Below, one piece after another: positions 1-42,203 of a DNA stretch of 42,203 nucleotides. The notes beneath the pieces were generated by a model that was given only the letters and a program-made list of their open reading frames with translations, was not told where the DNA came from and did not search any database. The translations under genes were made by a program, and so were the position numbers. This DNA comes from a virus. Positions within the stretch are counted from its first letter, which is position 1. Each line of letters begins with the position of its first letter. Where the stretch lies: positions 1-42,203 of the IMG/VR virus record IMGVR_UViG_3300005253_000060; one strand, 5' to 3'.

Positions 1-121
1 CCGCCGCCGACATTGCGCGCATCATACGAATCTCCCCTTCTCATCCCTTCTGGCTTCTATTGTCTTCACCCAAATTGAATCTCGCCATAGCCCTGTCCAT
101 CTGCTCTATTGCATTCACCAA
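1..121. repeat. Terminal direct repeat, left copy (circle closure)
   Basis: These 121 bases are identical to 42083-42203, so the contig closes into a circle of 42,082 bp. The overlap runs through coding sequence: it holds the first 25 bases of the leftward zinc-motif gene (start codon at 25 here, 42107 in the other copy) and the 3' end of the 70-aa gene at 41-253. A short exact overlap within genes is more typical of an assembler closing a circular or circularly permuted genome than of a true packaged terminal repeat, but the sequence alone cannot separate these. Confidence 0.95.
31..53 (-). repeat. Repeated stop/Shine-Dalgarno junction cassette
   Basis: This 23-nt sequence is exactly repeated at 41768-41790, and its inner 14 nt recur at 41932-41945. 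Read leftward it supplies the last codons of one gene (…QKG), the TGA stop, and the purine-rich GAGAAGGGGAG ribosome-binding site of the next gene. It therefore works as a translational-coupling module at successive gene junctions of the leftward operon. Confidence 0.85.
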
Positions 122-253
122 CTGTTTCCCAGAGCGCACTATTTCAAAAACGGCTCGATCCATGCGCTGGATTGTGACTTCGAATCTCTGGGCCAGTTCT
201 TCGTCTCCAAACCACGCTAGACTGCGGCGGATCCGTTCAATCAGTTGTTTCAT
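41..253 (-). CDS. Hypothetical protein, 70 aa, helical
   Basis: A short, charged, probably all-helical protein rich in Glu, Arg and Gln, with no signal peptide, membrane segment or cysteine motif. I do not recognise a family. It is a late member of the leftward operon, lying 18 nt downstream of the 162-aa gene and ending inside the repeated stop/ribosome-binding cassette that starts the next gene across the circle junction. A 16-nt sequence (TTCTGGCTTCTATTGT on the top strand) lies both just ahead of its start codon (254-269) and over its last codons (48-63), so the gene is bracketed by a short direct repeat. Confidence 0.6.
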   Translation of the reverse strand: MKQLIERIRRSLAWFGDEELAQRFEVTIQRMDRAVFEIVRSGKQLVNAIEQMDRAMARFNLGEDNRSQKG

Positions 254-269
254 TTCTGGCTTCTATTGT
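254..269. repeat. 16-nt direct repeat, second copy
   Basis: An exact copy of 48-63. Here it is the untranslated leader immediately before the start of the 70-aa gene; at 48-63 the same bases encode the C-terminal residues DNRSQK of that gene. The pair, about 206 bp apart, brackets the gene and could have allowed its insertion or loss by recombination. Confidence 0.85.
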
Positions 270-271
270 AA

Positions 272-760
272 TCAACGTCTCTTGGGCCGCCGACACACGA
301 AGCAATAGTGCCGGGCAGGGTGATTCGGGACGAAGCGAGAGAGACATTCGGGGTTGCGGCAAAAGCGAACAAGCGAATCGATGATCGCCCCTTCCGCATC
401 TGGATCCGTCAGAAGCATTGTGCCCCGAGTCGTCGCGAGCATGACTGGATTGGCGCCGTCCAACCTTGCGAGCTCAGCGAAAAGAGCCTGGCGGAACGGC
501 TCACCGGCTCGATAAGTGCCATTGCTGTTCCAGATCGAGACGATGTACCTGGGCGAATAGGGCTCGCCGCGGGCGCGTCGTCCCAGTACTTCCGCGGCCC
601 GCTTCCAGGCTCGCGGACCGGGCCGGATCCCCCAGGATCCAAAAAGCTCGGAGAGGCCGTCCCGAATGACCGAATTCGATAACTCGAAGGGTTTATCCAC
701 TTCGGCTACCGTGTCGTGCCTAGAATTGATTGACGCGCTTTGACGCATGTTAGAGATCAC
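272..760 (-). CDS. Zinc-ribbon protein of unknown function, 162 aa
   Basis: The C-terminal 30 residues form a zinc-ribbon-like motif (CRNPEC…YCFVC) followed by a basic tail RRPKRR. The middle is basic and Trp-containing and could bind nucleic acid. The start is a GTG at 760 whose GTGA overlaps the stop of the 35-aa gene upstream, which supports it over the ATG at 748. It belongs to the leftward early operon. I do not recognise the family; a DNA- or RNA-binding accessory protein is an inference from the zinc motif and charge only. Confidence 0.65.
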   Translation of the reverse strand: MISNMRQSASINSRHDTVAEVDKPFELSNSVIRDGLSELFGSWGIRPGPRAWKRAAEVLGRRARGEPYSPRYIVSIWNSNGTYRAGEPFRQALFAELARLDGANPVMLATTRGTMLLTDPDAEGAIIDSLVRFCRNPECLSRFVPNHPARHYCFVCRRPKRR

Positions 761-864
761 TCGTGAACCGCAGATTTCCTCTCACGGAGCAGATCGAAGC
801 GGTGCCGCACCCAATCCCTGAACATCCACCAGCGCACACGGTATCTAATCGGTAGTCTCATCAT
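757..864 (-). CDS. Very small basic protein, 35 aa
   Basis: A short open frame starting ATGATG at 864, read as MMRLPIRYRVRWWMF and so on, rich in Arg and Trp. Its ATG overlaps the TGA of the 98-aa gene (ATGA) and its own TGA overlaps the GTG of the 162-aa gene (GTGA). Perfect 4-nt coupling at both ends, filling what would otherwise be a gap in a gapless operon, is the main evidence that it is real. Function unknown. Confidence 0.6.
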   Translation of the reverse strand: MMRLPIRYRVRWWMFRDWVRHRFDLLRERKSAVHE

Positions 865-1157
865 GCTTTCTCTGCGAGGGCGACGAGCTTTTGGGCCAAC
901 GGTCCATTACGCACTACCCGCCTCCATTCGGTTTTCGTAATCTCTCCAACATAAAGCCTTATGCACGCTTGTTCAATTTCCTCTAGCTTCTCCAACCCCT
1001 CCAACCGCTGTTCGAGGGCGGCTGTGGCTTCGAGCGCTGTGACAGCTTTCCGAACCACCCACGAAGGAACCTCTAGGTCAATCCCGTCTTGAGCAGGGCG
1101 CGGTAGCAAACATTGACGCAAATGCCCTAACGCCTGTTCTGCTAGTTTGTCAGTCAT
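861..1157 (-). CDS. Hypothetical protein, 98 aa
   Basis: An acidic, helical protein. The middle, roughly residues 40-65, is rich in Leu and Glu and may form a short coiled coil (ALEQRLEGLEKLEEIEQ). There is no membrane segment or recognised motif. Its start overlaps the stop of the zinc-ribbon gene by 4 nt and its stop overlaps the next start by 4 nt, so it is translationally coupled on both sides in the leftward operon. Function unknown. Confidence 0.6.
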   Translation of the reverse strand: MTDKLAEQALGHLRQCLLPRPAQDGIDLEVPSWVVRKAVTALEATAALEQRLEGLEKLEEIEQACIRLYVGEITKTEWRRVVRNGPLAQKLVALAEKA

Positions 1158-1360
1158 GCTTCCTCCTCCTGCTCATCGGAGCCATAGCTGCCAGTCGTCA
1201 GGATCTCTTCTGCCTCACTCATCAGGATCAGTTCTCCGATGGCTTCGAGAAGGCACTGCGCGCAGAGCTTCCCCGGTTTGCTCGTGCGCGGCAGCATGAC
1301 GACCCCAAACGAACCGCAGTCTCGGCACCGGATGCTGTAGTCGAATTCCACTGTGCTCAT
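1154..1360 (-). CDS. Small zinc-ribbon protein, 68 aa
   Basis: Two CxxC pairs (CRDC at about residue 12 and CAQC at about residue 33) form a four-cysteine zinc ribbon, followed by a strongly acidic tail ending DEQEEEA. Such small ribbons are common in phage early operons, where they often act as protein or nucleic-acid adaptors. A ribosome-binding AAGGG lies 8 nt before the ATG. Partner and role unknown. Confidence 0.65.
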   Translation of the reverse strand: MSTVEFDYSIRCRDCGSFGVVMLPRTSKPGKLCAQCLLEAIGELILMSEAEEILTTGSYGSDEQEEEA

Positions 1361-1381
1361 GCTAACTACCCTTATCGAAAC

Positions 1382-1693
1382 CTAAAAGTGCCTACTGATA
1401 AGCTCGATCATTGTCAAGTCGCGCTCGCTGAGGCGGTATACCTCGCCAGTGACAATATGCTCCGCGAGCAGGGTGAAGAACTCATGGCGCTCCACGTGCT
1501 TTGCTCCCCGTTCCTTGAAGTTTGCGAGGGGGCTTCCTCCGGTCACTTGCAGATCATCTTTCAATCCCCCAGCCTCAAGGTTTTGAACCTGCAAGCTATA
1601 CCACTCCGCGCGCTCATAGTGATGCCCCGCCTTGGTTCTCAAATGCACAACTAGCTCTGCCGCGTCAAAGTCGAAATGCAATCCTTCAATCAT
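1382..1693 (-). CDS. Hypothetical protein, 103 aa
   Basis: A soluble, His-rich protein of mixed strand and helix character with no signal peptide, membrane segment or recognised motif. A strong ribosome-binding site (GGAGG, 5 nt spacing) precedes the ATG at 1693, which is unusual in this operon where most starts rely on stop-start overlap. Part of the leftward early operon. Function unknown. Confidence 0.6.
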   Translation of the reverse strand: MIEGLHFDFDAAELVVHLRTKAGHHYERAEWYSLQVQNLEAGGLKDDLQVTGGSPLANFKERGAKHVERHEFFTLLAEHIVTGEVYRLSERDLTMIELISRHF

Positions 1694-1728
1694 CGTTTCC
1701 TCCTATGCTTCTGATAAATACTGTTATC

Positions 1729-1824
1729 TCAATCTATGGCCCCAGCAACGGACACCCGATGCTTATGAGGTTCCATCACAAACAGGGGGGATTGTGAGGT
1801 TCGGGTGCCCGCGGCCAAGGTCAT
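1729..1824 (-). CDS. Possible 31-aa protein
   Basis: A short open frame whose ATG (1824) overlaps the TGA of the Mini-A gene (ATGA). It fills the 127-nt space between Mini-A and the 103-aa gene. The translation (MTLAAGTRTSQSPLF…) shows no motif. Only the 4-nt coupling supports it; otherwise this stretch would be an intergenic spacer. Confidence 0.35.
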   Translation of the reverse strand: MTLAAGTRTSQSPLFVMEPHKHRVSVAGAID

Positions 1825-2648
1825 GTGAGTAGTTCCAATGCGTTGCTGATACTTTGGCGTTCTTCCTCTTTTTGGTCATAGTAGACTGTCTGGGATTCCT
1901 CCGGCCATAACTGACGTAGCCGGTTTCTCACGATCTTACGTAAGCGTTCAATAGGCAGGGCCTCAACTTCCCATGCTCTAGCCCCATAAAGAGCTTCGTA
2001 TCCGGGCGTTCGACTATCGGTCGATTTCAAATCAAGGTGCGGAAGGCCTTGGGCCTGTTCCCAGGTCAGAGCCACTCGCTCAACCTCCCAGGACACTCCG
2101 AAGTCGGTTATTAGGTTCGTCTCCAAACTCTCATCAATCACCATACCGCTCGGATCATGATCACCTATGAACAGGACCCGCCGAACGTCTGTATTTAGAT
2201 CGAGGACAATCTTACGGATATGGGACAGCCCAGAGAATCCTCGCCCAGAGACCAATGGACATACGAACTCGTCCGCTATGTCCTCTATTGTCGGAACGAT
2301 CGTGTCTTTCTCGACCCAAAGCAGGCATCCGTGATCCGCCATCGGTGTGTAGTACAAGTGGGCATCCTCTGCAAAATCTGCCAGATTCTTCTCAGTGAAA
2401 TTTCGCTGATAGACTCGCCCGACATCAACTATCCAAGCCCACGGAATGACATTTCTGCGGCGACCCTGCTCCAACGCGGTCTGTATGGCTTTATATGATC
2501 TTCGCTTGGTGCCCTTCTGATCTGGCGGAAGCCAACCCTCGGAGATCGCTACGTAATAGACTTGGCGGACGGTCTGTGGGTGGAATGCGGACAAGACCGC
2601 AGCCGCCCAATCTATTCGCTCGCTAAGTGATTTGCTACCAGTTGTCAT
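1821..2648 (-). CDS. Spo11 / topoisomerase VI subunit A-like protein (Mini-A)
   Basis: A 275-aa protein with both halves of a type IIB topoisomerase A subunit. Residues 26-32 read TVRQVYY, matching the active-site Tyr motif of Spo11 (TVRxxFY); Tyr32 is the expected residue forming the covalent DNA link. The Toprim metal site is complete: Glu113 in WVEKDT and Asp163/Asp165 in GDHDPSG, plus the intervening SGRGFSG loop at 134-140. Proteins of this size without a B subunit (Mini-A) are known in mobile elements; no GHKL ATPase B subunit is seen in this genome. The inferred activity is DNA cleavage with 5' covalent attachment. It is coupled by ATGA to the DUF1064 nuclease gene and lies downstream of sbcD/sbcC. 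A DNA-binding Toprim protein lacking cleavage activity is the alternative. Confidence 0.8.
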   Translation of the reverse strand: MTTGSKSLSERIDWAAAVLSAFHPQTVRQVYYVAISEGWLPPDQKGTKRRSYKAIQTALEQGRRRNVIPWAWIVDVGRVYQRNFTEKNLADFAEDAHLYYTPMADHGCLLWVEKDTIVPTIEDIADEFVCPLVSGRGFSGLSHIRKIVLDLNTDVRRVLFIGDHDPSGMVIDESLETNLITDFGVSWEVERVALTWEQAQGLPHLDLKSTDSRTPGYEALYGARAWEVEALPIERLRKIVRNRLRQLWPEESQTVYYDQKEEERQSISNALELLT

Positions 2649-2956
2649 ATCTCCTCAACCTCGATGTCATGAATTGCGAGCATCAACCTCTTCTTGAGTT
2701 TGTAGATCTGGGTGCGGACTCCCTTTACGTCAACGACCATCTCTCGACCCAGCTCATTGTCGAAGTATTTGAAGTCCGCGAAATAATTGCAGATGTGCGT
2801 GCCGTCGATCTCCAGCTTGAACTTGGGTTGCGTTTCCAGATCCCGAATGATGCCGGCCTGCTGCATGGCCTTGAGGACCTTGTAATGCCTTGCCTCTTTT
2901 TTTGAATGGAAAAAGATACCGTCCACACGCTGAGGAATATTGCTAAACTTGCTCAT
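2645..2956 (-). CDS. DUF1064 family phage nuclease, 103 aa
   Basis: Matches the DUF1064 pattern from end to end: an N-terminal VDGIFFHSKKEARHYKVLK segment, then LETQPKFKLEI, YFADFKYF, and VVDVKGVRT. DUF1064 proteins are small PD-(D/E)XK-type phage nucleases; the Asp of ADFKY and the DVK of VVDVKG are the expected metal and catalytic residues. The gene overlaps the ASCH gene by 4 nt upstream and Mini-A by 4 nt downstream, so it is made together with the recombination proteins. It could process branched or broken DNA made by them (inference). Confidence 0.82.
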   Translation of the reverse strand: MSKFSNIPQRVDGIFFHSKKEARHYKVLKAMQQAGIIRDLETQPKFKLEIDGTHICNYFADFKYFDNELGREMVVDVKGVRTQIYKLKKRLMLAIHDIEVEEI

Positions 2957-3384
2957 CTTGCGAGCTCAAACTCCAATACCCACACTTCGGGATTGTCGTC
3001 CCACCGCTGGCCATTGAGTGTATGGATGCCATCCCAAAGCATCTCGAATTGCTGCCTTAGATCTGAAACCGCGGCGTGTTCTCGATGATAGGTGACCAAC
3101 CCTTCAGATGTGCAATCCTCCGCCGAGATTTCTTGGAGCTGTTCTTTGCGAATGGCAATCAAGCGAATCCGTCCGAGAGATGATTTGCCGCGACCAGACT
3201 GAACGGCATAGTCCTTTCCGACTTCCCAACGCAATCGGTTCCGCGCATCCGTGACTAATGCGGTCGGATAAAACGACCCGGCAGCTCCTGGCTGCGCAAA
3301 TGCTATATCGCCAGGCTTGACTAGTCTTCGGGTTTGAGTTTTCGTACTATCAAGAACGTATCGGTGAGTCTCTTTGAAGATCAT
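2953..3384 (-). CDS. ASCH-domain protein, 143 aa
   Basis: The pattern is typical of phage ASCH proteins: MIFKETHRYVLDSTKTQTRR at the start, YAVQSGRGKSSLGRIRL in the middle (about residues 59-75), EEISAEDC-like ISAEDCTSEGL, and a final NPEVWVLEFEL. ASCH is a small beta-barrel fold thought to bind RNA or modified nucleobases. GGAGG stands 5 nt before the ATG. It sits 14 nt after sbcC and overlaps the nuclease gene. A modified-base reader or hydrolase role is possible but cannot be shown from sequence. Confidence 0.8.
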   Translation of the reverse strand: MIFKETHRYVLDSTKTQTRRLVKPGDIAFAQPGAAGSFYPTALVTDARNRLRWEVGKDYAVQSGRGKSSLGRIRLIAIRKEQLQEISAEDCTSEGLVTYHREHAAVSDLRQQFEMLWDGIHTLNGQRWDDNPEVWVLEFELAR

Positions 3385-3398
3385 TCAAGCCTCCATCG

Positions 3399-5489
3399 TT
3401 ACGCGATCCTGAACTGCGATCCATCTGGGTGCTTCTCGATCTCGATCCGGTCCGGGAAGGCGTCCTTGAGCTCCTCGATGTGGGTGATGACCAGGATCCG
3501 CTCGAAGTCGTCCTGAATGCTGTGGATGGCGGCGACTAGATGATCGCGACCCTGCGCGTCCTGGCTGCCGAATCCTTCGTCGATGAACAGGCTCCGGAGC
3601 TGGGCGCCTGCGCGCCTGGCCAGCAATCTCGAGAGCGCGATGCGCAATGCGAAATCGATGCGGAAGCTTTCACCGCCACTGTAGAGCTCGTAGGGACGGC
3701 TGCCGAGCTCGTCGGAGATCACGATGTCAAGCGCTTCGCGCGTCTCGCCAGTCTTGATTTCGCGCTGGGTTTCAATGCGCACGTGCATTCGGCCGTCGGT
3801 CATGCGGCTGAGCAGCTCATTGGCAGATCGCTCGAGCTCTGGAACCGCGGTCTCAATGATCATGGCCGGCACGCCTGTCTTGCTAAATGCCTTCCGGAGC
3901 TCGTCGTAAATCCCTAGATCGTCGGCCGTCTCGTCTCGGGAGTCCCGCAGATCCTTCTGGCTTCCCTCCAATTGCTCAAGCGCTTCCAGCTTCTGCTTGG
4001 TGCTGCCGACCCGCTGATCCGCGGTGCGGCGTTCCTTTCGCAACCGCTCGAGATCTCCCTCACTCAGCGATCTCTTTCCGAGCAGTTCTCTAGCCTCGCT
4101 AATCTTCTCGTTCAGCTCATCCGTTTCCTCCGACGCTACCGTCTGCTCAACTTTCCACTGTTGCATTTGGACTATCAGTGAGTCCATGCGTTCCCGCGCC
4201 TCGCCCGCGCGCTCGAGCGTGACCTGCAACTCGCCGACCTGCTTCTCGAGCTTCGAGCGGCCCTTGAGATCCCGGTCAAGTTTCTTCTTTTGGCTGTCGA
4301 GCTCGGCCAGCTGCTGATCGAATTCATCAATCCGGATCTGATTGGCCCGGCGATCGTCGCGCAAGCCTTGTAACTCATGTTCGATCTCTGCCGCGACCTC
4401 GGCCCGGTGCTCCTCGGTCAATGGTTCACCGCAGGTCGGACAGACCGGCTCAGTCGCTGATTGGAGTGTGGCCATCCGTTCCTTCAAGGGCGCGGCGGCA
4501 GGTGCCATGGCTTTATTGGCGCCCTTCAAAGATCCGATCTCCTCAGCTATTGCAGCTCGTCGTGTGAGCAACTCTTCGCGCTCTACCTCGAGCGGCGCCA
4601 GGCGACCGAGCCGGTCCTCTACGTCTTGCATCGCTGTCCGAATAGCATCCTCATCTGCCTGTGCCTCGGCCTTATCGCGCTGCTTTTCTGCGTCCGCGAT
4701 CTGCTTTTTCAAAGCTCTGATCTTCGTCGTGAGTCTGGCCAATTGATCGCTCAAGTCCGAAAGGGTGTCGTCGGCTTTCTTCAGGCTCGCCCATTCCTTC
4801 TCAGCGGCCTGCAGTTCTTCGTCAATTTCGCCGGCGCTAACCTCCGCGATGGCTAGTTCATCTTCAAGATCATCCCGCTTTGCGAGCTCGGTCTCGATCT
4901 CTGCGAGTTTCGAGTCAAGCCGGGAGAGCTCCGACTTCGCCATGGCGACGCGTTTCTTGGCGCGGTCCTCATAGTCCTCCCAGATCGAGAGCCCGAGAAT
5001 GTTGCCCAGGATCTGCTTACGCTGAGAGGGGGTCTTGGTCGTGAACTCATCGGCGCGGCCTTGAGCCAGCATGGCGGAGTTGATGAACGTGTCGTAGTCC
5101 AGGTGCAGCAGGTCGTCGATCTTGGATTGCGTTTCTTTGATAGTGGCGCCGGAGAGGCCTTGCCAATCTCCGGCACCGTTGGATGATTGCAGTTCGAGCA
5201 ATGACGCGCCGCGCTTGCCAGCTTTGCGCTGACGGATTACGCGGTAGTGGGCGCCGTCCTGCCGGAATACCAGTGCGACGCGCATATTGTCCTGCCCCTG
5301 GTGGATCAGCTCGTCCGCTGAATTGGATCGAGCCTTGCCCCAGAGCGACCATGTGATCGCGTCTAAGATTGAAGACTTGCCGGCGCCGTTGGGCCCAGCC
5401 AGGCAGGCCACATGGATACCATTCAGGACCAGCGGATCCGGATCCCGATAGGCCAGGAAGTTCTGAAGTTCTAACTCTTCGGGGATCAC
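3399..5489 (-). CDS. sbcC: SbcC/Rad50-type DNA repair ATPase
   Basis: A 696-aa SMC-like ATPase. Walker A is AGPNGAGKSS (residues 31-40). Two coiled-coil arms, about 180-345 and 355-560, flank a zinc hook CPTC (Cys350, Cys353). The ABC signature YSGGESFR and Walker B LFIDEGFGSQD are near the C-terminus, followed by the switch-His motif ITHIEEL. With SbcD it forms an ATP-driven nuclease acting on DNA ends, hairpins and protein-blocked ends. The arms are shorter than in bacterial SbcC (about 1,000 aa), nearer the size of T4 gp46. It starts at GTG 5489, overlapping the previous stop as GTGA. Confidence 0.95.
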   Translation of the reverse strand: MIPEELELQNFLAYRDPDPLVLNGIHVACLAGPNGAGKSSILDAITWSLWGKARSNSADELIHQGQDNMRVALVFRQDGAHYRVIRQRKAGKRGASLLELQSSNGAGDWQGLSGATIKETQSKIDDLLHLDYDTFINSAMLAQGRADEFTTKTPSQRKQILGNILGLSIWEDYEDRAKKRVAMAKSELSRLDSKLAEIETELAKRDDLEDELAIAEVSAGEIDEELQAAEKEWASLKKADDTLSDLSDQLARLTTKIRALKKQIADAEKQRDKAEAQADEDAIRTAMQDVEDRLGRLAPLEVEREELLTRRAAIAEEIGSLKGANKAMAPAAAPLKERMATLQSATEPVCPTCGEPLTEEHRAEVAAEIEHELQGLRDDRRANQIRIDEFDQQLAELDSQKKKLDRDLKGRSKLEKQVGELQVTLERAGEARERMDSLIVQMQQWKVEQTVASEETDELNEKISEARELLGKRSLSEGDLERLRKERRTADQRVGSTKQKLEALEQLEGSQKDLRDSRDETADDLGIYDELRKAFSKTGVPAMIIETAVPELERSANELLSRMTDGRMHVRIETQREIKTGETREALDIVISDELGSRPYELYSGGESFRIDFALRIALSRLLARRAGAQLRSLFIDEGFGSQDAQGRDHLVAAIHSIQDDFERILVITHIEELKDAFPDRIEIEKHPDGSQFRIA

Positions 5490-5857
5490 CGGGCGGCGAT
5501 CTCGAATTCCTGTAATTGGCCATACATGGCATTCACATATTCCTTTGGTATTTGATAATGATCAGGATCAGCTCCAACTTCAGAGGCATTTCCGCAAATG
5601 CTTGTGCCTTGCTCGACCAGTGCTTTCAGCTTGGTCAAGATATTAGAAACGCGCTCAGTTGGGCCATCGCCTAGCTCGATCGGTGGAAGTGGTAGACGTT
5701 GGATTTCTGTCTCGCATTCATCCAGCTTGGCTTCGAGAGCGGCGAAATCTCGAATAATCAAGTTCAAGTCTCCAGTACCAAGCTCGATCGATCCACCGCT
5801 CTTCTGTGCTCTGCGCTCAATCCGTCTCAAAAATATGAGTCCAGCGCTCTCGCTCAT
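5486..5857 (-). CDS. Unknown 123-aa protein encoded between sbcD and sbcC
   Basis: The protein is mostly helical with heptad-like Leu/Ile spacing around residues 25-55 and 65-90. It has no membrane segment or catalytic motif. Its start overlaps the sbcD stop (ATGA) and its stop overlaps the sbcC start (GTGA), so all three proteins should be made in similar amounts. Position between the two subunits of a complex suggests a third subunit or regulator of SbcCD (inference); no known family is recognised. Confidence 0.65.
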   Translation of the reverse strand: MSESAGLIFLRRIERRAQKSGGSIELGTGDLNLIIRDFAALEAKLDECETEIQRLPLPPIELGDGPTERVSNILTKLKALVEQGTSICGNASEVGADPDHYQIPKEYVNAMYGQLQEFEIAAR

Positions 5858-7065
5858 AGCAATAACTCCTCCGCCCGCTCGACCAGCACTTCAATCCGAT
5901 CCGGGCTCATATCCTTCGACTGAAAATAGGTCTCCAATAATTGCAGTGGGGTGAGGGTCTCAACCGCCAGATCTCCGAGGCGCGTGCGTGCTTCTTCCTC
6001 GATCTCTCGGATGATGCTCAGGCTGGATACGTTCGGAAGCGATGCTTGGATCTCCCGGTCGTTGAGCGCCGGAGACTGATCGGGGCGCATGGTGAAAATG
6101 ATCCGTACTACGGCCTCATCGAACGCCAACTCTGGCAGCATCTCAAGAAACGATTCGGTCGGATCATCGATTTCGGCCGCGGTCGTGTCGATCCGGATCG
6201 TGACAAATTCGCGGGCCTGGACCGGGACAAACGACCAGGATGTCTTACCGTGCTCAAGCTCGACCCAGCAGAAGCCCTTCTCTTCCTCCTGCTCACCGAA
6301 GTCGATCCGCTCGAGAGAGCCGCTATAGACAACGGGCGGCTGTTCGCTGAGGACCTGATGTTTATGAATGTGACCGAGGGCAACGTAATCCCAGGCTGGA
6401 TCCGCAAGCACATCGAGATTGACGGCGACGTCGCGGCCGATCATGACCGCGCGCTCCGATCCGAACACAGCCTGGTCCACAGTGAAATGGCCGGCCAGGA
6501 CGCGGGGCATATCATGTTCGTCGGCCTGGCGGGCCAGGTCCTTGACGATCGCGGTCACGGCCTCGCGCAATGCGAGCTCGAGCTCCTCGATCGACTTGCC
6601 CTGATTGTCTCTATTGGAGAGCAAGCGGTTCCGCATGGGATACGGGAGCCAGGCTAGATAGACAGGCCCACTGCTCGTCTCAACGATCTGCCCTTCGGGT
6701 CGATTGCCGAGGATTACACCTGGAACATCGAGCGCGCCAAAGATGTCGATGCTGTTGGCGCGCGATGCGATGCCCGGGGCGTCGTGATTGCCCACGAGTA
6801 GAAGGGTGGGGACTTCATCTGCCAGGCGCTTGATGCGGCGGGCGAACTCCCGCAAAAGCGTAGGGTTCGGATCACGTTTGTGGAAAGCATCTCCCGCAAA
6901 GACCACCAGGTCGGCCTTTTCGTTGAGTGCGTAGTCAACGACCTCATCAAGGCGTTCAAGGAAATCGCCGACGCGGGTCGATAGGCCGGTGGCAGGATCG
7001 GGTCGGCTATGACTTTCGACGCCCAGGTGAAGGTCGGCAAAATGCAGCATCTTTATTCCTGACAT
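5854..7065 (-). CDS. sbcD: SbcD/Mre11-type nuclease
   Basis: A calcineurin-like metallophosphoesterase with every Mre11 motif in order: ADLHLG near the start, FAGDAFHKRD at about residue 60, GNHD at about residue 95, AGHF near 195 and GHIHKHQ near 230. These supply the two-metal site for 3'-5' exonuclease and endonuclease cleavage. The C-terminal 130 residues fit the capping and SbcC-binding region. The start is uncertain: a TTG at 7071 overlaps the recT stop, the ATG at 7065 is used here, and an ATG at 7050 has the better-spaced AGGA. Partner of the sbcC product. Confidence 0.94.
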   Translation of the reverse strand: MSGIKMLHFADLHLGVESHSRPDPATGLSTRVGDFLERLDEVVDYALNEKADLVVFAGDAFHKRDPNPTLLREFARRIKRLADEVPTLLLVGNHDAPGIASRANSIDIFGALDVPGVILGNRPEGQIVETSSGPVYLAWLPYPMRNRLLSNRDNQGKSIEELELALREAVTAIVKDLARQADEHDMPRVLAGHFTVDQAVFGSERAVMIGRDVAVNLDVLADPAWDYVALGHIHKHQVLSEQPPVVYSGSLERIDFGEQEEEKGFCWVELEHGKTSWSFVPVQAREFVTIRIDTTAAEIDDPTESFLEMLPELAFDEAVVRIIFTMRPDQSPALNDREIQASLPNVSSLSIIREIEEEARTRLGDLAVETLTPLQLLETYFQSKDMSPDRIEVLVERAEELLL

Positions 7066-7067
7066 GA

Positions 7068-8177
7068 TCAATCGGCCTTGCCCATAGCTTTGGCCATCGC
7101 CATCGCTTCCGCTGCGGCCTCGACATCCTTGAGAAGGATCCGGCCTTCCTTGCCCGTACCCTGGATCGCTCTCAATTGAATGTCGTGCTTGCCTGCGAAC
7201 TCTATTGCGCCGTCGGTAGCATCGATCGACGACTCCGGAGCCAGGCCATCTAGCGGGCCATACTTGTTGATAATGAAAATTAGTGAATCTGCCCAGGTGC
7301 TGAGTTCCTTTTTAATGGCCTGCCCCTCGTCGGTATCGACGCCGAAGTGATTGGCGATTAGCCAGAATTGCGTGGAGCCGATCTCGTAGGGTTTCTTCGT
7401 CGCTAGATCGCGAGCTTCCTTCAGCATGTCGAGGGCGCTAGTATCTTCCGCAGTTTCCTCTTCCTTACCGTCCTCGCTACCGAAGAGAGTCTCCGTGGCC
7501 TCGGTCGCCTCCTCCTCGCCATTGGATCCATTCTCGGGATCTTCTTCCAGCGTCCACTCGCCCGCGATGATGGGGCCGGTTGGTTCACTCGGGACGGCAA
7601 ACGGAAGATCGAAGCGCCGCTTCAAGGCATCAGCCTCAGATCGTTTCATGGCTACCTGGATTGGATCCATTCGAGTCGACTCGCCGTCCTTGATGTATCC
7701 GACGCCGGTCGAGTAGGGTCGCTTACCGAGCACTTCCGGGATGATCTCTACTGGCACACCATCTTCTTTCAATCTCTTCCAACCGTCCGAATAGGTCCGG
7801 ATCGTTTCACTGTCGCGGATGATGCACTTGAAGGCCAGGGCCTTGTCTGGGATCATGAACAGGTTACGTTCGTCGGGATCCGTGATTTCTAGAAACTCAG
7901 TCCAGAAGCTGCCGTCGATCTGCTGGCGGGCAGCTTTGCGCAATCCCTTGATGCCAGCCATGAGACCGGATCCAGGGATGTACCAGATCTCGCCGTTGAA
8001 TGGATCGAGGCCGTGCGCGATGGCGCCCTGGGCGAGGGCGAGTGCTTCATTCTCATCGAGCCTCTTGCCGCCCGGTGCCATTAGCTGGACGCGCCTGGCG
8101 ATCTCGCGGAGCTCCTTACGTTCGCCCCATGGCGCAATTCGGGATTCGTTCGTGGGAACTATGGCTGTCTTATCCAT
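7068..8177 (-). CDS. recT: RecT-type single-strand annealing protein with an E3-binding-like C-terminal domain
   Basis: Residues 20-215 fit the RecT/Redβ family: a helical start, then AHGLDPFNGEIWYIPG (55-69) and GLMAGIKGLRKAA (71-83). Such proteins coat single-stranded DNA and anneal it to complementary strands. An acidic linker (about 215-250) leads to a second helical stretch, and residues 318-357 resemble the peripheral-subunit (E3) binding fold (ATDGAIEF…IQGTGKEGRILLKDVEAA). The family usually ends soon after the annealing core, so this 369-aa form is extended. It overlaps the first operon gene by 8 nt and is next to sbcD, forming an annealing-plus-nuclease pair. Confidence 0.85.
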   Translation of the reverse strand: MDKTAIVPTNESRIAPWGERKELREIARRVQLMAPGGKRLDENEALALAQGAIAHGLDPFNGEIWYIPGSGLMAGIKGLRKAARQQIDGSFWTEFLEITDPDERNLFMIPDKALAFKCIIRDSETIRTYSDGWKRLKEDGVPVEIIPEVLGKRPYSTGVGYIKDGESTRMDPIQVAMKRSEADALKRRFDLPFAVPSEPTGPIIAGEWTLEEDPENGSNGEEEATEATETLFGSEDGKEEETAEDTSALDMLKEARDLATKKPYEIGSTQFWLIANHFGVDTDEGQAIKKELSTWADSLIFIINKYGPLDGLAPESSIDATDGAIEFAGKHDIQLRAIQGTGKEGRILLKDVEAAAEAMAMAKAMGKAD

Positions 8178-8385
8178 CTGAATTCATCCTTCCGAGCAGA
8201 GACTCGATGTCCTCGAGCTCCTGTCCAACGTCGATCTGCCGAAGTCCGCCGACGAATATCGGCAGCGGGCAGTTGTTGTGGAGCGCCCGATTATGATCTT
8301 CGGCGTCCCTGGTTGTACGGGTTCCGTGTAGGCGGGTAAGTGTGTCTTTGATGTTGTCCAGCATTTCGATCTCAAGTTGTGTCAT
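8170..8385 (-). CDS. First gene of leftward operon, 71-aa unknown protein
   Basis: The start is set at the ATG at 8385 (MTQLEIEML), which has AAGGAG 6 nt upstream. A longer frame back to a TTG at 8445 would include the leftward promoter, so it is unlikely to be translated. The protein is helical with an acidic C-terminal part and no recognised motif. As the first gene of the operon, overlapping recT by 8 nt, it may be an early regulator or a recombination accessory (inference). Confidence 0.6.
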   Translation of the reverse strand: MTQLEIEMLDNIKDTLTRLHGTRTTRDAEDHNRALHNNCPLPIFVGGLRQIDVGQELEDIESLLGRMNSDG

Positions 8386-8401
8386 TTTCATCTCCTTGAA
8401 C

Positions 8402-8504
8402 TTGCCCCAAGGGTACTCTATTTTTACCTTGTCGTCAAGCGCCAATTTCCTGCGGTAAATATCGGGATGCCCTAGGCCAATATTGATACTTGACCCCAGG
8501 GCAA
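8402..8504. promoter_or_regulatory. Candidate repressor operators between divergent promoters
   Basis: Three imperfect inverted repeats share a TTGxCC…GGGcAA theme: TTGCCCCAAGGGTA at 8402-8415, TGCCCTAGGCCA at 8468-8479 and TTGACCCCAGGGCAA at 8490-8504. The first overlaps the leftward -10 and the third overlaps the rightward -35. That is the arrangement expected if the HTH protein encoded next door represses both early transcription and itself. The match between copies is only partial. Confidence 0.4.
8410..8438 (-). promoter_or_regulatory. Leftward early promoter
   Basis: On the minus strand, TTGACG (8438-8433), a 17-nt spacer, then TACCCT (8415-8410), close to the sigma-70 consensus. Transcription would start near 8403, about 18 nt before the ATG at 8385, and drive the whole recombination operon. 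The -10 lies in a candidate operator. Confidence 0.6.
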
Positions 8505-8518
8505 TCTTCGGCTATTCT
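8490..8518 (+). promoter_or_regulatory. Repressor promoter
   Basis: TTGACC (8490-8495), a 17-nt spacer and TATTCT (8513-8518) make a good sigma-70-type promoter. Transcription would begin near 8525, giving a leader of about 48 nt before the repressor ATG at 8573. The -35 lies in a candidate operator, which would allow autoregulation. Confidence 0.65.
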
Positions 8519-8572
8519 TATGACATGGAGCGAGAGATGGATTTAATAATCGCAAAAAAGGAGGATTCAGAA

Positions 8573-8797
8573 ATGGGAGCCATCCGCGTGATGGTTCCTC
8601 AGCTCCTGGCCGAGAAAAAGGTCAAGGCGAAGGACTTGGAAAAAGCCATTGGTGTAAGCAAGCCAACGGCGCTTCGTCTTGCCAAGGGTGAAATGCCCTG
8701 GCTCCGCCCCGATCAGCTCGTGAGGTTATGCGAGTACTTTGAAGTTGATCTGAGTGAGATCCTGATCTATCGGCCAGACGGCGACGGGGACCGCTAG
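8573..8797 (+). CDS. Cro/C1-type HTH repressor, 74 aa
   Basis: The protein is essentially one helix-turn-helix domain: LAEKKVKAKDLEKAIGVSKP then TALRLAKGEM and LVRLCEYFEVDLSEILIY, the pattern of small XRE-family (HTH_26-like) regulators. The start is fixed by AAGGAGG 8 nt before the ATG at 8573; a frame extends further upstream to 8483 but crosses the promoter. It is the only rightward gene between two leftward blocks and faces the early operon promoter. It is therefore the best candidate for the prophage repressor, although it lacks the C-terminal oligomerisation or peptidase domain of lambda CI. Confidence 0.8.
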   Translation: MGAIRVMVPQLLAEKKVKAKDLEKAIGVSKPTALRLAKGEMPWLRPDQLVRLCEYFEVDLSEILIYRPDGDGDR

Positions 8798-8819
8798 CTT
8801 AAAAGCTAGACGGCCCCGC
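8787..8819. terminator. Hairpin at the end of the repressor gene
   Basis: A strong stem-loop spans the repressor stop codon. The inner stem is CTAGCTT paired with AAGCTAG around two bases, and an imperfect outer stem pairs GGGGaCCG with CGGCCCC. No run of T follows, so intrinsic termination on the plus strand is uncertain. The 91 nt from 8820 to 8910 hold only a small CGCCC…GGGCG hairpin (about 8891-8904) and no gene that I can see. Confidence 0.4.
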
Positions 8820-8910
8820 TAAAAGTCACGAAGCCGCCTAACCTTAGTACAACCTGCCGGTCACTGGAGAGTGTGGGCAGGTACACCAACGCCCCTAAGG
8901 GCGGGGATGC

Positions 8911-9585
8911 CTAATCTTGAAAAGCTGGATGCACAGTGGCGCTTCCTGCGACAAGATAGATGTTGTCGGAAAGGAAGTTGTCCCAATTGATTTGTTCATA
9001 TTCGGCTCGATCGAAGATGAGCCTGAATACCTCTGCCTCTTCGGCATTTCCATAGACGTCAACCATTGAGAAACTCCCGCGCAGGACCACTCTTTCAAAT
9101 TGCATGCCGCTTTCAGCGATGGTCTGGAGAATGGTCGATGCGTCGCGCTTGGCTCCAGAAATGCGGAATCCATCTGTGATGTTGTCGTTGATTGCCCATC
9201 GAACCGTGATGATCCCCGCCCCTTCGTTAATCTCGACAGCTTCCAGGCGGGGCACATTTCGATTTGCTGAACTCAGTTCATCTTCGATGAAAAGTTTCAG
9301 CGCAACGCTGGGCTCAAGAGTGTTGGAAGGGGCCGGTAGGGGTGTAGGAGCTGAGGTAGGTTCGAAAGTGCCTGCAGCAGCTCCTTCAGTCTGCGCTATG
9401 ACAGTCTCTATTGCAGAATCTGAGATCGCGGCTGTTGGGCTTTCAGGCTCATCGGTCTGTGGCGAAAGCAGAGTTACGAGGAGTGAGATCGTGCAACAGC
9501 CGCCTAATAATCCGAGCCCTATGACGAGGCGTGAACGGCGCCGTGTCTTCTTTTTTTTGCTTTCCAACCCGACCTCCTTGGTCAT
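8911..9585 (-). CDS. Membrane-anchored protein with Pro/Ser/Thr linker, likely lysogenic conversion gene
   Basis: A 224-aa protein in three parts: a basic N-terminus (KKKKTRRRSR), one membrane helix at about residues 20-41 (LVIGLGLLGGCCTISLLVTL), and a Pro/Ala/Ser/Thr-rich spacer to about residue 95. An exported domain of about 125 aa follows, containing VRWAINDN and ending near INWDNFLSDNIYLVAGS. The layout and linker resemble exported Chloroflexota proteins of unknown function. It stands alone between the repressor and attP and is not needed for any phage step I can name, so a prophage-expressed surface or exclusion function is inferred. Its start codon is about 20 nt from the tRNA-like attP. 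Confidence 0.6.
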   Translation of the reverse strand: MTKEVGLESKKKKTRRRSRLVIGLGLLGGCCTISLLVTLLSPQTDEPESPTAAISDSAIETVIAQTEGAAAGTFEPTSAPTPLPAPSNTLEPSVALKLFIEDELSSANRNVPRLEAVEINEGAGIITVRWAINDNITDGFRISGAKRDASTILQTIAESGMQFERVVLRGSFSMVDVYGNAEEAEVFRLIFDRAEYEQINWDNFLSDNIYLVAGSATVHPAFQD

Positions 9586-9605
9586 CGAACCTTAACAATT
9601 TATCA

Positions 9606-9682
9606 GGCGCCCCCGGAGAGACTCGAACTCCCAACCTACGCCTAGCACACGCGATTAAGTTAGGGGGACTAGCTCTCCGGGG
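9606..9682 (-). other. Probable attP within a tRNA 3'-half mimic
   Basis: Read leftward, the right part is the 3' half of a class I tRNA: variable loop AGGTT, T-arm GGGAG-TTCGAGT-CTCTC, acceptor strand CGGGGGC, discriminator G, then CC. The 5' half has no D-arm or GG D-loop, so this is not a working tRNA. A 10-bp perfect inverted repeat (CCCCGGAGAG) lies at 9611-9620 and 9673-9682, the second copy pairing with the acceptor/T-stem strand. Integrases often recombine into tRNA 3' ends, and int begins 10 bp away. The tRNA identity is unclear; the G73 discriminator and GGCGT stem suggest an arginine type. Confidence 0.6.
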
Positions 9683-9691
9683 ACTCATTGC

Positions 9692-10621
9692 TTACTTGAC
9701 TCCCATGATTCTGGACATTGGGCTGTAGGGCTCAAAGTCCATCGGAGTGAGAGCCTGTGAGTAGCGCTCCACCTCCTTCACGGATCTCCAGCGACCGGCG
9801 AGTTGTACTAGCCGAGTAGGCGCACCGCCCTGCAAACTCAACGTGGCGAAGCTCCTACGAAAGTCGTGCGGGGAAACCAATCCAATTCCAGACTCCTTTC
9901 CTAGATGTCGGAGGATCGCACCCAGCCCGTTTCGCGTGAGCGAGGTTCCGGGCTTGTTTCCTCCTACGGATACGAAGACGGTGGAAGCGCGGGCATAGCT
10001 CTCCCTCACCGCGAGCCAGTTCGCCATTGCCGCCTGCGTGTAACGGCCAAACACCGCACCGCCGATACGACCTCCCTTTATGCGCACAACCAGCGATTGA
10101 GCTTCAAGATCAAAGTGCGCCAGCTCTAGCCGACAGATTTCCGAAGCTCTCAATCCCGTGTCGAGCAAGAGACTGATGAGGGCGAGGTCTCGGACGCCTT
10201 TAGGCTGGCTGGTATCCAGGTGACCGAGCAATTGATCCACCTGGGCCACGTTCAACGTGCGTTGAGGGGTGGGGTGGCGCTTCGGGAAGGGGATTGTTTC
10301 TGCGGGGTTGTCCTGGCCAATGCACCATCTGAAGAACAGCTTTAGGGCACAGATGGCGACGTGCTGAGTGGCGGGGCTCAAGTTTCTAGCTCGTATCCAG
10401 TCTCGGAGGTCCTCGGTGTTGACCAGATGCGGATCATGAATGTCAAAGTTTCCAAGCCACATGATCGCGTTGTAGAGGTGGCGTTGGTAGTGCTCGATCG
10501 TTCGTTTAGAAAGGGTGGATTCTTTCTCTAATATGAAACTTTCAAGCAAATCAAACATCTCCTTTTCCTCACTAGTTGGGGACATCTCTTCACCTTCCTT
10601 GGCGGGCTGCGGACTCGGCAT
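9692..10621 (-). CDS. int: Tyrosine recombinase (phage integrase)
   Basis: A 309-aa protein with an N-terminal SAM-like core-binding domain (about 20-110) and a catalytic domain carrying Arg158 (TGLRASE), Lys182 (IKGGR), His252 and Arg255 (SPHDFRRSFAT), Trp278 in the second-His position (GRWRS) and nucleophile Tyr287 (VERYSQ). The set is complete. It catalyses site-specific integration and excision between attP and host attB. There is no arm-binding N-terminal domain of lambda type, so it resembles the simpler XerD-like integrases. A second start at 10585 also has a good ribosome-binding site. It is transcribed away from the replication block from its own promoter. Confidence 0.93.
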   Translation of the reverse strand: MPSPQPAKEGEEMSPTSEEKEMFDLLESFILEKESTLSKRTIEHYQRHLYNAIMWLGNFDIHDPHLVNTEDLRDWIRARNLSPATQHVAICALKLFFRWCIGQDNPAETIPFPKRHPTPQRTLNVAQVDQLLGHLDTSQPKGVRDLALISLLLDTGLRASEICRLELAHFDLEAQSLVVRIKGGRIGGAVFGRYTQAAMANWLAVRESYARASTVFVSVGGNKPGTSLTRNGLGAILRHLGKESGIGLVSPHDFRRSFATLSLQGGAPTRLVQLAGRWRSVKEVERYSQALTPMDFEPYSPMSRIMGVK

Positions 10622-10631
10622 CCGCGGCCTT

Positions 10632-10670
10632 CTCTGAGTTCAGAGTAAGCGCACTGACACGCCTTGTCAG
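10632..10670 (-). promoter_or_regulatory. Integrase promoter overlapped by two palindromes
   Basis: On the minus strand, CTGACA (10670-10665), a 17-nt spacer and TACTCT (10647-10642) form a sigma-70-like promoter ending about 20 nt before the integrase ATG at 10621. Two perfect inverted repeats lie on it: CTGACAcgcctTGTCAG at 10654-10670 covers the -35 and CTCTGAgtTCAGAG at 10632-10645 covers the -10. They are candidate operators for a regulator of integration. Confidence 0.5.
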
Positions 10671-10699
10671 AACTTGGGGTCAGTCTGAGGGGACTGAGC

Positions 10700-10810
10700 A
10701 TGAAAGACAAAACGGTGAGGGTAGCTGCATATGTGCTGATTAGCGCCGGGATTCTTCTCATCGCTCTTGGCACCAAAGGACTAGACCTATGGAATTGCTC
10801 ATTCTGCTAG
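10700..10810 (+). CDS. 36-aa membrane peptide
   Basis: A short frame (MKDKTVRVAAYVLISAGILLIALGTKGLDL…) with a basic N-terminus and one membrane helix (about residues 8-24). GAGGGG stands upstream of the ATG. It overlaps the start of the next membrane-protein gene by 22 nt in another frame. The overlap of two small membrane proteins recalls holin/antiholin or Rz/Rz1 pairs, but its position next to the integrase argues against lysis. Function unknown. Confidence 0.5.
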   Translation: MKDKTVRVAAYVLISAGILLIALGTKGLDLWNCSFC

Positions 10811-11121
10811 TTGGCCTCCTATGCCTGGCCGCTGGAATCAAGCTGGGCGCGAAATTCCACTACTACGACAACCTCAAGAAACGCAATAAGGACCTCCGGG
10901 CCCAAATCGCCAAACGCAGGCATACCTACGCGACTGCAGACGGTCTCGAGGATGCCTTGGCGGTGACGATCGACCTGCTTCTAAGGCAGGACGCCGCGGA
11001 TAAATACCGCCGTGCGCGAGTTGCTCAGTTGAATTCGATCTTGGGGGAAGTGCGGAAGGGTCCCCTGTCCTACGATGGCGATCGGCCGGCCGATCGCCCC
11101 CCGGAAAACGGTGACATGTGA
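10789..11121 (+). CDS. Membrane-anchored helical protein, 110 aa
   Basis: The N-terminal 17 residues (MELLILLVGLLCLAAGI) form one membrane helix. A charged, probably coiled-coil segment (about 25-85) and a disordered Pro/Asp tail (DGDRPADRPPENGDM) follow. It begins inside the 36-aa gene. No family is recognised; an inner-membrane protein expressed early in the rightward operon is all that can be said. Confidence 0.6.
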   Translation: MELLILLVGLLCLAAGIKLGAKFHYYDNLKKRNKDLRAQIAKRRHTYATADGLEDALAVTIDLLLRQDAADKYRRARVAQLNSILGEVRKGPLSYDGDRPADRPPENGDM

Positions 11122-11218
11122 CCCCGAGGGATTGTTTCACGAGCCTATGAGCAAACCACTGACTCCATATGTGAAGCGGCGACCATGACCGCCATATATG
11201 CAGGTGACATTCGTCACT

Positions 11219-11521
11219 ATGTCTAACTACACCTACACCCAGCTGGTCGGCTACAGAGAGCATGTCCTTTCTGGAAAAGCCACCAGTCAGCGCAACCGAA
11301 TCTTGATCTGCTTATTTGAGTCGGCGGTGCCTCTGACGCGCCTGCAGATTTCGAAGATTACGGGAATCCGCCTGAGCTCGGTGTGCGGCCGGGTCAATGT
11401 GCTCTTGAAATCAGACTTGATTCACATCGCTTACGAGGCTGAGGATCCGGCGACGGGGAAGCTCGCTGAGTTTATTGAGCCCGCCTGGCCTCAGCTACAG
11501 CAGAAGGAGTTGTTTCCGTGA
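11219..11521 (+). CDS. Winged-helix DNA-binding protein
   Basis: About 100 aa. The centre reads as a MarR/HTH_27-like winged helix (SQRNRILICLFESAVPLTRL, QISKITGIRLSSVCGRV, NVLLKSDLIHI). The ATG at 11219 is chosen; the frame also opens at 11198. A 14-nt perfect hairpin, GTGACattcGTCAC (11204-11217), sits between a possible AGG ribosome site and the start and could be a translational or transcriptional control element. As the first soluble gene of the replication block it may regulate or help initiate replication. Its last 4 nt overlap the next gene. Confidence 0.65.
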   Translation: MSNYTYTQLVGYREHVLSGKATSQRNRILICLFESAVPLTRLQISKITGIRLSSVCGRVNVLLKSDLIHIAYEAEDPATGKLAEFIEPAWPQLQQKELFP

Positions 11522-11724
11522 GCGGTCAGGTGATACGAACCAAGCCCGAACCCTATTGCCTCGAGTGCGGCGCAAAGATGGTTTTGCGGAGGCCTGGCCC
11601 GTCCCATGATTGGAATGCGTTTTGGGGCTGTTCTCAATACCCCGAATGCAAAGGGAGTCGCAACATCGGCTCCGATGGCTCGCCCGAATATCCCGAGCGG
11701 CAAGGGCTTGTGGTTAGCCGGTGA
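11518..11724 (+). CDS. Topoisomerase-type zinc ribbon protein, 68 aa
   Basis: A stand-alone zf-C4_Topoisom ribbon: CLECGAKMVLRRPGP, then FWGCSQYPECKG, the pattern found in the C-terminal repeats of bacterial topoisomerase I. Phages often encode it as a single small protein that may bind single-stranded DNA or recruit a partner. It begins with GTG inside the GTGA overlap with the winged-helix gene and ends in a GTGA overlap with the DUF4031 gene. Confidence 0.8.
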   Translation: MSGQVIRTKPEPYCLECGAKMVLRRPGPSHDWNAFWGCSQYPECKGSRNIGSDGSPEYPERQGLVVSR

Positions 11725-12002
11725 GCGTATACGTCGGGCCATCTATCTATCCGTTGGGCCGCATGAAGATGTGTCATATGGCAGCTGATTCACTTGATGA
11801 ACTGCACGAGATGGCGGATGCCATCATGCTCCCGCGCCGATATTTCCAAGACCAGAATAGACGCAGGCCGCACTATGACATTGCAAAATCGAAGAGAGCA
11901 TTGGCCGTAAGGCTCGGCGCTCTGCCGGTGGGGGAGCGAAAAATTATCGAGATCCTAGCCGCCAATGAGGAGCAGGATAAAAGGCGACATGAAATTGCTT
12001 AA
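11721..12002 (+). CDS. DUF4031 family protein, 93 aa
   Basis: Matches DUF4031 over its length: MSVYVGPSIYPLGRMKMCHM at the start, ADSLDELHEMADAIML, YFQ, PHYDIAKSKRALAVRLGA. The family is widespread in phages and bacteria with no firmly assigned biochemical role. Residues 82-93 form a charged tail. The GTG start overlaps the stop of the zinc-ribbon gene. Confidence 0.85.
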   Translation: MSVYVGPSIYPLGRMKMCHMAADSLDELHEMADAIMLPRRYFQDQNRRRPHYDIAKSKRALAVRLGALPVGERKIIEILAANEEQDKRRHEIA

Positions 12003-12195
12003 TGGTCTCCACATAACCCAGATACGCCTCACCCGCTGGCCCACGGAATTGAACGGGAACGGGATGGACCGGCGGAGGGTGAATGCGCTGGCCTGGATAC
12101 CTCAAAATGGCTCCCCAGATGAAGTCGGTACGAGAGCTGAGGACGAAATGTGGCGGATACACACGGAAGCTGAGCGAAAGAGGGTGGTCGCATGA
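11989..12195 (+). CDS. Hypothetical protein, 68 aa
   Basis: The start is placed at the ATG at 11989, 4-5 nt after AAAGG and overlapping the end of the DUF4031 gene by 14 nt; the frame also opens at 11965. The protein has no motif I recognise. It contains two Trp-centred segments (RLTRWPTEL and NALAWIPQNGS) and an acidic-basic C-terminal helix. Its stop overlaps the replication initiator start (ATGA), so it is translated with it. Confidence 0.55.
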   Translation: MKLLNGLHITQIRLTRWPTELNGNGMDRRRVNALAWIPQNGSPDEVGTRAEDEMWRIHTEAERKRVVA

Positions 12196-12974
12196 AAAGA
12201 AAAACCTGGATCAAGCTCAAGCGTGGCTTGCTCGAGCCGGAGCACAGGATTCGGCTCGGGATCCGGATCTGGCTCTTCATGTTCATGCTCGATTCTGCTG
12301 ATTGGCCAACGGGAATCATTCCCGAGTGGACCGACAGGAACGCGGCTGATGAACTGGCTATGGAGCTTGTGACCATTCGCAAGCAACGCCGTCAGCTCGA
12401 AGAAGATGGCTACATTTCCTGCCAGAAAAGTCGGCACTCACAGAGCATTGTGATCCACAAATGGATTGATCCTCGCAAATATGACGGAAAAGTCATCAAT
12501 AAGAGTGGTCAAAAAGGATCAGTCTCACCCCCAAAAGAGACCGCCGAGCAGAATCCGACCCCAGATATGGGGGTAGTCAAAAGTGATCACTCTGGTAAGA
12601 GTGCACCCCAGAGTGCACCCGAGAGTGATCAAAAAGGATCACCCCTTTTAAAGGAACTTAACCACAGGTCACATTCCACAAAGACCAAGAAGAGCGGCTT
12701 TCCAAAAAACGACAAAACCCCTCTCGCTCAGGTGAAGGCCTCTCTGCTTCGGGATCTCAACGGCGCATCCATGTACGCAAAGCCGTCCCCAGAATTTGAG
12801 CGGTTCTATGGCCAGCTGGAGATGGTCTCGATCGAGGGGTCGGTGGTTGTGCTTTCGCACCCCGAGCGGGAGTTGCTGTTGGAGGATGAGCGCGTATTGA
12901 AGCCGTTGCAGAGGGCTTTCATTGGGGTACTCGGGTCCGAGGCCGATATTCAAATCGAGGAAATGGCGGAATGA
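12192..12974 (+). CDS. Replication initiator-like protein (phage O type)
   Basis: A 260-aa protein in three parts. Residues 1-95 form a winged-helix domain typical of phage replication initiators (RIWLFMFMLDSADWPTGIIP… RKQRRQLEEDGYISCQ). Residues 100-185 are a Ser/Pro/Lys-rich disordered linker encoded by repeated DNA. Residues 190-260 resemble the small N-terminal helicase-recruiting domain of DnaA (FYGQLEMVSIEGSVVVLSH…). Lambda O has the same plan, with its origin inside the linker-coding DNA. No helicase gene is seen, so it probably recruits host DnaB. Confidence 0.65.
   Translation: MKRKTWIKLKRGLLEPEHRIRLGIRIWLFMFMLDSADWPTGIIPEWTDRNAADELAMELVTIRKQRRQLEEDGYISCQKSRHSQSIVIHKWIDPRKYDGKVINKSGQKGSVSPPKETAEQNPTPDMGVVKSDHSGKSAPQSAPESDQKGSPLLKELNHRSHSTKTKKSGFPKNDKTPLAQVKASLLRDLNGASMYAKPSPEFERFYGQLEMVSIEGSVVVLSHPERELLLEDERVLKPLQRAFIGVLGSEADIQIEEMAE
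12501..12666. other. Candidate replication origin inside the initiator gene
   Basis: The linker-coding DNA carries repeats that resemble iterons. A 22-nt near-repeat containing GTCAAAAAGGATCA lies at about 12501-12521 and 12621-12641. AGAGTGCACC occurs at 12598-12607 and 12610-12619, AGAGTGATC at 12622-12630, and the perfect palindrome AGTGATCACT at 12582-12591. TTAACCACA at 12658-12666 is one base from the DnaA box TTATCCACA. Iterons plus a DnaA-like box in an initiator linker are what is expected of a lambda-type origin. Confidence 0.55.
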
Positions 12975-13735
12975 CTGAGCACACTGAAAGGTCGCTCACC
13001 CAGGCGATCATGGTGCGATGGCCCATGACGATCCGACAGCCTCGCTATGTGACGGCCGTTCAAGTGCACAACGGAGCCGGATTCTCCTATCGGCGCACCA
13101 TAGATGCAGTCGTATTTGACACGTGGCCCAGTGGAGGGTTGAAGTTGCACGGGCTGGAGATCAAGGTGTCGAAGCAGGATTTGCGCCGAGAGCTGCAGAA
13201 CACTCAGAAGTCCGTGGATTGGGCGGATCATCTAGACCAGTACTCAATTGTCGCGCCGAGAGGCCTAGTAGACCTAGACCTGTTGCCCCCAAAGTGGGGG
13301 CTATTCATACCGGATGGTGAGGGATTGCGAGCTCGCCGAAAACCGTTGATGCTACATGCCGAGAGACGCGTGGATATGAATCGGTCAATCGCAGCCGCGT
13401 TCGTACGCGCGCTGGTAGACCGATCGCTGTCTCACGAGGCAAAAGTAGCTGAGTTCCAACGCGGTCACGAAATCGGCAAGGACGAAGGTGAGCGAAACGC
13501 CAAAGCGTCCCAACGTCGCGTCAAAGAGCTTGAGCAAGCAATCGTGGATTTCGAGCAAGCGAGCGGCGTGGGTATCTCAACATGGCAAAGCGACAAGATT
13601 GGTGAGGCAGTCAAACTGGTGATGAATGGCGGGATAAAGCGGCGCATCTCGTATGCTCCAAACGTCCGAACACTCGGCGAGCAATTGCTCGAACTGGCCG
13701 ATGAACTGGATTCCCTACAAGAGGCTTTTGCATGA
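12971..13735 (+). CDS. PD-(D/E)XK nuclease-like protein (MmcB-like), 254 aa
   Basis: Residues 25-115 show the nuclease core: RRTIDAVVF (metal Asp), then HGLEIKVSKQDLRREL (the ExK motif) and KSVDWADHLDQYSIVAP, as in MmcB-like repair nucleases. The C-terminal half (about 130-254) is helical and charged, with a possible coiled coil (KASQRRVKELEQAIVDFEQA). It overlaps the initiator gene by 4 nt. A role in replication-linked repair or nuclease processing is inferred. Confidence 0.7.
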   Translation: MTEHTERSLTQAIMVRWPMTIRQPRYVTAVQVHNGAGFSYRRTIDAVVFDTWPSGGLKLHGLEIKVSKQDLRRELQNTQKSVDWADHLDQYSIVAPRGLVDLDLLPPKWGLFIPDGEGLRARRKPLMLHAERRVDMNRSIAAAFVRALVDRSLSHEAKVAEFQRGHEIGKDEGERNAKASQRRVKELEQAIVDFEQASGVGISTWQSDKIGEAVKLVMNGGIKRRISYAPNVRTLGEQLLELADELDSLQEAFA

Positions 13736-13971
13736 TTGAGGGAGTGCCCGTCCGCCAGGATGTCACGAGCTGCGACGGATGTGGAGCGAAGATCATATTC
13801 GTCAAGACCGCCGCTGCCGCCAAGGAAGGCAGGACACAATGGATGCCGCTAGATGCCAAACCAGAGCGGCGGATCTGGATCAACAAGCAGCAGCTCGGCG
13901 TATCGATCACTGTCTGGGTGCCGCACCATCTAACCTGTCCGAAGGCCGATGACTTCAGAAAGAAGAAATGA
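13732..13971 (+). CDS. Zinc-ribbon protein, 79 aa
   Basis: CDGCGAKIIFVKT near the N-terminus and HHLTCPKADDFRKKK at the C-terminus form a split zinc-binding motif around a central WMPLDAKPER segment, a combination seen in small phage proteins of unknown role. It overlaps the nuclease gene (ATGA) and the following gene by 4 nt. Confidence 0.65.
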   Translation: MIEGVPVRQDVTSCDGCGAKIIFVKTAAAAKEGRTQWMPLDAKPERRIWINKQQLGVSITVWVPHHLTCPKADDFRKKK

Positions 13972-14150
13972 CCGAGATCGCGCTTACCGAGGCGTACGAT
14001 CGCCTGGTGGCCATTGCGCGAGCGAACGCCAAGAACAGTGCGCTGTTGGTGCTCTATGCAGAGGTTTTGAGGAAGCACGTTGCGGAGCTCGAGACCGAGG
14101 TTGAGGAATTACGGCGGAGGCTAACTCTGAATGAATCAAATACCGATTGA
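13968..14150 (+). CDS. Small coiled-coil protein, 60 aa
   Basis: A short helical protein; residues 30-52 (YAEVLRKHVAELETEVEEL) have clear heptad spacing. It starts in an ATGA overlap with the zinc-ribbon gene and its last 20 nt overlap the ParB-like gene in a different frame. Function unknown. Confidence 0.55.
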   Translation: MTEIALTEAYDRLVAIARANAKNSALLVLYAEVLRKHVAELETEVEELRRRLTLNESNTD

Positions 14151-15021
14151 TCACGTGGCGCCGGATCCGGACCAGCCGCGGCAAACCTTCAGCAACGAAT
14201 CGCTGGAGGAGCTCGCAGCATCGATCCGCGAACATGGCGTAATCCAGCCAATCGTCGTTGAGCCCAATGGTTCCGGCACGTACGTCATTCAAGCCGGCGA
14301 GAGACGCTGGCGCGCCGCTCAGATCGCCGGCCTAACGGAGATCCCGGCTTTCGTCGGGAGCTCGACGCCAGACACCGAGGATCGCTTTGTTCGGGCGCTT
14401 GTCGAGAATCTGCAGCGGGAAGATTTGAACCCGATTGATGAGGGCTATGCTTACGCGCGGCTGCAGGAAGCCGGGTTGAGCAATATCAAGATCGTCAGGT
14501 TGTGTGGTGTTTCCCCTCCCCGAGTTGCCGCGCGCCTGATCCTGCTCAAGCTGGATCCGAAGATACAGCAGCTGGTCGCCGCCGGCGAGCTGTCCAAATC
14601 TCCTGATGTGGCCAAAGCACTGCTGAGTATTCCCGATCAGGATGCTCGCGTGGAGTACGCGAAGCGGTCCGCTAAACGTGGATTAACTATCAAGGGGATC
14701 GTTGCCGGCTGCCGGCGGATCATCACCTTGCTGGAGGCGGATGCGCTTGAGAGGGGGAAGACCCCATCGCTCAATATAGCAACCCGGCGCCGGGCTTCCG
14801 AGTGGAATCTCGTCAAGCAGATCGAGCTGGACCTGGAAGGCCGCATGCCTCCCTGGCAGACTGTAGAGCTGGCGGCAGAAAAGACCTGTCAGGGCTGCTC
14901 GCTGCTGGATATGGCCTCGATCGTCGTTTGTGGCAACTGTCCGGGGGTTGAGCTCGTGGCCCACATGATCGAACTGGAGGCCAACCGTGTCCGAAAACGA
15001 CATGCTCGAGCAGCTGATTGA
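14131..15021 (+). CDS. ParB/Spo0J-like protein with C-terminal zinc motif
   Basis: A 296-aa protein. Residues 3-100 are the ParB N-terminal (CTPase-like) domain with PDPDQPRQTF, HGVIQPIVV, GERRWRAAQIAG and VENLQREDLNPI motifs. A helix-turn-helix follows (SNIKIVRLCGVSPPRVAARL). The C-terminal 60 residues carry CQGC and CGNC, a probable zinc site unlike the usual ParB dimerisation domain. No ParA partner is seen. Stand-alone phage ParB-like proteins may act as regulators or nucleases rather than in partition. Confidence 0.85.
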   Translation: MNQIPIDHVAPDPDQPRQTFSNESLEELAASIREHGVIQPIVVEPNGSGTYVIQAGERRWRAAQIAGLTEIPAFVGSSTPDTEDRFVRALVENLQREDLNPIDEGYAYARLQEAGLSNIKIVRLCGVSPPRVAARLILLKLDPKIQQLVAAGELSKSPDVAKALLSIPDQDARVEYAKRSAKRGLTIKGIVAGCRRIITLLEADALERGKTPSLNIATRRRASEWNLVKQIELDLEGRMPPWQTVELAAEKTCQGCSLLDMASIVVCGNCPGVELVAHMIELEANRVRKRHARAAD

Positions 15022-15997
15022 CGCTGGCCTGGCCGAGGCCGAGATCGTTAGTGGCCATAGCCCTGACCAGGTAAGCGAGGATTATGGCCGCGCGGTGGTC
15101 ACGTCCAACAGTCGCCCACCGTCGCAGAGACCGCCTCCCTGGGCGCCCTGGGAAGATGAGTTCGTGCAGGCCAATTTAGGTCTCATGTCTCTGGACGCGA
15201 TCGGACGCCGGCTGGGTCGTAGCGGCAACGCGATCAAGATCCATTACACGCGCGAAGGATGGCCGCCTCCATTCCGACGACCAGGCTGGCTGACAGGGAA
15301 TCGTGTGGCCACCCTGATGTGTGTGGACGTTCACGCGGTTTCCCGTTGGGTGAAAGAGGGCTGGATCCCGCATCGCCGTACCCCGAACATGCGCCGGGAC
15401 ATTCTGATCGATCGCCGTGAGCTCTACCGCTGGGCGATCAATCCCAGGAACTGGTTGTACTTTCAACCCGAGCGAGTCCGGGATCCTCGGCTGCGCCGGC
15501 TGCTCGAACTGAAGAAGGAGCGTTGGGGCGACGAATGGTGGACGACCCGCCAGGTGGCCGAATACCACGACGTCGATCATACCGACGTCAATCGCCTGAT
15601 CCATCTCGGCAAGATCCAGGCGGTGAAGTGGGGTAATCAGTATGTGGTGCGCTCAGAGGCGATGAAGGCGGGTCTGTGGTTCATCAAGGGCAAGGGTACT
15701 GGGTCGGGGCAGGATTGGAGCGAGGAGGGAGACGCTTTTCTGCTGCTGGCACGTGCCGTTGGCCTGCAGTATGAACCGATCGCAGCGATGATGGGCGGTC
15801 GCGATTCGGTGAAGCGATTGCAGTATCGGATGAAATGCCTTGAATCCGCTGGAGAGATCCCGTGGCTGATCGGGAAGTTCGGGCTGGAGATAGAGTACGA
15901 CCCGCAGGCCGGCACACTGCATGCTGATTGGCGGGCATATCCGGAGCAGTTCCCGCAACTGTTTCGGACCATGTCGAGAATGGAGGGAGCAGGTTGA
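14987..15997 (+). CDS. Multi-helix-turn-helix DNA-binding protein, 336 aa
   Basis: It has at least three DNA-binding-like segments: a Myb-like stretch (PWEDEFVQANLGLMSLDAIG, GRRLGRSGNAIKIHY; about 55-90), then a helix-turn-helix (VATLMCVDVHAVSRWVKEGW; about 105-125), and an excisionase-like one (WWTTRQVAEYHDVDHTDVNR, LIHLGKIQAVKWG; about 183-215), then a second Myb-like region near 245-280. It starts at GTG 14987, 35 nt inside the ParB-like gene, and ends at the TGA shared with the next TTG start. It may be a late-gene regulator or an origin-binding factor (inference). Confidence 0.6.
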   Translation: MSENDMLEQLIDAGLAEAEIVSGHSPDQVSEDYGRAVVTSNSRPPSQRPPPWAPWEDEFVQANLGLMSLDAIGRRLGRSGNAIKIHYTREGWPPPFRRPGWLTGNRVATLMCVDVHAVSRWVKEGWIPHRRTPNMRRDILIDRRELYRWAINPRNWLYFQPERVRDPRLRRLLELKKERWGDEWWTTRQVAEYHDVDHTDVNRLIHLGKIQAVKWGNQYVVRSEAMKAGLWFIKGKGTGSGQDWSEEGDAFLLLARAVGLQYEPIAAMMGGRDSVKRLQYRMKCLESAGEIPWLIGKFGLEIEYDPQAGTLHADWRAYPEQFPQLFRTMSRMEGAG

Positions 15998-16212
15998 GCA
16001 TCGGACAGAATCCTCCCGCCCTAGTCGATCTCCTGACCCGCGAACAGCAGCAGGTGCTCGCCGACAGGTTGGCTGTCGTGCTCGAGGAAGGTTATGGAGA
16101 AGTGACCATCACGGTCCATCGAGGGCATGTGAAGTTCGTGCGCATTCTGAGCTCGTATGATTTGACACCCAACGGAGAAAATGATAAATTGCCGCGGAAG
16201 ACCAACAACTAG
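15994..16212 (+). CDS. Hypothetical protein, 72 aa
   Basis: It starts at TTG 15994 in a TTGA overlap with the preceding stop, with GGAGGGAG upstream. The protein has a helical first half (LVDLLTREQQQVLADRLAVV) and a strand-rich second half. It ends the rightward early block: the next 115 nt hold an intrinsic terminator, and a promoter lies inside the gene's 3' end (16162-16190). Function unknown. Confidence 0.6.
   Translation: MSIGQNPPALVDLLTREQQQVLADRLAVVLEEGYGEVTITVHRGHVKFVRILSSYDLTPNGENDKLPRKTNN
16162..16190 (+). promoter_or_regulatory. Promoter ahead of the late leader terminator
   Basis: A consensus -35 TTGACA (16162-16167), a 17-nt spacer and TAAATT (16185-16190). The predicted start near 16197 gives a leader of about 85 nt ending at the terminator at 16242-16282, just ahead of the first structural-block gene. 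Confidence 0.5.
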
Positions 16213-16241
16213 ATAGCTTTCTGCGCTCGACAGCGTGACCT

Positions 16242-16282
16242 ACACCGGGGCTCAGCCAATGTGCTGACCTCGGTGTTTTTTG
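16242..16282 (+). terminator. Intrinsic terminator before the head block
   Basis: A stem pairing ACACCGGGGCTCAGC with GCTGACCTCGGTGT (one G-U, one bulge) around CAATGT, followed by six T. Upstream, CGCTCGACAGCG (16226-16237) forms a small tetraloop hairpin. It separates the early rightward block from the head genes. Confidence 0.85.
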
Positions 16283-16327
16283 TTGCCTGCTCGGATCCGC
16301 CGAAGCGGGCTGAAGAAGGAGATCGAA

Positions 16328-16528
16328 ATGAATAAGAGAGTGAAAGCAAGTAAGACCATTTGGTTTAACGGAATTGCACTTGTATTGGCGATTGCCCTCC
16401 CGGTTCTAGCGGCACAAGGCTACACGGGTGAAATCGCAGACGAAGCGCAGCCCATCGTGGTGGGAGCGATCGCGGGGATCAATCTGGTCCTGCGCTACTT
16501 TTTCACGAATACATCGCTAAGAAGCTAG
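16328..16528 (+). CDS. Holin-like membrane protein, 66 aa
   Basis: Two hydrophobic segments (about residues 12-28, WFNGIALVLAIALPVLA, and 42-57, IVVGAIAGINLVLRYFF) separated by an acidic loop, with a basic N-terminus. Similar small proteins (KTIWFN…INLVLRF) are often annotated as phage holins. AAGGAG stands 6 nt before the ATG. It lies alone between a terminator and the terminase genes, away from the candidate endolysin at 35529, so holin activity is not certain. Confidence 0.55.
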   Translation: MNKRVKASKTIWFNGIALVLAIALPVLAAQGYTGEIADEAQPIVVGAIAGINLVLRYFFTNTSLRS

Positions 16529-16547
16529 TTCTACGCAGCACAACTGA

Positions 16548-16952
16548 ATGTCCAAAAAGAAGCTGACCGCCAAGCAGCAGCTTTTTGTCGCGTTCTTTCT
16601 TGATACGTTGAACGCGACCTTGGCGGCTGAGTTAGCGGGTTACAAGGGCAACCGAGCGACGCTCGCGGCTGTCGGATACGAGAACCTTAGAAAACCTCAC
16701 ATCGCGGAGGCAATTAGAGAAGGCATGGCTGATCTTGCCATACCGGAAGAGGAGCTTACCGCGCGGCTTTCTGCGGAGGCAAGAGGTCAGCTGGCTACCA
16801 GGATCACGAAGGGCCCTAAAGGCACCACCGAAACCTTTGATGCAATGGGGGCTCAAGAGAACTTGGCCAGGATCTTTGGCACGTTGAAAGAAAAGATCGA
16901 ACACAGCGGAGAGGTAAACCTACGCGTAATCCGTGACGACCAAGACACTTGA
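16548..16952 (+). CDS. terS: Terminase small subunit
   Basis: A 134-aa protein with the Terminase_2 pattern: LTAKQQLFVAFFLDTLNATL followed by AAELAGYKGNRATLAAVGYE, a helix-turn-helix that recognises the packaging site, and a C-terminal oligomerisation part with KGPKGTTETFDA. It directly precedes and overlaps the large subunit by 20 nt. Confidence 0.85.
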   Translation: MSKKKLTAKQQLFVAFFLDTLNATLAAELAGYKGNRATLAAVGYENLRKPHIAEAIREGMADLAIPEEELTARLSAEARGQLATRITKGPKGTTETFDAMGAQENLARIFGTLKEKIEHSGEVNLRVIRDDQDT

Positions 16953-18201
16953 TCTCGATGTCCATCTGCGCAAGCTCCATGATCGACAGCTCGGGATCCG
17001 CCGGAGCAAGGCCAAGCGAAAGGTCGTTCGTGCTGGACGCCGTGCAGGGAAGACGGTGCTTGCCGCAGATGAATCCGTTGAGAGGTTTCTGAATGGGCGC
17101 CGCATTTTGTATGGGACGCCCACCCAAGAGCAGGTCGATACCTTCTGGTTCGAAGTTACTCAGGCACTTAGAGAGCCGATCAACGCCGGAATTTTCTATA
17201 AGAACGAGACGCGCCACATCATCGAGCTGCCCGGTACTAAGCAACGGATTCGAGCCAAGACCGCCTGGAACGCGGACACTCTGCGCGGTGACTTTGCGGA
17301 CTATTTGATTTTGGATGAATACCAGATGATGTCCGAAGACGCCTGGGGCCTGGTTGGGGCGCCTATGCTGCTGGATAACGATGGCGATGCGATGTTCATT
17401 TACACGCAGAAGCGTGGCAAGCATCACTCCAAGGACCTGTTCAAGAGGGCTACGGCTGATGATTCAGGCCGCTGGGAGGTCTTTAGCTTTTCCAGTCATG
17501 AGAATCCGTTCCTTCATGCTGAAGCCTTAAAAGAAATCACCCAGGATATGACTCAGCTCGGCTACCGGATGGAGATCCTAGCCGAGGAAGTCGAAGATGA
17601 TCCGCGAGCTCTATGGAGCCGGGAAATCATTGATGAGGTAACTGACTTCCCGATACTGGCCAGAATTACCGTAGGCGTGGATCCACATGCGACGACGGGC
17701 CAGACTGGCATCGTCACGGTGGGCGGCGCTCGAATTGGGGATGATGTCCATCTTTATGTTTTGGATGATTCCACGCCGCCTCCTGGTGTGAAGCCCGCCA
17801 AGTGGGGTACGGAAGCTGTCGCTGCTTATAACAAGAACGAAGCCGATCGCATCGTCGGCGAAATCAATCACGGTGGCGACATGGTCGAGAACGTGATCCT
17901 GAACGTTGAAGGCGGAAAGCTTGTCCGCTTCGAGGCGGTGCGCGCCAGCCGGGGAAAGCATGTCAGGGCTGAGCCTGTGGCAGCGGCTTACGAACAGGGT
18001 CGCGCCCATCATGTCGGGGAATTCGCCGAGCTTGAAGACGAGCTCTGCAATTGGATCCCGGAAGAATCGAAATGGTCACCGAACAGAATGGACGCGCTGG
18101 TATGGGCAGCTACTGATTTGATGGAATATCTGAGCGGTGCGACCTGGGGCGACGTTGATGAATTGGGAGAGATCGAGGACTTCGAGAGTCCGTGGGCATA
18201 G
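16933..18201 (+). CDS. terL: Terminase large subunit
   Basis: A 422-aa packaging motor. The ATPase domain has Walker A AGRRAGKT (34-41), Walker B YLILDEYQ (124-131) and the coupling motif FIYTQ (155-159). The RNase H-like nuclease domain starts with Asp250 in VGVDPHA and ends with the Asp of RMDALVWA near residue 393. All key residues are present. It cuts and pumps DNA into the prohead through the portal. GTG start. Confidence 0.95.
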   Translation: MTTKTLDLDVHLRKLHDRQLGIRRSKAKRKVVRAGRRAGKTVLAADESVERFLNGRRILYGTPTQEQVDTFWFEVTQALREPINAGIFYKNETRHIIELPGTKQRIRAKTAWNADTLRGDFADYLILDEYQMMSEDAWGLVGAPMLLDNDGDAMFIYTQKRGKHHSKDLFKRATADDSGRWEVFSFSSHENPFLHAEALKEITQDMTQLGYRMEILAEEVEDDPRALWSREIIDEVTDFPILARITVGVDPHATTGQTGIVTVGGARIGDDVHLYVLDDSTPPPGVKPAKWGTEAVAAYNKNEADRIVGEINHGGDMVENVILNVEGGKLVRFEAVRASRGKHVRAEPVAAAYEQGRAHHVGEFAELEDELCNWIPEESKWSPNRMDALVWAATDLMEYLSGATWGDVDELGEIEDFESPWA

Positions 18202-18208
18202 CGGAGGG

Positions 18209-18502
18209 ATGATGGACGAAAACATACACATGACCAAACCAGGTGAGCCAAGTTTTTCGATTGTCGATCCCGACTGGCTCATCAAGATCAAGGAGACCGA
18301 CGACAGCGAGTACCGACTACCGGATCCGCCCAAGCCCGCCGTGGCGATACGCGGGTCAGCGCCGGGCTGGTTTACTGAGCTCTACACGAAAGCCATGACT
18401 AAGCCGGGCCCAATTAAGCCGGAAATCGTAGGCTTCGCAATCGGAGCGCTTGTATCGAGCATCATCTGGTTCGCTATTTTGCTGTGGCTGCTGAAACTTT
18501 AA
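18209..18502 (+). CDS. C-terminally membrane-anchored protein, about 97 aa
   Basis: Starts ATGATG at 18209/18212 directly after GGAGGG. The first 70 residues are soluble and Pro/Lys-rich; the last 25 (IVGFAIGALVSSIIWFAILL…) form one membrane helix ending LLKL. A tail-anchored protein between the terminase and portal genes is unusual; it is not part of the standard head set. Function unknown. Confidence 0.6.
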   Translation: MMDENIHMTKPGEPSFSIVDPDWLIKIKETDDSEYRLPDPPKPAVAIRGSAPGWFTELYTKAMTKPGPIKPEIVGFAIGALVSSIIWFAILLWLLKL

Positions 18503-18515
18503 GCGGGAGAGTGAG

Positions 18516-18869
18516 ATGAACGAACACGAAATTGCCGAGCTTGCGGTTGGAGATGAGAACAGGTGTGTATATACCGTACACGCAAATGGGGATTGGGGAG
18601 ATTATCGTTGCGAGATAGTAGTTGAGCATTCCGGTCCACACGCCATCGGGTTGCGTCATCACGCGGTACCGCTCGTGAATACCCTCGAAACCAAGCTGGA
18701 GCACTTTGAACGGTTTAAGTTGTTTCTGAAAACGCTGGGAGGCATCGACGTGGATTTCGCTTGGGGTGAAACTGCCGCCCAAGACGATCTAACCTCCCTC
18801 CCTACTCAGCAAAAGCATCATTCTTGTGGTCTTGATGGATGCTTGTTCCTGCCGAAAGGAGAGCGATGA
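18516..18869 (+). CDS. Hypothetical protein, 117 aa
   Basis: A mostly soluble protein with an early strand-rich region (CVYTVHANGDWGDYRCEIVVEHSG) and a C-terminal CGLDGC pair. GGGAGAG precedes the ATG. The stop overlaps the portal start. I do not recognise a family. Confidence 0.55.
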   Translation: MNEHEIAELAVGDENRCVYTVHANGDWGDYRCEIVVEHSGPHAIGLRHHAVPLVNTLETKLEHFERFKLFLKTLGGIDVDFAWGETAAQDDLTSLPTQQKHHSCGLDGCLFLPKGER

Positions 18870-20326
18870 TGGCTAAGACGAAGGTGGCAGAGCTGCGGAG
18901 CAACAACAACCGGAAGATTACAAGCAACCGCAAAAAGTGGCAGGAGATCGGCACGCCAGGCCTGGAGATCTGGTCCGGCTTCGTCAATGAGGCCTATCAC
19001 ACCGATCTCTACTGGCCATCGGTTTATCCGCTATTCAATCGCATCCGGAGGTCGGATCCTGAGATCTCAATCGCACGCCAGATGTTCGTGGCATTCGCTC
19101 GGCAGCTCTCATTCAATTGGGTGCCGGCGGCGGAAGATCCCACCGACGACGACCTGCTCGCAGCGGACTTCGGCAACGAAGCCATGCTCGACTTGGACGG
19201 CGGTCCGGGAAGCCTGCTCGAGACGATCGTGTCCTACGTCCCGTTCATGGGATGGGGCTGGTGGGAAGTCGTACCCGGATTGAGACGGGAGGGATGGCGC
19301 GCTCCCGGAACCGACGACCCATGGCGCTCCAAGTACGACGACGGCCTGTTCGGGATCCGTAGGCTGGCCTGGCGCGACCATTCCAGTTTTTCGCGCTGGG
19401 AGATCGACGAGGCTACCGGGCGGCTCTTCGGCATGGTGCAGCGCGACGAGCCCAGCCCGGAGGTCACGATCCCCATCGACCAGTCGGTCCACCTGAAGTT
19501 CGGCGATACGGTCAACCCAGAGGGACTCTCACCGCTCGAGGCGGTATGGCGGTTGGAGCGGATCAAGTTCGGGTTGGAGGTCGTGCAGGGGATCGGGTTC
19601 GAGCATGCTGCCGGGCACGCGAAATTCCAGGCTGAGAAGGAACTAACAGCCGAAGATAAGATTCAGATCAAAAAGGCCGCTCGAGCACTGATGACCGCCC
19701 AAGAGGGCAATTACATCATGCTCCCCGGTCACGTCGAGGCTGAGGTAATGGACGTCGACTTCGCGGCCGCGCGCGCGATCCTGGAGGCCATCAAATACTA
19801 TGGCGTGCTCAAGATGCAGATGTTCTCCATGCAGTGGGCGGCGCTCTCGGCCACGACCGGGACCGGATCCTTCGCGGCCAAGAAGGAAGACACGGAGATG
19901 TTCGTCCTCTACTTCAACTCCATGATGGAGGGCTTCGCCGCGCAGACGGGCGAGCAGCTGGTACCGCACCTGTTCGGGATGAATGCTGAGCGGTTCCCGC
20001 AGATGACCGCCCCGCCGAAGCTTACGATCTCCAAGCTCGACAAGTCGATCGGCCTGGAGGAGCTGAGTGGCTGGATCAAGGCGATGAAAGACACTGGCTT
20101 CGACCTGGACGACCGGGACGCGCTATGGATTCGGGAGAAGTCGGGCATGCCGGAAGAGCTGCCGGAGCCGGATGAGATCGAGGAACCTCCCGACGTCGGG
20201 GATGAAGATGAGCCTGAGCTCTTCCCAGAGCCGGAGGAGATTGAGGCTGCGATGGGCCGCTTCCAACGGTGGGCCAGGAAGCGCGCTCCAAGGGTCGCTC
20301 AGCTGCTCGATCGGAGGGTGCGATGA
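18866..20326 (+). CDS. Portal protein, Mu gp29 (DUF935) type
   Basis: A 486-aa protein with the layout of Mu-like portals: WPSVYPLFNRIRRSDPEISI near residue 50, a long mixed core with GWGWWEVVPG and an IPIDQSVHLKFGDTVNPEGL stretch, the helical stem LEAIKYYGVLKMQMFSMQWA, and an acidic Glu/Pro/Asp-rich C-terminus (about 430-465). It forms the dodecameric DNA gate of the head. AAAGGAGAG precedes the ATGATG, with the first ATG overlapping the previous stop. The next genes (gpF-like, protease, capsid) keep the Mu-like order. Confidence 0.85.
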   Translation: MMAKTKVAELRSNNNRKITSNRKKWQEIGTPGLEIWSGFVNEAYHTDLYWPSVYPLFNRIRRSDPEISIARQMFVAFARQLSFNWVPAAEDPTDDDLLAADFGNEAMLDLDGGPGSLLETIVSYVPFMGWGWWEVVPGLRREGWRAPGTDDPWRSKYDDGLFGIRRLAWRDHSSFSRWEIDEATGRLFGMVQRDEPSPEVTIPIDQSVHLKFGDTVNPEGLSPLEAVWRLERIKFGLEVVQGIGFEHAAGHAKFQAEKELTAEDKIQIKKAARALMTAQEGNYIMLPGHVEAEVMDVDFAAARAILEAIKYYGVLKMQMFSMQWAALSATTGTGSFAAKKEDTEMFVLYFNSMMEGFAAQTGEQLVPHLFGMNAERFPQMTAPPKLTISKLDKSIGLEELSGWIKAMKDTGFDLDDRDALWIREKSGMPEELPEPDEIEEPPDVGDEDEPELFPEPEEIEAAMGRFQRWARKRAPRVAQLLDRRVR

Positions 20327-20466
20327 CACTTGAGCAGGAGCTCTATCGGATCGAGCGCGAGCTCCAGATTATTCGGTTGAAACTCCGAGCAACATGGAAG
20401 CCATTGCCGCGCTGGTTCCGCTGGATCTCGGCTAAGATCTGGCCGGTTATTTTCAGCGATTTATGA
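20323..20466 (+). CDS. 47-aa protein between portal and gpF genes
   Basis: A short helical, amphipathic protein (MTLEQELYRIERELQIIRLK…) with a Trp-rich basic second half ending WPVIFSDL. ATGA overlaps join it to both the portal and the gpF-like gene; GGAGGG stands before its ATG. It may be a membrane-binding or assembly peptide. Function unknown. Confidence 0.55.
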   Translation: MTLEQELYRIERELQIIRLKLRATWKPLPRWFRWISAKIWPVIFSDL

Positions 20467-21068
20467 CAACCGTTGCCGACCAGCTCGTCTATGAGCTCAC
20501 GCTCGCCAGCTATCAGGGCAGCATCCGGGCCGCGGTGCGTGGGCTCTGGAACGGGTCGCTCACTGAGGGCGGGTTCGTCGACACGATGACCAGCGCCACC
20601 GAGCGCGGGCTCGAGCAGGCCTGGAGGGAGGGCGCCGCCGAGTGCGGCATCGGGCCCGAGGATCGATCCAAGGAAGAGAAGGACGCGCTGCGATCGCTGC
20701 AGAACCGGAACCTTGGATCGATCCGATCCTTCGGGACCGCCATCTCTGCCCGCGGCAAGGCCGAAGGCGAGAAGCTTGGGCCGCACCTCACCCGGGCCAG
20801 CATGTGGGTCAATCGCTACAACGAGGCCAAGAATCAGGCGCGGGCGATGGCCTGCGCCGACCAGAAGTACGCGTGGCGCCTCGGCAACACCGACCACTGC
20901 TCCACCTGTCTCAAGATGGCCGACAAAGTCAAGCGCGCCAGTCAATGGGCCAAAGCCGATGTTCGACCGCAGCATTCGAGTCTCGAGTGCAAGGGCTATA
21001 GATGCCAGTGTGAATTTGAGCAGACCGAAACGCCGCTCTCCAGGGGTCGGATCCCGAGTATGCCATGA
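20463..21068 (+). CDS. Head morphogenesis protein, Mu gpF-like
   Basis: A 201-aa protein. The C-terminal 60 residues match the gpF/SPP1 gp7-like minor head fold: YAWRLGNTDHCSTCLKMAD, then RPQHSSLECKGYRCQCEF, with paired cysteines and histidines that may bind zinc. The N-terminal part is helical. It directly follows the portal module, as in Mu-like phages, and is expected to be a few-copy head protein. Confidence 0.8.
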   Translation: MTTVADQLVYELTLASYQGSIRAAVRGLWNGSLTEGGFVDTMTSATERGLEQAWREGAAECGIGPEDRSKEEKDALRSLQNRNLGSIRSFGTAISARGKAEGEKLGPHLTRASMWVNRYNEAKNQARAMACADQKYAWRLGNTDHCSTCLKMADKVKRASQWAKADVRPQHSSLECKGYRCQCEFEQTETPLSRGRIPSMP

Positions 21069-21229
21069 TCCAACATCCCGAATTTTGTAAGTACACACAC
21101 GAGCGAATCATTGGATGGCCTTGCTATTGCCGGCGGCATCGATTCGAGCGCTGGAATTCTCGATGGGGTCGGCGTAACTGGTTTATCTGGCTCAAGTACA
21201 AACTCTTTCCGAACGCGCCATTCCCATGA
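21065..21229 (+). CDS. Small Trp/Arg-rich protein, 54 aa
   Basis: An open frame read MIQHPEFCKYTHERIIGWPC…, with a CxxxxxCYC-like Cys/His cluster and a very basic, Trp-rich second half (ERWNSRWGRRNWFIWLKY). Perfect ATGA overlaps with the gpF gene before and the 42-aa gene after are the main support. Function unknown. Confidence 0.55.
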   Translation: MIQHPEFCKYTHERIIGWPCYCRRHRFERWNSRWGRRNWFIWLKYKLFPNAPFP

Positions 21230-21354
21230 AATTTGATCCTTGGCATTTCGAGCTCTTGCGAATCGGATTTCATTGGCGCTATGGATTTCTCGGAGAGACC
21301 ATCCTCTGGTTTGATGGTCGAACAAGACGAGTTGCTAGGTTCTATTGGCGATGA
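21226..21354 (+). CDS. Small Trp/Phe-rich protein, 42 aa
   Basis: An open frame read MKFDPWHFELLRIGFHWRYG… ending FYWR. It is linked by ATGA overlaps to the genes on both sides. With its neighbour it forms a run of tiny aromatic-rich genes after the gpF-like gene. Function unknown. Confidence 0.5.
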   Translation: MKFDPWHFELLRIGFHWRYGFLGETILWFDGRTRRVARFYWR

Positions 21355-21542
21355 CTAAGACCGACGACATCTCCTACCGCGCCAGGTCCGTCGCCCGCTT
21401 CATAGATCGCCTTAAGCCTGGTGATTACGTCATTCATTTGACGCTACCGCCACGGCACTATGCGGAGCCTTTCGAGATCAAAGCTGAGACAGCTGACTTG
21501 ACAGAGAAAAACGAGCATGCTATAAAGGCCAGCGAAAGTTAG
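21351..21542 (+). CDS. Hypothetical protein, 63 aa
   Basis: It starts at the ATG at 21351, overlapping the previous stop as ATGA. A soluble protein (SYRARSVARFIDRLKPGDYV) with an acidic, Glu/Lys-rich C-terminus. The last 45 nt also contain a near-perfect sigma-70 promoter, so coding and promoter sequence overlap. Function unknown. Confidence 0.55.
   Translation: MTKTDDISYRARSVARFIDRLKPGDYVIHLTLPPRHYAEPFEIKAETADLTEKNEHAIKASES
21498..21526 (+). promoter_or_regulatory. Strong sigma-70 promoter inside the head block
   Basis: TTGACA (21498-21503), a 17-nt spacer and TATAAA (21521-21526): a perfect -35, optimal spacing and a one-mismatch -10. It is the best promoter match I find in the genome. 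Transcription would start near 21533 and meet a strong terminator at 21588-21620. Confidence 0.75.
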
Positions 21543-21620
21543 TATCAAACCAATCTATCCGCCTCGTGGCGCGTGTACTTAGTCACTGGCCGGGAGCCCA
21601 TAGGCTCGCGGCCTTTTTTT
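21533..21620 (+). ncRNA. Predicted ~88-nt small RNA or attenuated leader
   Basis: Bounded by a near-consensus promoter and an intrinsic terminator. It is predicted to hold two hairpins: a tetraloop stem CGCC-TCGT-GGCG at 21561-21572 and the terminator stem. It contains no start codon with a ribosome-binding site. It may be a discrete small RNA, or the default short product of a promoter whose readthrough into the protease and capsid genes needs an antiterminator, like lambda pR'. Confidence 0.55.
21588..21620 (+). terminator. Strong intrinsic terminator before the protease gene
   Basis: GGCCG-G-GAGCC pairs with GGCTC-G-CGGCC around the loop CATA and is followed by seven T (21614-21620). It ends only 8 nt before the protease ATG, leaving no room for an ordinary ribosome-binding site. 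Confidence 0.9.
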
Positions 21621-21628
21621 ATGCCACT

Positions 21629-23005
21629 ATGAAAAACGACTTCTTTCTTGTCACCGAGCTGGAGACGGAGACACTCACCGAGGGCAAGACCTTTGACGGT
21701 CTTGTCGCTGGCGACTTCGTTGATATGCACGGTCGGCGGATCCTCGTCGAGGAAGACGAGCTCGAGGATTACGTAGCCAATACCCAGTCTGCAATCGAAG
21801 CGACCGAGTCTGAGAGTGGCGAGATCGTCGGGCTGCCGATCGACGTCTACGACCACGACAAGGAGGACGCCGCGGGTTGGATCGTCGGCGCCAGTCTATC
21901 GGACGGGGTCATCCGTCTGGATCCCAAATGGACAGCACTCGGGAAAGATCTGATCGAGGAAGGGATCAGGCGGTTCTTCAGCGCCACATTCAACACTGAC
22001 CAGCAGGTCATCCTCGGAGGCACGCTCACTAATTGGCCGGCCACCCGCGACGACGAGGGCCGGGTCATGCTCCGGCCGATCGAACTCTCGACGTCGATGT
22101 TCTCAGTCGAGCGCGAGCTGGCAGAGGAACCCGAGAGCACGGAAGACCGGCTCAGTCGCATGCAGGCTGACTTTCGCGATCAGTTTCCGTATTTCGACAA
22201 CCGGCCTTATATGTGGATCGAAGATACCTTCGATGAGGAAAGCTTCGTCATCGTCGACGAAGACGCCCGGCATTACCGAGTCGAGTTCTCGGAGAATGAC
22301 GACGGCAATTTTGATTTCATTGATCGGACCGAATGGGTGGAAGTCAAGCAGACCTGGATCGACGCGGCCAAGAAGGCCGCGCGTGACATCATCTTGGGCG
22401 GACTAAGCCGAAGGAAACACGATAAGCATGGAGGTAGGAATATGCCAAAAGACAAGCTGACACTGGACGACCTCAGCCCCGAGGAAAAGAACGAGCTGGC
22501 GCTCGGCGTGCTGGCGGAGCTCGGTGGCGAGAAGTACAACCCCGCTGACTTGGGTGCGCAAGTCGATCTAATGGTCGATCAGCGTGCCCGCAAGATCGTC
22601 GCCGAGGAAACCGCCAAGGCCGAGCGCGAGCGGGGCATTGCCGAATTCGCATCCCGCATCACCGGGGGCGACGAAAAGACCCCGGCCGGCCTGCCAGTCA
22701 ACAAGGAGCAGCTCGAGGCATTCCTCGGTTCGTTGGATAACGACCAGCGCGAAGCGGCCACCGCCATTTTCGATGAGATCGTGACCAAGGGCGGGCTGGT
22801 TGAGTTCACCGAGGACGGTCACAGCCGCAAGGAACGGGGCGGATCCCCACTGCCGGAAGAGATGGCGGAGCAGCTGCGGACCTACCTGGCCGAGAGCAAG
22901 GATGCCTCGGTGGCCGAGTTCTTCGAGGTCAACGAGGACATGCTCGGGCCGATGACGGACTACAACCTGAGCGAGTTCAAGGAAAAGGAAGGTTCCGATG
23001 GCTGA
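21629..23005 (+). CDS. Prohead protease-scaffold fusion, Mu gpI-like
   Basis: A 458-aa protein. Residues 1-170 resemble the Mu-type head maturation protease (GLPIDVYDHDKEDAAGWIVG, IEEGIRRFFSATF, ILGGTLTNWPATRD, MLRPIELSTSMF). Residues 272-458 are an acidic helical scaffold. The start at 21629 lacks a Shine-Dalgarno and follows the T-tract of a terminator by 8 nt; the frame stays open back to a GTG at 21566, which also lacks one. An internal start at 22442 should give free scaffold. Cleavage of scaffold and self during head maturation is inferred from the family. Confidence 0.8.
   Translation: MKNDFFLVTELETETLTEGKTFDGLVAGDFVDMHGRRILVEEDELEDYVANTQSAIEATESESGEIVGLPIDVYDHDKEDAAGWIVGASLSDGVIRLDPKWTALGKDLIEEGIRRFFSATFNTDQQVILGGTLTNWPATRDDEGRVMLRPIELSTSMFSVERELAEEPESTEDRLSRMQADFRDQFPYFDNRPYMWIEDTFDEESFVIVDEDARHYRVEFSENDDGNFDFIDRTEWVEVKQTWIDAAKKAARDIILGGLSRRKHDKHGGRNMPKDKLTLDDLSPEEKNELALGVLAELGGEKYNPADLGAQVDLMVDQRARKIVAEETAKAERERGIAEFASRITGGDEKTPAGLPVNKEQLEAFLGSLDNDQREAATAIFDEIVTKGGLVEFTEDGHSRKERGGSPLPEEMAEQLRTYLAESKDASVAEFFEVNEDMLGPMTDYNLSEFKEKEGSDG
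22442..23005 (+). CDS. Nested scaffold protein, in-frame internal start
   Basis: The ATG at 22442 lies in the frame of the protease gene and has a strong GGAGGT 6 nt upstream, far better than the full-length start. The 187-aa product begins MPKDKLTLDDLSPEEKNELA and is acidic and helical with Gly/Glu-rich stretches, as expected for scaffold. This is the lambda C/Nu3 and Mu I/Z arrangement: one frame makes a few protease fusions and many free scaffolds. Confidence 0.75.
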   Translation: MPKDKLTLDDLSPEEKNELALGVLAELGGEKYNPADLGAQVDLMVDQRARKIVAEETAKAERERGIAEFASRITGGDEKTPAGLPVNKEQLEAFLGSLDNDQREAATAIFDEIVTKGGLVEFTEDGHSRKERGGSPLPEEMAEQLRTYLAESKDASVAEFFEVNEDMLGPMTDYNLSEFKEKEGSDG

Positions 23006-23459
23006 CCTGACAGCTGATGCACCGCTCCGATTGTGGAGCGATAAGCGCACGTTCACGGAGAGGTGGGGCGTCGACTCGAGCGTGGCCCGGACGATCTATA
23101 AGGGCCAGCCGATGATCATCGATCTGACGGTTGACACCCTTTTTCTGGCGCAGTTCGTGGACGCGGTAGTCGTGGCTGCCACTGACATCTTTATCGGCGT
23201 AGCGGCTGAAGGGATGTCGGTAGCCTCCGGAGACACGGAGGGCGACGACGAATTAATAGTCTACGTAGACGGCACGATCCTCGGTTTCAAGTCGACAGTC
23301 TTCACCGACGCAGACGTCGGGGATACTGTCTACATGAGCGATTCGGCAGTCCTGAGCGCGACCGCGGCCGACAACCCGGAGCTAGGCTTACTTCATCGAG
23401 TGGTTGATGGGTACGCCTACGTGCAGCTCATCACGCCAAGTATCACAACCGCCGCCTAG
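22998..23459 (+). CDS. Probable capsid decoration protein, 153 aa
   Basis: A strand-rich protein with many Val/Thr/Asp and no cysteine. The second half (VYVDGTILGFKSTVF, DADVGDTVYMSDSAVLS, ELGLLHRVVDGYAYVQL) is typical of small beta-barrel cement proteins (DUF2190-like). It lies between scaffold and major capsid genes, the usual place for such a gene, and overlaps the scaffold by 8 nt with GGAAGG upstream. Confidence 0.65.
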   Translation: MADLTADAPLRLWSDKRTFTERWGVDSSVARTIYKGQPMIIDLTVDTLFLAQFVDAVVVAATDIFIGVAAEGMSVASGDTEGDDELIVYVDGTILGFKSTVFTDADVGDTVYMSDSAVLSATAADNPELGLLHRVVDGYAYVQLITPSITTAA

Positions 23460-23477
23460 AGCCAGGAGGGAGACACA

Positions 23478-24374
23478 ATGATTTCAGGTAACGTACCGAA
23501 ACACCTGGTCGTGGGCGCCCGCACGGGCTTCCTAAACGGATTGCGCCGCCGAGAGTACGAATGGCAGCGCATCGCAGCGACCTTCAACATGGGGGCGGTG
23601 AGTGAGCAGCTCGTCGACATCGGAGCCGCACCTATGCCCAAAGAGTCCAAGGGTGGCATGACCATCCAGGACTTCATCGAGCGGGAGATGACGCTAAAGC
23701 CGACCGATTGGGACATCACAGTCTGGATCTCGCATAACGCGGTGAAGGACGATCAGACCGGCGACCTGGACCGGAGAGTGAGAGCATCCGGTGAGAACTT
23801 CCAGAAGCACCTGAACGCCCGCGTGTTCACCGCACTCAACGCTGGCGACGGCACGACCTTCGGTTTGGCCTATGACGGACAGGACTTCTTCGACAGCGAT
23901 CATGTTGACGCGGGAGCGGATTACAGCACCGCCCAGGACAACGAGGGTGCGCTCGTGCTCGATCTCAATAACTTCGAGACGAGCCTTGTCGCAGCGCAAA
24001 AGTTCCGCGACGACCAGGGCCAATTCACGAGCTTCAACTATGACCTGATCGTGGTTTCGCCTGAGCTCCAGCGCGAGGCGGCTAATATCGCCGAGAACCC
24101 CCAGGATTATGCGACGGCGAATCGGGCAGTCAACCCATTCGCTTCCGGGCTGGACTTCATCGTAGCTCCGGAGATGGATGCAACGGCCTACATTTTGATT
24201 GCGTCAAACGAATCCCATAAGCCGATGATCGTGGGCATGAAAGAACAGCCGAACCTTCAGCACGCCTGGTTCGATCCGGACCAGCCGGAGGGCGGATACT
24301 TCTTCTTCAAGTTCTATGCTCGCTACGAAGTGGTATACGGCGACTGGAGACTGGCTTACCAGGGAAACACTTAG
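23478..24374 (+). CDS. Major capsid protein, Mu gpT-like
   Basis: A 298-aa protein of the Mu gpT type: FIEREMTLKPTDWDITVWIS, the central FGLAYDGQDFFDSDHVD (matching the GxxFF…H motif of the family), FRDDQGQF…LIVVSPELQREA, and a C-terminal FKFYARYEVVYGDWRLAY. It should form the T-number lattice with an HK97-type fold. AGGAGG precedes the ATG. It is placed directly after scaffold and decoration genes. Confidence 0.88.
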   Translation: MISGNVPKHLVVGARTGFLNGLRRREYEWQRIAATFNMGAVSEQLVDIGAAPMPKESKGGMTIQDFIEREMTLKPTDWDITVWISHNAVKDDQTGDLDRRVRASGENFQKHLNARVFTALNAGDGTTFGLAYDGQDFFDSDHVDAGADYSTAQDNEGALVLDLNNFETSLVAAQKFRDDQGQFTSFNYDLIVVSPELQREAANIAENPQDYATANRAVNPFASGLDFIVAPEMDATAYILIASNESHKPMIVGMKEQPNLQHAWFDPDQPEGGYFFFKFYARYEVVYGDWRLAYQGNT

Positions 24375-24380
24375 GGTTGA

Positions 24381-24893
24381 TTGGAGATCCGAGCTTACTC
24401 AACTAGAGCGTGGCGGATTTCGACCTGGCGCACGACAGGCGCATGGCCGATCACGTCCCCGCCACGCTCACCGATCGATCACCCGCTAAACGATCTGCTA
24501 GATGCGGACGTGATCTACATCAGACTGCACGGGTTGGGCGACCAGCCCTACCTATACGGCGATCCGGGTCTTCCAACGGCCCTCTCAGCCAGGCAGATCC
24601 GAGAGACCGGGCTGACTGGTCAGGTGATTTTCCTGGAGGGGTGTTTCGGAGCTCAGATCGCCGATGCGTTTCTGGAGGCGGGAGCTACAACAGTGGTCGG
24701 GAATAGCGGCATCACTTGGGGCCGGCGCTTTTTCTTAGGGCCAGCGCAGGTGGTCGGCAAGACCTGGCTGAAAGCTTTCGAGGCGGGCCTTTCCCCGAGG
24801 AAGGCACTCGATGCCGCCCTAGCCGAGGTCCGCAAGAAGTGGGGCTCGCGCTTCGAGGTCGGGTGGCGAATTCAGATAAGGAGTGAAGCATGA
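24381..24893 (+). CDS. CHAT-type caspase-like peptidase, 170 aa
   Basis: Residues 43-155 match the CHAT (caspase-like) fold: DVIYIRLHGLGD with His50-Gly51, QVIFLEGCFG with Cys88, then AFLEAGATTVVGNS (97-109), a helix-rich FFLGPAQVVGKTWLKAFEAG and SPRKALDAALAEV. His50 and Cys88 are the expected catalytic dyad. There is no TPR or sensor domain, only about 40 N-terminal residues. The start is the TTG at 24381. Its end overlaps the lipoprotein gene by 4 nt. A CHAT peptidase between the capsid and connector genes is not a standard head component. Confidence 0.7.
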   Translation: MEIRAYSTRAWRISTWRTTGAWPITSPPRSPIDHPLNDLLDADVIYIRLHGLGDQPYLYGDPGLPTALSARQIRETGLTGQVIFLEGCFGAQIADAFLEAGATTVVGNSGITWGRRFFLGPAQVVGKTWLKAFEAGLSPRKALDAALAEVRKKWGSRFEVGWRIQIRSEA

Positions 24894-25945
24894 CTAAGCG
24901 ATTAAATCTGGCGATTATCCTCTCGATGATCCTTGTCTTCGCATTGGGTGGTTGTCAATTGCTCGATCCGCTGCAGGCGCAAGGCGTCACGAACCTCGAC
25001 CAGTTGGTCTTGGGCGGGGTGGCGGCAGCCGATGCGGGCGTCACCACCGAGACTTTCGAGGTCGCCATCAGCTCTCCGGTCGACACGACAGGCACCAACA
25101 TACACGACGCGGTGACCATCGACATCGCGGTGGGCAACTCGACCGGCGGGACCAATAGCATAGTGGGCCTGCAGGTAGACGCCATCACCGATGACGCGCA
25201 AGTGGTGACGACCGCCATACAGGTGGGTGACGAATGGAATTACGCGCTAGATGTTTCGGCTCCCATCGTCTCGACAGCTTCGACCTGGTATGACGACTTC
25301 CTCGGTGACACTGCACCTGCCGAACTATTTGAGATTTCCGGTTCTGACGCGCAAGCCGTACAGGCACTTGTGTCGGAGCAATATGGGGTCTATCAGCTTA
25401 CCTCCTCGGATGCCGGAACTGGCTGTGCAGCCGATTGTGAGGCTTTCAACCTGGGACTCGAATGGCAGGCCGATCAGGGTTCACTAGTTTTTGAGACAAG
25501 GCTGCACCTTGACGGCGACATTCTGACGGCCGGGATCTGCGCTGGCTTCTCCGATGACGAATCCACAGTAGAGATGCCTTTCGGGATCTCCGGCACAACC
25601 ATCACATCTACCGTCGTTGATGGGGTGATGTTCTGCTTCGATACGGATGCGACCACAGACGAATGGTACTTCTTGGGAGTGGACACCAATACCGATGCGA
25701 CCGGCAATGCAATCACGGGAACGGCGCCGGCAGCGGACACCTATCAGGTGTTACGGATCGAAGTCGATTCGGCCGGAGCAGTGTGCCGCGGGTACATCGA
25801 CGGAACGCTGGTGATCACTCTGACGGCCAACTGCGTGACTAATACCGTTGCGCTGGCACCCGGTATATGGGTTGACAGCGCGTCCAACGCCGCCAGTCAT
25901 GTGTTCGACGTCGACTACCTATACGTAAGCGCCGACCGCGATTGA
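24890..25945 (+). CDS. Lipoprotein with LamG-like domain, partner of the CHAT peptidase gene
   Basis: A 351-aa protein starting with a lipoprotein signal: MTKRLNLAII, a hydrophobic core and lipobox LGGC, giving lipidated Cys22. Residues 30-125 are Thr/Val/Asp-rich repeats; 135-351 look like a concanavalin/LamG jelly roll (FETRLHLDGDILTAGICAGF, YQVLRIEVDSAGAVCRGYID, a final VFDVDYLYVS). Export to the cell surface is expected, so it is either a prophage surface protein or, if unprocessed, a virion fibre. It is translationally coupled to the CHAT gene and followed by a terminator. Confidence 0.65.
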   Translation: MTKRLNLAIILSMILVFALGGCQLLDPLQAQGVTNLDQLVLGGVAAADAGVTTETFEVAISSPVDTTGTNIHDAVTIDIAVGNSTGGTNSIVGLQVDAITDDAQVVTTAIQVGDEWNYALDVSAPIVSTASTWYDDFLGDTAPAELFEISGSDAQAVQALVSEQYGVYQLTSSDAGTGCAADCEAFNLGLEWQADQGSLVFETRLHLDGDILTAGICAGFSDDESTVEMPFGISGTTITSTVVDGVMFCFDTDATTDEWYFLGVDTNTDATGNAITGTAPAADTYQVLRIEVDSAGAVCRGYIDGTLVITLTANCVTNTVALAPGIWVDSASNAASHVFDVDYLYVSADRD

Positions 25946-25985
25946 TGGTGACTTAGCACGTAGGGGAAAGGTCAATCCAAGCTTG

Positions 25986-26027
25986 AATGCGGGGCGGAGC
26001 CCTAGACCCCGCCCCGCATTGATTTTT
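25986..26027 (+). terminator. Intrinsic terminator after the CHAT-lipoprotein pair
   Basis: A perfect 12-bp stem (AATGCGGGGCGG paired with CCGCCCCGCATT) around an 11-nt loop, then GA and five T. It ends the transcript carrying the peptidase and lipoprotein genes. The next gene begins 12 nt later with its own AGGAGG. Confidence 0.9.
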
Positions 26028-26038
26028 AGGAGGTTCAC

Positions 26039-26242
26039 ATGAAGGCAAGAGTCAAGTCCGACCACCGCTGGAATGACGTCCGATGCCAGGCCGTCGAATA
26101 CATCAAGAGCGAATGGAGACCCGTTCCCGAGGGCGACGAGGCGGTCGTCAGGGTCAATCCAGGCCTCGAGATCAAGGCTGCTAAAAAGAAGGCCGCGAAG
26201 AGGAAGGCCGCGCCCAAGAAGAAGGTGGCGGCTAGCGCTTGA
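26039..26242 (+). CDS. Small Lys/Ala-rich protein, 67 aa
   Basis: AGGAGG stands 5 nt before the ATG at 26039. The first 45 residues are a small strand-rich unit; the last 20 are a Lys/Ala tail (AAKKKAAKRKAAPKKK) like histone or DNA-binding tails. It lies ahead of the connector genes and overlaps the next gene by 4 nt. It may bind packaged DNA or the head-tail junction (inference). Confidence 0.55.
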   Translation: MKARVKSDHRWNDVRCQAVEYIKSEWRPVPEGDEAVVRVNPGLEIKAAKKKAAKRKAAPKKKVAASA

Positions 26243-26742
26243 GCATCCTCGATAACAGCTACGGCTCGCCCGACGATGTGGCCGCGCTGGTCCCGCGCTA
26301 CACAGCCAGCGGCGTCTTCGACGGAACCACTCGGCCCACGCTCGAGCAGCTCGAGCGTTACATCGACCGCATCTCCGGCATCACGAACGTCTATTTGGCC
26401 GAGAAGGGCTTTACGGTCCCGGTCACGCAGACCGACGCCAAGCTGGCGCTCGACGAGCTTGTCAACCAGGCCGTGGTCGAGCTGTGCCACGTTACGAACA
26501 GTGCCGGCCGGTTCTTCACCGACCGTCGGTTGAAAAGGCAGAGCCCGCTGCGGGTGATCCGCGAGGAGATCGCAGCCTGGATTGAGCTGCACGACACTGG
26601 GCTGGAAAACCTGGGTGTGACCCGAGGCACTAGCCTGGCCGGGCAGATCGCCTACCGCGATTCGGACGAGAGCGGGGACGCGACCGCTCCCATCTTCCAA
26701 CGGGAGGCCTTCGGGAACGATTTCACAGACTGGGACACCTAG
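26239..26742 (+). CDS. Head-tail connector protein, 167 aa
   Basis: A helical protein with the pattern of phage adaptor proteins: DDVAALVPRYTASG near the start, a central helix pair (TLEQLERYIDRISGITNVYL, LALDELVNQAVVELCH) and a helical C-terminus. TTG start in a TTGA overlap. Position after the capsid module and before the gp10/tail-terminator genes supports an adaptor role. Confidence 0.7.
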   Translation: MSILDNSYGSPDDVAALVPRYTASGVFDGTTRPTLEQLERYIDRISGITNVYLAEKGFTVPVTQTDAKLALDELVNQAVVELCHVTNSAGRFFTDRRLKRQSPLRVIREEIAAWIELHDTGLENLGVTRGTSLAGQIAYRDSDESGDATAPIFQREAFGNDFTDWDT

Positions 26743-27168
26743 ATGACCCAACTCACGTTCAAGGTCAAGGGGGCGAAGGTAGTGCGCTCCGGGCTGCAGG
26801 ACCTGGCGGCCGACATCCCGAGGATAGGGCGACGGCAGATCCGGATTACGATGGACCGCATCGTGCGGGTGATGAAGGTCTATCCGCCCGAGCCACCGGG
26901 ATCCACCTACGAGCGGACATTCAAGCTCAAGCGTGGATGGAAGGTAAAGCCGATCGGGGCCGACGGCTATCGAATTGAAAACCGAGCGAGCTTCCGGGGC
27001 AGGCGTTACTCAAAGTATGTCGTGGGGTTGGGGAGTGGTCTAGGCCAGGCTTGGATGCACGTCGGCCGCTGGAAGCTATTTAGGAACGTGGTCGATTCCG
27101 AGGGCGCCAGGCTGCCGCGAGACATCGCCAGGCACATCCGGATCGCAGCCCGGAAGAAGGGCCTTTGA
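26743..27168 (+). CDS. Neck / HK97 gp10-like protein, 141 aa
   Basis: A basic protein with a segment VYPPEPPGSTYERTFKLKRG (about 46-65) that recurs in phage neck and head-closure proteins of this position, followed by IENRASFRGRRYSKYVVG. It lies between adaptor and tail-terminator genes. Confidence 0.65.
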   Translation: MTQLTFKVKGAKVVRSGLQDLAADIPRIGRRQIRITMDRIVRVMKVYPPEPPGSTYERTFKLKRGWKVKPIGADGYRIENRASFRGRRYSKYVVGLGSGLGQAWMHVGRWKLFRNVVDSEGARLPRDIARHIRIAARKKGL

Positions 27169-27632
27169 GCTATTCGAGCGTTGAGGCGGCGGTCCTGACG
27201 CTGCTACAGGCGCTCACCGGGACGTTCGCCGCGACCACCGACGTGAGCCGGGGCGATTACCGAATACTCGACTCGGGGGCTGACGCGGTAGCAGTCCTGG
27301 TCCCCGGCGCCTTCGAGCAGGACGGAATCGCCGAGGGAGGCGCTCGGAAATCGGTCCGGGATTGGAACGTACTTATTGATCTCTTCAGGAAATATCTGGA
27401 CGAAGGCACGACCTGGACCAACTTTGAGACTGATCGGGATGCGGTCATAGCCGAGCTCGAGAAGTATCCGACCTTGAACGGTGAGGCCGGAATCGTGAGA
27501 GGAATTATCTCGGCCGATGCCGATGCTGGCGAGGTATTTGACGAGGATGATAACGGCCCGTTTTTCGTATGGCAGCGGCTGAGGATCAAGATCACGGAAC
27601 GGGCCGACCTGTCAGGAGGCGAGTTCACATGA
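27165..27632 (+). CDS. Tail terminator-like protein, 155 aa
   Basis: It begins VEAAVLTLLQALTGTF, then has alternating strands (RDWNVLIDLFRKYLD) and helices (FETDRDAVIAELEKYPTLNG), the alpha-beta pattern of tail terminators (lambda gpU-like). TTG start overlapping the previous stop. Next to the tail tube gene. Confidence 0.65.
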   Translation: MSYSSVEAAVLTLLQALTGTFAATTDVSRGDYRILDSGADAVAVLVPGAFEQDGIAEGGARKSVRDWNVLIDLFRKYLDEGTTWTNFETDRDAVIAELEKYPTLNGEAGIVRGIISADADAGEVFDEDDNGPFFVWQRLRIKITERADLSGGEFT

Positions 27633-27811
27633 GCAAGCTCAAGTACACCGGCGGCGGATACAAGGGCGCTCTGCCCGGAATCCCAGGCCGGGATCTCAGC
27701 GCGGAGGAAGTCGAGAAATACGGCGGTGAGCAGGCCCTGCTCGAGAGCGGGCTCTATGAGAAGGCCAGCGGATCCGCAAAGTCGAAAACTAAAAATAAGG
27801 AGAGTGGGTAA
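27629..27811 (+). CDS. Small protein before the tail tube gene, 60 aa
   Basis: A Gly/Lys-rich, mostly disordered protein (MSKLKYTGGGYKGALPGIPG…), with GKxG-type turns and a Lys/Ser tail. It overlaps both neighbours by a few nt. Similar short GGxxxGxPxRDL proteins accompany tail genes in other siphoviruses. Function unknown. Confidence 0.55.
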   Translation: MSKLKYTGGGYKGALPGIPGRDLSAEEVEKYGGEQALLESGLYEKASGSAKSKTKNKESG

Positions 27812-28815
27812 TGGCAGGAGTAAGAGCGCTCAGGAAGATCCAGCTCGGCCAGGAGTCAGTCGCGGGAACCGCTGTGGCCGCTACCGCCATCTGGCGGGGC
27901 ATCGGCACGATCGACGATGCGCGGGAGCAGGTGTTCCCCGAGGAGCACGTTGGCTATGTGGCGCCGCTCGACCGCAGCTACGTTCCGAAGCTCGAAGGGG
28001 CGCTGCCGATGGATCCAACCCCGGCGACCTTCGAGCAGCTACCCTACATTCTCACCGCCGGCGTCAAGGACGTCACCACCGGCGCGGCGGATGGCGCGGG
28101 CACCGACAAGATCTACGCCTACACCTTCGCCACCACCGCCAAGCAAACACCGCAGACCTTCACGCTCGAAGGCGGCGACGATCTAGGGGCAGAGGAATTA
28201 AATTTCTGCTTCGTGACTGATTTCCAGCTGGCGGGGGTCTCATTCGAGGCCTGGATGATGTCTGCGAATTGGATGGGCCGCGAGGTCACGCCGAGCACCT
28301 TCACCGGCGCCCTGGCTCTGGTGGTGGTCGAGGAGATCCTATTCTCCAAGACCAAGCTCTACATCGACGCCATCGGCGGCTCGCTCGGAGGAACGCAGAT
28401 CACCGGTACGCTGCTGGCCGCCACGCTCAACGTTGACACCGGGCAACGACCGATCCCGGTCGGCGACGGCAACCTGTTCTACTCGGCGTTCGACCAGAAG
28501 CTGTCACCGGAGATCACCCTCGAGATCACGCTCGAGCACGACGCCAATGCGATCGCCGAGCTCGTGAATTTCCGGGCCGAGACGCCGCAGCTGCTACGAC
28601 TTGAGTGCGAGGGATCTGCCGCAGCTACTCCCGGTACAACCTATTCGAACCTGACCCTGCTGATTGACCTGGCCGGGAAATGGGAGAGCTTCGAAAAGAT
28701 TGGCGAGCAGGACGGCAACGACATCCGCGTCGGGACCTTCCGGGCCGGATACGATCTGACGGCCGCCAGCTTCGCCGAGATCACGGTCGTGAACGAACTG
28801 ACGACGCTGCCATGA
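27811..28815 (+). CDS. Major tail tube protein, 334 aa
   Basis: A strand-rich protein starting RALRKIQLGQESVAGTAVAA, with PLDRSYVPKLEGALPMDP, and duplicated beta units (VSFEAWMMSANWMG, LSPEITLEITLEHDANA), typical of siphovirus tube proteins that contain one or two tube domains. It precedes the tail assembly chaperones and tape measure, its usual place. Confidence 0.75.
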   Translation: MAGVRALRKIQLGQESVAGTAVAATAIWRGIGTIDDAREQVFPEEHVGYVAPLDRSYVPKLEGALPMDPTPATFEQLPYILTAGVKDVTTGAADGAGTDKIYAYTFATTAKQTPQTFTLEGGDDLGAEELNFCFVTDFQLAGVSFEAWMMSANWMGREVTPSTFTGALALVVVEEILFSKTKLYIDAIGGSLGGTQITGTLLAATLNVDTGQRPIPVGDGNLFYSAFDQKLSPEITLEITLEHDANAIAELVNFRAETPQLLRLECEGSAAATPGTTYSNLTLLIDLAGKWESFEKIGEQDGNDIRVGTFRAGYDLTAASFAEITVVNELTTLP

Positions 28816-29156
28816 CAGAGCCACAGAAGATGACGGAGACCAGGCCCCAGCTGCCGAGCTTCGCGATGCTCGACATTACGCTGGATGTCACGACCGAGCG
28901 GGTCGACTCATTGGAGATCGACATGCTGATCCTGGCCCAGGAGGGCGATATGCGGGGCATGCGCGACACGATCGCTCATTTCGTAGTGGACAAGAAGGGC
29001 GTGTATGTCGAGCCCGAGATCGCCCAGAGGATGGTTGGCAAGATGACCATCGGCCAGCTCAAGGTCGAGAGCGCCAACCTGGTTGGCTATCTGCGCGACG
29101 ACGCTGCCCCAAAAGAGACCGAGAAGGACTCAGGCTCGCTCTCTCCCACGGACTGA
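28812..29156 (+). CDS. Tail assembly chaperone, G-type product
   Basis: A 114-aa protein (SFAMLDITLDVTTERVDSLE, then helices, ending SGSLSPTD). The start at 28812 overlaps the tube stop as ATGA. Like lambda gpG it is read alone most of the time; a slippery C CCA AAA at 29108-29114 allows a -1 shift into a longer product. Confidence 0.75.
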   Translation: MTEPQKMTETRPQLPSFAMLDITLDVTTERVDSLEIDMLILAQEGDMRGMRDTIAHFVVDKKGVYVEPEIAQRMVGKMTIGQLKVESANLVGYLRDDAAPKETEKDSGSLSPTD

Positions 29157-29350
29157 AAACGGCGCCGTGGTGGGCCAGCATTCTCGACGTCGCCCAGGAT
29201 TGGGGCAGACCTCCTTATCTGCTCCTGAAAGATCCGGGGGCCTTGAGGTGGATCCTGCGCTGGCAAGAGAAGCAGCGCATCTCCAACCAGGTAGCCAGGA
29301 CAAGAACCGAACAGGCAAAGCGTAAATGGCAATCGGGTCGCCGGACGTAA
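28812..29350 (+). CDS. Tail assembly chaperone, GT frameshift product
   Basis: After a -1 shift at 29108-29114 the frame continues from 29114 as RDREGLRLALSHGLKTAPWW, then ASILDVAQDWGRPPY, and ends at TAA 29348-29350. The LALSHGLKTAPWW and AQDWGRPPY segments are typical of T domains of such chaperones, and this part has no start of its own. The two products help the tape measure protein and tube assemble. The T part overlaps the tape measure start by 25 nt. Confidence 0.75.
29108..29114 (+). other. -1 ribosomal frameshift slippery heptamer
   Basis: C CCA AAA in the zero frame (GCC CCA AAA GAG), fitting X XXY YYZ. Both P- and A-site tRNAs can re-pair after slipping one base back. The stop of the short product is 42 nt downstream. 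Confidence 0.75.
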
Positions 29351-31395
29351 ACATCACCATCAAAGCCACCGACAAAGCGTCGGGGGTCCTCAAGCGTATC
29401 GGTGGCGGCTTCGCCAAGCTCGGGCTGGCGGTGGCGGCTGCTGGAGCGGCAGCGGCAGCCGGTTTCGCGGCCATAGGCTTCGCTTCGGTCAAGGCCGCCA
29501 TATCGCTCGAGAGCGCCTTTGCCGGAGTCGCCAAGACCACGGATGGCCTGGTCGACGACATGGGTCGGCTCACCCAAGTCGGTTCCGAGATCAGGACGGG
29601 CTTCCGCGACCTGGCCAAGGAAGTGCCCATCGCGGTCGAGGAGCTGCTCAAGATCGGCGAGCTCGCCGGCCAGCTCGGCATCCCGAAGAACGCGCTGATC
29701 GACTTCACAGAGACCGTCGCCGCGCTGGGCGAGACTACAAACTTAACCACCGAAGCAGCGGCTACCTCGCTCGCACGTCTGGGCAACATCTACCAGGTCA
29801 AGAGCGAGAATATGGCAGAAAGCACCTCGCAGGTAGGCTCTGCGCTCGTAGCCCTCGGTAATCAATTTGCCACCAATGAAGCGGACATTATCAGCTTCGC
29901 GGAACGCATCGCTGGCGCAGGGAAAATCGCAGGGCTCACCCAGAGCGACATCCTGGCGATTGGCGCAGCATTTAGCTCTGTGGGTATCCAGGCCGAATCC
30001 GGCGGCACCGCGGTTCAGACGGTGCTACAGGAAATGCAGAAGGCGGTTATCGAAGGTAGCGATACTCTCGATCTTTTCGCCGAGGCCACTGGCAAGAGCG
30101 CCGAAGAATTCGCCGATGCTTTCCGCACCGACGCGGCCGGCGCCTTTTCCGAGTTCGTACTTGAACTCGGCAACCAGGGCGAGCAAGCCTTTATCACGCT
30201 TGAGGAGCTCGGGCTCGCAGATCGGCGCCTCTCGCGCGCATTCCTCTCTCTCGGCGGCGCCGGAGACTTGCTCAACCGCACGATGGAGGTCTCGAACGAA
30301 GCCTTCGACGAGAACATCGCGCTCATGGACGAGGCCCGGATTCGCTACCTCACCACGGAATCGCAGCTCAGGATCCTTAAAAATGTCTTCCGTGACATCG
30401 GGATGACGATCGGTAACGCATTCCTGCCGTTTCTCAATATGGCGATCCAGGCCGCCAGGCCCTTCATCGATAAATTCGTCATCGGCATAGAGCGCGCCAT
30501 CGATGATTTCCTGACTCCTGCGCTCGAGGGCCTGGTCGAATTCTTCAGCACCAAACTTCCGGCGGCGCTCGAAGGGCTGGCCGCCTTTTTCGAGCCAGTC
30601 AAGATCGGCCTCGGCGAGCTCGTGGACACTTTTCTGGACAGCGCGCCTGAGATCAAGGACGCATGGGAGGACCTCAAAGATTTCTTCAAGACTACGATCG
30701 CTCCGGGCCTGCAGGACTCTTTCGACAACATCGGCGAGGGCCTGATCGGGCTCGCCGAGCTGTGGGAGGAGAACGACAGCCTCATCATCAAGTCCGCAGA
30801 GAAGGCCTTTGAATTCCTGCTGGTCGTGATCACCATCATCCTCAACGCGATTACCGGAGCCTTCAAGGGCGCCATCCTACTGATACAAGGCGATTGGGAT
30901 GGCTTCTGGCAGCACACTAAAGACAGCGCCGAGACCGCGCTGAACCTGATGCTCGGGATCGTCGACACGAACCTGGAAGAGTTCAAGGCTACCTGGAAAC
31001 GGGTCTTCGAAGGGATCGTGGCCCTGGTGGCGACCCAGATCGCTCTCATCCTGCGCGAGATCGACCGCCTAGCGGCCAAGTTCCGGAGCATCGTGCTTCC
31101 GTCGTGGATGAGGCCGGGATCCCCGACACCGCTCGAGGTCGGGCTGCGCGGGATCGCCGGCGCCATGAACGAACTCGCTTCTATTCAGGCGCCGCAGTTA
31201 GCGGGTGCCCTATCAGGCGGCGGCGCTGTCGGTTTAGGCGGAAGCTCCGTGAGCTCGAGCTTCGTCATCCAGCAGCTGACCGTGCACGCCGGTCAGGGCC
31301 AGGACGGCACCCAAATCGCTCAGCAAATCATGGACGAGATCGGACGCCGAGTGCGCGTGGCCACGGCCAGTGGACAGGGATTCGTGGGGACGTAA
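29326..31395 (+). CDS. Tape measure protein, 689 aa
   Basis: Residues 30-55 are an Ala/Gly-rich hydrophobic stretch; 56-330 match the TP901-type tail tape measure domain (TTEAAATSLARLGNI, SFAERIAGAGKIAGLTQ, IQAESGGTAVQTVLQEMQKA, FTLEEL-like GLADRRLSRAFLSL). Then come hydrophobic segments near 350-375 and 490-520 and a C-terminal FVIQQLTVHAG region. The length predicts a tail of about 100 nm, using the usual 0.15 nm per residue. Confidence 0.9.
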   Translation: MAIGSPDVNITIKATDKASGVLKRIGGGFAKLGLAVAAAGAAAAAGFAAIGFASVKAAISLESAFAGVAKTTDGLVDDMGRLTQVGSEIRTGFRDLAKEVPIAVEELLKIGELAGQLGIPKNALIDFTETVAALGETTNLTTEAAATSLARLGNIYQVKSENMAESTSQVGSALVALGNQFATNEADIISFAERIAGAGKIAGLTQSDILAIGAAFSSVGIQAESGGTAVQTVLQEMQKAVIEGSDTLDLFAEATGKSAEEFADAFRTDAAGAFSEFVLELGNQGEQAFITLEELGLADRRLSRAFLSLGGAGDLLNRTMEVSNEAFDENIALMDEARIRYLTTESQLRILKNVFRDIGMTIGNAFLPFLNMAIQAARPFIDKFVIGIERAIDDFLTPALEGLVEFFSTKLPAALEGLAAFFEPVKIGLGELVDTFLDSAPEIKDAWEDLKDFFKTTIAPGLQDSFDNIGEGLIGLAELWEENDSLIIKSAEKAFEFLLVVITIILNAITGAFKGAILLIQGDWDGFWQHTKDSAETALNLMLGIVDTNLEEFKATWKRVFEGIVALVATQIALILREIDRLAAKFRSIVLPSWMRPGSPTPLEVGLRGIAGAMNELASIQAPQLAGALSGGGAVGLGGSSVSSSFVIQQLTVHAGQGQDGTQIAQQIMDEIGRRVRVATASGQGFVGT

Positions 31396-33888
31396 ATGGC
31401 AGGCGAAAAGATAAAAGCCGTGCTTGAATACCAGGGACGAGAGCTGGATCTCAATGATCTCACTGCGGGTCTATATACCTTAGCGGAGGGCTTTATACCA
31501 CCGCCGGTCTCGCTGGTTCCGACACTCAGCCGGGGGACTGCAGCTAACATTCGCGGAGGCGCAGAGCTCGCGAGTATGAAAGCCGATAATCGTCCCTGGG
31601 ATTTCGCGGTCAATGTACGGGGCGCGAGCGAGGCGGAGATTACCGGCGGCATCCGCCGACTCAACCAGTTCTTGCGGCAGGCCACTGGCGAACGACCTGT
31701 CAATTTGCTCTATCGCAGCAATCGAGACGTGGGCTTCGAGCCGCTGTGGGGATCCTACGGTGCCGACCTGCAGTACGAGATCGTCTTCGGCAAAGCGATG
31801 GCCACGCTTGCCTACCCAACCGGCGTCACACCGAATCTTATTATTCCAGAATGCCGAATCTCGCTTGAGGTGAAGCCCTACGCTTTGAGCCAGCGGCAGC
31901 GAATGGCATTCGCTCAAGGTGGGATCCTAGAGGACTTGATCGGGGCAATCGACGGTTTCAGCCGCGGGACATTCATTCCCGAAGCGACGACCAACAAGAT
32001 GACTAACCCGATCTTCGGCAACGCGACGTTCGACAACGCTTGGACCGCCGGAGCGAACATCGTCAAAGCGGAAAACACGGACCGGAAGTTCATCACTCAT
32101 GGCAAGTCTAGCGCGAAGCTCTCCGCGGTAGCCGCAACAACAAACACCTTCACTCAGTCGATCGCTGTCGGGGACACGGTCCAGTATTTCTTTTCCGCCT
32201 ACGTCAAGCTACCAGGCGGAGGGGTCCCGACCAGTTCCGATCTGCAACTCCATTATGGCAGCGACCAGACGACTACCTTCCGGTCGGTGGGGGATGGCTG
32301 GTACCGAATGACGGTGGAGGTAACGGGCGTGGTAGCAGCGACGAACACCGGCGTAGTCGTGAAGAGCGGGCGGACCGTTTATGTGGACGGCTTCCAGATT
32401 GAGAAGAAAGTGTCCACCGAGATAGAACAATTCACATCGGTCGCTCATGGAGATCTCCTGGACTGCGCCTGGACCGGGACGTCACACGCTTCGACAACGA
32501 CCCGAATACGCACCCAGCTTTCGGTCAATAAAGATGATGCTTTCGACGTTTCTGAGGGGACCGTGCAAGTGGTCGTGAAGTGGGAGACCGACAACACGCG
32601 GGCCTCCTCCGCTTTCTTCTTCTTCCTGAGCGGGTCGATCCAAGCCTCGTTTTCGTCGGGCAGCGACCGGATTCAATTCTCAGACGGCACCGACACGGTG
32701 CTCGACGATGGCAACACCTTCTCACCAGGCGACATCTGGATTCTGCATTTCGTCTTCGGACCGAACGGGAAGAAGATTTATCTGGATGGGGTGGAGCTCG
32801 CGACGACCGCTACTTACACGCCGAATGCAGGAACCGGAGACCTGTTCATAGGATGCACGGGCTTGGTTGGACAAAACTTCTGGGGATCCCTCATGGATTT
32901 CGCTACTTACGCCCAGGCTATGAGTGCCGCCGAGGTGCTGGCCGATTTCAATAACATCGACAAGCAAGTGGAGGACGACCGACGACTGGCGCCCATACCC
33001 TGGTTCTGGACGCGTAACGGTGATGGTCTTATCGAGAATTGCAACGACGGGACCAAGCTCAACTACGCGGTGGCGGGTGGAATCCCCGGATCCGCTCCGG
33101 CCCTTACGCGGCTTAAAGTTAAGCCCGACACGATCTTCACCGGGGCATCCGACATTTGGCTCAGCCTCTATCCACAAGATGAATTCATCGACCCAGACAA
33201 CAACATTTGGGATGACGAACAGGGGACCGTGGAGGCCGGAGCTTGCGGGGGCCAGGTCAATACGATCAACATCTCGGGGTCAGCTTCGGTCACCATAGGA
33301 ATCACGAACATAAAACGTTATGAGTTGGTCGCTGGAAAAGACATCTACCTTCTCATCCGCTTGCGAGACATCGGGACCAACCTGCTGGCACGTTTCGAGT
33401 ACGAAATGTCGGGGAGCCAATACGAAACCGACTTCAAAGCGCTGGCGGCCACGACCACTCAGAAGCTTTTTGTCTTGGGCCCGCTACCTTTCCTGTCCTA
33501 CAAGAGCATCGTGGCGGAATTCGGCGACGCCTTCATGGATGAAGTTATTGATGCCGATGTGACATTGAAGCGGACCACAGGAACAGCGGCCAACGACTGC
33601 TTAATCGACTTCGTTATGCTGGTGGCCAGACCATTCGTTCTCATCCAGAACGACCTGAACGTGAGCAATTATTATTTGTTGGAGGATGTCCAGTGCGTTG
33701 AACGGGTTGCCAGTGGCGATCAGTTCGTAGAGTTTGTTTCCACGCTGGGGGATGTCATCGAATTCGAGCCCGAGAAGACCAACATTCTGACATCCATGAT
33801 GGGTCGGGATGGCGAGGATCACGAAGTCGACGACGACGACTTCGATTATTTGGATGTCGTGGTCACCCCGCGTTGGGAGCTTTTGTGA
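31396..33888 (+). CDS. Distal tail-like protein with carbohydrate-binding and LamG domains
   Basis: An 830-aa protein. Residues 1-165 fit a distal tail (Dit) core; 190-340 look like a CBM-type jelly roll (FDNAWTAGANIVKAEN, YFFSAYVKLPGG, DGWYRMTVEVTG); 360-530 look like a LamG/concanavalin domain (KIYLDGVELATTATY); the rest is a second Dit-like part ending VVVTPRWELL. Dit proteins enlarged with sugar-binding domains bind host surface polysaccharides. It follows the tape measure directly. Confidence 0.7.
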   Translation: MAGEKIKAVLEYQGRELDLNDLTAGLYTLAEGFIPPPVSLVPTLSRGTAANIRGGAELASMKADNRPWDFAVNVRGASEAEITGGIRRLNQFLRQATGERPVNLLYRSNRDVGFEPLWGSYGADLQYEIVFGKAMATLAYPTGVTPNLIIPECRISLEVKPYALSQRQRMAFAQGGILEDLIGAIDGFSRGTFIPEATTNKMTNPIFGNATFDNAWTAGANIVKAENTDRKFITHGKSSAKLSAVAATTNTFTQSIAVGDTVQYFFSAYVKLPGGGVPTSSDLQLHYGSDQTTTFRSVGDGWYRMTVEVTGVVAATNTGVVVKSGRTVYVDGFQIEKKVSTEIEQFTSVAHGDLLDCAWTGTSHASTTTRIRTQLSVNKDDAFDVSEGTVQVVVKWETDNTRASSAFFFFLSGSIQASFSSGSDRIQFSDGTDTVLDDGNTFSPGDIWILHFVFGPNGKKIYLDGVELATTATYTPNAGTGDLFIGCTGLVGQNFWGSLMDFATYAQAMSAAEVLADFNNIDKQVEDDRRLAPIPWFWTRNGDGLIENCNDGTKLNYAVAGGIPGSAPALTRLKVKPDTIFTGASDIWLSLYPQDEFIDPDNNIWDDEQGTVEAGACGGQVNTINISGSASVTIGITNIKRYELVAGKDIYLLIRLRDIGTNLLARFEYEMSGSQYETDFKALAATTTQKLFVLGPLPFLSYKSIVAEFGDAFMDEVIDADVTLKRTTGTAANDCLIDFVMLVARPFVLIQNDLNVSNYYLLEDVQCVERVASGDQFVEFVSTLGDVIEFEPEKTNILTSMMGRDGEDHEVDDDDFDYLDVVVTPRWELL

Positions 33889-35532
33889 ATGGCGCGCAAC
33901 GACCTGCGGGTAGAGATATTTACGAGCGGAACGACAGCGGTGGTGGACGCGGCCGACGACTTCCGCCGCTTCCAGAACATGCAATTTTCTACTGGGTATC
34001 CGGGCGGACTCTACCTAGCCGCGAAGATGGCAGTATCCAGGGACATCGTAAAGGCCTGGCTTCTGAAAGGGGCACAGCGGCTGAGAATTTTGAACGGGCA
34101 TCAGGTAGTTTTCGAGGGACAAATCGAAAGTTTGGAGCGGGCACTGCTGTCCGACACCCAGGAAATATTGATCTATGCAGTGGGTTATTGGGGATCCCTG
34201 CTGGCCAGCCGTCGCCTTCGCCGTCTGTATGCCGACGAGCGGACCAGCGCGGACGTCTGGCAAGAGCGCAGCGGCGTCGACGAAGTCGTCGAGACTATCA
34301 ACATCGACCGGTTCGACTTCGAGAATGGGACAAACCAGATCAAGCTGCTTCCCCAAGCGGGAGTCAACTGGGGATCCGCGGACCGGATCCGTATCCGCTA
34401 CAAGGCGCCGGCGGGAGAAACCATCCACCGGATGGAATTCGACTGCCAATTTTCGGAGGGCAGCCAGGTATGGACCACCAAATTGCAGGACGTCGATGAC
34501 ACCGAAGCCACGCTCTATTCGCGGACCGCGACTGGCACCGACGTCAACCAGTCGGTCGAGCCGGCGGTCGGCTCGACCATCATTGATATGTTTTTGACAT
34601 CTACCAACGCGCAGACCAGCCCGGCCAACATGGACGTCTTCGTGGATTATCGGAACATCATCGTGTACGCGGCCAAGAACCACACCCCGAGCAGCGGAAA
34701 GGGAACTGTCGATTTGACGGAGATCACGAAGGACATCCGGGCCGAGTTCAGCGAACTCTCGGCTGATGAAGATCTCATTGCCAGCAATACACTGGCACTT
34801 AAACCATTCATTGCTCCGCGGTATCCGACCGTGGCCGACATCCTGAGTCGGGCCTCGGTGTATGGCGACGCGAGCCAGAACCGATGGGCGACCGGGATAC
34901 GAGGATCTCACCTGGCGAGTGACGCTTTGCCCCTCCTATTCGCCGAGCAGTATCCGGCCTTGACCGGTTTCGATTACGCGGTGCGCGTTGACGAGCCTAA
35001 CCTGGTGCCGCCGTTCAACATCACGGAAGGCTACATCGGGTCCGATGAAAACCGCGTCTGGAATTTCATAATCGTGGAATTCTCCGACGAGCGGGGATTC
35101 TCAGACTGGGTCACGCCCGATGACGATGCCAACCTGAAGGACCAGACCTCGATCGACGATTTCGGTCAGCGCGATTACCGGCTCACCATTGGGCACGCGA
35201 CGCAGGCCGTGGCGGTAAACGCGGGACGCCGCTTTCTGACTGCGCACAAGGACGCAGCCTGGTCTCTAAGGGGGCCGATCGCAGTACAAGACTTCGTGCG
35301 CGGGGCAGGCGGCCAACAGATCCCGGCCTCTGAAATACAGGCTGGTCGCCGGTTGAAGATCGAGAATTTTCTGCAGGACCCGGCGACTGGCGCCGACGAG
35401 CTGATATTCCTGATCACGAAGACGGATTACGTGGACGACGAGCGGGTCTGCAACATGACGGTCGGCGTGCCGAACTCGCTCGACGTCTACCTCGCGCAGC
35501 GCGAGCTCGTGGATGAGAGGTTGCTAGGATGA
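33889..35532 (+). CDS. Tail tip / baseplate hub protein, 547 aa
   Basis: It starts NDLRVEIFTSGTTAVVDAAD with an early LRILNGHQVVFEGQIES segment, the pattern of hub (Tal/gp27-like) proteins that begin with a barrel domain, followed by long strand-rich regions and an ILSRASVYGDASQNRWATG segment. It immediately follows the Dit-like gene, as tail-associated hub genes do. No lysin domain is evident. Confidence 0.6.
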   Translation: MARNDLRVEIFTSGTTAVVDAADDFRRFQNMQFSTGYPGGLYLAAKMAVSRDIVKAWLLKGAQRLRILNGHQVVFEGQIESLERALLSDTQEILIYAVGYWGSLLASRRLRRLYADERTSADVWQERSGVDEVVETINIDRFDFENGTNQIKLLPQAGVNWGSADRIRIRYKAPAGETIHRMEFDCQFSEGSQVWTTKLQDVDDTEATLYSRTATGTDVNQSVEPAVGSTIIDMFLTSTNAQTSPANMDVFVDYRNIIVYAAKNHTPSSGKGTVDLTEITKDIRAEFSELSADEDLIASNTLALKPFIAPRYPTVADILSRASVYGDASQNRWATGIRGSHLASDALPLLFAEQYPALTGFDYAVRVDEPNLVPPFNITEGYIGSDENRVWNFIIVEFSDERGFSDWVTPDDDANLKDQTSIDDFGQRDYRLTIGHATQAVAVNAGRRFLTAHKDAAWSLRGPIAVQDFVRGAGGQQIPASEIQAGRRLKIENFLQDPATGADELIFLITKTDYVDDERVCNMTVGVPNSLDVYLAQRELVDERLLG

Positions 35533-36464
35533 TCGCATCACGGGAAAAAGGCGCAATGGTGTGGCAGCTCCGTCAATGGATGGGCGGCGACGCAATTGCT
35601 CAGGCCGAACACGCGCTAGAACTCGGATTGCAAAACGTGTGCATCAAGATCAACGATGGTCGACAAGAGCGATGGGAGGGCAACCGCACTGATCAGAATG
35701 CAGACTTTCTGCCGGCGACCGTCAATGCACTTCAGGCAGCCGGGATCCGGGTCACCGGATGGGGATGGACCTATGGCGGTAGCGGATCCATCCGCTTCCG
35801 AACCTTCCGGCCGAACGCCGACATTGCCAGGCGGGAGGGGGAACTTTCAGGCGAGCTCTGCCTTAGATACGGAATGAAGGACTACTTTATTGACGCTGAG
35901 GTTCAGTATCACCGGGATGGCATGGAGCCAAGCGCCAATGCCTTCTGTGAAGGACTCAAAGGGATGGCGCCGAACGTGAATCAGCTGCTTTGCAGCTATC
36001 GCTTCCCGCGCACCGCGCAGCCCAAGTTCCCGGTTAGAACCTTCGCGCCGCATCAGAACGGATGGGCGCCGCAGGTTTATTTTCTGCAGGATAACCGCGT
36101 CGACGGCGGAGCGATCCAGCTCCAGCGATCGAAGGAAAATCACTATGACCTAATTCGGCAGCTGCCCTACGTTGGGGTCGCACCAACCTATCTTCACAAG
36201 TACAGGATCAATCTTCAAGCCCGAACATGGACTGCCAACAAGCTACAGCTCACAAACTTCTTCCAGCGAGCGGCGGCGATTGGTTGCGAGGGAATCAGTG
36301 TATGGCGACTTGAGGAAGCGAATGCAAGCCAACTCGAGGCGATAAAGGAATTCAATTGGCCAGGCTCGGTAGAGCCTCCTGATCCGCCGCCCGACGAGAA
36401 AGTAAATATCGAGGTTCGAGTGCCAGCGGGCAAGACAGATGTGCAGGTAGTGGAGGTCGAGTGA
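35529..36464 (+). CDS. GH25-like TIM-barrel hydrolase, candidate endolysin
   Basis: A 311-aa protein with TIM-barrel rhythm: VWQLRQWMGGD, NVCIKINDG, IRVTGWGWTYGG, then YFIDAEVQYH (about 119-128) whose DAE resembles the catalytic D-x-E of GH25 muramidases, and later QVYFLQD and GISVWRLEEAN. A Pro-rich linker (EPPDPPPDE) leads to a short strand-rich tail that may bind the wall or virion. It overlaps the hub gene by 4 nt and the holin-like gene by 4 nt. It is either the endolysin or a tail-bound wall hydrolase. Confidence 0.6.
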   Translation: MIASREKGAMVWQLRQWMGGDAIAQAEHALELGLQNVCIKINDGRQERWEGNRTDQNADFLPATVNALQAAGIRVTGWGWTYGGSGSIRFRTFRPNADIARREGELSGELCLRYGMKDYFIDAEVQYHRDGMEPSANAFCEGLKGMAPNVNQLLCSYRFPRTAQPKFPVRTFAPHQNGWAPQVYFLQDNRVDGGAIQLQRSKENHYDLIRQLPYVGVAPTYLHKYRINLQARTWTANKLQLTNFFQRAAAIGCEGISVWRLEEANASQLEAIKEFNWPGSVEPPDPPPDEKVNIEVRVPAGKTDVQVVEVE

Positions 36465-36757
36465 GCAACGGCGATCCAGTCACCCAGAAGCAGTTCGCGG
36501 ACACCATGCGAACGGACAAGAAGGAAGTGCTCGATGCCATCGAGAAGGTCAACGGGCATACCCAGGATTTGCGAGTTGACGTTGGGAAGGTCCAGACCAG
36601 TCTCGATACCCACGAGAAGCGCATGGATAAGCAGGACGAGCGCATGGATGGACAGGATGACAGGATCGAAAATCAAAAGACATGGAACCGCGGCTTGGCC
36701 GCAATAGAAGCATTGCTGGCTATGTTGCTGGCCTGGGTAGGAATAGGGAAGGAATGA
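36461..36757 (+). CDS. XhlA-like holin / hemolysin, 98 aa
   Basis: Residues 10-75 form a polar coiled coil with repeated KMDKQDERMDGQDDRI-type units; residues 77-94 (GLAAIEALLAMLLAWVGI) are one membrane helix at the C-terminus. This is the plan of XhlA-type holins. GTG start overlapping the hydrolase stop. Adjacent to the candidate endolysin, it is the best lysis holin in the genome. Confidence 0.7.
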   Translation: MSNGDPVTQKQFADTMRTDKKEVLDAIEKVNGHTQDLRVDVGKVQTSLDTHEKRMDKQDERMDGQDDRIENQKTWNRGLAAIEALLAMLLAWVGIGKE

Positions 36758-36999
36758 GCGAAGGTCTTGTTGAAGAACGGCGGAAGACCGGAAATCGACT
36801 ATCAGGTTTTCAGTGTCCGAAGTGCCACGGCTGTTTTCTATTTTGGGAATTTACCTCAATGAGCTGGAAGGGATATAGCTGCCAGAATTGCGGCTACAAC
36901 TTCGCAATCGATGAGATCGACTTTTTGACCGCGGGTCAACATCTGGGCAGTCTAGTCGAACTGCGAGCCAGGGATCAATTAGCAAGGAAGGGGTTTTAG
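36754..36999 (+). CDS. Zinc-ribbon protein, 81 aa
   Basis: CPKCHGCF and CQNCGYNF form a four-Cys ribbon separated by about 20 residues, followed by a helical tail (LVELRARDQLARKG). The start at 36754 overlaps the holin stop (ATGA). Function unknown. Confidence 0.6.
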   Translation: MSEGLVEERRKTGNRLSGFQCPKCHGCFLFWEFTSMSWKGYSCQNCGYNFAIDEIDFLTAGQHLGSLVELRARDQLARKGF

Positions 37000-37167
37000 A
37001 TGGGCGCAAAAGGTAAGCCGATGAGCAAATTGACAATCGTTGAATTACGAGCCGAGAGCGATCGATTGGCGGGTGTGATTGCGGAAGTGCGAGTAATACG
37101 TCACAAGATCGCCGACAGAATTCGAGAGCTACAGGCTACGGAACGGGAGGAAGACGATGGCAGCTGA
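37000..37167 (+). CDS. Small helical protein, 55 aa
   Basis: An open frame starting MGAKGKPMSKLTIVELRAES, one long charged helix with heptad spacing (VELRAESDRLAGVIAEVRVI). It starts one base after the TAG of the zinc-ribbon gene and overlaps the next gene by 11 nt. A second ATG at 37021 is possible. Function unknown. Confidence 0.5.
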   Translation: MGAKGKPMSKLTIVELRAESDRLAGVIAEVRVIRHKIADRIRELQATEREEDDGS

Positions 37168-37609
37168 CGTATGGGATTTTTACAACGAGTTCACAGAGCT
37201 AATCGGAGACGGGACGATCGACCTAGACGCGGATACGTTTAACTTGGGCTTGTATCTGAGCACGTCGAACGCGGCCACGCTGACTCTGTCCGGGCGCGCG
37301 GCTGTGACCAACCAGCACGCCTCGGCGAATGGCTACACTCAGCCAGGATCGGCGCTCGACTCTCCAACCTGGGTGCGCTCAGGCGGGACGACTACCTTCG
37401 ACTCTGCCGATGAAGTGTTTACTGCCTCTGGGGGGTCGATCGTTTGTCGCTTTGCGGTGATCGATGATGATACGGTCGCTTCGCCAGTTGTGGATCCGCT
37501 GGTCTGCTTCTCGCTCTTGGATAACACTCCGGCGGACGTGACCGCGACCGATACCAACACGCTGACGATCGCTATGCACGGGTCGGGAATCTTCACACTA
37601 GCGACTTAG
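37157..37609 (+). CDS. Strand-rich phage protein, 150 aa
   Basis: A Thr/Ser/Asp-rich protein lacking signal peptide; VWDFYNEFTELIGDGTIDLD at the start and FNLGLYLSTSNAATLTLS follow the pattern of small receptor-region virion proteins. GGGAGG stands before its ATG. Probably part of the tail accessory set. Function unknown. Confidence 0.55.
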   Translation: MAADVWDFYNEFTELIGDGTIDLDADTFNLGLYLSTSNAATLTLSGRAAVTNQHASANGYTQPGSALDSPTWVRSGGTTTFDSADEVFTASGGSIVCRFAVIDDDTVASPVVDPLVCFSLLDNTPADVTATDTNTLTIAMHGSGIFTLAT

Positions 37610-37619
37610 GGAGGTTGAC

Positions 37620-37871
37620 ATGGCAGTTCTACTAGGTGCAGATCGTAAAAATCTGTGGACGAAGTTCATGTCCGACAGCAGTGGCCGTTGGGAGGAAATA
37701 CCTCTCAACAAAACAGATGCGCGGGGTGCGATTGATGAAATGGACTCCAGGTGCGATGTGTTTATTGATGGCTTTGATACCCCGCCATCCTCTGACATTG
37801 CTCAACTATCTATGTTGCAGCGTCTGGAATTAATCAGAGACAACATCGAACGTCGAATGGAGAAACTCTAA
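37620..37871 (+). CDS. Hypothetical protein, 83 aa
   Basis: A small soluble protein (LGADRKNLWTKFMSDSSGRW) ending in a helical LELIRDNIERRMEKL. AGGGAGGTTGAC precedes the ATG. Overlaps the next gene by one base. Function unknown. Confidence 0.5.
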   Translation: MAVLLGADRKNLWTKFMSDSSGRWEEIPLNKTDARGAIDEMDSRCDVFIDGFDTPPSSDIAQLSMLQRLELIRDNIERRMEKL

Positions 37872-38380
37872 TGGCATCGGGCGATGCAGTAGTACAGATT
37901 ATCGACATCACGCCACCAGCGGCAAACGCTGCGACGATAGACCTTCGGGCCGGGGGTTCTACTCCGGCTGAGAACGTTCAAGTGTGGGACTTTGACGCAG
38001 CCGCGATTGAGTACATGGACTTCAAGTGCAAGCTGGAAGGCTATGGGGGAGGCGGGCTAACTTTTACGCTTCCCTGGTCTGCGAGTACCGCAACGTCTGG
38101 TACCACAAGATGGGGAATAGCGGTGAGACGCATTGCCGACGATGCGGAGGACATTGACGCCGCACATACCTATGTTTTCAACGACACAGACGACACCGCG
38201 CCATCAGCATCAGGAGAGATCAGTTATCCCACGGTCGCCTTTACGGATGGTGCAGACATGGACAGTTGGGCAGAGGGTGAAGTCGCGGTTGTCAGGGTTT
38301 ACAGAAACGCCACTCACGCAAATGACGACATGGCTGGTGATGCTGAACTGTGGAGCCCGCCATTAGGACTTGAAACGTAA
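37871..38380 (+). CDS. Strand-rich virion-like protein, 169 aa
   Basis: It begins ASGDAVVQIIDITPPAANAA and continues as beta strands (FTLPWSASTATSGTTRWGIA, EGEVAVVRVYRNATHAND), the style of phage fibre-head domains of the tumour-necrosis-factor-like type. No signal peptide. It probably belongs to the host-recognition set. Confidence 0.55.
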   Translation: MASGDAVVQIIDITPPAANAATIDLRAGGSTPAENVQVWDFDAAAIEYMDFKCKLEGYGGGGLTFTLPWSASTATSGTTRWGIAVRRIADDAEDIDAAHTYVFNDTDDTAPSASGEISYPTVAFTDGADMDSWAEGEVAVVRVYRNATHANDDMAGDAELWSPPLGLET

Positions 38381-38392
38381 TCAGGGGGCATT

Positions 38393-39724
38393 ATGAAACG
38401 CATAGGCTCAGGCATTGCCGCTGTCTTATTGATTGGGGCATTCTTCGCTCTTTCAACAAGAGCACAGGGTCCGAGCTTGCCTCCCGGCGAATATGACTTA
38501 GAGGCGGGGCAGTATATGTTCAATCAGCACCCCGAATCATTGCTCAGTCTTTTGGTGATGACGCTAACGCCCGTTCCTTCTGAGACACCTACTACCACAG
38601 ATACGCCGGTGCCTCCAACGAATACCCCCATACCTCCGAGTGCAACACTTATTTCTCCATCCGGGCATGATTCCGAGGTTTATCACGGACTATGGAACGG
38701 GCCGCTGGAACCCTTCGCAGGCGCGCCCTCCTGTCAATCTATGGGTGATACCAACTGTCACTGGAACCACACGCACAACGCTGACCCCTCCAGGTTGGAC
38801 TCTATCTTTGGACCAGTTGGAGCTTTATATGGCGGGCAAACGATTAGCTACCAGTGGCAGACGGGCACAGCGCCCAATCTCGAGAATCAGGTCAAACACG
38901 AAGGCTATAAATGGATGGTCCGCCAAGATGGGGCGGACGGCGACTGCCTCTTCTATGCAGGCCAAAACAATAATGCCGTGCATTGCGTTACAGACTTCCG
39001 AATCCAACAGCATGTAGTTGGTGGGCAGGTAGGTGTGCTTGTTCGGTTCCATTCCTACTGGGTTGAGATGCGCGTTTGTACGCTAGACCAATCTGTCTGT
39101 GGGATTGTCAAGACGGGCGGCCATAGCGATTTCGGTCTTTTACAGGTTGAAAGATACAGTAACTACGTGCCTCTTCCGGGCGACCCCCCCGAGTTTGCGG
39201 ACTGCACTCCGCAACAGTGTGCTTACCGGGGTCATAAATCGTCTCGTTTCTTCATCGATTTCAATCCATCACCTGCGCATAATGATCCACTTTGGTTTAA
39301 CGGCAGAGGATTATTTGGCTTCAATCAAATATCATTCTTTGCTTTTATCACTGAGGATGACTGGGGCGGAATTGACCCTGATGATCCCGCCGGTCCTGAA
39401 CACTTCCTCTGTCCAGATTGGCAGTGTAAGTTCAACCACTCGACACTTTTCGCATTTGAAGTTTATGCGACTGTTTCATCTGCCTTTGATCCTGATGGGG
39501 ATGGCATCGCAGACTTCTCAGGGTTCACAGACCGAAAAGGAAACGTTGTTGCGGATTGTGCGCCCCTTGGCCCCGATTGCGTACCCCTAGAGATTGCGGG
39601 AGTCCCCGTGGGGAACGCGGCATATGGCCCGAGCGGAAGATTCCAGTTCAATATGGGCTTCATCCCATTCGAGGAATACGACGTTTCGCCTCCGGGCGAA
39701 TGGTGGATTGAGTATCCGAACTGA
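38393..39724 (+). CDS. Secreted protein with Thr/Pro linker, host-like
   Basis: A 443-aa protein. Signal peptide MKRIGSGIAAVLLIGAFFAL with a likely cut after STRAQ. A linker at about 55-85 (TPVPSETPTTTDTPVPPTNT) leads to a Cys-rich globular domain with Asp/His/Trp motifs (HWNHTHNAD) and a calcium-loop-like DPDGDGIADFSG near residue 365. The linker style is typical of Chloroflexota exported proteins. It is probably a captured host gene used for lysogenic conversion or host contact; a tail fibre would not carry a signal peptide. Confidence 0.6.
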   Translation: MKRIGSGIAAVLLIGAFFALSTRAQGPSLPPGEYDLEAGQYMFNQHPESLLSLLVMTLTPVPSETPTTTDTPVPPTNTPIPPSATLISPSGHDSEVYHGLWNGPLEPFAGAPSCQSMGDTNCHWNHTHNADPSRLDSIFGPVGALYGGQTISYQWQTGTAPNLENQVKHEGYKWMVRQDGADGDCLFYAGQNNNAVHCVTDFRIQQHVVGGQVGVLVRFHSYWVEMRVCTLDQSVCGIVKTGGHSDFGLLQVERYSNYVPLPGDPPEFADCTPQQCAYRGHKSSRFFIDFNPSPAHNDPLWFNGRGLFGFNQISFFAFITEDDWGGIDPDDPAGPEHFLCPDWQCKFNHSTLFAFEVYATVSSAFDPDGDGIADFSGFTDRKGNVVADCAPLGPDCVPLEIAGVPVGNAAYGPSGRFQFNMGFIPFEEYDVSPPGEWWIEYPN

Positions 39725-41322
39725 TGGCTAGAGTATCACCGGATGTAAATTTCGAGTATTTCCATCACGCTAACAATCAAATAACGGCCGCGCCTTTGAC
39801 GATGAGCGCGTGGATGAAGGACACGCGCGATCAAACCTTTATCGCGTTGCACGGGATCATATCGATTTCCGATTTCGATAGCGTGAGCGGCGACGGATGG
39901 CGGTTCACCCTGGTCCAAAACGCATCGGACACCACTCACAATTTCCAGTTCATAGTCGAGAACGCTGGCACCGAAACGAAAGCCGACAGGGCGGAGACAT
40001 CGAAAACTATAAATGGTGTGTGGGTGCATATATGTGGCGTAAGTCGCGCGGCTGATAACAGCGACCTTTCAGTATGGGTTGACGGAGCCGAAACCACAGC
40101 CACGCCATCGGCGAACACGCCAGCAACCGCCGTTGATCGCGTTACTGTTATGGCCTACTGGAGAAATAGTATTGTTCAATCAAGCTCATTCCAAGGACAC
40201 GTAGCTGAACCCGCCTTCTGGGATAGAGCTTTGTCGGACGCAGAAGTAATCGCCTTATCAAATGGTTACAGTCCGACGTTTTTCAAGAGGGGACTAGAGC
40301 ATTATGCGCCGTTCATTCGTGATCAGGACAGAGACTTAATTACTGGTGATGCTTTTACCGTAGCTGGGAGCCCGACAGTTGCCGATCATCCTCCGATCAT
40401 TTACCCCGCGCCGAAATTCTACATCATGGCTCCGCCAGCCGCGGGCGGCGTCACGGTCACGGTCCCGGTCGCCTCCCTCACGCTGACGGGCTTTGCACCG
40501 ACCGTCACGGTCTCCGATCATCAATCGGTCACGGTTCCGGTAGCCAGCCTCGCCCTCACCGGATTCGCGCCCACAGTTACCGCGACCGCGAATATCACGG
40601 TGGAAATTCCGGTCGCATCCCTGGCCCTGGCGGGGTTCGCCCCAACCGTCACAACCACGGCAAACATATCCATCGAAGTCCCGGTAGCGAGCCTGGCGCT
40701 GTCGGGGTTCGCGCCTACGGTAACGGCGACAGGTAATCAATCCGTCATTGTTCCAGTAGCCAGTCTCACACTGACCGGCTTCGCGCCTACGGTCACAGCC
40801 ACGGGCAACGTATCGATCGAAGTCCCGGTAGCATCGCTGGCGCTTGCCGGATTTGCCCCGACGGTCACGGCGACGGGCGATGTATCGATCACAGTCCCGG
40901 TTGCATCATTAGCTCTAGCGGGCTTTGCGCCGACCGTACAGACGCCGGTCACGATCACGATACCCGTCGCGTCGCTGACGCTGACGGGATTTGCGCCGAC
41001 TGTTCAAACTCCGGTCAGCGTAACGGTTCCAGTCGCCAGTCTCAGCCTATCGGGATTCGCGCCGATCGTAACAGCCACGGCCAACGTATCAGTAACCGTG
41101 CCGGTCGCCTCGCTCGCGCTGAGCGGATTCTCGCCGACAGTCACCGCAACAGGCAATGTGAGCGTTACGGTCCCGGTCGCCTCGCTGATATTGACCGGCT
41201 TCGCACCCACGATCGTCACACTGGCGGACGTGAGCGACGTAGACTTCGTACTCGATACCTGGGACGTAGAAAGCGTTTTAGATACCTGGAATGTGGAAAT
41301 TGTCCTAACAACGGAGAGCTGA
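39724..41322 (+). CDS. LamG-repeat fibre-like protein with 11 tandem repeats
   Basis: A 532-aa protein. Residues 5-190 form a LamG/concanavalin domain (MSAWMKDTRDQTFIALHGII, VWVDGAETTATPSANTPATA, VAEPAFWDRALSDAEVIALS). From about residue 243 come eleven near-identical repeats of 22-24 residues (VPVASLALTGFAPTV core). The C-terminus has a short repeat, VLDTWDVE then VLDTWNVE. No signal peptide. Probably a sugar-binding tail fibre or stalk. ATGA-type overlap (1 nt) with the secreted gene. Confidence 0.65.
   Translation: MARVSPDVNFEYFHHANNQITAAPLTMSAWMKDTRDQTFIALHGIISISDFDSVSGDGWRFTLVQNASDTTHNFQFIVENAGTETKADRAETSKTINGVWVHICGVSRAADNSDLSVWVDGAETTATPSANTPATAVDRVTVMAYWRNSIVQSSSFQGHVAEPAFWDRALSDAEVIALSNGYSPTFFKRGLEHYAPFIRDQDRDLITGDAFTVAGSPTVADHPPIIYPAPKFYIMAPPAAGGVTVTVPVASLTLTGFAPTVTVSDHQSVTVPVASLALTGFAPTVTATANITVEIPVASLALAGFAPTVTTTANISIEVPVASLALSGFAPTVTATGNQSVIVPVASLTLTGFAPTVTATGNVSIEVPVASLALAGFAPTVTATGDVSITVPVASLALAGFAPTVQTPVTITIPVASLTLTGFAPTVQTPVSVTVPVASLSLSGFAPIVTATANVSVTVPVASLALSGFSPTVTATGNVSVTVPVASLILTGFAPTIVTLADVSDVDFVLDTWDVESVLDTWNVEIVLTTES
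40450..41236 (+). repeat. Eleven coding tandem repeats, ~72 nt each
   Basis: Eleven units of 24 aa (nine) or 22 aa (units 7 and 8). VPVASL is kept in every copy apart from V/I at the first position, but the codons differ: the single Ser is written TCC, AGC, AGT, TCG or TCA in different units. The DNA repeats are thus far more diverged than the protein repeats. Confidence 0.9.
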
Positions 41323-41326
41323 TCTG

Positions 41327-41626
41327 ATGAATGAAGTACGCGAAGGTTCCCAGGCCCGCCTTGTGATGACGTTCAAGAACTTCGATGCTGCTGCAGCAGA
41401 TCCGACGAGCCCTACGATGGCGATCCACGATCTGTTGAGCGGTACCGCGATCCGGGCTGCGGCCGCGATCTCAACCACGTCCGGGGTGGCGACCGAGACG
41501 ATTACCGCCGCCGAGAATGCGATGGTCGATTCGTCGCTCGACTTCGAGACCCACCGCGTGACGATTCAGAGCGATGAGGTCAATGAGGAGTTTCGGTTTC
41601 GGGTTCGGAACCTGGCACAGGTTTGA
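41327..41626 (+). CDS. Small virion-like protein, 99 aa
   Basis: A strand-rich protein (REGSQARLVMTFKNFDAAAA … FRFRVRNLAQV) without signal peptide or membrane helix, of the Ig-like or barrel type often found at the end of tail-fibre clusters. It is the last gene of the rightward block; its TGA is directly followed by the stop of the opposing leftward operon. Function unknown. Confidence 0.55.
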   Translation: MNEVREGSQARLVMTFKNFDAAAADPTSPTMAIHDLLSGTAIRAAAAISTTSGVATETITAAENAMVDSSLDFETHRVTIQSDEVNEEFRFRVRNLAQV

Positions 41627-41767
41627 TCAGGGAGATTGTTGAGTGCTTCTGCGCCCTTGTATTGCTACGGCGATAATCAATGCTGCCATGCTAGCAACAT
41701 GCACGACTACAAGCGCCCTCAGCAGCCCCGCAATCACGTCCAGGTTGTAAACTATCGCATCCATCAT
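41627..41767 (-). CDS. Small membrane protein, 46 aa
   Basis: It reads MMDAIVYNLDVIAGLLRALV and on through a hydrophobic stretch (VVVHVASMAALIIAVAI) to a polar tail GRRSTQQSP: one or two membrane passes. The ATGATG start follows the repeated GAGAAGGGGAG cassette by a few nt. It is the last gene of the leftward operon and its TGA abuts the rightward stop at 41626 head to head (shared palindrome TGATCA). Holin-like size but unknown role. Confidence 0.6.
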   Translation of the reverse strand: MMDAIVYNLDVIAGLLRALVVVHVASMAALIIAVAIQGRRSTQQSP

Positions 41768-41790
41768 TCTCCCCTTCTCATCCCTTCTGG
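41768..41790 (-). repeat. Second copy of the stop/Shine-Dalgarno cassette
   Basis: An exact 23-nt copy of 31-53, at the junction between the zinc-motif gene and the 46-aa membrane gene. It provides the last codons (QKG), the stop and the next ribosome-binding site. Confidence 0.85.
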
Positions 41791-41924
41791 AACAAACGCT
41801 TCAGCCAATTCAATGCCTTATATGCGCCGGTTGAATTTCCAATCTCTTCGAGCAATTTGAACCAAGCTATATGAAACTCTCGAAAGGCTTCTTCGGCGGT
41901 CTTCGGGCTTTTATCTTGCGTCAT
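41778..41924 (-). CDS. Possible internal-start product, 48 aa
   Basis: An in-frame ATG at 41924 (MTQDKSPKTAEEAFREFHI…) lies 7 nt after GATGAGAAGGGGAG, the same 14-nt cassette that starts two neighbouring genes. The cassette is here read through as codons for DEKGR in the longer product. Either this is a separate gene later fused in frame with the upstream one, or both forms are used. Confidence 0.45.
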   Translation of the reverse strand: MTQDKSPKTAEEAFREFHIAWFKLLEEIGNSTGAYKALNWLKRLFQKG

Positions 41925-42107
41925 GTGAACCCTCCCCTTCTCATCGCACCGTAAGCAGAACTCTTCTTCGGTTTTCCAAGTTGAAATCGTCATCCATTCG
42001 TGCCCAAATATAGCGCACCGAATTCGGGCAGCGATCATCGAAAGACTGAAGTAGATTCTCCCGATCTGGACGACCAAGAACACCGCCGCCGACATTGCGC
42101 GCATCAT
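41778..42107 (-). CDS. Zinc-motif protein with hydrophobic N-terminus, 109 aa
   Basis: Residues 3-28 are hydrophobic (AMSAAVFLVVQIGRIYFSLS). Residues 32-56 (CAIFGHEWMTISTW, then EFCLRC) resemble the short GHxW…CxRC motif of DUF1660-like phage proteins. After residue 61 the sequence changes to a soluble helical unit. An internal ATG at 41924 in the same frame has the repeated ribosome-binding cassette upstream, so two proteins may be made. ATGATG start, 7 nt after the cassette across the circle junction. Confidence 0.6.
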   Translation of the reverse strand: MMRAMSAAVFLVVQIGRIYFSLSMIAARIRCAIFGHEWMTISTWKTEEEFCLRCDEKGRVHMTQDKSPKTAEEAFREFHIAWFKLLEEIGNSTGAYKALNWLKRLFQKG

Positions 42108-42203
42108 ACGAATCTCCCCTTCTCATCCCTTCTGGCTTCTATTGTCTTCACCCAAATTGAATCTCGCCATAGCCCTGTCCATCTGCTCTATTGCATTCAC
42201 CAA
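42083..42203. repeat. Terminal direct repeat, right copy
   Basis: Identical to 1-121; see the left copy. Bases 42083-42107 encode the start of the zinc-motif gene and 42123-42203 the 3' part of the 70-aa gene, which is complete only at 41-253. Confidence 0.95.

Follow-up and report, generated by a model that had tools for sequence, protein, structure and literature searches.

A Spo11-like Mini-A gene in a probable recombination operon of a small temperate phage, paired with Mre11-Rad50 only occasionally among relatives

Spo11 makes permanent, 5'-linked DNA breaks that are processed by Mre11-Rad50. Phage forms of Mre11-Rad50 (SbcCD) include T4 gp46/47 and T5 D12/D13, and SbcCD is described as a 3'-5' exonuclease and endonuclease rather than as a nuclease that classically partners an annealer. 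Annealing recombination modules such as Lambda Red and RecET combine an annealer with a 5'-3' exonuclease. Mini-A is the name given by Takahashi et al. 2020 (cited in PMC7614492 and PMC8185306) to a family of phage-encoded, truncated homologues of Topo VI-A, of which Pseudomonas phage NP1 gp49 is an example. In the papers retrieved, no activity is reported for any Mini-A, archaeal Mini-A included.

The DNA analysed here (the window, 42,203 nucleotides of a virus record) is an apparently complete genome: it is 42.2 kb long, and its ends carry an exact terminal repeat of 121 bp. It harbors an integrase of the PF00589 family, which indicates a temperate lifestyle, and its first 25 kb have no close relative in the phage collection searched. 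Eight genes, all leftward and nearly all coupled stop to start, occupy positions 8445 to 1821. These genes and other relevant loci are as follows:

9692..10621, minus strand: tyrosine integrase (PF00589, 4.5e-29)
8170..8445, minus strand: p91, first gene of the operon, an ORF that overlaps the RecT-like gene by 8 nt
7068..8177, minus strand: likely RecT-like annealing protein with a C-terminal domain resembling E3/peripheral-subunit-binding domains (phrog_2780, E=0.038; PF02817, 6.2e-6)
5854..7071, minus strand: SbcD/Mre11 nuclease (TIGR00619, phrog_100, PDB SbcD/Mre11, metal-site motifs)
5486..5857, minus strand: p123, between sbcD and sbcC, with a 4-nt overlap at both ends
3399..5489, minus strand: SbcC/Rad50 ATPase, a short-coil form of 696 aa (phrog_77, zinc hook, PDB Rad50, motifs)
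2953..3384, minus strand: ASCH-like small protein (by motif only; phrog_874, 3e-18)
2645..2956, minus strand: DUF1064 nuclease resembling Holliday junction resolvases (PF06356, 1.6e-15; phrog_190, 1.7e-27)
1821..2648, minus strand: Mini-A, a Topo VI-A/Spo11-like protein of 275 aa with a 5Y-CAP tyrosine (Tyr32) and Toprim residues E113, D163 and D165 (phrog_6247, 1.9e-31)
272..1693, minus strand: four small genes downstream of Mini-A, all ORFs (1382-1693, 1154-1360, 861-1157 and 272-760)

A sequence-only reading had proposed a single leftward operon with mostly stop-start coupled genes, and both the ORFs and the measured junctions bear this out. In the order of transcription (p91, RecT-like, SbcD, p123, SbcC, ASCH-like, DUF1064, Mini-A), the first junction is an 8-nt overlap, the next three are 4-nt overlaps, SbcC and the ASCH-like gene are separated by a 14-nt gap, and the last two junctions are again 4-nt overlaps. 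The p91 gene may start at 8445 instead of around 8385. The identities proposed for SbcD, SbcC, DUF1064 and Mini-A also held, while those of the RecT and ASCH proteins turned out weaker than claimed.

The PHROG matched by Mini-A is annotated as 'DNA topoisomerase', and a tblastn search retrieved a 'DNA topoisomerase' of Pseudomonas phage NP1 (E=4e-14, 84% query coverage), a protein named as Mini-A in PMC7614492. Sequence similarity to Topo VI-A is barely detectable, and a direct sequence search of the PDB yielded nothing relevant. The predicted structure (pLDDT 89.2) had Topo VI-A (1d3y) as its best PDB match by Foldseek. In a MAFFT motif alignment, R28, Y32, E113, D163 and D165 of Mini-A aligned with the R, Y, E, D and D of archaeal Topo VI-A, which correspond to R102, Y106, E202, D254 and D256 in Methanosarcina mazei (PMC13040014). 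The window protein thus shares with Topo VI-A and Spo11 the fold, the R-x-x-x-Y motif and the Toprim E and DxD residues, but is shorter. Tyr32 is present in 152/152 Mini-A homologues and lies outside the GDHDPSGM motif used as search pattern, a choice that inflates the conservation of D163 and D165. By motif, the cleavage residues of type IIB enzymes are retained in Mini-A, which appears catalytically complete. Relative to the family, 25 invariant columns are kept; at another 22 positions, conserved among the remaining members, the window protein differs, sharing nearly all of these changes with its closest relative (contig L002), so that its activity could be altered.

Genes for Topo VI-B or GHKL proteins (PF09239, PF02518) are absent from the genome with its terminal repeat. 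Membership of Mini-A in Topo VI or Topo VIII was rejected, as no GHKL ATPase subunit or domain was found. A role mainly in DNA topology, bending or nicking-closing during phage replication, with breaks resealed and the nearness of SbcCD incidental, would agree with the Topo VI-A fold, with the replication genes that adjoin Mini-A in many phages, and with the weak ATP-independent relaxation or cleavage shown by topo VIII enzymes (PMC7614492). The lack of a detected ATPase B subunit for strand passage speaks against it, and we regard this role as distinctly unlikely.

The SbcCD pair is intact as judged from its sequence. SbcD exceeds the TIGR00619 cut-off (134.6 bits, cut-off 77.65), matches phrog_100 (8e-45) and SbcD/Mre11 in the PDB (1.9e-30), and retains all metal-site motifs (DLH, GD, GNHD, H195 and GHIH). 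SbcC matches phrog_77 (6e-110) and Rad50 in the PDB (1.7e-24); it carries a zinc hook (PF04423, 1.6e-8) together with motifs of the Walker A, Walker B and signature types (CPTC, SGG and LFIDEGFGSQD among those present), although its TIGR00618 score of 297 falls short of the curated cut-off, 478.5. The pair shows all the catalytic and hook motifs of Mre11-Rad50, phage forms included, but differs in the short coiled coil of SbcC and in the p123 gene that separates the two. No match to p123 was found in Pfam, PHROGs, NCBIfam or PADLOC.

The combination of a Topo VI-A-related cleaver and an SMC-like ATPase recalls Wadjet/MksBEFG, in which an SMC complex is coupled with a nuclease of this kind (PMC10123090). 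An anti-competitor system similar to Wadjet or Gabija, with a TOPRIM cleaver and an SMC-like ATPase that cut host, plasmid or rival phage DNA, might also account for a marginal match of Mini-A to JetD (E=0.011 over 47 residues) and for a match of SbcC to LmuB (1.5e-28). However, Mini-A keeps the 5Y-CAP tyrosine that MksG lacks (PMC10123090), JetD is outside the top structure matches, and no JetABC or Lamassu partner genes were matched. SbcC and SbcD fit their own families better, SbcC matching phrog_77 and TIGR00618 far better than JetC, and the partner is Mre11-Rad50 rather than JetABC. Membership in Wadjet/JetD was rejected on these grounds, and we consider an attack system of this type very unlikely.

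The product of 7068..8177 is likely a RecT single-strand annealing protein. Its match to phrog_2780 is sub-threshold and no Pfam RecT match was found, so that the assignment also leans on the sequence pattern; PF02817 is matched by residues 327-353. A 50% identical relative exists in Manatee Spring phages. The single-sequence structure model was poor (pLDDT 38), and a scan of viral contigs with the C-terminal half of the protein matched nothing. The phrog_190 family matched by the DUF1064 protein is annotated as 'Holliday junction resolvase'. No Pfam ASCH match was found for the ASCH-like protein, nor any Pfam or PHROGs match for p91. The usual exonuclease partners of RecT are absent among the window proteins scanned. 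SbcCD, as the sole recognisable end-processing nuclease in that set, is likely the partner nuclease of RecT. As in Lambda Red and RecET, annealer and nuclease share one operon, but SbcCD stands in place of the 5'-3' exonuclease and Mini-A is an extra.

The existence of this operon raises the question of whether Mini-A and sbcCD are generally linked. Viral contigs with Mini-A (n=48) were compared with control viral contigs retrieved with a degenerate PolA DNA motif (n=42); scans with the window SbcD, window SbcC, terminase (mostly short contigs), helicase and PolA protein gave too few usable loci. SbcD was found in 9/48 Mini-A contigs and 10/42 controls (p=0.61), and SbcC in 13/48 and 11/42 (p=1.0). 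Only two of 17 cultured Mini-A phages carry SbcD, and none of 80 Mini-A loci in cellular genomes has SbcD within 10 kb. The expectation that Mini-A would lie beside sbcCD more often than chance was thus not borne out, and a conserved Mini-A-sbcCD module was rejected: Mini-A and sbcCD do occur together in this phage, but such pairs are only occasional.

Certain observations are nonetheless compatible with a dedicated system of the Spo11-Mre11-Rad50 type, in which Mini-A would make programmed covalent breaks, SbcCD would be required for release and RecT would anneal. The genes are coupled by 4-nt overlaps and all partners have full active sites. Among records carrying both genes, Mini-A and SbcD are adjacent only in the window and in L012, where Mini-A overlaps a cluster of split SbcC and SbcD, and SbcC lies within 7 kb of Mini-A in L010 and L040. 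In contigs shorter than 75 kb, SbcD accompanies Mini-A in 5/38 cases vs 0/27 in the control (p=0.07); every SbcD-positive control contig is at least 75 kb long, whereas the window pair resides in a 42-kb temperate phage. Closeness across the 12 records carrying both genes is weak (combined p=0.023, with the window, chosen for adjacency, included), and is expected anyway because both are early-region genes. Given the lack of overall enrichment, the absence of SbcCD from most cultured Mini-A phages and from the closest relative, and the cellular loci, we consider a dedicated system unlikely. We also hold it unlikely that the divergent Mini-A is a true prokaryotic Spo11 without B subunit, whose covalent breaks would be released by the operon's SbcCD and annealed by RecT in a self-contained system that arose more than once (the window and L012).

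Loci encoding Mini-A numbered approximately 150 in phages, prophages and archaea, and the tyrosine was invariant. Like other members, the window protein carries this tyrosine and the Toprim residues and lacks a B subunit; however, it is a deep outlier, with around 25% identity to the other family members and a single close relative, L002, with which it forms a very deep separate branch (length 7.2). L002, a contig of 30.8 kb, encodes a Mini-A with 84% identity. At the DNA level, the 79% identity between the two spans the Mini-A gene while the adjoining sequence is unrelated, and L002 has an ERF annealer and no sbcCD. Other pairs of loci also have Mini-A in common but not the flanks, while most close pairs share flanks, indicating vertical descent. 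These relatives show, from sequence comparison, that Mini-A moves as a single gene, independently of Mre11-Rad50. Elsewhere its neighbours include a SNF2-type helicase, PolA, a Cas4-type exonuclease, RecA, SbcC and integrases; in phage NP1, which lacks SbcCD beside it, Mini-A adjoins the Sak4 annealer gene. Gene-length transfer between otherwise unrelated phages would also fit a free-standing, homing-like selfish gene that breaks genomes without Mini-A and is copied by resident recombination genes. That most close pairs share flanks, and that no sequence specificity is known, makes this highly improbable.

Altogether, the locus resembles a recombination operon that gained an extra enzyme, not a conserved meiosis-like machine. 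We give about an even chance to an early, annealing-type recombination operon of a complete, ~42-kb temperate phage that independently acquired Mini-A, its coupling to SbcCD being opportunistic. The RecT-like annealer, SbcCD and DUF1064 most likely form a module for recombination and repair of phage DNA: SbcCD would open or trim ends, RecT would then pair strands, and DUF1064 would resolve branches. Mini-A, resembling Topo VI-A/Spo11 and lacking a B subunit, would act as a dimeric type IIB cleavage enzyme, most likely cutting duplex DNA by 5'-phosphotyrosyl transesterification in phage replication or recombination. Breaks left unsealed might be handed over to SbcCD and RecT with no obligate Spo11-Mre11-Rad50 machine; host killing and prophage mosaicism would be conjectural further uses, as raised in the sequence-only reading. 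This proposal draws on the gene coupling, the intact SbcCD, the missing RecT-partner exonuclease, the Mini-A residues, the genome's lack of Topo VI-B or GHKL families, the replication and recombination neighbours, single-gene transfer, and the cutting of protein-blocked DNA ends by Escherichia coli SbcCD (PMC6265447). Against it count the 22 changed positions, the lack of a reported activity for any Mini-A in the papers retrieved, the weak RecT assignment, the polarity of SbcCD and the chance that an exonuclease was missed among the unscanned small genes. Of the self-contained break-process-anneal system first envisaged, the Mini-A identity and catalytic residues, intact SbcCD, co-transcription and phage context stand; the conserved Spo11-Mre11-Rad50 unit does not.

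A small phage with Mini-A, intact Mre11-Rad50 and a likely annealer offers one compact setting for asking whether a viral enzyme of the Spo11 type breaks DNA, and the shared operon lets one ask whether Mre11-Rad50 removes Mini-A, as in meiosis. In the survey the pairing is the exception, a caution to anyone inclined to see a meiosis-like module in each operon of this kind. Lastly, the small genes at 272..1693, for which no family matches were found, are separated from Mini-A by a 127-nt gap and run in the same leftward direction; they probably belong to the same early region as the operon.

Eight leftward open reading frames, extending from 8445 to 1821 of the window, are joined by overlaps of 4-8 nt, with a single 14-nt gap. 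This tightness of coupling is far above chance expectation. When the frames were located and the gene junctions measured, the operon described in the sequence-only reading was confirmed. The identities of SbcD and SbcC receive good support from family models, solved structures and full motif sets. The DUF1064 gene was also verified, and the phage family that it matches is annotated as Holliday junction resolvase. The annealer is likely a RecT protein, although support is weak, and the ASCH label of another gene has a motif basis only. The C-terminal end of the RecT-like protein (7068-8177) is a peripheral-subunit-binding (E3-binding) domain (residues 327-353, PF02817, 6.2e-6), which is unusual on an annealer. 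An ASCH-domain protein (PF04266) is also found close to Mini-A at 10980-11510 of locus L010; its relatives lie near Mini-A in loci L014 and L028, and the ASCH-like gene of the window is likewise nearby.

The family match of the window Mini-A is phrog_6247, ‘DNA topoisomerase’, and the protein is homologous to the Pseudomonas phage NP1 protein called Mini-A in the literature. The family is already known; relatives were detected in 70 cultured phage records, 54 viral contigs and 99 stretches of bacterial or archaeal genomes. All 152 homologues in the alignment have Tyr32. Conservation extends to E113 and to the DxD pair, the figure for DxD being inflated because that stretch was itself a search pattern. 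In alignments, R28, Y32, E113, D163 and D165 line up with archaeal Topo VI-A residues, their M. mazei counterparts being R102, Y106, E202, D254 and D256 (PMC13040014). E227, in a WE-x-[DE]-A motif, may correspond to clasp residue E342, judging by the motif only. Topo VI-A subunits are the top PDB matches of the AlphaFold model (pLDDT 89.2), at probability 1.00 and E 1.5e-4; the overall TM-score, 0.41, is modest. A family search of the window genome found no Topo VI-B or GHKL families. By homology, Mini-A is predicted to act as a dimer, cutting DNA via Tyr32.

The RecT gene is coupled directly to the SbcD gene, and none of the usual RecT-partner exonucleases was seen among the window proteins scanned; SbcCD would therefore be the best candidate for the partner that processes ends. 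Because E. coli SbcCD cleaves close to protein-blocked ends (PMC6265447), SbcCD could free stuck Mini-A from DNA. This makes it biochemically plausible that, in this phage, Mini-A breaks DNA, SbcCD processes the ends and RecT anneals them, as previously proposed.

The accompanying check, whether Mini-A lies beside sbcCD more often than chance, showed no overall enrichment. Among viral contigs carrying Mini-A, SbcD was found in 9/48 and SbcC in 13/48, versus 10/42 and 11/42 in control contigs chosen by a PolA motif (Fisher, p = 0.61 and p = 1.0). Mini-A was absent from all 42 controls, the ten SbcD-positive ones among them. Two of 17 cultured Mini-A phages (JWF and Lumi) have SbcD, adjacent to Mini-A in neither. 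A local SbcD profile, which retrieves 8 of the 9 SbcD records detected with phrog_100 among viral contigs, gave no SbcD within 10 kb at 80 cellular-genome Mini-A loci, many of them short. Most cultured phages with SbcD are large ones that infect Staphylococcus, Bacillus, Enterococcus or Listeria, whereas Mini-A occurs mainly in other groups. In contigs below 75 kb, SbcD appears in 5/38 with Mini-A versus 0/27 controls (p = 0.07); given this non-significant excess, a weak link may exist in small phages.

Adjacency of Mini-A and sbcCD was found in the window and in contig L012 only. In the latter (6562-10614), Mini-A overlaps the N-half of SbcC (CPLC hook), followed by an SbcD-like gene and the SbcC C-half, a split Rad50. 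In the 12 records with both genes, closeness is weakly beyond random placement (p = 0.023), an effect driven by the window and L012. The arrangement is not conserved and the module does not generalise; the combination of Mini-A, SbcCD and RecT in one phage operon is open to testing. Elsewhere among Mini-A phages, SbcD and SbcC matches fall within one open frame at 1743-5273 of L010 (1177 aa) and 1614-4454 of L061 (947 aa), which suggests fused Mre11-Rad50 proteins.

What is new is this operon and the deep clade formed by the window Mini-A and its closest relative, in locus L002 (84% identity). DNA similarity between the two (79%) runs from the Mini-A ATG to 7 nt short of the window stop, with none alongside; the remaining local genes of L002 are unlike those of the window, and an ERF annealer lies ~2.5 kb upstream of its Mini-A. 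Shared flanks are absent in further Mini-A pairs as well, and present in most close pairs. Genes that recur within 7 kb of Mini-A, by number of the 98 non-redundant loci, are integrases (16), SNF2-type helicase (11), PolA (8), Cas4-type exonuclease (5), SbcC (4) and RecA (4). Median identity to the family is 25% for the window Mini-A versus 43% among other members, and 22 family-conserved positions are altered, nearly all in the same way in L002. In the tree, the branch that bears both is 7.2 changes per column long, which leaves their exact placement unsure. A second very divergent Mini-A, also on a long branch, is found in a gammaproteobacterial contig (L127, 9965-10837).

The window is a temperate tailed phage, with integrase, terminase, portal, capsid and tape-measure genes, and has the following additional features:

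1-121 and 42083-42203: exact direct terminal repeat, 121 bp
8911-9585: protein of 224 aa, encoded between regulator and integrase, that has a membrane segment at its N-terminus; matches phrog_8263, a family without assigned function
about 9608-9681, minus strand: tRNA-like 3' part (T-arm and acceptor pattern), directly adjoining the integrase gene
31396-33888 and 39724-41322: two proteins, both late, that carry laminin-G/concanavalin-like lectin domains

Because of the exact repeat at its ends, the record probably represents a complete genome that was assembled as a circle. The tRNA-like stretch, where ARAGORN and Rfam called nothing, is a probable attP core at a tRNA gene. The membrane-segment protein is a possible lysogenic-conversion gene, and the lectin-domain proteins are probably receptor-binding.

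Follow-up and report, generated by a model that had tools for sequence, protein, structure and literature searches.

A very divergent phage Mini-A protein, a probable stand-alone Topo VI-A/Spo11-type DNA-cleaving enzyme, encoded in an SbcD/SbcC operon

Introduction

In the A subunit of topoisomerase VI (Topo VI-A) and in Spo11, the tyrosine of one subunit acts together with the metal site in the Toprim domain of its partner subunit (PMC11746154, PMC11922746). A salt bridge between R102 and E342 restrains cleavage in Topo VI, and E342Q cuts more (PMC13040014). Truncated Top6A homologs of bacteriophages and archaeoviruses have been described in reviews under the name Mini-A (PMC7614492, PMC8185306, PMC11302465), with Pseudomonas phage NP1 as a drawn example (PMC7614492). 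Mini-A is widespread in phages; as of 2021, archaeal Mini-A had no demonstrated biochemical activity (PMC8185306), and the literature that we searched yielded no biochemical study of Mini-A.

Here, we describe a Mini-A gene in the viral record IMGVR_UViG_3300005253_000060 (42,203 nucleotides; the whole stretch analyzed is referred to as the window), which also holds integrase, terminase, portal, and tape measure genes. We propose, with a probability of roughly 0.7, that this divergent Mini-A is a truncated enzyme of the Topo VI-A/Spo11 type that cleaves DNA as a stand-alone protein, most likely a homodimer, and feeds recombination/replication. What is new here is a very divergent branch of the family, a probably retained clasp pair, and the last place of the gene in an overlapping SbcD/SbcC operon.

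Results and Discussion

Identification of the Mini-A protein

The open reading frame was called and translated from the minus strand of the record, a strand that the initial annotation had left unstated, and encodes 275 aa (Table 1), comprising a winged-helix domain (approximately residues 1 to 80) that holds Tyr32, a Toprim domain (approximately residues 105 to 247), and then a C-terminal helix. Single-sequence searches of Pfam, NCBIfam, and the PDB with this protein gave no significant match, and its kinship was detected through PHROGs, profile comparison, and structure comparison. The protein matched PHROG 6247, labeled "DNA topoisomerase" (E = 1.9e-31), which also matched the Methanosarcina acetivorans control genome (Mini-A or Topo VI-A), and BLASTP aligned it with gp49 of Pseudomonas phage NP1 (E = 3e-21; 28% over 249 columns). 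Relatives were found by tblastn in 70 deposited phage records, several of which are labeled "DNA topoisomerase." Relatives are also present on 54 contigs from viruses and on no fewer than 80 from bacterial or archaeal genomes, the archaeal ones including Nitrosopumilus, Nanoarchaeota, and Micrarchaeota. Because of the PHROG label, the 70 phage records, the reviews naming Mini-A, and the homology to NP1, this kind of protein is already known; judged by its sequence, the window protein belongs to the described Mini-A family, in which it is very divergent. It is directly homologous to the NP1 protein and shares with Mini-A its size, the truncated Topo VI-A layout of winged helix and Toprim domain, the catalytic residues, the viral location, and the lack of a B subunit in the window.

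The only close relative of the window protein is L002 (84% identical). In the Mini-A tree, the two group together with full support on a branch 3.5 substitutions per site long, and their mean identity to other Mini-A proteins is 25%, compared with 44% among the others, an isolation that consensus-motif sampling may exaggerate. Unlike other Mini-A proteins, both have a shorter N terminus and lack the DMTRD stretch that follows GDHDPSG as well as the PPPNPAK stretch. The window copy differs additionally in its SbcCD operon setting.

Table 1. Positions of the Mini-A gene, its motifs, and the other genes of the operon in the window
Feature	Position	Strand	Remarks
Mini-A gene, 275 aa	1821..2648	-	Winged helix, Toprim domain, and C-terminal helix
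TVRQVYY, residues 26-32 (R28 and catalytic candidate Y32)	2553..2573	-	Align with Topo VI-A R102 and Y106 (numbering, PMC13040014)
E113-K114, Toprim glutamate	2307..2312	-	Aligns with E202 of M. mazei Topo VI-A
GDHDPSG, residues 162-168 (D163 and D165, Toprim DxD)	2145..2165	-	Alignment and translation
WEVEA, residues 226-230 (E227, probable equivalent of clasp glutamate E342)	1959..1973	-	Weak register (P = 0.0015); PMC13040014
DUF1064 protein	2645..2956	-	PHROG 190 "Holliday junction resolvase"; 4-bp overlap with Mini-A
143-aa protein ("ASCH" of the initial annotation)	2953..3384	-	PHROG 874; no Pfam match
SbcC/Rad50-like ATPase with zinc hook	3399..5489	-	Profile matches
123-aa protein	5486..5857	-	No match in any library used
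SbcD/Mre11-like nuclease	5854..7071	-	TIGR00619 above its cutoff
Possible RecT-like annealing protein with C-terminal E3_binding-type domain	7068..8177	-	RecT match weak

Catalytic residues and fold

The motifs noted in the initial annotation (TVRQVYY at residues 26 to 32, E113, D163, and D165) are in place in the minus-strand translation, with E113 inside the stretch LLWVEKD. The pattern R[DQ][LIV][YF]Y occurs in 1 of the 353 open segments of at least 60 aa in the six frames of the window, and that segment is the Mini-A protein. Across an alignment of 45 Mini-A homologs, mostly 22 to 28% identical to the window protein, R28, Y32, E113, K114, D163, and D165 are invariant, as are G162 to M169 and E227; WEVEAL of the window protein matches the family motif WELDAL in this alignment, a candidate for the C-terminal motif by which Mini-A is told apart from Topo VI and Topo VIII. 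Most relatives were recruited by the pattern GDHDPSGM, and the conservation of that pattern is thus partly built in, whereas R28/Y32 and E113 played no part in recruiting the viral-contig relatives. The same residues are near-invariant in a larger set of 128 Mini-A sequences, of which the genome-contig relatives were picked by GDHDPSGM plus RQ[LI]YYQ.

Comparison of these 128 sequences with 44 Topo VI-A sequences (hhalign; P = 9.4e-6; 83% probability) brought the motifs into register, with R28/Y32 on R102/Y106, E113 on E202, and D163/D165 on D254/D256 (M. mazei numbering from PMC13040014). This set supersedes an earlier comparison with just five Topo VI-A sequences, which was weak (P = 0.0057). 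The N-terminal domain by itself gave a P value of 6.7e-5, and the C-terminal part placed E227 weakly at the position of E342. The alignment starts near Topo VI-A residue 64, and the N-terminal segment of Topo VI-A has no counterpart in the Mini-A protein. Pfam matches of Mini-A members were weak (TOP6A-Spo11_Toprim, 0.0022; TP6A_N, 0.022). The invariance among the 45 homologs and the placement of the residues on those of Topo VI-A bear out the claim that the protein carries a complete Topo VI-A/Spo11 catalytic set.

The AlphaFold2 model of the protein (pLDDT, 88.7; pTM, 0.75) had as its top Foldseek match in the PDB 1d3y, the Topo VI-A of M. jannaschii (E = 2.4e-4; probability, 1.0). With VIA-align, residues 105 to 247 matched 1d3y best (Z = 12.7; 139 residues aligned; rmsd, 2.9), followed by M. 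mazei Topo VI-A (Z = 11.9), MksG (11.2), JetD (10.8), and Spo11 (9.5). The N-terminal domain, when modeled alone, was a winged helix that matched residues 71 to 141 of 1d3y (Z = 6.4; 63 aligned; rmsd, 2.7), a generic fold for which this Z score ties with those of unrelated proteins such as Zur (Z = 7.0). Among viral models, Foldseek ranked a phage primase and an unnamed protein highest (E of about 5e-3); these matches are weaker than the Topo VI-A match and are consistent with a common Toprim fold. A structural comparison with Topo VI-A and Spo11 had been suggested in the initial annotation, and it placed Topo VI-A ahead of Spo11. The same annotation would have taken a Tyr32 far from the Toprim site of a single chain as evidence against the assignment; this distance is unsuitable as a test because the tyrosine of Topo VI-A and Spo11 uses the metal site of the other subunit (PMC11746154, PMC11922746).

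The protein thus has the catalytic residues, Toprim fold, winged helix, and probable R-E clasp of the Topo VI A subunit and differs from it in that, by alignment, approximately 65 residues at the N terminus are missing, as is any B subunit. With Spo11, it shares the kind of residues, the fold, and presumably an action free of an ATP gate; it differs in that no partner of the Rec102/TOP6BL type was detected and in being phage encoded rather than meiotic, a context that argues against an orthologue of eukaryotic meiotic Spo11. Topo VIII is likewise a type IIB relative on mobile elements but carries an ATPase part, whereas the 275-aa window protein consists of the A-type region only, with no GHKL match.

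Predicted activity and alternative explanations

Searches of the window with GHKL/HATPase and Topo VI-B transducer profiles gave no match (the 42.2-kb contig is possibly incomplete), and the GHKL ATPase B subunit that defines Topo VI is accordingly missing from it, as the initial annotation had stated; archaeal control genomes do match in these searches. Neither HATPase_c nor Topo-VIb_trans matched any of 45 Mini-A records, and HATPase_c_3 had one match above its cutoff and one below. Mouse SPO11 dimers cleave DNA without partners (PMC11922746), and the missing B subunit is therefore compatible with activity and does not in itself demand a partner. The fold, the catalytic residues, the absence of a B subunit, and the operon are supported by sequence and modeling, and catalysis by the window protein is likely.

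We infer dimerization, cleavage, the clasp, and the biological role as follows. The protein would most likely be a metal-dependent homodimer acting in trans, in which the winged-helix Tyr32 of one chain would attack DNA held at the E113/D163/D165 metal site in the Toprim domain of the other, giving 5'-phosphotyrosyl breaks with no need for ATP. A salt bridge between R28 and E227 would probably restrain the tyrosine, as in Topo VI, until the DNA is properly bent. Since R28 and E227 are conserved counterparts of R102 and E342, the same control of cleavage is predicted, and Mini-A probably shares the clasp of Topo VI and Spo11. The breaks would most likely be used by the early module for recombination/replication encoded in the same operon (SbcD, SbcC, the possible RecT-like protein, and the DUF1064 nuclease).

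The strongest competitor, which we hold to be possible though less probable, is that the protein works as a genuine topoisomerase that needs no ATP, relaxing or decatenating phage DNA through reversible cleavage and leaving no lasting breaks. Topo VIII of M. marina relaxes DNA without ATP (PMC7614492), SPO11 cleavage is reversible (PMC11922746), genes of Mini-A relatives occur in replication regions, close to those for ligase, polymerase, or helicase, and PHROG and GenBank labels read "DNA topoisomerase." These labels, however, are homology-based annotations, and an ATPase or strand-passage subunit is absent from the window and almost absent among relatives. A specific partner encoded next door, for which the initial annotation had put forward the 143-aa "ASCH" protein or the 123-aa protein, is quite unlikely. 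Both genes share the overlapping operon, but a homolog of the 123-aa protein lies near none of 138 other Mini-A loci and one of the 143-aa protein near a single locus. Among 97 immediate Mini-A neighbors, no single PHROG had more than three matches (an integrase), and the commonest family in a clustering of Mini-A surroundings, a helicase-like one, occurs in nine loci; genes for recombination or replication are frequent among the neighbors (Sak4, ligase, Cas4 exonuclease, and polymerase). An obligate neighbor-encoded partner was rejected because no neighbor family recurs across Mini-A loci. The stand-alone A-type catalytic protein without a B subunit posited in the initial annotation thus stands; the proposed partnership with a neighbor does not, and the protein, being Mini-A, is not novel.

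A nuclease of an SMC-type effector or defense module resembling JetD/MksG (the Wadjet nuclease), driven by the neighboring SbcC ATPase, is very unlikely. Its Toprim fold is close to that found here, MksG cleaves in a stand-alone, ATP-independent manner, SbcC is in the same operon, and a JetD3 profile matched weakly (E = 0.011). MksG, by contrast, has no tyrosine candidate in its winged-helix, 5Y-CAP-equivalent domain (PMC10123090), whereas Y32 is invariant in Mini-A and aligned with Y106 of Topo VI-A; the neighboring ATPase is of the SbcC/Rad50 type with an SbcD partner, and most Mini-A phages lack SbcC (matches in 13 of 45 records, usually far from Mini-A). No JetABC genes were identified in the window, where JetC matches were weak and confined to coiled coils. 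It is highly improbable that catalysis has been lost and that the protein bends or binds DNA: the family motifs DMTRD and PPPNPAK are gone from the surroundings in the window branch, but all catalytic residues are kept in both the window protein and L002 despite the very long branch. We therefore retain the DNA-cleaving enzyme as the preferred reading.

Operon with SbcD and SbcC

The Mini-A gene is the last of seven genes that run in the same direction from that of the possible RecT-like protein, with 4-bp overlaps and one 14-bp gap; the 123-aa gene lies between SbcC and SbcD with a 4-bp overlap on each side. The RecT assignment is weak (PHROG 2780, E = 0.038; Pfam RecT, E = 0.2). The same protein carries an E3_binding-type domain (PF02817, E = 6.2e-6, above the cutoff), an unusual combination in an annealing protein of a phage.

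Within the 45 records, SbcC lies within 5 kb of Mini-A in the window and L010 only, and SbcCD adjacency was seen in the window and 1 of 138 other loci. The L002 record has no SbcC match. An SbcCD association as a trait of the Mini-A family was rejected, given that the context is not conserved in relatives. No SbcD relatives were found in the viral contigs searched, and 22 records with relatives of the window terminase, mostly fragments, contained neither Mini-A nor SbcC and gave no useful co-occurrence control. In L010, one long open reading frame (25-3276), 4.6 kb from Mini-A, matches both the SbcC and the SbcD of the window, which suggests, at the sequence level, a fused SbcD-SbcC protein.

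A role for Mini-A in phage recombination/replication is plausible, with a recombination role weakly supported because the SbcCD context is not conserved. The operon might be a phage counterpart of meiotic break and repair, in which Spo11-like breaks are made, SbcC/SbcD free the protein-capped ends, the RecT-like protein anneals, and the DUF1064 protein resolves. We consider this unlikely and treat it as a lead, since SbcCD is near Mini-A just in the window and L010 and is absent with L002. If it were true, the phage would deliberately initiate its own recombination through a meiosis-like operon. Mini-A beside Mre11/Rad50 homologs is a natural place to test the use of Spo11-type breaks in phage recombination.

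Elsewhere in the window, a ParB-like protein (14131-15021, plus strand) and an integrase (9692-10621) are those of a temperate phage, and a 68-aa stand-alone topoisomerase-type zinc ribbon is encoded at 11518-11724 on the plus strand (PF01396, E = 6.2e-8).

Follow-up and report, generated by a model that had tools for sequence, protein, structure and literature searches.

A conserved short RNA before the capsid genes of uncultured phages with Mu-type heads is probably an undescribed RNA switch

In this study, we show that a short RNA element with covarying bases lies at one gene junction, before the head protease gene, across deeply diverged phages, which points to a common switch of shell synthesis. 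This short RNA before the capsid genes probably acts as a switch, not described before, that controls when the shell is produced. The reading that we favour, with moderate confidence, is that the element acts in cis as a transcription attenuator of the head (protease-scaffold-capsid) operon, according to the leader logic of the RAT type, and that it represents an RNA family absent from Rfam. The matter concerns how capsid production is turned on in uncultured temperate phages whose heads are of the Mu type. If our reading is true, an RNA family would be added beyond Rfam 15, and a promoter-terminator pair that resembles lambda pR' may act through RNA structure rather than through a Q protein. 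The window, by which we mean the whole stretch of DNA that was analysed, is a linear viral record of 42,203 bp (IMG/VR) and not a bacterial genome. Its features around the junction are as follows:

21351..21542, plus strand: small gene of 63 amino acids, ARxIDRLPPGxY family, with the promoter in its last codons; roughly half of the related loci have a homologue in this position
21498..21526, plus strand: predicted promoter, TTGACA-N17-TATAAA with extended −10; hexamers identical and synonymous codons frozen in the nearest relative, L002
21533..21620, plus strand: predicted short RNA of about 88 nt, deduced from the promoter and the terminator
21588..21620, plus strand: intrinsic terminator (stem 21588–21613, T-run 21614–21620), predicted from its fold and of the same sequence in L002
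21629..23005, plus strand: Mu-type head protease/scaffold gene, the first gene past the terminator (PF10123; head maturation protease in PHROGs)
22998..24374, plus strand: downstream genes of the operon, for a decoration-like protein (22998–23459) and the major capsid protein gpT (23478–24374)

The original prediction placed an RNA of about 88 nt between a TTGACA-N17-TATAAA promoter at 21498–21526 and a strong terminator, and both signals were found at those positions. The promoter consists of TTGACA (21498–21503), a 17-nt spacer and TATAAA (21521–21526), and it is also of the extended −10 type, with TG at 21518–21519. It scores 11/12, the top sigma-70-type site of the 42-kb window; sites of at least 11/12 occurred at a mean of 0.17 per window in 60 Markov-resampled windows, and none of the 60 had one that carried the TG too. 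The hexamers overlap the last codons of the small open reading frame. The terminator stem reads GGCCGGGAGCC-CATA-GGCTCGCGGCC, with one G.G mismatch, and is followed by the seven T. The 88-nt RNA has a predicted fold of −30.5 kcal/mol (z = −2.7) and, in agreement with the claim that it lacks a ribosome site, no Shine-Dalgarno motif was found inside it. The protease ATG at 21629, itself without a Shine-Dalgarno motif, stands 8 nt past the end of the T-run at 21620, and hence there is no room for a promoter between the terminator and the protease gene. Moreover, no capsid-only promoter was found inside the protease gene at 10/12 matches on that strand of the window. All protease and capsid transcripts that start upstream therefore seem to cross the 21588–21620 terminator. 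From these features we infer promoter activity, termination by default and regulated read-through. The proposal that a short RNA is made until antitermination occurs agrees with the anatomy, its recurrence among relatives and the apparently forced read-through into the protease gene, but the specific analogy with lambda pR' is not supported.

The promoter and the terminator are found at the same place in L002, which was the sole close relative of the protease to be found among 2.9 million viral contigs (71% identity). Both hexamers are identical between the two, as are 33 bases over the terminator (the 26-nt hairpin and the T7), and the RNA between promoter and terminator differs by a 12-nt indel. 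The choice of synonymous codon is kept in 9/9 codons under the promoter and in 17/34 elsewhere in the same small open reading frame (p = 0.007); for the protease, decoration and capsid genes of this pair it is kept in 61–66%. Because the promoter codons are frozen relative to the rest of the frame, it is likely that the promoter region is under selection at the level of DNA or RNA, and not through the protein alone.

The arrangement recurs in distant relatives. About 120 loci were gathered with terminase, portal and protease queries, and 59 non-redundant loci were kept, all from uncultured phages, in which a Mu-type protease could be recognised and the sequence upstream of it was long enough. 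A promoter-RNA-terminator unit, defined as a sigma-70-type promoter with an intrinsic terminator 25–150 nt further on, immediately ahead of the protease, was present in 46/59 loci compared with 6/89 other co-directional gaps, and its density was 2.47 per kb in protease gaps against 0.16 per kb elsewhere on the same contigs. A terminator as such precedes the protease in 54/59 loci and is found in 22/89 of the other co-directional gaps. No clear unit was seen in 13/59 relatives. The distance from the end of the T-run to the start codon has a median of 17 nt (at most 40 nt in 41/45), which would be just enough for a ribosome site. In the window (21629), in L002 (535) and in L045, L046, L049 and L052 this distance is 0–8 nt and the protease has no Shine-Dalgarno motif; other genes of the window, unlike the protease, do have one. 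No close DNA relative of the window was found in INPHARED, and a search of 84,980 species genomes for capsid relatives gave a single distant locus. Since no protease homologue was found among INPHARED phages or plasmids with the queries used, no cultured member could be used.

Directly before the terminator, 35 of the 59 loci share an RNA element, ACAACYGAAUA..YCUYG-[hairpin]-CUGG-terminator. The hairpin was spotted by reading the aligned sequences and was then counted. In a structure-free MAFFT alignment of 22 sequences, which were chosen and trimmed by eye for the model, the second hairpin pair forms in 20/20 cases, 11 of them with C-G, 9 with U-A and none mismatched, and sliding the partners destroys the pairing. 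With all 35 members, in an alignment fitted to the model, the same pair is C-G in 18 and U-A in 11, again with no mismatch. The lower stem, YC with GG, is able to pair in 35/35 members, one U-A exchange included. Its GG forms the first two bases of the terminator stem, and because these bases belong to both, the hairpin and terminator folds exclude each other there. The transcribed strand is fixed by the T-run and by G-U pairs of the terminator stem. Folding of the nascent RNA favours the small hairpin (mean 0.83 for the upper stem and 0.63 for the lower), and in the full-length RNA the lower stem is abolished (0.01) and the terminator forms. The conserved hairpin is short, with 2–5 pairs, and its upper stem is missing in 6/35 members; RNAalifold on alignment A7 gave the base of the terminator only. 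In the window, the element and its two competing hairpins are placed as follows:

21545..21620, plus strand: covariance-model match of the RNA element (model R1, 37.2 bits; model R2, 23.5 bits)
21562..21589, plus strand: conserved hairpin, from covariation in the relatives (CC 21562–21563 with GG 21588–21589; GUGGC 21566–21570 with GUCAC 21582–21586)
21560..21571, plus strand: tetraloop hairpin CGCC-UCGU-GGCG, a predicted fold and the rival of the conserved hairpin

The tetraloop hairpin that the original prediction had noted before the terminator does exist, and it is the predicted winner in the window, but the relatives conserve the other one. The conserved hairpin is not the energy optimum of the window sequence: the local hairpin beats it, and its nascent probability is 0.05, compared with 0.80 in L002. 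Model R1 includes the window sequence, whereas R2 was built without the window and L002; R2 still has its sole match in the window at the element, with a modest score (E 0.012). Judged from its position, the motif, L002 and the leave-out model, the window is a divergent member of the RNA element family.

The element is tightly bound to this junction. Over 707 kb of loci, R1 gave 37 matches, every one just before the protease; in one locus (L100) a separate gene for the N-terminal part of the protease stands between the two. R2 gave 15 further held-out matches, all of the protease-junction type. Among 47 whole virus records, 36 had one match (E < 0.05) and none had a second, and in 33 of the 36 the element is directly before the protease. 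In G041 it again follows the small gene directly at this junction, but five inserted genes separate it from the protease. The matches in G024 and G025 (18.4 bits) sit elsewhere, resemble plain terminators and are probably due to chance. When an 18-base pattern was searched in all viral contigs without regard to genes, five contigs were returned, all at this junction, four with the protease downstream and one that ends soon after the match and has the small gene upstream. At the gathering score, Rfam 15 had no match in the window and 27 related loci; the best sub-threshold match was Hrs13, with 14.1 bits of the 52 needed. In the open-access literature we found no paper on such an RNA before a phage protease. 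In a protease tree the carriers are widely spread, and well-supported branches force at least eight changes of state; this agrees with an element of old origin that was lost or diverged in places, and transfers may also have contributed. As a separate observation, the five products inserted in G041 (L154; G041 30500–40500, minus strand) each carry, close to the N-terminus, a motif resembling GGPGSG..GRPGxVGGS that may serve for head targeting or as a cleavage signal.

How the element would work can be set out as a sequence of steps. A sigma-70-type promoter would start transcription of the leader, and the nascent RNA would first fold the small hairpin (YC-UY-G..C-U-GG). As the polymerase advances, the terminator hairpin would capture the two G needed by the first hairpin, so that by default transcription would stop after about 55–95 nt. 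If the first hairpin were stabilised by a protein or another signal, or if the polymerase were terminator-resistant, transcription would run on into the protease gene, which begins a few nucleotides further on, and the shell proteins would be produced. This resembles the RAT leaders of the BglG/SacY/LicT type and the ANTAR leaders, in which, between promoter and gene, the terminator and an antiterminator hairpin cannot form together (PMC3369936). Bases common to the hairpin and the 5' strand of the terminator, a RAT-type trait, are found in the family (GG), but the two-stage folding is not found in the window sequence. The present element differs from those leaders in its sequence, in an overlap that spans just two bases and in its target, the head operon of a phage; no BglG or ANTAR protein is known to take part here. 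The put RNA of HK022 is likewise a short phage RNA made soon after a promoter and tied to terminator read-through (PMC9378689). However, put has two adjacent stem-loops in about 70 nt that act on the polymerase with no need of a phage protein, occurs in two copies downstream of early promoters and has no terminator fold of its own, whereas the present element has one hairpin joined to its terminator, occurs about once per genome and lies before head genes.

With regard to the signal, it is possible, and we put it forward tentatively, that the element represents a new class of phage RNA switch which moves together with the head-gene module, and that the small ARxIDRLPPGxY protein, the scaffold or capsid protein, or the polymerase alone times the operon without a conventional late regulator. 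In 11 long records the genes that recur widely are those of the head (portal, protease, decoration and capsid) and a few of the tail, and no regulator common to all 11 was found. The small gene is present in 26/35 loci with the element and in 4/24 without it (Fisher p = 2e-5, relatedness of the loci not being removed), which makes its product a candidate partner of the RNA element. This family of about 65 amino acids had no match in Pfam, PHROGs or NCBIfam. The protein is predicted to fold into one helix and two strands (pLDDT 76); this fold had no match in the PDB, and we therefore infer no function from it.

A trans-acting phage small RNA, whose ACAACYGAAUA segment would pair with host or phage mRNAs while the capsid operon is read from upstream by a terminator-resistant polymerase, seems rather unlikely. 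In favour of it are a promoter and a terminator of its own, an unpaired conserved 5' segment and about one copy per genome. However, a trans-acting gene has no need to be locked to one gene junction with its T-run at the ribosome site, nor does this reading account for a hairpin that overlaps the terminator. Moreover, complementarity of the 5' segment to phage start regions was like that of shuffles in 9/11 records, and the results in the other two may reflect antisense reading frames called over the element.

It is also unlikely, and slightly more doubtful, that an antiterminator protein binds the promoter DNA in the manner of lambda Q at pR' and makes the polymerase terminator-resistant. The promoter-terminator geometry is that of the late promoter pR' of lambda and phage 21, where promoter, short RNA, terminator and late genes follow each other and the Q protein binds DNA at the promoter (PMC6606751). 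At the start of the packaging genes the window has a second unit, which would be another entry site under this scheme:

16162..16281, plus strand: TTGACA-N17-TAAATT, an RNA of about 79 nt and a strong terminator made of a long hairpin and T6, ahead of the packaging genes

This unit lies inside the 3' end of a small open reading frame and is followed by a small membrane-protein-like frame and the terminase genes, and units occupy apparently similar places in some other records and in L039. It was rejected as a second copy of the RNA element, with 4.0 bits only. What counts against a Q-like scheme is that no Q-type antiterminator of PF06530 or PF03589 was found in 22 records, although control genomes were positive, with the reservation that Q proteins are diverse and other types fall outside these two families. 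In addition, Q-type late antitermination calls for a Q-binding element in the promoter and a sigma-dependent pause, and the promoter spacers here are conserved among close relatives only and vary between phages. The shared-regulator search was negative as stated above, and the covariation of the RNA would be left unexplained. The conserved feature here, unlike that of pR' (PMC6606751), is an RNA structure, and the lambda Q mechanism behind the pR' analogy of the original prediction is not supported.

It is improbable that the unit serves insulation, in the sense that the terminator closes the upstream operon, the promoter is a non-regulatory housekeeping promoter present by chance or as a relic, and basal leakage is enough for the head genes. 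In favour of this, the terminator alone is commoner at the protease gap (54/59) than the whole unit (46/59), and classical Mu-type phages have a gap here too. But a promoter followed by a terminator would defeat a plain promoter, the covariation of the RNA and the frozen promoter codons require another reason, and capsid genes usually require high expression.

In Mu, the gap ahead of this gene (protease I) holds the late promoter P_I, which requires the activator C (PMC4461284). In contrast, the RNA models gave nothing above chance in Mu itself or in seven further Mu-type records from isolates or prophages (D3112, FP_Mushu, Mx4, SuMu, a Klebsiella phage, a Helicobacter prophage and VW-6B). A different AT-rich, GTTTTTAAAnnGGTTTAAAAACG-like stretch is common to SuMu, the Klebsiella phage, VW-6B and Mu (L124, L125, L127 and L128) in the gap before gene I, and in these classical phages it is near the Mu gyrase site.

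Finally, it is highly improbable that the RNA has a structural or assembly role in the head, comparable to that of the phi29 packaging RNA: the element does travel with the portal, protease, decoration and capsid genes, and the terminase differs between its carriers in the 11 long records, but at only 55–95 nt it holds a terminator and a single short conserved hairpin, and its fixed site right before a start codon suggests regulation.

Outside the head operon, the large terminase of the window (16933–18201) has its best INPHARED match by identity, 50%, in the archaeal Methanosarcina virus MetMV, whereas the rest of the phage looks bacterial. A leftward operon (3399–7071, minus strand) carries SbcC- and SbcD-like nuclease genes. 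A tyrosine integrase (9692–10621, minus strand) and a ParB-like protein (14131–15021, plus strand) are found beside the Mu-type head, and the phage would appear to be temperate and to integrate with the help of a recombinase instead of by transposition.

Follow-up and report, generated by a model that had tools for sequence, protein, structure and literature searches.

A predicted caspase-like peptidase paired with a membrane-anchored, fibre-like protein near the capsid genes of uncultivated tailed phages

In bacteria, known caspase-fold peptidases serve in defence (CHAT) or as secreted virulence factors (gingipains). Clan CD, whose members share a His-Gly motif and the caspase fold and act as P1-specific endopeptidases, includes families C11, C13, C14, C25, C50, C80, C84 and C123 (PMC12445089). 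Phage lipoproteins encoded beside virion genes are represented by Cor of T1 and by Llp of T5, whose gene adjoins that of the receptor-binding protein and which binds the receptor FhuA and excludes superinfection (PMC9586334). The locus described here pairs a gene for a small peptidase, predicted to belong to clan CD, with a gene for an anchored, fibre-like protein. Llp and Cor are small proteins that function on their own, whereas the anchored partner is larger, fibre-like, sometimes held by a transmembrane (TM) segment, and always encoded beside a peptidase gene. No description of such a pair was found in the open-licence literature, in keeping with an earlier note on this DNA, whose author knew of no system of this exact form.

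Layout of the locus

The DNA analysed (the window) comprises 42,203 bases, of which bases 1-121 are identical to 42083-42203, a direct terminal repeat of 121 bases that would be expected of a complete genome, whether circular or terminally redundant. The head genes resemble those of Mu and include genes for a portal, an I-protein head protease (21566-23005) with a role in capsid maturation, and a major capsid protein of the Mu gpT family (23478-24374, + strand; Pfam PF10124, E 2.9e-24; PHROG 371) that is 92% identical to the capsid protein of a sister phage, L002 (a contig of 4,152 bases). Six nucleotides beyond the capsid stop codon, a TTG at 24381 opens the gene for a peptidase of 170 aa (24381-24893, + strand), whose stop codon overlaps the start codon of a lipoprotein gene (24890-25945, + strand; 351 aa) in an ATGA (24890-24893, + strand), as in translational coupling. 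L002 carries the same two genes 3' of its capsid gene. Its peptidase, 73% identical to that of the window, has the same N-terminus, read from an ATG, so that TTG 24381 is the correct start; the shared N-terminus also ruled out a frameshift inside the peptidase gene. With a dN/dS of ~0.09 at saturated synonymous sites (dS), the two peptidases are probably under purifying selection.

Downstream of the pair lies an intrinsic-terminator-like hairpin (25986-26027, + strand), in which inverted repeat arms at 25986-25997 and 26009-26020 form a perfect 12-bp stem around an 11-nt loop, followed by five T residues at 26023-26027. The window holds no other perfect stem of at least 12 bp that closes a short loop, and this hairpin (25986-26020) escaped a terminator scan because that scan allows loops of up to 8 nt. 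The earlier note had described the coordinates of the pair, its ATGA coupling and a perfect 12-bp-stem terminator closing it, all of which we recovered. In L002 a similar GC-rich hairpin is located at 3290-3332, between the capsid gene and the peptidase gene and not after the pair, such that GC-rich hairpins flank the two genes on opposite sides in the sister phages (5' in L002, 3' in the window). Elsewhere the window encodes a ParB protein (14131-15021; PF02195, HTH_ParB) in the same phage as a tyrosine integrase (9692-10621), as well as an SbcC/Rad50-like ATPase with a zinc hook and an Mre11/SbcD-like phosphoesterase (3399-7071, - strand).

Fold and family of the peptidase

Searched alone, the peptidase had no match in Pfam, NCBIfam or the sequences of the PDB and one insignificant match in PHROG, and single-sequence searches of INPHARED and PLSDB yielded nothing useful. 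AlphaFold2 modelled it with a pLDDT of 51 from two sequences; an alignment of 21 sequences raised this to 92.5 (pTM 0.90). The best Foldseek matches of the model were SAVED-CHAT (E 3e-7), TPR-CHAT and separase, VIA-align returned Z scores of 15.1 for DdvA, 14.9 for SAVED-CHAT, 14.5 for the gingipain RgpB, 13.7 for separase and 13.5 for TPR-CHAT, and caspase was also among the fold matches of the two programs. In the model, H50-G51 follows strand 44-48 and C88 follows strand 82-85, the arrangement of the catalytic dyad in clan CD. On the strength of this model, the ORF at 24381-24893 is predicted to encode a caspase-like clan CD cysteine peptidase. The earlier note had proposed such an enzyme and had named a structure prediction lacking the caspase-like fold as grounds for abandoning the proposal; the fold was instead predicted with high confidence.

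The residues His50 and Cys88, which the earlier note had singled out, are both present and both conserved. Across the 21 aligned phage peptidases L49, H50, G51, Q55, P56, Y59, G60, T66, A67, C88, A96 and G101 are invariant; the patterns used to find the sequences partly required the H, G, Q, P, Y and G, and never C88, T66, A67, A96 or G101. His-Gly and Cys are also retained in chromosomal relatives that had been found by a profile and not by a pattern. Clan CD folds can occur as pseudo-enzymes, and a peptidase fold that has given up catalysis might serve as a binding protein or assembly chaperone for the fibre. That His-Gly and Cys remain invariant, even though most phage peptidases share just 25-47% identity with that of the window, makes a non-catalytic role highly improbable.

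Assignment to a family relied on homology to larger proteins. The peptidase profile finds chromosomal proteins of Anaerolineae of ~550-990 aa, with E values down to 1.5e-24, several of which score above the cut-off for Peptidase_C25 and contain TPRs in addition. An hhalign comparison of the phage peptidases with these chromosomal C25 domains (99.8%, E 5.5e-28) extends over 150 columns and brings His and Cys into register. By this measure the phage peptidase is homologous to the C-terminal half of the Anaerolineae TPR + Peptidase_C25 proteins, a link to C25 that runs solely via the chromosomal intermediates, as none of 16 phage members matched the C25 model PF01364. In a tree, the phage and chromosomal sequences form two separate clades. 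Anaerolineae chromosomes (L060-L087) carry many large proteins of the TPR + Peptidase_C25 type.

The phage enzymes thus share with family C25 the 150-column homology, the aligned catalytic residues and the fold of RgpB, but at 160-190 aa they have neither the N-terminal half nor the TPR region, form their own clade and match no Pfam model. They are likewise similar in fold to the CHAT proteins SAVED-CHAT and TPR-CHAT (the Csx29 of Craspase). However, the peptidase is unmatched by the CHAT model PF12770 and has no TPR, SAVED domain or CRISPR partner; in place of an associated sensor or CRISPR effector, its neighbours are head and neck genes and an anchored fibre. The VIA-align scores do not decide between CHAT and C25. 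Because the peptidase is related to C25 proteins while matching no CHAT, C25 or PHROG model of its own, the label "C25-like, clan CD" is preferable to "CHAT", the family favoured by the earlier note.

The anchored partner and its conserved pairing

The search for related peptidases yielded 23 separate loci in phages or prophages. N-terminal patterns drawn from the closest pair were uninformative and the broad alignment contained no usable pattern stretch, and relatives were therefore sought in viral contigs with DNA patterns for the catalytic region, HG...QP[YF]xYG[DE], and confirmed by phmmer or a profile. Further relatives were drawn from genomes; many of the 30 pattern matches in genome contigs arose by chance, and only L027, L040 and L051 encode relatives. 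In every one of the 22 loci with a readable neighbourhood, the gene adjacent to the peptidase gene encodes an N-terminally anchored, fibre-like protein, with ~0.4 kb between the two genes in L098 and L102. The remaining locus, L005, is truncated by the contig end, where the last part of an apparently fibre-like protein is visible. By way of background, among the 251 ORFs that reach 120 aa in 16 of these loci, 22 have an anchored N-terminus, a figure that includes the partners; because the loci are related, we attach no probability to the pairing. A search for partners without a peptidase returned, in a small sample, five contigs, four of them already known to carry the peptidase and one ending before the neighbouring gene.

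The peptidase gene comes first in the window, L002, L008 and L105 and the partner gene in all other loci, including L011, which clusters with the peptidase-first clade. Since order within the pair swaps between lineages, the pair appears to have been retained and not simply frozen as an operon. The co-occurrence of peptidase and lipoprotein genes that the earlier note had proposed to look for in other phages exists as an anchored partner beside a peptidase, but the anchor is a TM segment rather than a lipobox in most of the others, and no support emerged for placing the peptidase in CHAT proper.

The lipoprotein of the window begins with a type II signal (...LVFALGGC) whose lipobox cysteine is Cys22, and its L002 equivalent has LVLAIALGGC, in line with the earlier reading of the second gene as encoding a lipoprotein. 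A lipobox is also present in L010, L011, L017, L019, L022, L090 and one L105 copy, and most remaining partners have an N-terminal TM anchor. L105 contains a tandem duplicate of the partner gene (7022-8015, - strand), one copy with a plain TM segment and the other with a lipobox, which are near-identical just past the anchor and suggest that the type of anchor is exchangeable; the window contains no second copy. Because lipobox and TM anchors interchange, even between these tandem copies, attachment itself appears to be the conserved feature. Beyond the anchor, most partners share a juxtamembrane motif, [LV]G[TV]T[NH][FL], which reads QGVTNLDQLVL in the window (comparison of partner N-termini places the codons for GVTNLDQLVLG at 24983-25015, + strand) and has no clear counterpart in L096 and L099.

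Outside this motif the partners, which range from roughly 150 to 625 aa, vary in sequence, and their ectodomains are fibre-like, beta-rich and variable. Phage_depo_C (PF25692) was detected at the C-terminus of five of ten scanned partners, four of them above the curated cut-off, and one partner matched tail-fibre and virion PHROGs. Several partners thus share their C-terminal domain with tailspike and fibre proteins containing Phage_depo_C, from which they differ in being anchored in the membrane N-terminally and in being encoded beside the capsid gene, where that gene was identified, and not in the tail module. A LamG-like domain, ascribed to the lipoprotein in the earlier note, was not confirmed, as the ORF at 24890-25945 matched no Pfam or PDB sequence and no LamG/ConA-like family. 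Laminin_G_3 is matched by two other proteins of the window. One product, of 532 aa (39724-41322), has an N-terminal Laminin_G_3 domain followed by ~12 repeats of 'VPVASLALTGFAPTVTATG', in which length variation is likely. A 443-aa protein (38393-39724) has a hydrophobic, signal-like N-terminus and no Pfam match and is apparently a second exported phage protein.

Position beside the capsid genes and possible roles

In six loci (the window, L105, L088, L024, L090 and L099) the pair lies directly 3' of the major capsid gene, and in the other readable loci it lies amid head and neck genes, with the capsid gene adjoining wherever it was identified. The capsid families themselves differ and include PHROG 371 (Mu gpT), PHROG 3990 (L096) and, in L004, types in which protease and capsid are fused. 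Bacterial assemblies contributed members from Anaerolineales (L040, L051 and G289, the last from a further genome chosen within that class) and one on a Desulforudis MAG contig, which might be a phage contig caught up in binning. No member was found among 50,697 records of isolated phages with the queries used. In the isolated, Mu-like Pseudomonas phage Spike, which has the same head operon order, the slot holds two short unknown genes and the pair is absent, consistent with the earlier view that neither gene is a standard head gene.

Could the peptidase nonetheless be a second head-maturation protease that acts on capsid or decoration proteins, with the anchored fibre not its substrate but either a fibre of the head or an assembly factor docked at the membrane? 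The location directly behind capsid genes of several families would be consistent with such a role. However, these phages already possess head protease genes or fused protease-capsid genes, and Spike does without both genes of the pair, and we therefore consider a role in virion maturation improbable. Status as a moron, put forward in the earlier note, is in turn doubtful: a terminator is present and Spike lacks the pair, but no promoter-like site for the pair alone rises above chance on the + strand of the window, and the position, which for a moron is expected to vary, stays close to the capsid genes across a diverse set of at least 23 phages. Considering that the pairing is kept while gene order swaps, and that the position is on the capsid side in several capsid families, the pair would best be described as a portable cassette of two genes that occurs in uncultivated tailed phages, and not as a one-off moron.

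The exclusion or abortive function raised in the earlier note can be considered in two forms. In the first, the peptidase would be a latent, CHAT-like conflict effector that kills or arrests the cell once the anchored fibre senses another phage, a role suggested by the nearest fold matches, among them SAVED-CHAT and TPR-CHAT as well as DdvA, a transmembrane anti-sigma factor. Yet the cytosolic part of the partner is a stub of few residues with nothing more to signal through, a sensor, TPR or nucleotide-binding domain is lacking, the genes are located in the late operon, and the PADLOC defence models returned a single weak match in one member (E 0.003), all of which make abortive infection quite improbable. 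In the second form, the anchored fibre would occupy or mask the phage's own receptor, late in infection or from a prophage, while the peptidase controls its exposure or strips it at lysis. Fibre or tailspike-type domains in the partners, lipid or TM anchoring retained across lineages, an integrase encoded in the window and the precedent of T5 Llp (PMC9586334) all point in this direction; on the other hand, Llp and Cor, both small, work without a protease, expression appears to be tied to the capsid genes, and a fixed capsid-proximal position is unusual for such a gene. Superinfection exclusion or surface display is thus conceivable, if on balance unlikely.

The reading we find most likely, although we hold it tentatively and at somewhat less than even chances, is that the peptidase is a dedicated processing enzyme of the fibre. 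The peptidase would be a pared-down clan CD cysteine endopeptidase of the cytosol that stems from, or resembles, the catalytic half of C25 proteins; a lipobox or one N-terminal TM segment would fix its fibre-like partner in the membrane, with the fibre outside. Made late, together with the capsid, the pair would meet as enzyme and precursor, with cleavage near the juxtamembrane [LV]G[TV]T[NH][FL] segment; part of the fibre would then be freed from its anchor for virion mounting or shedding, and the remainder would stay on the cell surface. An enzyme encoded with its own membrane-anchored substrate fits a pairing kept despite swapped order, interchanging anchors and a conserved juxtamembrane motif, and fibre processing for the virion or the surface fits the late, capsid-proximal position. 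The suggestion in the earlier note that the lipoprotein is the substrate of the peptidase likewise gains support from the conserved co-occurrence. The main difficulty is one of topology: because a signal peptide is absent from the peptidase and the fibre is predicted to be outside, the membrane would separate enzyme and ectodomain, unless cutting precedes export or occurs at lysis. Also counting against processing are the Mu-like I head protease already present and the two partners without a clear motif. More speculatively, and with a probability we put clearly on the low side, the caspase-fold peptidase might determine whether the fibre remains attached to the infected cell or is freed for the virion, one fibre gene thereby supplying both cell surface and particle.

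If true, a compact phage branch that travels with an anchored fibre, in the capsid region and among unrelated capsids, would represent a new use of the caspase fold. The pair is a testable enzyme-substrate candidate in phages of almost uncultured hosts, Anaerolineae and others.
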